A stretch of DNA of 32,212 nt from Phoronis ovalis (Eukaryota; Phoronida; Phoronidae). This document shows positions 1-32,212 of this stretch, piece by piece. Where the stretch lies: the NCBI GenBank assembly GCA_028565635.1, contig JAOXYB010024847.1:1-32212 (forward strand). The letters run 5' to 3'. The position numbers and the translations under genes were made by a program. Each line of letters opens with the position of its first letter. The stretch's first letter is position 1. The notes beneath the pieces were generated by a model. The model did no database searches, had not been told where the DNA came from, and saw only the letters and a program-made list of their open reading frames with translations.

Positions 1-2024
1 TGCCGATCTGCACTTTGACCAGTATTTAGCCTGTACCAAATATAAAGCTGATATGATAAAAACTGAAGCAGTCATTGGAAGACAAGAAAATTGTTACGCA
101 AATGAAAAATGTCGAAGATTCGTATCGGAATTTGACCTACTTCTCAAGGTAACTTTGAAATGTCACCTGGCCTAATACACCCCACCAACCTATGGGCTTT
201 GTTATCCACCTTCGAATCGTCCAGTCATTGCTTCAACTTTCCCGAAATAGGCACATCGTAATGTGCACTATCGGGAAAAAACATGGCCACCAGTCGGCCA
301 TCTTGAAAGTGATCCACATGGAAATTATAGACGATCCGCATTTTGACCTGTATTTACCCTATACCAAACATAAAGTTGATGGGACAAAAACTGAAGCAGT
401 TATTGCGCGACAAAGAAAGTGTTACGCAACAAAGAGATTCGCATCAGCATTTGACCTACTTCTCAAAGTCATTTTGAAATGTGGCCTGGCCTAATACGCC
501 CACGAACCTATGGCCTAAGTAAATCCACCTTTGAATCGCCCAGTCATCACTTCGTCTTTCCCAAAATGGGCGCAACGTAACGTGCACTCTTAGGTACAAA
601 CATGGCCACAAGTCAGCCATGTTGGAAGTAATTGAGGTCAAACTTATATCCTACTTGTACTTTGACCAGTATTTACCCTGTACCAAATATGAAGATGATC
701 CGACAAAAACTAAAGCTATTATTGCTAGCTAACATCTCGAGAATAAACATGGCCACCAGTCGGCCATCTTGAATGAGATCCATGTTGAAATTACAGACGA
801 TCTGCATTTTGACCTGTATTTATCCTGTACCAAATATAAAGCTGATCACAGTTATTGCGCGACAAAAATAGTGTTACGCGCAACAGAAATTGTCAAAGAT
901 TCATGTCGACATTTGACCTACTTCTCAAGGTCATTTTGAAATGTCACTTGGCCTATACGCCCATCAACCCATGGCCTTCGTGAATCCACCTTCGAATTGT
1001 CCAGTCATTGCTTCGTCTCTCCCGAAATGGGCGCAACGTAACGTGCACTATCGGGGAAAAACATGGCCACCAGTCGGCCATCTTCACAGTGATCCACATG
1101 GAAATTACAGACGATCTGCATTTTGACCTGTATTTATACTGTACCAAACATAAAGTTGATCGGATAAAAACTGAAGCAGTTATTGCACGACGAAGAAAGT
1201 ATTATGCACAAAAAATGTTGAAGATTCGCATCGGCATTTGACCTACTTCTCAAGGTCATTTTGAATGTGGCCTGGCCTAATACGCCCACCATCCTATGGC
1301 CTACGTGAATACATTTTTGAATCGTCCAGTCATCGCTTCGTCTTTCCCAAAATGGGCACAACGTAACATGCACCCTCGGGTACAAACATGGCTGCCAGTC
1401 GGCCATGTTGGACGTAATCGGGGTCAACCTTATACCCCACGTGTACTTTGACCAGTATTTACCCTGTACCAAATAAGAAGATGATCCGACAAAAACAAAA
1501 GCTATTATTTCGAGCCAACATCTCAAGAACAAACATGGCCATCTTGAAAGTGATCCATGTTGAAATTACAGACGGTCTGCATTTTGACCTGTATTTATCC
1601 TGTACCACTTATGAAGCTGATCGAATCAAAACTGAAGCAGTTATTGTGCGAAGTGTTACGCGCAACAAAAATTGTCAAAGATTCGTGTCGACATTTGACC
1701 TACTTCTCAAGGTCATTTTGAAATGTCACCTGGTCTAATATGCCCACCATTCCATGGCCTTCGTGAATCCACCTTCGAATTGTCTTTCCCGAAATGGGCG
1801 CAACGTGAGGTGCACTCTCAGGTACAAACATGGCCGCCAATCGGCAATATTGGAAGTAATCGAGGTCAAAATATGTCCGACCTATGCTTTCACCTGTACT
1901 CACCCGGTACCAAATACGAAGATGATCTGACAAAAGTTGAAACCGTTATAGTGAGACAAAGAAAAGGTTAGATACACCGACGACGACGCATACCCTACGA
2001 CATACATAGTGATGGGCATAAAAA
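1..2024 (+). repeat. Composite repeat family, copy 1 (left-truncated by the window)
   Basis: This is an array of two alternating modules. Module B starts with TTTGACCTACTTCTCAAGGT at 131, 450, 912, 1237 and 1694. Module A carries an ATGGCC...GGCCAT hairpin near 281, 599, 747, 1061, 1386, 1533 (deleted form) and 1828. Spacing between B starts alternates 319, 462, 325, 457 because every second B is followed by two A modules, giving a higher-order period of about 783 bp. The B subtype here contains TTCCCRAAATGGGC. The right end (ATGGGCATAAAAA at 2012-2024) is shared with the other copies. All short ORFs in this stretch come from the repeat and show no protein family. Confidence 0.9.
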
Positions 2025-2059
2025 GGGAGGAAAGAGAAAAATTGCATATTAATAGGCTA

Positions 2060-2354
2060 TCTATACTACTAAATCTCGAGTGTCCGTCTGTCTGTCACTC
2101 TTTCCACCAAATATCTTCAAAACTATATATGTAGAACCTTGATCTTTTCACACATCGTAGGTATCAACGATGGCTCGCGTTCCTCAAATTTTGGGGTCAA
2201 TCGGTGAAAGGTATCGAGCATTTTTAAATTCATTATTTTTTGCCTGTGATAACTCGGCCTTACGTGACCTACATCTCTGTGATCATGTCTGAAGTCGGCC
2301 TTATGTGACCTACATCTCTATCAAGATCTGTGGTTTACCACGGGTGCCATCTAG
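2060..2354 (+). mobile_element. Non-autonomous Helitron, 295 bp
   Basis: The element begins TCTATACTACTAAATC and ends CGGGTGCCATCTAG, giving the 5'-TC and 3'-CTRR (CTAG) termini of Helitrons. It sits between a host A (2059) and T (2355), the expected AT insertion site. A subterminal hairpin, GTGGT-TT-ACCAC (2330-2341, extendable by a G-T and a C-G pair), lies 9 bases before CTAG. There are no terminal inverted repeats or coding capacity. Inside, a ~26-bp segment beginning TCGGCCTTA is directly repeated with a 41-bp offset (2254 and 2295). Confidence 0.85.
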
Positions 2355-2886
2355 TACAAACTATATCAGCTACCTATTGGTTGCCTTATGCCATCTAAGA
2401 ATAAACCTGAAAACTGATCACTACTGAAAGTTAATTTTGGCAGTTACAGTCTCATACCTGCAGAGGTGTCAAACTAATATTTTTGGTTTTCAAAAAAGGG
2501 GAGTTTTACTGCTTAATGATTATATAATGTGATAGGTAAGTTAAATAACTTTTATCTCCTGCCAATTAAAATAACCTTCAGTATTATCTCAGGATTACAC
2601 AATAATGCTTTCACATTTATTAGCTGAAATAAGGGAAGATCTCAAAAGTTCACAGTGTTCATATAGATTTTACCACCCACCCACCTCCTCTAAATGTATG
2701 GATCTTGGTTTGTGATTTTTCAGTATAAAATCACACAAGTTTACATACCACCCGCCCCAACCCATAAACGTATGGATGTTAGTTGTATAAAAACAATCAA
2801 AGCACCTCAACCTATGCAATGTATGAATTATACAATTTTTTTAGTAAAATACAAATGTCGGAGTATTACACTTCTTGCTGTGTATG
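2355..2886. other. Gene-free spacer between Helitron and composite repeat copy 2
   Basis: No coding sequence is evident. Two related C-rich patches followed by a TATGGAT segment appear near 2671-2703 and 2747-2776. AGGGAAGATCTCAAAAGTT at 2632-2650 recurs in inverted orientation at 6365-6383. Confidence 0.5.
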
Positions 2887-5521
2887 TATAAACAAGACAT
2901 TTGTCATGTCTAATGCCCATCCAATGTGTAGGATTATTTTTTTAACATTATTGTTTTTTTACATTAGAAAAGAATAGAATACATCATGCATTATAGTCTG
3001 GTTTATCATTGTGGGGTACTCTTATTCAAACTGACTGTATCTGCTGTCTGATGCTTTACCCCGGGGGAGAACTGACAATATTTTTTAGATGGGAATGTGC
3101 AGCCCAAACTCAAAATATCCACCCATTTTTAGGGTTTTCTGTCACAAACCAATTTTTTAGGCTTTTATTTTTAAAAGTTCCATGGAATTGCTACTTTTAA
3201 ATAAAATCGGAAAAAACGACATATTTTTAGGGTTTGTTGAAAAGTGGACCAATCTGTATGGGCATTTCTGTGAAAAGTCAATCCATTTTTTGGGATTAAT
3301 TTGTGAAAAAGTGACCCATTTGGGCTACCAACCTATGGCCTTCTTAGAACCACCTTTGAATCGGCCAAGTAGCGCTTCGTCTTTGCGGCTATAAACGCAA
3401 AGTGACATGACTTTGTGGTCAATATTATACATAACCTGTACTTACTCTGTACTAAATATGGAGCTGATCGGCTAAAAACTGACGCAGTTATTGTAAGACA
3501 AAAAGTGTTACGCGCGGTGAAATACGTCGACGATTCGTACCAGCATTTGACCTACTTGTCAAGGTCATTTTAAAATATCATTTAGCCTATTACTCCCACC
3601 AACCTTTGGCTTTCCTAGAACCACCTTTGAATCATCCACGCAGCACTTCATCTTCCCGGCGATAGATGCAATGTTATGTGCCCTCTTGGGAATAAACATG
3701 GCCCCAGTCGGCCATATTGAAAGTAATCTACGTCCAATTACACATACCCTGTAATGGTACCTGTACTTACTTTGCACCAAATAAGAAGCTGATTGGATAA
3801 AAACTGAAGCTGTTATTATAATGTGCCCTTTCAGGAACAAACATGGCTGCCAGTTGGCCATATTAGAAGTAATCCAGGTCAATATTATATATAACCTGTA
3901 CATTGACCTGTACTTATTCTGCACAAAATATGGAGCTAACTGGGTAAAAGCTGAAGCAGTTATTGCGAGACAAAAAAAGGGTTATGCACGGTAAAAAATG
4001 TTGAAGATTCGTAACGACATTTGACCTACTTGTCAAGTTCATTTTAAAATGTCACCTAGCCTATTACGCCTACCAACCTACAGTCTTCCTAGAACCACCT
4101 TTGAATCATCCAGGTAGGACTTTGTATAAACGCAATGTAACATGCCCTCTCAAGAACAAACATGGCTGACAATCGGCCATGTTGAAAGTAATCCAGGTAA
4201 AAATTACAAAAAGCATGAACTGCGACCTGGACTTACTCTGTGCCAAATATGAAATGGCTCGGATAAAAACTGAAGTTGTTATTATGATGTGCAATCTTGC
4301 GAACCAACATGGCCGCCAGTCGGCGATGTTGGAAGTAATCCGGGTCAATATTACATATAACCTGTACTTTGTCCTGTACTTACTTTGTACTGAAATGGAG
4401 CTGATCGGATAAAAACTGATGCAGTTATTGTGAGACAAAGAAAGTGTTACGCACGGTAAAAAAATGTCAAAATATCGTACCGCCATATGACCTACTTGTC
4501 AAGATCATTTTAAAATGTCACCTAGCCTAATACACCCACCAACCTATGACTTTCCTAGAACCACCTTTGAATCGTCCAGGCAGCGCTTCATCTTCGCGGC
4601 TATAGATGCAACGTTACGTGCCCTCTCGGGAACAAACATGGCCACAAGTCGGCCATATTGGAAGTAATCCGGGTCAATATGATACATAACCTGTACTGGA
4701 CTTACTCTGTGCCGAATATGAAACTGACCGGATAAAAACTGAAGCTGTTATTATGATGTGCAATCTCGCAAACACAACATGGCTGCCAGTCAGCCATGTT
4801 AGAAGTAATCCGAGTCAATATTATATATAATCTGTACTTTGACCTGTACTTACTATGTACCGAATATGGAGCTGATCGGATAAAAAAACTAAAGCAGTTA
4901 TTGCTAGACAAAGAAAGTGTTACGCACGGCAAAAAATTCCAAGGATCGTTGCGGCATTTGACCTACTTGTCAAGTCATTTTAAAATGTCACCTAGCCTAT
5001 TACACCCACCAACCTTTGGGTTTCCTAGAACCACCTTGAATCGTCCAGGTAGTGCTTCGTCTCCGCGGCTATAGACACAACGTTACGTGCCCTCTTGGGA
5101 ACAAACATGGCCACCAGTCGGCCATATTGGAAATAAACAAGGCCAAAAGTAAAACTGACCTGCACTTTGATCTGTGTTTACCCTGTACCAAATATGAAGC
5201 TGATCAGGTAAAAACTGAAGCTGGCCTACGTGAATCCACATTTGAATCGTCAAGTCAACGCTTCGTCTTTCCCAAAATGGGCACAACGTGAGGTGCACTC
5301 TCGGGTACAAACATGGCCGCCAGTCGGCCATATTGGAAGTAATCAAGGTCGAAAGTATAACCGATCTGCACTTTGACCTGTATTTACCAGGTACCGAATA
5401 TGAAGCTGATCGGGTAAAAACTGAAGCTGTTATCGTGAGACAAAAGAAAGTGTTACATACGACAACGACAACGCCTTCGCTACGACTATATGCCCAGCCA
5501 CTATGTGGATGGGCATAAAAA
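2887..5521 (+). repeat. Composite repeat family, copy 2 (complete, about 2.6 kb)
   Basis: The left domain (2887-3330) begins ATAAACAAGACATTTGTC and is shared with copy 4. It is followed by an array with B modules at 3546, 4020, 4491 and 4957 spaced 474, 471 and 466 bp, each with two A modules (hairpins near 3697, 3840, 4160, 4308, 4637, 4788, 5106 and 5310). The internal B subtype contains CGCGGCTATAGACGCAACG. The last unit (about 5222-5521) reverts to the copy-1 subtype and ends in ACGACAACGACAACGCC and ATGGGCATAAAAA. ATGCCCATCCA (2913-2923) near the left end is the exact reverse complement of TGGATGGGCAT (5506-5516) at the right. No open frame with a recognisable transposase is present. Confidence 0.88.
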
Positions 5522-7366
5522 TGATTATCACACTTTTCTGAGACCACTGATTCCAGTATACAGTTTATTTAATGTTACCATTTCGTTTTATAAATCCTTA
5601 TTTATTTCTTATAGTTGAAGACAAAAATATCTTTAATTTCATACAGCAAAAAACCTTTCCTTTCTTCTAGAATGCATGATCCTTGGCCAAACGTACGAAT
5701 TGTTCATATTAGGCATTGTAAGAAATTTAGAGAGAGTGAAATAAACGTAAAACTAAAGTCCTATCTGAATAGACTACAGTTTTTAAAAAAAGATCATCAT
5801 CGCAAGCATCAGATTAATAATAGAGACAGTATCATTCACATGGATCGTCATCATTGACGAGCAGACGACATGCCGTCTGCAAAAAACGTGCATATAAAAT
5901 CTCGGCAAGATCTGTATATAAAAAGCAGAACACATTCGATCAACATACCTGCAAGGGTCAGTGATGAATTTTCTTCTGCGAAATTGTTCATAAAGTGCTC
6001 GTACTTTGTGGTTGGTTTTTGGTACAGCTGTTTTGCGCTGCGAAAGTGCCAAACAAAGTCAACTGTCTCGCCATTTTGGAATCAGACTAATTTACAGCAG
6101 TAATGTAAAATACATAGTAATGTCGTAATATTAGTTCCATTTTCTTCCACGAGATGTCGTAGGTTAACGGATATCAGTATTCACGTCACCAGGCGGAAGA
6201 ACATTGAAACATCTCAGAAATCGCGCTTAATAATGTATTTTTTACGGGACCAAACTTTGCAAGTACTTTTCAGATAGTTTTGCGATTTTACCAATTTCTA
6301 TACGTTTGGGGCCTTGAACCACCCACCCACTAAACGAACACTGTTCGTATAGAATCGGTTTGCAAACTTTTGAGATCTTCCCTAAAAGATAAATGAGTTA
6401 TTTTTCAGTATTTTAATACAAATGATTCCTACCTAACATAAAATCATTCTCAGCTTATATATTGAATATTGTTTAGAATAACAATATACTAGGATTTTAC
6501 CCTGCATTATACCTTCAACATGATACATTTCTATGAAAACAAATTGTACAGAAAATTAGTAATTTTAACCACATATGCCCACAAAATAACAAGAAGAATT
6601 ATCAGTCAATCTACTTCACACTTTCGAAATGTCGTTTTACACATTTTAAAGTGTTTGCCATTTTGCATTAATTTTAATTTTTAAAGGAAACAATTGCATT
6701 TTGTTTATTCTATTTATGTACACAAGGTCACATTTAGCATATAATCAATTATTAATAACTAAAAAGGTTTTCCAGTATTTTAACTGCATAAGTTTGGTTA
6801 CAAGTATGCTTCTCTTACTAAGTAGTTTCGCTTCAAACATTGGTCTGTATGAAAATAACAACAGACACAAGACTCATCTAGGTAGAAGTATTCACGCATG
6901 TCTTGGTTGTTTTTTAGAAACAGATTAAAGAGCCTTAGTAATATTGGTTGCACGCACTAGGCAGCATAGTGAAACAAATCATATTAATCCCACAGTTCAC
7001 AGCTTTTTGTAAAGATCAATCCCACAGTAAACTCTTAATGCCCTCATCATGCATTACATTTATAAACAAGCAAATTGCGGGATCATTTGGGTTTATTTCG
7101 TTTTCCCACCTACAGCTTACAAATGGTGCATTGTGTTAAAAAGTAAATTGTTGACTAATGACAGAAATTTTTTAGATGTTAGAGTTAACTGCATTTCAAA
7201 AAGTGAGTAAAACTTGATTTAAAATATGTCTGTAATCTATGACATAAAATTTTAATAATTCATACAATGTGGTAAATGATATTTAGAACCAACATAAAAA
7301 AAAATAAAGACTGTTTCTGGAGTAATTGGGCTACTGATTCTAAAAGAATACCAACTCATTCATTAC
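5522..7366. other. Gene-poor stretch left of MMS22L exon 11
   Basis: This should be MMS22L intron 11 or beyond. I found no further conserved exon. It holds a small CpG-containing patch (about 5860-6260) with a near-palindrome at 5861-5880 (GCAGACG-ACATGC-CGTCTGC) and a possible minus-strand first exon (listed separately). The remainder is AT-rich without structure I can interpret. Confidence 0.5.
5953..6074 (-). other. Possible minus-strand first exon or transposon-derived relic
   Basis: On the minus strand, CCAAAATGGCGAGACAG, a start-like ATG in a YY1-type AAAATGGCG context (ATG at 6074-6072), opens MARQLTLFGTF and then an in-frame stop after 28 codons. An overlapping frame reads through VPKTNHKVRALYEQFRRRKF to a good donor (TGCAG|gtatgt). 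MxRQxTLFGxF-like starts are common in hAT or zinc-finger transposase relatives, so a frameshifted relic is possible. This is weak evidence, and no family is claimed. Confidence 0.2.
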
Positions 7367-7492
7367 CAGTCTTTTGTAATAATGGTCCCATAATGTATTC
7401 AAAATTTCCATATCAGCTTCCCACAAGTAGGATAATTCTAAACAACAACGAAGGTAACACCGTGTGCTATTCTCATCATATCTTCCTTCATT
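7367..7492 (-). CDS. MMS22L: MMS22L exon 11 (residues 411-452)
   Basis: The acceptor is gtattttttag and the donor AGACTG|gtaatg; the exon is 126 nt, phase 0 to phase 0. It encodes RCYLRCCLELSYLWEADMEI followed by LNTLWDHYYKRL, corresponding to human LHCCLTLCDFWEPNIAIVTILWEYYSKNL. It is the last exon I can recognise toward the left edge. Confidence 0.92.
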
Positions 7493-10400
7493 CTAAAAAA
7501 TACAATGAAACCAAATGATAATATTATATTAATATACAAGCTAATGTAATAACTAAATATTTGACAAAAAGTCAGACAATTTGCATTCATTTTGTGGACT
7601 CGTAGGTTGCGGACCTCAGCATTTCAAGCATATTACATTTAGTGAATGAAATACACTACAATTCTCCGAGTGATTCATTCATAAAATGCTGGGAATGTTT
7701 GGTTCCTTGACCAGAAGCTTCAATAAGTGACTAAAATAGTTTATTTCTTTACATCTGCATTTCATTTTTAGATTTTATTTTGCGCAGTCACTTACCTTTG
7801 CTGGTCAACCTACTTTGTTGATGGAATAAAAGTCCTGGCTAATCAACTATTAATTTATTTTTTCAGAATTTGTTTTTTTTTATACATACTTGTAACTCAG
7901 TAAAAAGCTACATTAAACAAATTTGAAATCAGGTAATCAATACCAGCCTTCGTCTGTAGTGTTTATGAGGAACAAAGATCGTCGAGTGTATTAATGATAA
8001 TTTTTTTCTTTCCTTTTGCTTCTTCCCTGCGTGGCCATAAGAAATCACAAGTTCAAAAGTTACTTTTTATCACAAATTGATGGGTTGTTTTCAAACTACC
8101 AATAAAGTGTTTTCTGAAAATTCACCTTTTAGTCAAGGTAAGTTCAGTGGTTAACCGTACACTAAAATCGGGAGTAGACAAGAGGCATGGTTATTTTTAT
8201 TATGACTGAACGGAATTGCCTACAAAGAGTTATTTACTAGAAGACAACATATTACTATTGAGGTGGATAGGAAAATCAGTTATATCTTTATACCACATTT
8301 AAGAATATAATTCAAAAACAGAATATTCTCTTGAATACAATCTACTTCAAATAGCAAACGCATCATATATATATCATTATATATATAAAATATATAATTT
8401 TTATATGGTTGTTGCATAAAGGGATATAACGCTCACCGTAGACAGTGAAGACTTCAGCAAACCATGCACAACAACGTAGTTACTTCTCATATTGGATACA
8501 TTGCTAATATTGTATTCTCCTTTCATGTTGTAACCATAAAGTGGAGCCAGATTAGACAACAGCCACCAACAAAAACCAACAGGGTTTTTGCAATTAAAAT
8601 CTGGTGGCAATTGAAATTGTGATGTATCTGTAAATAAAAATATTGAAAATTTCAAATAATATTTTATTTGAAACCCAATGCATTACTAGGCTGTCTACTT
8701 TTTGATTTAGTTGAAAGTAGTTTAAGTCATTGAAATCTTAAAACTATAACAGTTTAATATTGTTATAACCAAAGCACTATAAAAAACATTGCTGCATACA
8801 GTAAGAGTTACAGCACTGAATTATTTTCTAAATGGTTTCATCATTATCTGACAAATAAATATTTATTGCTATTAATTTTGTTTCTCTTGATTTTTTAAAG
8901 TCAGATAAACCTTTATTTATCGTGTAATTAAATAGTAGTTTGCATTTTGAGAAACAAGAATATAGGGTAAATCAACTGATGTAACAGCCATGAGAAGACT
9001 CTTGATCAAGTCCTACTGAGCAAGAGGAACAGCAAGACCACTTCTCATTCACTTGTTGTATGCAGGTGCACAGTTAGTTAGTAGATCTCAATATTACTTA
9101 TTAATTATGTGACATCATTAAATGCTGACAATACAAATTATTCTTACCATGTTTTTGTTCTTGCAATGATGGATGAAGTATTTCTTGTAACACATGTTGA
9201 AGTACAACCCAGAATGACTATAAAATATCAGAAAATATCTATATATGCTTTGTTTCCAGAAAAGATGGAGAAAATTACACAGGTTCTTACAAACAAAGAG
9301 TAGTACGAATTCAACTTCAAACCAATCCAACAAAAATTTGATAAAGAGCTAAGAAAAAATTAATCATAATTATATCAATTTAAATAAGGCAGCAACATAA
9401 GTATACAATATTACTTTGTGGATGATCTGGTGCTGAATTTTCACTTCAACACTGATGAACTAATAGATCTGTGGATTGATATATCCGTACTTTATGGTTT
9501 CTTACGGTTATTTATTATATGAGTAGCTAGTTGTTTACTTGCAGATAAATATAGTTTAGTATACAGCAAACACGTACAGTACAAAGGATTTGTAGTGACC
9601 CATTCTTCAGTAACTGTACAAAAAACTCAATTTTTTTTTAATATAGCATTTTATCAGCTACTGTCCCGCTAATAACTAACACTTGATATACCATTACTAA
9701 ATTACAGTGTATGAAACTTAGCATAGGTACCTAATTTGTGAAACTGCTTAGTCTTACGGATCTTCCTCTCATATGGGAAGTATGCAAAATTAGCCAGGGG
9801 TCTCTTGTAACTGACATTGCTCAAAGATATTTTATCATAAATGTAATTAGCTTTTATTAGGTTGTTGTACAAGTCATATGCCTTAAAAAATGAATATTTT
9901 TCATTATATTCTATCTTTGTTGCACATGACATTTCCTTTGGTGCACATGACTGGATATTGTACATGGCATACTCTGAAGTCACACTATTTTTTTTTTTTA
10001 ATTCATTCGGCCATAAGAATGTTCTGGGCTGGACAATCAGAAGTTAAATACCCTGTCTGTGACATTGGCCTTGGGTGACAGGCCTTATTATAGTATGTGT
10101 TCTGGTAGAGATACAATCATGCATGTTTTGTCTTAATCGATGAGACCATAAGGAAGTTACGGAATTGAGAAATTGACAAGCAAAAGTTGCTGTTTTTTAA
10201 CTGTATTTTAGAATAATATGAACTTTTAAAAGAATACATAAATGTCACTTGAGAGAAGTTAAGTATTTCCTCCTTGACCAATTTCAAATTCAGTAAAGTT
10301 CAAACAATTCAGTATTGTTTTAGTATAATGTTTATGGTGTACAAAGGTTATTCAAATAAAAATTATCAATTAAAATTATCTTCTGAATATCACTATCTGG

Positions 10401-13400
10401 TACAATAATACCCATCACATTCATTTGTACACATTATTAGCTATGGCTCACGTAGTAAACACATTAACTAACTTTAGTGTTTGCAAATGTCAGTCACGCT
10501 TCCGTTTGGGCACAATTTCAGGTCAGCTACCAGCTTCGTTCAAGTTATCTTGAAAGTTTCAGCCATTTAAATGAAACAAGACATTAGCAATGTTAGATGC
10601 CTATCTCATCTATGGGATCATATCACATTGCGGCTTGTATATGTGGTTTTGTAGCCCTGATTTGTAGCTGGGCAGTGGTTCTCTTACACATTATACACAC
10701 AGAAAGCAAAGCATCAAATACAATTAATGTTAAGGATTTGGATGACATTTTATCCGCTTTCAAGGCCATTTTAAAATCTAAAATCATCCTAACCGGTCCT
10801 AATACACCCAACCACCTGTGGTCATCTTGAATCCATCTTCAAATCATCCAGTTAACTTCTTCGTCTTACTGGAAAGTGGCACAAACATATTGGAAGCAAT
10901 CTGTGCCAAAACTTTTACCTAATCTGTACTTTGACCGTAACTTACTGTTCTAAATAAGAGGCTGATCGAATAAAACTTCAAGCTGTTATTGTGTCCTACC
11001 ATCTCAAGAACAAACATGGCTGCCAGACAACCATCTTGCAAGTGATCCGAGTCATCTGTACTTTGACCTGTAGTTACTCTATACCGAATATGAAGCTGAT
11101 ATAAAAACTGATTGAAGTAGTTATTATCAGACAAAGATAGTGTTACGCATAACAAAAAAATGTCAAATATTCAGATCAGCATTTGACCCACTTCTCAAGG
11201 TTATTTTATTGTCACCTAGTCTGTTACTCCCACCAACCTATGACATTCCTGAATCCACTTTCAAAATTGAAGTGGCGCAATGTGATGTGCTCTCTCGGAA
11301 ACATACATGGCTGCTTATCAGCCATATTGTACGTAATTAAGGTCAAAATTATAACCGACCGGTATCTTGACCAGTATTTATCCTTTACCAAATATGAAGC
11401 TGATCTAAAGCTGCTACCATAACGTACCATCTCGGACAACGACAACACATACAGGACGATGTCCATTTCACTGTTATGAACTTTTTGGATGGGCCTTTCA
11501 GATTGGGAAGGGTACTTATTTCATTTTTGAATATTTGGTAGACATTTATTGGAAAGGGTTTATTTGAAACAACAATTATTAAATTTACCAAGTTACGGGC
11601 AACATTTAATGTTTCCAATTGCATTTCAAGTTGATAACATTTCAGTTTTAATTTGTTTTTTAAAAAAATGTAATTGTTGATAAAACTTTTATTATCAATC
11701 TACTAGTAACATTCAATACAATATATTTAATATTATAATAATAAAATATTTAATTGGTGGTAACTTCAAGTACATACAGCGAGCCAAGCAGCTATTGAAA
11801 GACAGTATTAGGAAATATTTAAAATACACTTCCTTTTAAATCCAACAGCTGATTTAAGGTTCAATATTTGATCCAGAATGAGCTAATTAACTAATTTTTC
11901 TGTCATTCTCAAATTACCAACCCTGGGTGTTTAAATGGGTGTGGGCATTTATTTCATTTTCAAGCTTCTGAGGTGGGTGTTTATTATGGGGCATTTAATA
12001 GCAGAATGACCATTTATTTAGAAAAATAGGTACTTTTGCTACTGAATCCACTGAATAGCTCCACAAGATATTGACGACGAGTGATAAAAATATTTCATCA
12101 TTAAAATTACATAAAATAAAAAAATCTTGTAAAATATTCAAGTATTATGCTAGCTGTATTGTACCACTCTTTAGTCAAACAAAATGAAGTCATTATGCCC
12201 TTGTTTTGCATCTAGACTAAGACTTAGGGATCATATTTTATTCAAGTAATGATGATTGTGGCTATAAAATAATACGTTTACTTATTAAGTACATTTTTGA
12301 TATATGTAGGCGTGCTAAAAATGTATTAAGTTAACTAACCGAAAAAAATAGTTTGTCATGAAAAATTGTATACGGAAATTAGTAAAAAAATACACTTGCA
12401 AAATATTCCAGTATTTTACTAGCTTTATTGTTCCTCTCTTTAAAAGAACAAACTGGCACGAATATGTCCTTGTTTTCGCATCTAGACTTAGATTAAGAGA
12501 TCATATTTTATTCCACTAATGATGCTTGTGGCTTTAAAATATGTTTGCTTATTTAAGCCCATTTGATATATGTAGGTGAGGCAAAGATGTGTTAAGTCAA
12601 CTGATCAAAGTATTGAAAATTAAAAACTGTAAACACGTCAGTCAAATCCTAATATGCTGCTGCGATGTCACTTATATGTCCAGTTGTCTGTACATCAATC
12701 TTATACATGGCTGCATCAAATCCACATGGGGTCACATGGGTCAGAAAGTATGTCCATATGCGCAAATCAAAAATCACACGTGCATAACATGCTTTACACA
12801 TTTAAGGTATATATTTAGCGAAATTTTGGCAAATAGCTATTTTTTAAAAATGCATGGACTGCCAAAGGTTATGTTTCACCATCAGACACAAATGCTTTTA
12901 AAAGGCTTAAAAAGGATATGATTTATTTTTAATCAGGTCTTCCAAGTCCCTTTTAAAGTTGCAAGTCTTCCAGCTATATATGTGCTTGGGGATTTTTAAA
13001 CCCTATGTTTGAGCATGTGAATGCACCCGTAACATGAGTGCCCTTTCCTGGACATCAAATAAGAATTCACAATAATAAATAAAAATTGTTATTTACATTA
13101 CATGGTCCTAATAGATACATTAGTTTGATAAACAAAGTGGAAACAAGAGCTGTTGCAAATGTTTAAATGTAAAGTTGTAATTAATAGATTCGGCAGTAAA
13201 AGTTGGCTATGTTCAAGGTTAATCAGCAATATAAATCTAACAGACAATCACGCCTTTCCCAGCCAGTTACAATTTAGCTCCAGAGGAAATTAAGATTACT
13301 AAAAATGTGATGATATATCTTTCTGTCATACCTGTACAATGAATTAAATGGATTACTTAAATGCACATGAGAATAATCCATGAACCAACAGGCTGACAAA

Positions 13401-16400
13401 AAGGCTTATAGTTAAGCCCCAAACACCTGCAGCCCAATACTGTAATCTATGTGCAGGATATTGTGGAAGTGGGGAGTTTATACAATCCCTTGATAATCAT
13501 GTGATGATACATTGTAAAGCTTTTCTGTGGAAATTTTGTTTAACCAACCAAAGCAGCTCAAAATAAGGGAGGAACATGGGCTTTAATCTATGATTTAAGA
13601 TGTCACATATGCTTGATTGTGTGACCTGATTTGAAACATTACTACAAAAAAGTTTTTTATATTAATTAGGGTTTCATAAATGATATCGATAATGATGATT
13701 CATATTAAGTAATGTTTGGTAACACTTTTGTTTATTTCATATGTTTTCCTTACCACCAATCTGTAATAACTATTTACCATAACCCTGTGGGAAAGCAACA
13801 ATTCTAAAGATTGAACAATATTCAATTTTTTACTAAAAGTACTAAATGTTATTATCATATATTTGATTTTGAAACACTTGAATTCACATATTAATCCCCT
13901 CTGATAACATCTCATGCCAATGAACAAAAGTGTGAATGAGGAATAATGTTATTGGTCTACAGGGTGACCCAAAAATAATAGGACAGTTTGATTTGACCTC
14001 AGTATAAATTAATAATACTTGCATTCTGTTATGTAAAAAAATAAATCTGTATCAAACTTGCATAAAATAAACTAAATCTTATTGGGATTGTAGGCAGCTG
14101 CTACTGGAAAAAACACTTCGTATCATGATTATTTGAATTGAAAATATGCATTACATAATTGTCAGGTTTCCATTTTTAAGTAATCATCAGTAGGTAACAA
14201 TGTCAGAAATCATGTTATCTTTTTTCTTAAGATTAATAATATATTATTTTCATGCAATATGGTTGTATAACTTTCTCTCAAATTTTGTGATAAAATAGCA
14301 GTTGGTTTATAATTTTGTTACAGATAAGGACATTTTGCATGATTTGAGTCAGGCAGCTAATGCAACATAAATGGATAAAATAAATTCCGAATCCAGCCAC
14401 ATCCCTTTTCCTTCGTTAAAAAATAAATTACTTTTATTATAATGATAATGATTATGTCCAATAAGTCAAAAGATTACATGATTAAGTCTCTGTCTATCAC
14501 TAATGAGAGCTTATAAATGTTTGTTGTATTAAAATTGTGATTAGGAAGCTTAGTGTGTCCACTGTGCCAAATGGTTACATTATGCTTTGGGTTAGTTAAC
14601 CTATAAATAGTGCTCATTTTCAGACATTTCCTAAAAATGAGCTATATTTTGGAAACAGGTGGACTCATGCCTTAAGGCACTCTGTTAAAGGTAATTACTG
14701 TCAGATTAAAATTAGTTTTAAACTGATTCGATAAATTAGAACTGTGTGAGCCATTTGGTATATAAAAAATAAGAATTTTACAACACACTAAAGATTTAGT
14801 TGTTCCAGTGCTAAAACATCTATTAACTACTTTGAATCAAAAGACGTGGGGAAAAAGACATATAGGTTTATTCAGGCCCATTTTTATGTCATTGACATTT
14901 GGTCATTTAAATTTTGTAAATCAAGGATTTAATAATGTTTACACAAGAAAAAGGCAAGATGAACAAGATTCTATGGACCAAATAATTTGAGATAAGAATA
15001 TGTTAGAAAAACAACAATAAGAATCTATACACTGAAGTGTACAAAGAAGAACGAAGCAATTGTAACCTTGAGACACTATTAAGATAACAGATTACAGATT
15101 CATTTGGTCTGTCACAAACAGAGTTCGGGTTTTAAAACAGCCAAACTGACAGTTTTTTAATTTTGTGAAAACTTGGAACGAAAGAATTGTCATTAGTTAA
15201 TGCATTTGTAATTGTTATGGCAAATATTTGCTAACATAACAGTTTGATTTTGACTGTTTGACAGTCAAATATGGAAACCAACTGTACAACTGAGGCGCCT
15301 ATACTGATTTCTAGTATTCAAAATTTTAAACCAACTATTGCATATCTATTGATGACCATCAAACTAGTCATGGCAGTTTTAATCATACTTGGGAACAGTT
15401 CTGTAATACTTATGTATTGGAATTTTGCAAAAATCAGAAAAGCACCTCACAATGTGTTTGTAGTAGCATTAGCAATGACTGATCTGTCATGTGCACTTCT
15501 ACAAATACCATTTGATGCGATTAAAAATATTTTACCCAATATGTATTTCCCAAATACACCTTTGCCTTGGCAGTACAGGAGCAAGCACTGGTGTTTAATT
15601 ACACTATATGTTCTTTTACAACCAACTGCATGGTCAGTGGCAACAATGGTAACAATTGCAATCGAGCGATTTGTTATAACAAATTTCACCATGAAAGCCA
15701 GGGATTGCATTTCTCGTAGAAATTGCGCAATATCAACGGGAATTATGTGGTCTATATTTAGTGTTCCTGTGCTTGGATGTATAATCAAGTCAGCAGATGA
15801 AACATATCACCCTAACGTTCGATGTACAACTGGCAGACAATTTGATAAAGGGTGGGAAAGTGCTCAGTTCCTGTCAATCTCTGCTATTCCTATGGCATTT
15901 TCTGCAGTGCTGTATGCTGCAATACTTATAAAGGTTGTCTGTCATAGGCATCGAGTGCAAACAACAATAGAAAATGAGGATGCACTCCAGCTACGCCAAA
16001 ATCAAGTAACAAAAACAATGTTTGTGGTTTTATTTTTTTTTGTCATCTGTATGTTACCATTTTACATTCTAGATATTTTGTTGGATTTAACAAGATATTC
16101 TAATAAAGTTTTGCGAGAAGTTTTAATACAAGGTAGTGTAATCTTATGGCATTGTAACTCACTTGTTAATCCTATTCTATATGCTTTTACAAATAGCCAT
16201 TTTCGCAAGTATTTTAAGAAACTTTTTGACAGGAGGAACATTGTTCATGCACAACGCTAAAAGTAAAGTGCATAAAACATTTACAAATACTTTTATTTGA
16301 AGAATGAACTACAGTATGAATAAGACTTCTACTAAATATTGTTGACATGACAGCGGCAATTTGGCAGAAAAATCATTAAGTTTTTATTCCATTTTGCTTT

Positions 16401-19400
16401 CAGATTTACGGAATTGTAACTTTACGATGCTTCTAACAACAGGGCAGGTGTAGTACTACTTGTCAAGCAGAAATAGGTACTTTGTCCTAGAAATATTAGT
16501 GTTGGTTTAGTACTGATTTGTAAGGCTAGAACCAAATTATCTTAATACGTAAAGTTTTGTTACGTTTTCTGCATTTTGATGTAGGCAACTCGATAATAAT
16601 GCTTATGTTAATTTATGAATATTTGTATTTGTGTTATATTCTAAAACATGTTCTCATTTGTGTGTCATTTGTAACTCAAGGATCAAGTGCCTATTGCTAT
16701 TAGCAGAAAACAACATTTATTTATTACTCAAGTAATGTTACTTGTTATGAATTAGTGTATTAAAAAATGTTTTTTGGAGAACACCAACTTCCCATGGTGC
16801 ACATGTAGCACAAACACTATTTGTTTTAGGCAAATTCAAATGTTCATTGTTATTGTCAACATGTTTATATTTACTTTTATAAGTTATTCTATATTGTTCT
16901 CGTCTTAAATACATTCAAAATACATTAAAGCCGATTTTAGTAGTCACCTGATTTCTTTTTGCACTTTACTTTACAACTCAAGCTCAAAATTAATTTATTT
17001 CAAACATAGTGGTGATGTGTTAGCTTTGAGGCCACAAGCTGGACATTATGTGGCATCATGCTTCAAACACTGCTCTGTGTGATTGTACCAGAATTGGTTT
17101 AACCCATCACATTTTCATTTTTTTTGAAAATCGGAAATACAAAAATCATATTCCCATATTTTAAGGCAAAAATTGGCAAAAACGAACGACTTGGCAGGTC
17201 TGTATTTGGCACAGAATGTTACAATGATTGCTTCGTTATCTCGAACAATCCGGAATAGAATGAAATGCAAAAAGAATTTGATTCAAATCTTGTCAGCTGT
17301 TTTTTAGCTGTTTGCATGATTATTGATATTACTCAAATATTGATATTTGGACACAAGATGTAAAAAAAATGCATTTAAAACGGTATTACAGGCAAGAGAG
17401 GAGGCAACTGGTGTACTGGAAAATTAAATAAAAGTTTGTTTTTGTCTCATGAATTTTACGAAATGAAAAAACAAAAATTATATCCTTGCTTTTTTTATCT
17501 TTATTAAGTAGTAATAGTTTTAAGTGGCGGCATGTATTCAACATAAAAGTAACATTGTTCAAATAAACAGACTACGCTGCATCTAAAAATGTATAACACT
17601 TCTACAACATTAGCTACTAGGTTTATTAAATCACTGCAAAATGACAAGGTGTGAAGCTTGATCGGGAGTTGCGTCATACATTAAAATTTAAGTTTTAACT
17701 GAAAACGTCCAAATTTTTTTCTTTTTCCCTATAAAGCTGCAAAGTTCAAGCTGCTAAAAGTTTTTTAAATAAGATCATTCCCTACCATATAATATTTAAT
17801 TTGGTATATAACATATGCACCTTTGCCTCAACAAAACATTTTTTTATCTTGTTTAACCCACCATCCCAAACTGTTAAATTACAAGATAATATTATTATTA
17901 AATTGTGCATCAGTAACTGAAAAACTAATGACAATAATATTGTTCCTTTTTCCTTTAACAATTTTGATCTTTATAAGGTAAAACAAATCATTTTCGTTTT
18001 CTTTATTTGAGTGCGAGTTTTGAATAACCTTATTTAATAAGGAAAACTGTATAAAATTTGTGTACTTTTTCAGATCAAAATTTAATAAAAAGCAAATTTT
18101 TCCTTTTTCCTTATTCTAATCAAAATTGGGTTTCTCAAGACTCAAAGTAGGTTCCTTACCTCATCATCAAGAAGAAGTATTGTTGAACAGCACAAAATGA
18201 TCTGGTGAAAAAAACTGTATGAGTGGAAATGTATCAAGCATATATTTTTGTTGACATCAAATAGATCTACATGAGCAAATGATGTACTTTTTGCATGAGT
18301 TTTACACTAATTTCCGTCAAAATATTTCGATACTGCGGATACATTATAATATTGCGGATACATCACAATATAGGTACAGTTTATGAAATATGTTGATACA
18401 GAATTTTAACAAAATAATTAGGTTTTACCATGAACAGGTACTTTAAAATGACACATCAGGTAATACTGCAATTACATGCTCTAGTTGAGTGAATCTATTT
18501 ATGGAAGTAGAAGCCTTGGACAGGGTTCACAGAGATTGAATTTAAAGCTCAGGATATTAACATCTGTTTTAGAAACCTCTGTGTAGTGTAAACGTCGAAC
18601 TGTAATTTCGCAATTTTTGGATTAATCCGGTGTGGATTTGCATAGGATTATACTTGATTTGCAGGAATTTGGTAACATAGCAAATTACTCATGGTACTGC
18701 ATAAATCCTTGGATGATGTTTGAATGACACAAAAAATAGAAAGCCTTATTTTAATGACAAAACAGAAACTTTACAGTCAACTGAAGACAGCGTAGAAAAT
18801 CAAGATGTATTAAATTATGCAAATGTTGCAGATTCTGTTGGGCAAGGATTATTCAAACAAGTAGATATTGACGAAGGCAAAGAAAAAATTGATAATGATG
18901 TAGTGAATGATGATTCACGCCATTTGGGGCTCGCCTAAATACACTTGGCTACCAACACTAATATGGGGCTACCTAATTATCAGCTTAACTAGCCCTCATG
19001 GCTACCATCAACTTTCCACATGTATCAAGCCCTGTCTGTGGCACATTATACTTACCGATACGAAAAAAATCTATCCAGTTTTCTTCTAACAGTTTTGGTC
19101 ACTAAGACGGAACCTCAATTATACAATCCCCTACACATGGAGGCTGTCTCATTAGCCGAATGATTTAGCTAAGAGATATTCAATAATAACTATGAGTAGG
19201 AATAGGTTAATTCAAATTTGATGAGCAAAATGTCCTCAAAAAATAATGACAAGAAAAACTGCATTCATACATTGATTGCGCTACAAAACTGACAATATTT
19301 AGGATTCTACCTCACTAGAAAAAACATCAGCAGGGAAGATGTGTATAAAAGAAAAATAAATTTTGGTAACCTTGTTTGTGACAGTTCCGTTCTGTTAATG

Positions 19401-22400
19401 TTAACACAATGACATCATTTTGTTTTTGTTGGGTAAAGCAGCGGCATAGTTTTGCATTGATTTTATAACAAATAACTAGTTCAAACTGATATAAAGCACA
19501 TACAGTTAAAACAAAAATTGTGCGTATCCAGTAATGGCGTGTAAAAGAAAAACAGGGCAGGTAGGCAGGGAAGGCAAGCATTTAAAAAAAAAATTTGACC
19601 AAAGCATGAAAGGCACAATGAAAAGAATAACAACACAGGTGTTCACTGTGAAAAAAAACATTATGGCCTTAAATTTTATTTTGGCCTTAAAAACTATACA
19701 TAAATAAATCTGAAGGATTTTTGCTAGACAGCTGTTAATTTGGGATGTTAACATTATCAGTTACCAGTTGGAAGAATCCATTGATCTTTCCTTGCCTTTG
19801 AAACAAAGTGCCACTAGGTGGTATATCATGACAATTCTTTCTACAATATTGTCGTTAAAATTTAACATCTCTACTGTCTTTACTTATTATTTACTCTACT
19901 AAAAATTATTGTAAAAAAAATACAATTTATCACATTTTCAAGTAAAGTTAATATTTTGGCTTTTCCTTCCCTCTCCATAATGTATTGAATTCCTGTTTTT
20001 GAAAGTGAATGTGCTTTCAATCAAATATAAATTTTTATCTTTTAAACACCATGAATATTTTAAATTCTGTTTGCCATTTTACATTTACATAATAATATAA
20101 AATTTTGTTATGAGTATGATAAGATTTAGGTGACTTATCATTACTAAATCTTCTGTCTGCAATGCTGTACAATACTAAATAATCACAGCTATTAAACTAG
20201 ATGCTGTTTCATAATGTATGCTTAACTTACATAAAACTAATTATTTGCCAATTAAATATACTTGCATTTTTAATGTTACCCTGTATATTCTACATACACC
20301 TGAGTTCACATATAAATTTCATGTTGCCATATCAAAGATAAAAAAGTAACTGCAAAATGGTTAATACTTTAATCCACATTTCTTGATAATGGGATTTTAG
20401 ATGTTATTAATGTCACATAATATCAATTTAAATGAGATGATATAATCTTACTCTCCTAGACAGTATTAATAACCAGAATAACTAATGATATAACTGTATC
20501 TGGCACGGAGCAAAAAACAAACTAGCGGTTACAGGTACATCCTACCACAACTAGAGACCCGGATACTGTTCAGCCACCTTCTAAAATTCTGGAATGTCAG
20601 CAACCAACTTTTATCTTAATACATTGTACACCATTGCTGCCATTTGATAGCAAAGCTGAAAACCTTATTCCGGTACATGGGCTACTTTAGGGTAGTTGTG
20701 AAATGTGTGAAAGATGTTTGTGTTGACATTTCCAGCAAGATCAAAACTAAAAAAGTGTTACAAGCCATTTTTGGTTAGTCTCTCAAGTATAGACAATGTA
20801 AAAGAACATTTTTATTACACACAAAAAGGATGCATTATCTATTATTTTTTATAAAATAAGATTCTTTTATATTTGCTTGCAAGAACATCAACATCTTCTG
20901 ATTGGTTAACACACAGATATTCCCCTTCCCTCCTTATACGACAAACTACATTTTATTTCCTATTTGTAGCCTCTCACTAAACCTAGATACTGCAAATTTC
21001 CTGATTCCTATAATTAATCAAACTGCATCTCCGCCCTTTAATGCTGACATCATATAAAGGGACAAAACCACTATGTAATATCTCATCTGTATACCTCAAA
21101 CTGAATATCCTATTCTGACAATTATTCATTAGCTCTGATTGATCACAGCTAAATTTTCTTCATTTTTGTTTGGCATGCAATAAATTAACTCGAAAAACAG
21201 AGCTATAATTAAATTACACTTACAGTACTTGCTTTGATCAACAAACAGAGATTGACACCTGGAGAGATATTAATTACCCTTGTTATGTGACTTTAAATCA
21301 GATGACTATAGGCTAGGTTACATGTGCATATATTTAACTTCAAATTAAACTATGCAATAGAAAATAAAAGACCAAGTAAGTATGTGCCATTTTGAGTTTT
21401 GCCCGCCAAAATTTTCAAACAAAAATCGCAACAAATCTATTTACATCAAATAGTATACTAGCTTTATCACAAGACCAGTATTTACAATCAATTAAGAATT
21501 AAACCCTATCTGATTGCTTTTGCACAGGATTCTCCATAAAAAGGTACATGACCCAATGAAAATAACAAGGTTTAAAGAAGATATTTCAAATGGTAGAGAT
21601 GACGACAGTTTGAAACTAAATACGAACACTGAACTTCACAAGTAAACTTACCAACGAGAAAATTTTAGATCCTTTTGACTTAACCATTTTAAGAAATTTA
21701 CAACAATCTAGAAAACAAATGAAGGTAAATTTATATAAAATGGAATTTATTAGTTTAATGCCAAAAATATTTCTATCCAAGGCAACCAAAACAAATAAAT
21801 CATATGGAAGTCATATAGCAGGAAAGTATTTTTTTTTATTAAACTGACGCATGTACAATTTTCACTATTAAGTATATCCAGCCAAGGGGTGAGTCGGCAC
21901 TTTCTGTTCATATACAGTGTGCACCAAAAAAATTAACGGTCAGCAAGGTTCCTATACGTCAGTTAAAGTCGCTAGATACAAAGACGTGTATATATATATT
22001 TCTGGTTATGTTTTAGTAATTAAACTAAAAAGGCATAAAAGTACACATTATTAAAGAAGTTAATACTCTAAACATTACAAATTCTGAGGTTATATAGTTT
22101 GAATTTGGTTGTACGACTTGATAAAAACTACAAACTGTCTCATATTTTAATAATTTTGGTTTGTTCAAAAGTTATAATTTTTTGAAACAGTTTTGTAGAT
22201 CTATAGAGAAAGATTATTTCTGCCAAGTTCAGTTTGTGAGTGCATGGGTTTTTGACCTAAATTTTTTTTGAAAGTTAAAATTCGAAAAACAAAACTTTTT
22301 TTCCAACATGGCCATATATCAGATCATAAGAATTATTTTCAACCTTTTGTCTTTTGATTCATTGTTATTCTATCGATAACATTAGGCCCATTCACACTTA

Positions 22401-25400
22401 CCACTTAAAGCGCTTCATAATAGAGCACTCTTTAATAAAGCGCTTCAGCCTCTAATGTGTATGCGAATAAATCGCTTCAAGGGCATTAAAATAAAGCGCT
22501 TCAAGCAAAAATTAATCCTCCTCCTGAGGTGGGTTAACTTTTTCCTGAAGCGCTTTATAAAAGTTTTAGCGACTTAACTTTCTACCACGAGCTGATGTTT
22601 ACCTGCGCATTAGCAATTGATATTTCCGCTTTATTAGCATGCTGGCTTTTGCCGCAACAATAATATATGCGTGTGTGTATATATAAGTTGGTTGTGGAGC
22701 TCGTCTTATCTGAGGTAATTTATCTAAGAAACATCAAGACACCTCTTGCCAGCCTCCTTTTAAAACCTAAAAATCAGTCCCAACTCCAAAAACATTTTAT
22801 TATCCAAAAATTAGACCCTGAAAAACCATAACCCTTAGGAAATTAAAGGGCTTAACCAAACAGCTTTAAAGGATGCACTTTCATAGGATATCAATCAATA
22901 GGTTAACCTAACGGTTCAAAGTCAATACTGACCTGTATGAATATTTAAACCTATGTGACATCACTTAGAGTCATGGAAAAAAATGTGAAGTAAATAAACT
23001 GCACATGGTAATTATTTCGACAAATCTCAGACAAAAGTGATCACTCAATGTGACTAAGTTAACAGTTTCGTCATTAATTGAGTTGTTGAAGAGAAAATTG
23101 CTCATGCAAAACGAGCTCAGTAGTATAAATATACTCTGTTCATTAATAGCTATACTGTGACTTCTATCATTAATTATAACTTCCAGGTATCTCCTTTTTC
23201 CTAGGATCAAGATTTTATAAAAATTCCAATGGATTTGGAGCCTTCATAAGCAATAGGGTGCTGACAGTAAATATAAATGTACAGCATGCATTTCTTTTTT
23301 AAATTAAATATCTCGATCATGACTGGTCTTGTAGATGTTTTATACAATTCAAACAAGATACTGTTTATCATATTCAAATTTCATTGCAGTCTCTTCTGGT
23401 ACATAAAGTTATGTAAAATTACATGATTGAAAGCAAATTAAACTGTGTTGTATTCCTTTTGTGTCACCCTGTATATCTAGATAGAATTATCAGTGGGACA
23501 TATATAAAGGGGAACAATCTGTTTAAATTATTAATTATGGTATGAGCCAATCATTTATATGAAGGACAAAGATATCACATCTGTCTGAGAAAGTTATTAA
23601 ATTCTAATGAGTATTTAAAGTGCTCAAGGTGATGCAATACAATTACTAAAATATTTTATAAAAAAACAAGTTGGAATGTTTTCGGATTAACTTTGTTTCT
23701 AGAAGATCAAAGCTGTCTATTTATTAAGGACTATACTCAGCTTCATGTGAGTAAATCATAACAAAGCCAGTCTCCAGATAAAATCATTTGACCTGAAACG
23801 AATCATAAAATACCACGTATAGTGAAGTACAAAACCAAAGCGTTGAAATTTGGAACGAATATTGTTTTGTTCACTAATTTAAAGTAGGCATCAACAAAAA
23901 CTTTTCGAAAAAAAAACCAACCAGGACAAGTTTTGAATTTTAAAGAATTGAAAAATGGAAAACAACACTACAAGATTTATGTCAGATATTCAAAGTTATA
24001 GTCTATCTGTTGGGTGGCTCCTTTTTACTATTAGAGCTGTTACTGTAGTTTTGATTATAATTGGGAACACCATTGTAATACTTATATACTGGAATTTCAA
24101 AGAAGTTAGACAGTCGCCTCAAAGTATCTTTGTAGTCACATTAGCAATGACTGATTTGGCATGTGCAATTTTTACAGTGCCTTCATACATGTACAGGAAT
24201 ATTATACCAAATATGTATGACCCAAGAACACCTATGCCATGGCATTATAGAAATAAGGAAGTTTGTTTATTAGCATTATATGCCTCATTACAACCGACTT
24301 CATGGTCGGTGGCCATACTGGTATTAATTGCCATCGAAAGATGTATGGTGACATTTTCCCCAATGAAATCCAAATATTTCATTACTCGCCAGAACTGTAT
24401 TATAGCTGCATTGACTATGTGGTTAATATTTACTATTCCTCTGCTTGGATGTATAATTACAGCTGCAGTGGAAACATACAATTCAAATATTCGTTGCACA
24501 ACTAGAAGACAATTTGACGATAGATGGAAAAATGTTCATTATTTATCTATTTCAGTTATACCTTTGAGTCTTGCCGCTTTGTTGTATATAGGAATACTTA
24601 TTAAAGTCCGTTACGAAGCATATCGAATACAACGTTTAACTGCCGGAGCTGTGGTACAAAACAGACGCCAAAACAAAATTACAAAGACCATGTTTTTAGT
24701 ATTATTTGCCTTTGTTATTTGTATGCTACCTTTCTATATTCAAGACATTTTGTTACAAATAACAAAATATTCACACAGAGTTTTTCGGGAAGTTTTGGTA
24801 GAAACTACTGTCATTTTGTGGCACATTAATTCTCTTGTGAATCCATTTCTTTATGGATTCACAAATAGTAACTTTCGCAAATATTTTAAGAAGCTTTTTC
24901 ATAAAAGAAACAGTGTTCATCCTGCATTGTGAGTTCTTTCATCCATCATAATAATGCTGTTAGATTACAAGTTATTTGTATAACAATTGCTTTATCTGTA
25001 AGTATTAGTTTTAACACAGCTTTTCTTAACTGGTCTCTGCAGTGTATCGGCTATGTTTAGAGTCCTTTCTAAGATTATAGTGTAAACTGTTGGTCATTTA
25101 CCTTCTGGCAATCTGATTTCAGAAGCGACATTATCAGATAACAATTTAATTTTCATTAACTCTACCTGAACGCTATTGTTATGAGCACTGTATGTAATAT
25201 AATTGTTAATATTATACTTGTGATTTAGGCTGTATACAGAATAAATAATATGTTTTATTATAAAAATTATTAAGATATTATAAGAAAATATCACTGGCAC
25301 AATTCAAAATGTTAAATAAAATTGACAACAACATATACTTGTAACAAATTGACTGTATGTTATCCAAATGGTAACATTTCGTATTCAAAGTAAACAACAA

Positions 25401-28400
25401 TTTTGCTTTTTGTTAAAAGTAATGAATACCAAATTGAACATACCTCCTTCCCATGCTGGTCATGTCGGTGATCCAACAGCTGCAGGACAAGTGTCCAGAG
25501 TTCACGTATGCAAGTGCATGGAAATGGAGAGGTCTGTTTATAAACACTGAAGGACAACTGAAATACAAATACTAAGCTAAAGAAAAACAATCCACTTATT
25601 TTAAACTTCTACTGGCCAAGATTTTTTTTTTGCTGGTAGTCTGGTTAAAAATTTCTCCTCATTTTTGGTTTAAAATGTACTTTCTTGTCCTTTGCACAAA
25701 TTGTTAAACTGAGCAATAAACAGAATTTTAAAATGACAGATAAGGAGGCAAATGAAAATTGTATGGATAAACATTTAACCATGTGAAAACTAGTTTACAG
25801 TAATAAACAAGACATTTGTCATGTCTAACGCCCATCTAATGTCAGTGTGGGATTATATTTTTTTTACATTATAAGTTTTTTACATTAGAAAAGAATAGAA
25901 TACTTCATGCATTATAATCTGGTTTATCATTGTTTTGGTGGGGTACTCTTATTCAAAATGACTGTATGTTCTGTCCGATGCGTTACCCCCGTGGAGTACT
26001 GACCATTTTTAGATGGGGATGTGCAGCCAAATCAAAATATCCACCCATTTTTAGGGATTTTGTTCTCAAAAAGTGACCCATTTTTAGGGTTTTCTGTCAC
26101 AAAAAGGATCAATTTTTAAGGTTTTTTCATGAAAAAACGACCCATTTTTAGGGTTTGTTGAAAAGTGGACTAATTTTTACAGACATTTCTGTGAAAAGTG
26201 GACCCATTGTTATAATTGTGAAAAAGTGACCCATATGGGTCACCAACCTATGGCCTTCTTAGAACCACCTTTGAATCATCCAAGCAGCATTTTGCGGCTA
26301 CAAACACAACGTGACATGCCATGTAATCTGGGTCAATATTACACATAACCCGTACTTTGACCTGTACTTATTCTGTACTGAAAATGGAGCTGATCGGATA
26401 AAAACTGACGCAGTTATTGCAACACAATAAAAATTGTGGTAAAAATTGTCAAAGATTTGTATCTGCATTTGACCTACTTGTCAAGGTCATTTTGAAATAT
26501 CACCTAGTTAATTACGCTCACCAACCTATGACCTTCCTAGAACCACCTTTGAATTGTCCAGGCAGTGCTTCGTCTTCGCGGCTATAGACGCAACGTTACG
26601 TGCCCTCTCTAGAACAAACATGGCTGCCAGTTGGCCATATTGGAAGTAATCCAGGTCAATATTAAATATAACCCGTACTTTGACTTGTACTTACTCTGTA
26701 CTGAATATGGAGCTGATCAGATAAAAACTGATGCAGTTATTGCAAGACGAAGTTTCGTACTGGCATTTGACCTACTTGTCAAGGTCATTTTAAAATGTCA
26801 CCTAACCTATTACGCCCACCAACCTATGGCCTTCCTAAAACCACCTTTCAATCGTCAAGGCAGTGCTTCATCTTCGCGGCTACAGATGCAACGTTACGAG
26901 CCCTCTCGGGAACAAACATGGCCGCCAGCCGGTCATATTGGAAGTAATCAAGGTCAGAAACATAAATGACCTGCACTTTGACCTGTAAGCTATTATCGCA
27001 AGATAAAGGAAAGTGTTACATAAGACAACGACAACGCTTTCACTACGACAATATGCACAGCCACTATGTGGATGAGCATAAAAATCTTTCTTGCAAATTT
27101 AATAGTTTGATTAAGAGCTTAGCATACTTTATGATGTCTGTTGAGAGCGATAATCACCAAATCCCATATGAGAATTAGCACAGCCTGTGAGAACACATCC
27201 ATTTCAATGGCGTCAATTCGGGAACATAACAACACTGGTTCACCATAAGTAACCTCTACAAAGTTTACAAAATATTATTTTTTATTTCATATTGGATAAA
27301 ATGAACTTTTTTGCAGTGCTTTATAAAAGCAAAATATCTGTGACATTTAATAAGATAGCTGTTTATCAACGTTAAACTAGAACTCCCATCCATATTTTTG
27401 TGTATTGAGAAAATCGAAAATTTGTTTTGGAAGTATTTTTAAGGAATGTACTTTTAAATGCGTGATTTAAATCGCATTAGGTCTCTCCAGCCTCTTTTCA
27501 CTATGGTTCAGGTACTTTTGCTTTTCTATATACATTGCAAAAATCACTTTTTAATTTAATGTAAATAATGGAAACTTATGAACAATTACACCTGAATACA
27601 GTTTCAACCAATAAATAACTGTAATTTTGTTTGGGGTAGTATTAAAGTTTTATGTGTCTATTTAGCACTTTTATCGTAACCAAAATTAATTCTTAGATCA
27701 TTATACTTTTCTCTAACTGAAACTTTCTAACCAGACTGATATGCAATATGGATATCTGTACACAGATTGCATGACAGTATATATACTTTACTTCAAAACA
27801 AGCTGCTTTACCTGACAAGTTTGTAGAAAGAAGATACAAAATCTGGACGACATTCCAATGTACATCCATAAAAAAATGAAGAATGTGATAATTTCCAGAT
27901 GACGTCTAAAAACAGAGGAAAGTAACCAGTTTAAATTATTATGTTATTGCGCTTTTTTGGGTAATTGAAATTAGAAGCAATTTGTAACATTACAACAGTG
28001 TTACAAATGTTTAAACATTGTTTCCCCTCATATTTGTCATTACAAGAAGTAGCAATCAATTAAAAAAGAATTGCAAAGTAAGCTTCCATCACAGGTCTTC
28101 GTTACTGAAATTATTTAATAGTTAAGGGGGTGTTGAAAAAATAGGAATGATAACCTTTAAAATTTTCTATTCCAGTTACATAAATTCGCTTATGTATCTC
28201 AGGCATTTTATTTGCATCGTAAGAAACTTGTACAAAAAAATGCCTTGTCACTCCAATGACGAGTCGCAGCTGAAAGATGTATGAGCAAAGGTTAATATTT
28301 GAATGAAAGGATACTTCTCACAAAATTATCCTTTTTTACATCAGTGCATTGACAGAAACATCATAGCACAATTCTAGTTTTCTAGATCCTGGTCAAATAC

Positions 28401-31400
28401 ATTGGAATGTTAATAAAAAATTAACAAACAATGTTAAGGTATCGACTTCAGCCACTTCTACCATGCTCATATATTTAGAACCTTGACATACCAATGAGAC
28501 AAACTTTCAAAGTTAATCATGTAATAGAATCATGTAGAAATACTTACATTGCTGCCATGTCTTGAAGCACTGTTTTCTATGATATGCCCTGGTAGAGATG
28601 TCAGTCTTCCAACATGCAGTAGCAGAGCATGAAGTTGATTCGTTAATACAGAAGAAAATTCTTGTGTAGAATTTTTAGGAACAAATCTGTAACAGTGGTA
28701 TCAATAGACACTACACACATATATTACTGACAGGCAAGGTTCATTACAGTCAAATCATATTAACAAAATGTTTAAAGGAAGACCAATTTTCCAGGCTAGC
28801 AACATCTGCACATTCAACAGTATGCAAAAATTAGTTAGTTACACTAAAAACACAAGTATAGTTGTTTTTCTATAAATTGTGCTAAAAAATAAAGGGATCA
28901 AAAATCATCATATAATCAACACACCTGTATATGTAAGTTTTAATGTATTCAAAAAAGGTAAGTATATCTTGTCTATACTGCATAAATTCTGTTGCACATT
29001 CGCCTCCATTACATGTTGATGCAGTTTCTTGCACACGCCTCTCAAATTGATTAATGTGTTTTCTACAAAATCACAAACAGTGATTGTTTTTTAATAAAGA
29101 AATTAGTAACGAGAAATATACTCAATGAATGTTCATTCAATTTGCGTAAAATTAAAATTACAGAAATAAATTAGAAGGCAACAGACTATTCACATGCTAC
29201 AGTTGGTGGCATCTGTAGTCAAAGCGAAACATTCCCACTGTGACATTTTTTGAATGAAAAATCCCCCCAGTCCTCAGAATTGTGGGATTGATTGAGTTCT
29301 TGTCCACTAACATTACTAATTTATAAGTGCATGCATATAGTCTATTGTCATTACTGTTGAGGGTATTTTAAAAAACAAATTAATAATAATTTTTAATGCT
29401 AATTAAAAGATATTTTAATAAAAAATATTTTAATTAATAATAAACTTTATTGCTAAAGGTGTTTTAATAAATTTTAACAATTTTCACTGCTGTTTTTTTT
29501 TTAATGAAAATAAATTTTAATAAAATATTTTCAGAAAAAATCTTAAGTAAGTAAGGATACTTTTTAGTGTTAAATATCTATTGGTACTTGTGGGCTGTGG
29601 CATTAAGCTGGCAATTTGGCATTTGAATAGTAATAAGCTTTTCTGAACTATTAACAGAGACCTCATTTTTTTAAACATATTTTTGAATTGTAACCAACAA
29701 AATATGGTCAAAACCAGATTCTCTGTTAAGGCAAATCCCTATATAGTTGGAGGACTTGGTGGTAAACACTGATATGCATTGTATATGCCTATCTTAAAAA
29801 TTCTTGTAGCGTTAAACTCGTTAATACCTTTAAAGATCACATAATTATATCTTTTCACTATAATATAAGACTTTTTAATCGTTTTATCAACAGCATTTAA
29901 AAAAATTATGTGCTATGACGTTCATATTATAGCCTTCTTAAAGTAATGTTCTGTACTTTTAAATTCTTCATATGAAAAAGAATTTTGTAATACTTTTTTC
30001 TTTTTTTATGAAATACATAAATTGGATTTGTACTAAACAAAGGGCTTATGTTGATGTGTGAAACTGTTTTGTTATCTGGAAAACTTTGAGAGAAAAATAT
30101 AATTGAACCATGTAAATTAGCAGATTTTTGGATGGTAGACAATGAAACATACGGTATTTTATTTTACACTGAAAATCAAAAATTGTTTTAATTGCTTGAT
30201 TATTAAAAAGTTAATCTTCATTATTATATCAGGAAATGTAAGAAAAGATTACTGTACAGGCAAATTTTTACTTTGTATGTGTTATAACCAATATCTAAAG
30301 TTATTTTGGCAGAATATCCCTTGCATGCAATATACCTCAGCATAAAAAAGACCCTATGAATATCTTCTTTCAAAGCAAGCTGAGTTATGAACTGGTACCC
30401 AAATAACTCGGCAGTAACTGTTTGAAATGCTGTAGGAGCCAGGTCATTACATGATAACATCCTACAAAATAAGAATTCAATTAAATGATGGGTTTCTATC
30501 AAAAAGCAGTATTTTGCATTTGGTTTCAAGGAAAACAAATGATTTCACTATCTGCACCTAAATAAAGGAAAAACACAAGTAAGTTTTCATATAGCACATC
30601 TACTTTTCAGGGAAACAGTCAATCAATTTAAATATTTATCATTTCTACTAGCTAATTAACAACACAAAGAATCCATTGTCAATTATGTGTAATCAAACAG
30701 AAATATATAACAAATGTATAACAAACAAGTATGGACATAAATTTGATATTTTTATTGGGCTGTCAGTTAGGAGCTATTTAGAATCCTAGGGATAGATGGG
30801 AGATTAAAGGTATTTTTTAACAAAGAAGCTTTCAGACTGCAATTAATTCACCTGTGCAGGGTTTGCTGCTTTAAATATCCATCTCGATGAACATCCTTGA
30901 AATCTCTTGGATTAGTTTCTCCACAGCACGTGAAACAGGCAGGTACATCAGAAAGAAAATCTTTAAGAAAAATAACAATTGATATATCTAATCATTTAGG
31001 ATATATTTACACATTAAATTTAGTATAAATGTCCTTTTTCTAAAGAAAATCTGCCAAAGAGTACAAACATTTGAAATATTAGTAGCAGTTTGCAAGATAT
31101 ACCTGGCACACAAAATTTCCCAATATTTCACATAATCTTGTTTGACTGTACTTCAGATTCTAACCTTGCTTATTACACCAGCTATTAAATGTGGTACCAG
31201 ATATAAAGATTCATGTGACTTTTTAAAAAAAAATAATCAGAAATTGACTTATTTAAATATACATGCAAATCTAAATAAGATTCCTTCTTCACGATACCTT
31301 CTTCAAACTGCCTCTTTTCTACTGTATCTATAGCAAATTCATAGTCCATTTGCTCAGGCGCTTTGTGTATTGGAGAAAGTGGTGGTGTCATAGAGCAGCT

Positions 31401-31424
31401 ATCTTGTTTGTAATCATCAGACAT
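7367..31424 (-). CDS. MMS22L: MMS22L homologue (N-terminal third, 11 exons)
   Basis: MMS22L forms a nuclear complex with TONSL that binds post-replicative chromatin and promotes RAD51 loading at stalled or broken forks. Eleven exons joined on the minus strand give 452 continuous codons with consistent phases and GT-AG introns. Blocks resembling the human protein as I remember it appear in the same order: PACFTC, ELFGYQFITQLAL, FFEYIKTYIYRFV, LTNQLHALLLHVGRLTSLP, ILHFFMDVHWNVVQILYLL, DLVIIALNRHHK, CTCIRELWTLVLQLLDHR, NPVGFCWWLLSNLAPLY and YLRCCLELSYLWEADMEI. The human protein is about 1,240 residues, so about two thirds is missing here, including the whole C-terminal domain. The start is the ATG at 31424-31422, the first in-frame Met of a proline- and acid-containing leader. 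Introns are 238-1,570 bp except intron 9 (16,474 bp). The family call is firm; exact boundaries are predictions. Confidence 0.92.
8364..8405. repeat. AT microsatellite
   Basis: An imperfect run of TA dinucleotides broken by CATTATA and AAAA. It sits in the MMS22L exon 10-11 intron, about 30 bp beyond the exon 10 donor. Confidence 0.8.
8437..8627 (-). CDS. MMS22L: MMS22L exon 10 (residues 347-410)
   Basis: The acceptor is tttttatttacag and the donor TCTACG|gtgagc; the exon is 191 nt, phase 1 in and phase 0 out. It encodes NPVGFCWWLLSNLAPLYGYN and ends with VVVHGLLKSSLST, matching the human DPLGFSWWIITHVASLY...VEELLKKSIS region. It lies 16.5 kb from exon 9, so the two receptor genes sit between consecutive exons. 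Confidence 0.93.
10735..11500 (+). repeat. Composite repeat family, copy 3 (decayed)
   Basis: Degenerate B modules (from about 10740 and at 11183, TTTGACCCACTTCTCAAGGT) and A modules (ACATGGCTGCC near 11015 and 11305) follow the family order. The end has GACAACGACAACACA and a trace of the terminal TGGATGGGC (11487-11495). No left domain is recognisable. Substitutions and small deletions suggest it is older than the other copies. Confidence 0.75.
12107..12612. repeat. Tandem duplication, about 268-bp unit, two diverged copies
   Basis: Copy 1 (about 12107-12375) and copy 2 (about 12376-12612) share, in order, AAAATATTC-AGTATT, CATCTAGACT, GATCATATTTTATTC, AATGATG-TTGTGGCT and GATATATGTAGG. Matching landmarks are offset by 266-270 bp. 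No coding potential is seen. Confidence 0.8.
15249..15269 (+). promoter_or_regulatory. Perfect 8-bp inverted repeat abutting the GPCR copy 1 start codon
   Basis: TTTGACTG (15249-15256) and CAGTCAAA (15262-15269) are exact reverse complements around a 5-base spacer, ending one base before the ATG. In the mRNA this would be a small hairpin against the start codon; as DNA it could be a dimer site. Function is inference. Confidence 0.4.
15271..16260 (+). CDS. Intronless class A (rhodopsin-like) GPCR, orphan, copy 1
   Basis: This 329-residue plasma-membrane receptor is complete in one exon. Helices run at about 22-50, 62-85, 106-133, 152-173, 199-223, 248-271 and 283-307. Visible class A marks are G41-N42 (TM1), LAMTD with D71 (TM2), C108 and C185 for the TM3-ECL2 disulfide, W160 (TM4), P207 (TM5), P263 (TM6), N300-P301-I-L-Y304 (TM7), and a basic helix 8 (FRKYFKK, 311-317). 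The N-terminus is short, has an NCT glycosylation site at residue 4 and lacks a signal peptide. The DRY motif reads E132-R-F134, and CWxP reads CMLP, so the TM6 toggle tryptophan is Met. It shares roughly half its residues with the receptor at 23955. The ligand and subfamily cannot be told; the TM7 end recalls peptide receptors, and melatonin-type or other orphan groups are alternatives. It lies inside MMS22L intron 9 on the opposite strand. Confidence 0.93.
   Translation: METNCTTEAPILISSIQNFKPTIAYLLMTIKLVMAVLIILGNSSVILMYWNFAKIRKAPHNVFVVALAMTDLSCALLQIPFDAIKNILPNMYFPNTPLPWQYRSKHWCLITLYVLLQPTAWSVATMVTIAIERFVITNFTMKARDCISRRNCAISTGIMWSIFSVPVLGCIIKSADETYHPNVRCTTGRQFDKGWESAQFLSISAIPMAFSAVLYAAILIKVVCHRHRVQTTIENEDALQLRQNQVTKTMFVVLFFFVICMLPFYILDILLDLTRYSNKVLREVLIQGSVILWHCNSLVNPILYAFTNSHFRKYFKKLFDRRNIVHAQR
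18334..18371. repeat. 19-bp tandem pair
   Basis: TGCGGATACATTATAATAT (18334-18352) is followed directly by a second copy, TGCGGATACATCACAATAT, with two T-to-C differences. Confidence 0.7.
18714..18941 (+). CDS. Unrecognised short acidic ORF (about 72 codons), doubtful
   Basis: An open frame follows a stop at 18714-18716 and lacks an ATG at its start (first usable codon TTG at 18720). The translation is hydrophilic and rich in Asp, Glu, Asn and Val (for example VDIDEGKEKIDNDVVNDD), unlike the Phe/Ile/Lys-rich noise of neighbouring frames. It has no signal peptide, membrane segment or known motif. It could be an isolated exon, a relic or chance. Confidence 0.15.
21913..23473. mobile_element. 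Possible non-autonomous mariner-type element (about 1.56 kb)
   Basis: The left end TACAGTGTGCACCAAAA (21913) and the reverse complement of the right end, TACAGGGTGACACAAAA (ending 23473), match at 13 of 17 positions. Both are flanked by TA, the Tc1/mariner target. No transposase frame is present inside. The pairing is tentative because similar solitary ends occur at 13958 and 20275. Confidence 0.4.
22408..22558. repeat. Cluster of AAGCGCTT palindromes with a 14-bp inverted pair
   Basis: AAGCGCTT occurs at 22408, 22438, 22494 and 22548, with a partial form near 22472. ATAAAGCGCTTCAG (22435-22448) is the exact reverse complement of CTGAAGCGCTTTAT (22545-22558). In this AT-rich setting four copies in 150 bp are non-random. 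It may be a short MITE or an internal part of the surrounding putative element. Confidence 0.65.
23955..24932 (+). CDS. Intronless class A (rhodopsin-like) GPCR, orphan, copy 2
   Basis: This 325-residue paralogue of the receptor at 15271 is also complete in one exon. Class A marks are G37-N38, LAMTD with D67, disulfide C104-C181, W156, P203, P259, N296-P-F-L-Y300 and helix 8 FRKYFKK (307-313). N-glycosylation sites NNT and NTT overlap at residues 3-6. The DRY motif reads E128-R-C130 and CWxP reads CMLP, as in the paralogue. Conserved between the two are the ECL1 block around PNMY/PW, RCTT-RQFD in ECL2, TKTMF and VICMLPFYI in TM6, and the end of TM7. ICL3 is the most divergent stretch. The gene is separated from the first copy by 7.7 kb and ends 170 bp from MMS22L exon 9, which is on the other strand. 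The ligand is unknown. Intact frames in both copies argue for function. Confidence 0.93.
   Translation: MENNTTRFMSDIQSYSLSVGWLLFTIRAVTVVLIIIGNTIVILIYWNFKEVRQSPQSIFVVTLAMTDLACAIFTVPSYMYRNIIPNMYDPRTPMPWHYRNKEVCLLALYASLQPTSWSVAILVLIAIERCMVTFSPMKSKYFITRQNCIIAALTMWLIFTIPLLGCIITAAVETYNSNIRCTTRRQFDDRWKNVHYLSISVIPLSLAALLYIGILIKVRYEAYRIQRLTAGAVVQNRRQNKITKTMFLVLFAFVICMLPFYIQDILLQITKYSHRVFREVLVETTVILWHINSLVNPFLYGFTNSNFRKYFKKLFHKRNSVHPAL
25102..25165 (-). CDS. MMS22L: MMS22L exon 9 (residues 326-346), probable
   Basis: The acceptor is caatagcgttcag and the donor CAGAAG|gtaaat; the exon is 64 nt, phase 0 in and phase 1 out. These phases are exactly what exons 8 and 10 require. It encodes VELMKIKLLSDNVASEIRLP. 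Including it gives a spacer between the DHR and NPVGF blocks of 42 residues, against about 38 in human. The residues themselves show little conservation, so this exon rests on splice logic and spacing. Confidence 0.68.
25240..25245 (+). terminator. First poly(A) signal (AATAAA) downstream of GPCR copy 2
   Basis: AATAAA occurs about 310 bp after the receptor stop codon, and no earlier canonical hexamer is present. If used, the 3' UTR would run through the complement of MMS22L exon 9 (25102-25165). Confidence 0.45.
25444..25557 (-). CDS. MMS22L: MMS22L exon 8 (residues 288-325)
   Basis: The acceptor is tttgtatttcag and the donor AAGGAG|gtatgt; the exon is 114 nt, phase 0 to phase 0. It encodes CTCIRELWTLVLQLLDHR, nearly the human CLCIKELWVLLIHLLDHR. 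A second AG ten bases further in (gtccttcag) would break the phase with exon 7, so the upstream acceptor is preferred. Confidence 0.92.
25803..27084 (+). repeat. Composite repeat family, copy 4 (complete, short array)
   Basis: The left domain (25803-26240) matches that of copy 2 from ATAAACAAGACATTTGTC through the GACCCATTTTTAGGG minirepeats. Two intact B modules start at 26468 and 26766 (298 bp apart), and A modules lie near 26618 and 26919. The right end carries ACGACAACGCTTTC and TGGATGAGCATAAAAA. The copy occupies most of MMS22L intron 7 (25558-27127) on the strand opposite to that gene and is half the length of copy 2, mainly because it has fewer modules. Confidence 0.88.
26039..26240 (+). 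repeat. ~33-bp minirepeats in the left domain of copy 4
   Basis: About six imperfect units of the form AAAAAGTGACCCATTTTTAG plus GGTTTTCTGT-like filler lie in tandem. A similar set is at about 3110-3330 in copy 2. Confidence 0.75.
27128..27255 (-). CDS. MMS22L: MMS22L exon 7 (residues 245-287)
   Basis: The acceptor is aaactttgtag and the donor CATAAA|gtatgc; the exon is 128 nt, phase 1 in and phase 0 out. It encodes VTYGEPVLLCSRIDAIEMDV followed by LILIWDLVIIALNRHHK, corresponding to the human VVYG...LCDLISLSLNRYDKV segment. A composite repeat (25803-27084) ends only 43 bp beyond the donor. Confidence 0.9.
27812..27905 (-). CDS. MMS22L: MMS22L exon 6 (residues 214-244)
   Basis: The acceptor is cctctgtttttag and the donor GTCAG|gtaaag; the exon is 94 nt, entering in phase 0 and leaving in phase 1. 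It encodes YHILHFFMDVHWNVVQILYL, aligned with human LLHLHLDIHWLVLEILYML including the invariant-looking HW pair. The exon has no Met-initiated ORF longer than 60 codons and is easy to miss without the splice model. Confidence 0.92.
27980..28008. repeat. 9-bp perfect inverted repeat in MMS22L intron 5
   Basis: ATTTGTAAC and GTTACAAAT surround an 11-base spacer. No function is apparent. Confidence 0.5.
28548..28686 (-). CDS. MMS22L: MMS22L exon 5 (residues 167-213)
   Basis: The acceptor is cactgttacag and the donor AGCAAT|gtaagt (a consensus donor); the exon is 139 nt and ends in phase 0. It encodes SSVLTNQLHALLLHVGRLTS, very close to the human LIDELHGLLLYIGHLSELP block. Confidence 0.93.
28925..29062 (-). 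CDS. MMS22L: MMS22L exon 4 (residues 121-166)
   Basis: The acceptor is gattttgtag and the donor ATACAG|gtgtgt; the exon is 138 nt, phase 2 to phase 2. It encodes KHINQFERRVQ, a Cys-containing loop, and DILTFFEYIKTYIYR, which matches the human LFLHYVKVFIFRYL helix in position and character. Confidence 0.9.
29063..30335 (-). other. MMS22L: MMS22L intron 3, no gene seen
   Basis: AT-rich sequence. About 29340-29520 is made almost only of A and T, with recurring ATATTTTAAT and TTAATAATAA words. The short ORFs here have no coding character. Confidence 0.7.
30336..30461 (-). CDS. MMS22L: MMS22L exon 3 (residues 79-120)
   Basis: The acceptor is ttcttattttgtag and the donor CTGAG|gtatat; the exon is 126 nt, phase 2 in and phase 2 out. 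It encodes MLSCNDLAPTAFQTVTAE and then LFGYQFITQLAL, which aligns with the human block EIFGIQWVTETAL. This is one of the strongest family signatures in the window. Confidence 0.9.
30852..30960 (-). CDS. MMS22L: MMS22L exon 2 (residues 43-78)
   Basis: The acceptor is tttttcttaaag and the donor CACAG|gtgaat; the exon is 109 nt, entering in phase 1 and leaving in phase 2. It encodes PACFTCCGE followed by RDGYLKQQTLH. The Cys-containing block resembles the human PPYFSC region, and GYLKQQTLHR corresponds to the segment before the conserved EIFG block. Confidence 0.85.
31298..31424 (-). CDS. MMS22L: MMS22L exon 1 (residues 1-42)
   Basis: The exon opens with ATG (MSDDYKQDSC...) and runs 127 nt to donor AAG|gtatcg, ending in phase 1. 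The leader is hydrophilic, with an SMTPPLSP stretch and an acidic end (QFEE). No signal peptide is visible, as expected for a nuclear protein. Homology is weak here, as is usual for this N-terminus, so the call rests on splice phase and continuity with exon 2. Confidence 0.8.
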
Positions 31425-31680
31425 TCTGAAATCCTGTTACATCCCATATGTTTTGAAAGTTGCAGCTAATAATTTCTTTAGTTTCTACTGTATCTGCTAC
31501 TTAAAAAACAGAAGTCACTGGATCTCTAGAAAATACAAAGATTGAACGATGTATACAATACAATATCATAACTTGCGTGTAAAAACGTGATCAAAATAAT
31601 GATGCACCAAAAAAAGGAATTGCTGGATATTTATAATTAGTTTCAGTACTTTACTTTATCTACTGTTAATACAAGAAGTT
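31425..31680 (-). promoter_or_regulatory. MMS22L: Presumed MMS22L 5' flank
   Basis: This interval between the MMS22L start codon and the reverse transcriptase relic should hold the 5' UTR and core promoter, unless an upstream non-coding exon exists. I see no TATA box at a clear position and no CpG-rich patch. Confidence 0.3.
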
Positions 31681-32150
31681 TGGCCTTATGTTCGATTACA
31701 GCAAGGTAGTGTCTTTGGGCTGAATCAAAATGTGATATTTATTAACAACTTGCCTGAAGTACTTTTAGTGAAATCAGTGGTACAAATTTTTGCTGACGAC
31801 ACCAATGTCTATAATAATATAGGGAGTTTGCAAGATATAAGCATCTTACAAATTGATCTAGATAGACTGGTAAGCTGGGCTAACAGCTGGCAGCTTCGAT
31901 TCCTGGGTTTCAATTCAATGCAATCAAATGTAAAGTACTCCACTTGGGCAATAACAACACTAAACAGGAATATGAGATGGAATCAGAAGTAAATAATAGT
32001 ATCCTTGAAAACAGCAAACTAGAAAAAAAATCTGGGTGTGATGAACAATTAAAATTTTCCATCCACATTAAATATCAAGTAAATAGACCAAACAGAATCC
32101 TGACGGGAGTGTATACCCCACAGATCACCATTCACCATTTAAAACAAGAG
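31681..32150 (+). pseudogene. Fragment of non-LTR retrotransposon reverse transcriptase (frameshifted)
   Basis: Frame 1 reads LQQGSVFGL, then VIFINNLPEVLL and IFADDTNVY, the last with the catalytic Asp pair of the palm, then DLDRLVSWANSWQLRF. A frameshift near 31910 moves the continuation (FNAIKCKVLHLGNNNTKQEY, then LKFSIHIKYQVNRPNRIL) into another frame. This order of blocks is typical of CR1/jockey-like elements. The endonuclease domain and the N-terminal half of the RT are absent, so it is a dead, probably 5'-truncated copy. It lies head-to-head with MMS22L, about 260 bp from its start codon. Confidence 0.85.
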
Positions 32151-32212
32151 GTCTGCAGGTGCAGACAGATGCCCATCATATGATGTAGTTTCTTTAGTTG
32201 TAAAGCCATCTA

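What the first reader, a model, noticed from the sequence alone, without database searches (positions are those of the whole stretch)
8628..25101. Two paralogous intronless GPCR genes nested antisense inside one MMS22L intron
Consecutive MMS22L exons 9 and 10 flank a 16.5-kb intron that holds two intact receptor genes on the other strand. Nested-gene arrangements with a duplicated receptor pair are uncommon. They suggest retroposition or insertion of one copy followed by local duplication, and possible transcriptional interference with a DNA-repair gene.
Basis: partly seen in the sequence, partly recalled or inferred. Interest (0 to 1): 0.8.

Follow-up and report, generated by a model that had tools for sequence, protein, structure and literature searches.

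The report
Receptor gene pair inside MMS22L intron

Summary
The core observation holds: two intact, intronless rhodopsin-class receptor genes (15271-16260, 23955-24932, + strand, 56% identical) lie inside one intron of MMS22L, which runs on the - strand. Coordinates and exon 9 were wrong. The host intron is intron 8, 9218-25443: 16,226 nt, against 238-1,570 for the other nine. No second MMS22L copy was seen. The receptors are sisters (100/100), old (dS 1.2) and constrained (dN 0.30). Nine other aligned members are intronless too, and the close family forms same-strand arrays on three other contigs: local duplication explains the pair; missing introns do not indicate retroposition. They match no ligand family closely; Aplysia's single-exon, clustered candidate chemoreceptors are the nearest likeness. 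Short, intronless, opposite-strand nested genes are common in vertebrates. Verdict: real and ordinary. Expression, interference and conservation of the nesting could not be tested.

The parts
15271..16260 (+). receptor gene R1, 329 aa, single uninterrupted frame, rhodopsin-class 7TM receptor
   Evidence: model with seven long helices plus short ones, mean pLDDT 82.7; class A receptors as best PDB folds
23955..24932 (+). receptor gene R2, 325 aa, single uninterrupted frame, sister of R1
   Evidence: sister to R1 at 100/100
9218..25443 (-). host intron (intron 8) of MMS22L, 16,226 nt, GT..AG
31298..31424 (-). MMS22L exon 1, coding part from ATG (5' UTR not determined)
   Evidence: matches Lingula residues 1-17
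30852..30960 (-). MMS22L exon 2
30336..30461 (-). MMS22L exon 3
28925..29062 (-). MMS22L exon 4
28548..28686 (-). MMS22L exon 5
27812..27905 (-). MMS22L exon 6
27128..27255 (-). MMS22L exon 7
25444..25557 (-). MMS22L exon 8, last before the host intron (ends in phase 0, donor gtatgttc)
8437..8627 (-). MMS22L exon 10
7367..7492 (-). MMS22L exon 11; no later exon was found on this contig

Best explanation
This is an ordinary host-nested gene arrangement. A multi-exon MMS22L gene (- strand, one copy seen) carries in its intron 8 a two-gene local array of an intronless rhodopsin-class receptor family (+ strand). Shown: the two intact frames, their sister relationship, the exon order, phases and splice ends of MMS22L, and the family's habit of same-strand local arrays. 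Inferred: one receptor gene arrived in a formerly ordinary-sized intron by DNA-level duplication; a local duplication then made the pair; both copies were kept under purifying selection; each is transcribed from its own promoter on +, while MMS22L splicing removes the whole 16-kb stretch. Inferred with less weight (about 0.4): the receptors are lineage-specific chemosensory-type receptors for an unknown ligand. Inferred: the nesting has no functional link to MMS22L.
For: Receptors. Constraint: dN 0.30, dS 1.20 over 325 codons, codon-position identities 0.70/0.77/0.55. Similarity between the two loci ends at the coding frames (15375-16248 against 24047-24920; besides that one 40-nt inverted match at E 0.004 and ten at E 0.17-0.60), so the duplication is old. 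Tree: R1+R2 100/100, C2497 pair 100/99, C2876 pair 99/98. Arrays: C661 four matches (one broken), C2497 two, C2876 two, each contig on one strand. Host: MMS22L_N E 2.2e-78; 9 of 9 matches of the Lingula protein at E <= 0.01 in the held genome lie on C972 (residues 40-461) or C2635 (978-1211), so no second copy was seen. Intron 8 is 16,226 nt against 238-1,570 for the other nine. Nothing else recognisable in the intron: of 84 open frames scanned (of 96 of at least 48 aa listed), two matched 7tm_1 and one (exon 8) MMS22L_N. Precedent: Aplysia AcCRb, 38 full-length intronless genes of 319-364 aa, some clustered, two pairs 9.2 and 13.3 kb apart (PMC2700072, passages).
Against: No transcript was available: splicing across intron 8 and receptor expression are inferred. 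The chemosensory reading rests on analogy; the signature motifs of the Aplysia families are not present, and the top named matches of the family profile are allatostatin-A receptors (25-26% identity to R1) and histamine H2 receptors (28-32% over about a quarter of R1). MMS22L residues 462-977 (Lingula numbering) were not matched in the held assembly (77 Mb, 4805 contigs). A misjoin within the contig cannot be excluded without reads. The Pfam scan of the intron cannot see short exons: it did not hold true exon 9, whose frame is under the 48-aa limit.
Confidence: 0.83

Rival explanations
1. The receptors arose by retroposition of a spliced receptor mRNA into the intron, followed by local duplication.
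For: Both are single-exon. Retroposition is a known source of intronless nested genes (established knowledge).
Against: All nine other members aligned are single-exon too, so the intronless state is most simply older than this pair. Other arrays of the family show the same strand pattern. An intron-bearing parent is not excluded: partial matches were not followed up. A poly-A tract or target-site duplication was not searched for and would have decayed at dS about 1.2.
Confidence: 0.1
2. Assembly artefact: receptor-array DNA misjoined into MMS22L.
For: The assembly is fragmented: MMS22L is split over two contigs, whose ends share a repeat (95.8% over 72 nt).
Against: Exons 1-11 are in order, strand and phase across the stretch. 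Exon 9 sits 520 nt from exon 10 and exon 8 lies 511 nt beyond R2 (own arithmetic). GC in the intron (0.295-0.342 in 2-kb windows) is like that of the repeat-poor flanks. Stretches with another copy in the window (E <= 1e-8, receptors aside) lie at 3-2001, 2888-5522, 10886-11408, 12083-12602, 22491-22558 and 25803-27085: three of them are in the intron, none at its ends.
Confidence: 0.06
3. The reader's 25102-25165 is a real alternative exon, mutually exclusive with 9148-9217.
For: Its ends are AG/GT and it keeps the frame if it replaces exon 9. Including both breaks the frame (64 nt before a phase-0 exon; own arithmetic).
Against: 246 pieces in the same stretch satisfy the same rule, and it ranks 196th of them in MMS22L similarity.
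Confidence: 0.03
4. The nesting is functional: antisense receptor transcription tunes MMS22L output, or the two share a regulatory element.
For: Antisense orientation. Precedent for a conserved nested receptor gene whose host intron may hold its enhancer: Drosophila tim2-2mit (PMC3786989, abstract).
Against: No data here. In the tim2-2mit case host and nested gene did not seem functionally related (abstract). Expression divergence of mammalian nested pairs does not differ from that of unnested pairs (PMC8467205, abstract), although the same abstract reports divergence by interference in Drosophila.
Confidence: 0.05

Closest known systems
Opposite-strand nested protein-coding genes of animals (PMC8467205; part 1 of 4 and passages seen)
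   Same: Short intronless internal gene, large host intron, opposite strands, origin by duplication
   Different: Two tandem paralogues in one intron; the paper's strand figures are for hosts with a single internal gene
tim2-2mit of Drosophila (PMC3786989; outline and abstract seen)
   Same: A membrane-receptor gene nested antisense in an intron of a gene tied to chromosome stability
   Different: Putative leucine-rich-repeat receptor, one nested gene, nesting known to be conserved; here conservation is untested
Aplysia candidate chemoreceptors AcCRa/AcCRb (PMC2700072; passages seen)
   Same: Rhodopsin-class, chiefly single-exon, 319-364 aa (AcCRb), no close orthologues elsewhere, clustered about 9-13 kb apart; same orientation stated for the AcCRa pair
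   Different: Signature motifs FITAFITFERCLCIA / WITAFVTFERCLCIA absent in R1 and R2 (ER or ERC shared); expression here unknown; the passages seen mention no host intron; the AcCRa gene drawn there has an intron
Protein MMS22-like of Lingula anatina, P0002
   Same: 39% identity over the 60% of the typed query that aligned; exon 9 residues SFWITLDEILQQVLH against SFWVVLQHVLQEILH
   Different: Gene structure of the Lingula gene not available here

Membership tests
MMS22L | MMS22L_N domain (PF14910) across exons 1-11 | tested here: met
   264.9 bits, E 2.2e-78, profile 1-412 of 708
MMS22L | MMS22L_C domain (PF14911) in the same gene | tested here: inconclusive
   found on another contig, C2635; residues 462-977 of the Lingula protein were not matched, so the two contigs are not linked by sequence
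Nested (intronic) gene | whole internal gene within one host intron | tested here: met
   both coding frames lie within 9218-25443; receptor UTRs unknown
Nested (intronic) gene | separate transcription of internal and host genes | not testable with these tools
   no RNA data
Rhodopsin-class (class A) GPCR | 7tm_1 profile above curated cut-off and seven helices | tested here: met
   95.4 and 99.3 bits against cut-off 30.5; seven long helices in the R1 model (R2 not modelled); class A receptors as best PDB folds
Rhodopsin-class (class A) GPCR | NPxxY, E/DRY and CWxP motifs (motif names recalled) | tested here: inconclusive
   by eye sequences: NPILY/NPFLY met; ERF/ERC in place of DRY; CMLP in both in place of CWxP
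Aminergic receptors (histamine, serotonin, trace amine) | aspartate at 3.32 (numbering recalled) | tested here: not met
   counted from the TM3 cysteine (R1 C108): L115 in R1, S in R2 (own count sequences)
Aplysia-type candidate chemoreceptors | signature motif FITAFITFERCLCIA or WITAFVTFERCLCIA (passages) | tested here: not met
   R1 ATMVTIAIERFVI, R2 AILVLIAIERCMV (by eye)
Aplysia-type candidate chemoreceptors | single-exon genes of about 320-360 aa, clustered | tested here: met
   11 aligned members, 319-352 aa, uninterrupted frames; 9 of these 11 on contigs with another member
Aplysia-type candidate chemoreceptors | expression in chemosensory organs | not testable with these tools
   no RNA data
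Retrogene | intron-bearing parent gene | tested here: inconclusive
   the nine other aligned members are single-exon; partial matches not followed up; held genome partial
Retrogene | poly-A tract and target-site duplication | not tested
   no search made; little could survive at dS about 1.2

The most novel reading that the evidence does not exclude
The MMS22L intron is a nursery for a lineage-specific receptor family: after one receptor entered, the host intron's chromatin or an embedded enhancer kept and duplicated it, so that receptor output and MMS22L splicing became mutually dependent and the nesting is conserved across the phylum.
Probability: 0.04. Interest if true: 0.5.

Novelty: new member of a known kind. 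Interest (0 to 1): 0.2.

Why it matters
It is a clear case of two tandem receptor genes nested antisense in one intron of a genome-maintenance gene, and it belongs to an intronless receptor family for which the searches here found no close relative outside this genome. It also shows how a phase-compatible decoy exon can mislead a gene model in a long intron: 246 pieces of 40-160 nt satisfy the splice and phase rule, and homology picks the right one.

Tried and rejected
Other coding content in the intron: 84 of the 96 open frames of at least 48 aa listed went to Pfam; the 12 left out overlap a receptor (11) or exon 8 (1). Two matched 7tm_1 and one (exon 8) MMS22L_N. Decayed third receptor in the window: tblastn with 11 receptors gave three weak matches outside the two genes, E 0.15-0.59, none credible. 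Host genes around the other arrays: 68 of 82 open frames of at least 60 aa on C661 (whole), C2497 (1-10000 of 12601) and C2876 (1-10000 of 11942) gave 7tm_1 (8 members), other 7TM receptor models and two weak single matches (Rieske_4 3.6e-4, OB_RNR_2nd 7e-3); the 14 left out overlap receptor frames. No sign of nesting there, but short exons would be missed. No Rfam family at gathering score and no tRNA in the window. Protein search of R1 alone: 1 weak hit of 1586 candidates; of the 11-member alignment: 124 hits of 7811 candidates, 120 listed, highest identity to R1 47% over 5% and 36% over 33% of its length, so no close relative among those listed; the tool pre-filters by shared 5-residue words. 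Papers: MMS22L + nested gene, 0 papers; MMS22L + intron + GPCR, 2 papers, unrelated by title and start of abstract; nested gene + chemoreceptor + intron of + tandem duplication, 0 papers; broader searches gave the precedents cited. The organism was not identified; the best of 4 MMS22L hits is Lingula, so a lophotrochozoan-like animal is a guess. A 68-codon open frame at 28317-28114 in intron 5 was considered as an exon and rejected by eye because its splice ends would break the phase into exon 6 (no call made for this).
Full report
What was claimed. Two paralogous intronless receptor genes were said to lie antisense in a 16.5-kb intron (8628-25101) between exons 9 and 10 of MMS22L.

The receptors are real. 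The + strand frames 15271-16260 (329 codons) and 23955-24932 (325 codons) are the two longest ATG frames in the window. Both match 7tm_1 over its whole length and each other at 56%. In 200 first-order Markov versions of the intron the longest ATG frame was 159 codons, median 88; with the two receptors removed the real intron's longest is 87. A model of R1, built on a 21-row alignment, has seven long helices plus short ones (mean pLDDT 82.7, pTM 0.82); the 50 best PDB folds shown are opioid, adenosine, adrenergic and other class A receptors at 16-23% identity. By sequence the nearest solved chains are trace-amine, histamine H2, melatonin (R1) and somatostatin receptors, E about 1e-11 to 1e-18 (60 best shown of 467 and 525), so no ligand class stands out. 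NPxxY is intact; CMLP replaces CWxP and ERF/ERC replaces DRY; there is no aspartate at 3.32 (motif names and numbering recalled, counted on the sequences).

The host is MMS22L, but exon 9 was misplaced. Joined - strand exons match MMS22L_N. Comparison with the Lingula, Branchiostoma and two Haliotis proteins (hits, tblastn) shows a conserved block, SFWITLDEILQQVLH in Lingula, between the residues of exons 8 and 10. In the window it is SFWVVLQHVLQEILHPSLQEQKH at 9217-9148. By tblastn alone this match is weak (E 0.46 for Lingula); the splice context makes the case: acceptor ttttatag, donor gtaagaat, phase 0 in and 1 out. A scan of all AG..GT pieces of 40-160 nt with the required phases and no stop, over the stretch 8629-25443 on the - strand, gave 246 candidates. 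This piece took ranks 1 and 2 (two alternative donors), mean scores 44.5 and 42.0; the next scored 24.2, and the best of the plus-strand and reversed-sequence controls 19.5 and 23.75. The host intron is therefore intron 8, 9218-25443, 16,226 nt. The other nine introns in the window measure 238-1,570 nt, so this one is about ten times the next longest, as expected if receptor DNA enlarged it (inference).

No second copy of the host was seen. The Lingula protein matched nine places in the held genome at E <= 0.01, all on C972 (- strand, residues 40-461) or C2635 (+ strand, residues 978-1211); MMS22L_C sits on C2635. Residues 462-977 were not matched. This window's right end and the left end of C2635 share a 72-nt repeat (95.8%), so contigs seem to break at repeats.

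The receptor family. The held genome gave 55 matches to R1 and 63 to R2 at E <= 0.001 (lower bounds by the tool's own statement). Closest are C2497 (two, 32-37% in the two calls), C661 (three full-length and one broken copy), C2876 (two), C4653 and C1263. The eleven aligned members, window pair included, are uninterrupted frames of 319-352 aa. On the four contigs with more than one of these (C972 2, C2497 2, C661 4 with the broken one, C2876 2) all copies of a contig share one strand, chance 1 in 64 if strands were random (own arithmetic). Among more distant rows, C3166, C1059, C3393 and C14 also carry two matches each on one strand, and I saw no contig with matches on both strands. Spacings are 8.7 kb here, 9.8 kb on C2497, 6.5 kb on C2876 and 3.5-5.3 kb on C661 (own arithmetic). 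In a tree of 26 proteins (16 from this genome, 10 named) R1 and R2 are sisters at 100/100, as are the C2497 pair (100/99) and the C2876 pair (99/98); the eleven-member group itself has 93/91 and is not among the starred forks. R1/R2 divergence is dN 0.30, dS 1.20 (Nei-Gojobori); the C2497 and C2876 pairs are of like age, dS 1.20 and 1.41. Apart from the coding frames, blastn between the two loci found one 40-nt inverted match at E 0.004 and ten at E 0.17-0.60. Local duplication is therefore the family's ordinary way of growth, the pair is old, and both copies have been kept by selection. Missing introns say nothing for retroposition here.

What they do. Shown: intact, constrained receptors. 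Inferred: lineage-specific receptors for an unknown ligand, perhaps chemosensory. The closest description in print that I saw is the Aplysia AcCR families (PMC2700072, passages): chiefly single-exon, 319-364 aa for AcCRb, clustered about 9-13 kb apart, no close orthologues in other metazoans. Their signature motifs are absent here, so this is likeness, not membership. Tandem arrays of candidate olfactory receptors are also reported for Acanthaster, there in both orientations in the cluster drawn (PMC5442662, passages).

How unusual is the nesting. PMC8467205 (part 1 of 4 and passages) counts 452 nested pairs in human (4.4%), up to 8.7% in opossum, calls internal genes typically short and intronless, and finds 74.3% (human) and 77.8% (mouse) on opposite strands among hosts with a single internal gene. 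Drosophila tim2-2mit (PMC3786989, abstract) is a receptor gene nested antisense in a chromosome-stability gene; its abstract puts intronic genes at about 6% of Drosophila genes. The present case is of that kind; its one mild twist is that two tandem paralogues share the intron. My three searches for this case in print found none.

Limits. No transcripts, no reads, no genomes of animal relatives and no name for the source organism were available. Splicing, expression, interference and conservation of the nesting are untested.

Noticed in passing
window 31603-31989 (+): Fragment resembling a LINE reverse transcriptase (..FADDTNVYNNIGSLQDISILQIDLDRLVSWANSWQL.., frame), RVT_1 E 0.0091, 16.2 bits, below the curated cut-off of 29.6, upstream of MMS22L exon 1.
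   Followed up: partly
window 3-2001, 2888-5522, 10886-11408, 25803-27085: Stretches with another copy in the window, with tandem periods of 461 nt at 271-1186 and 466 nt at 3434-5223; they fall in MMS22L introns 7 and 8 and beyond exon 11.
   Followed up: partly
window 32141-32212 and C2635 (L011) 18-89: The same 72-nt repeat (95.8%) at the ends of the two contigs that carry the two parts of MMS22L, suggesting assembly breaks at a repeat.
   Followed up: partly
L028 (C661:1520-2131, -): A broken receptor copy with three in-frame stops at one end of the four-copy array, a sign of birth-and-death turnover in the family.
   Followed up: no
window 12083-12602: Two diverged direct copies about 270 nt apart (families D5 and D6) within the host intron, of unknown nature.
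   Followed up: no
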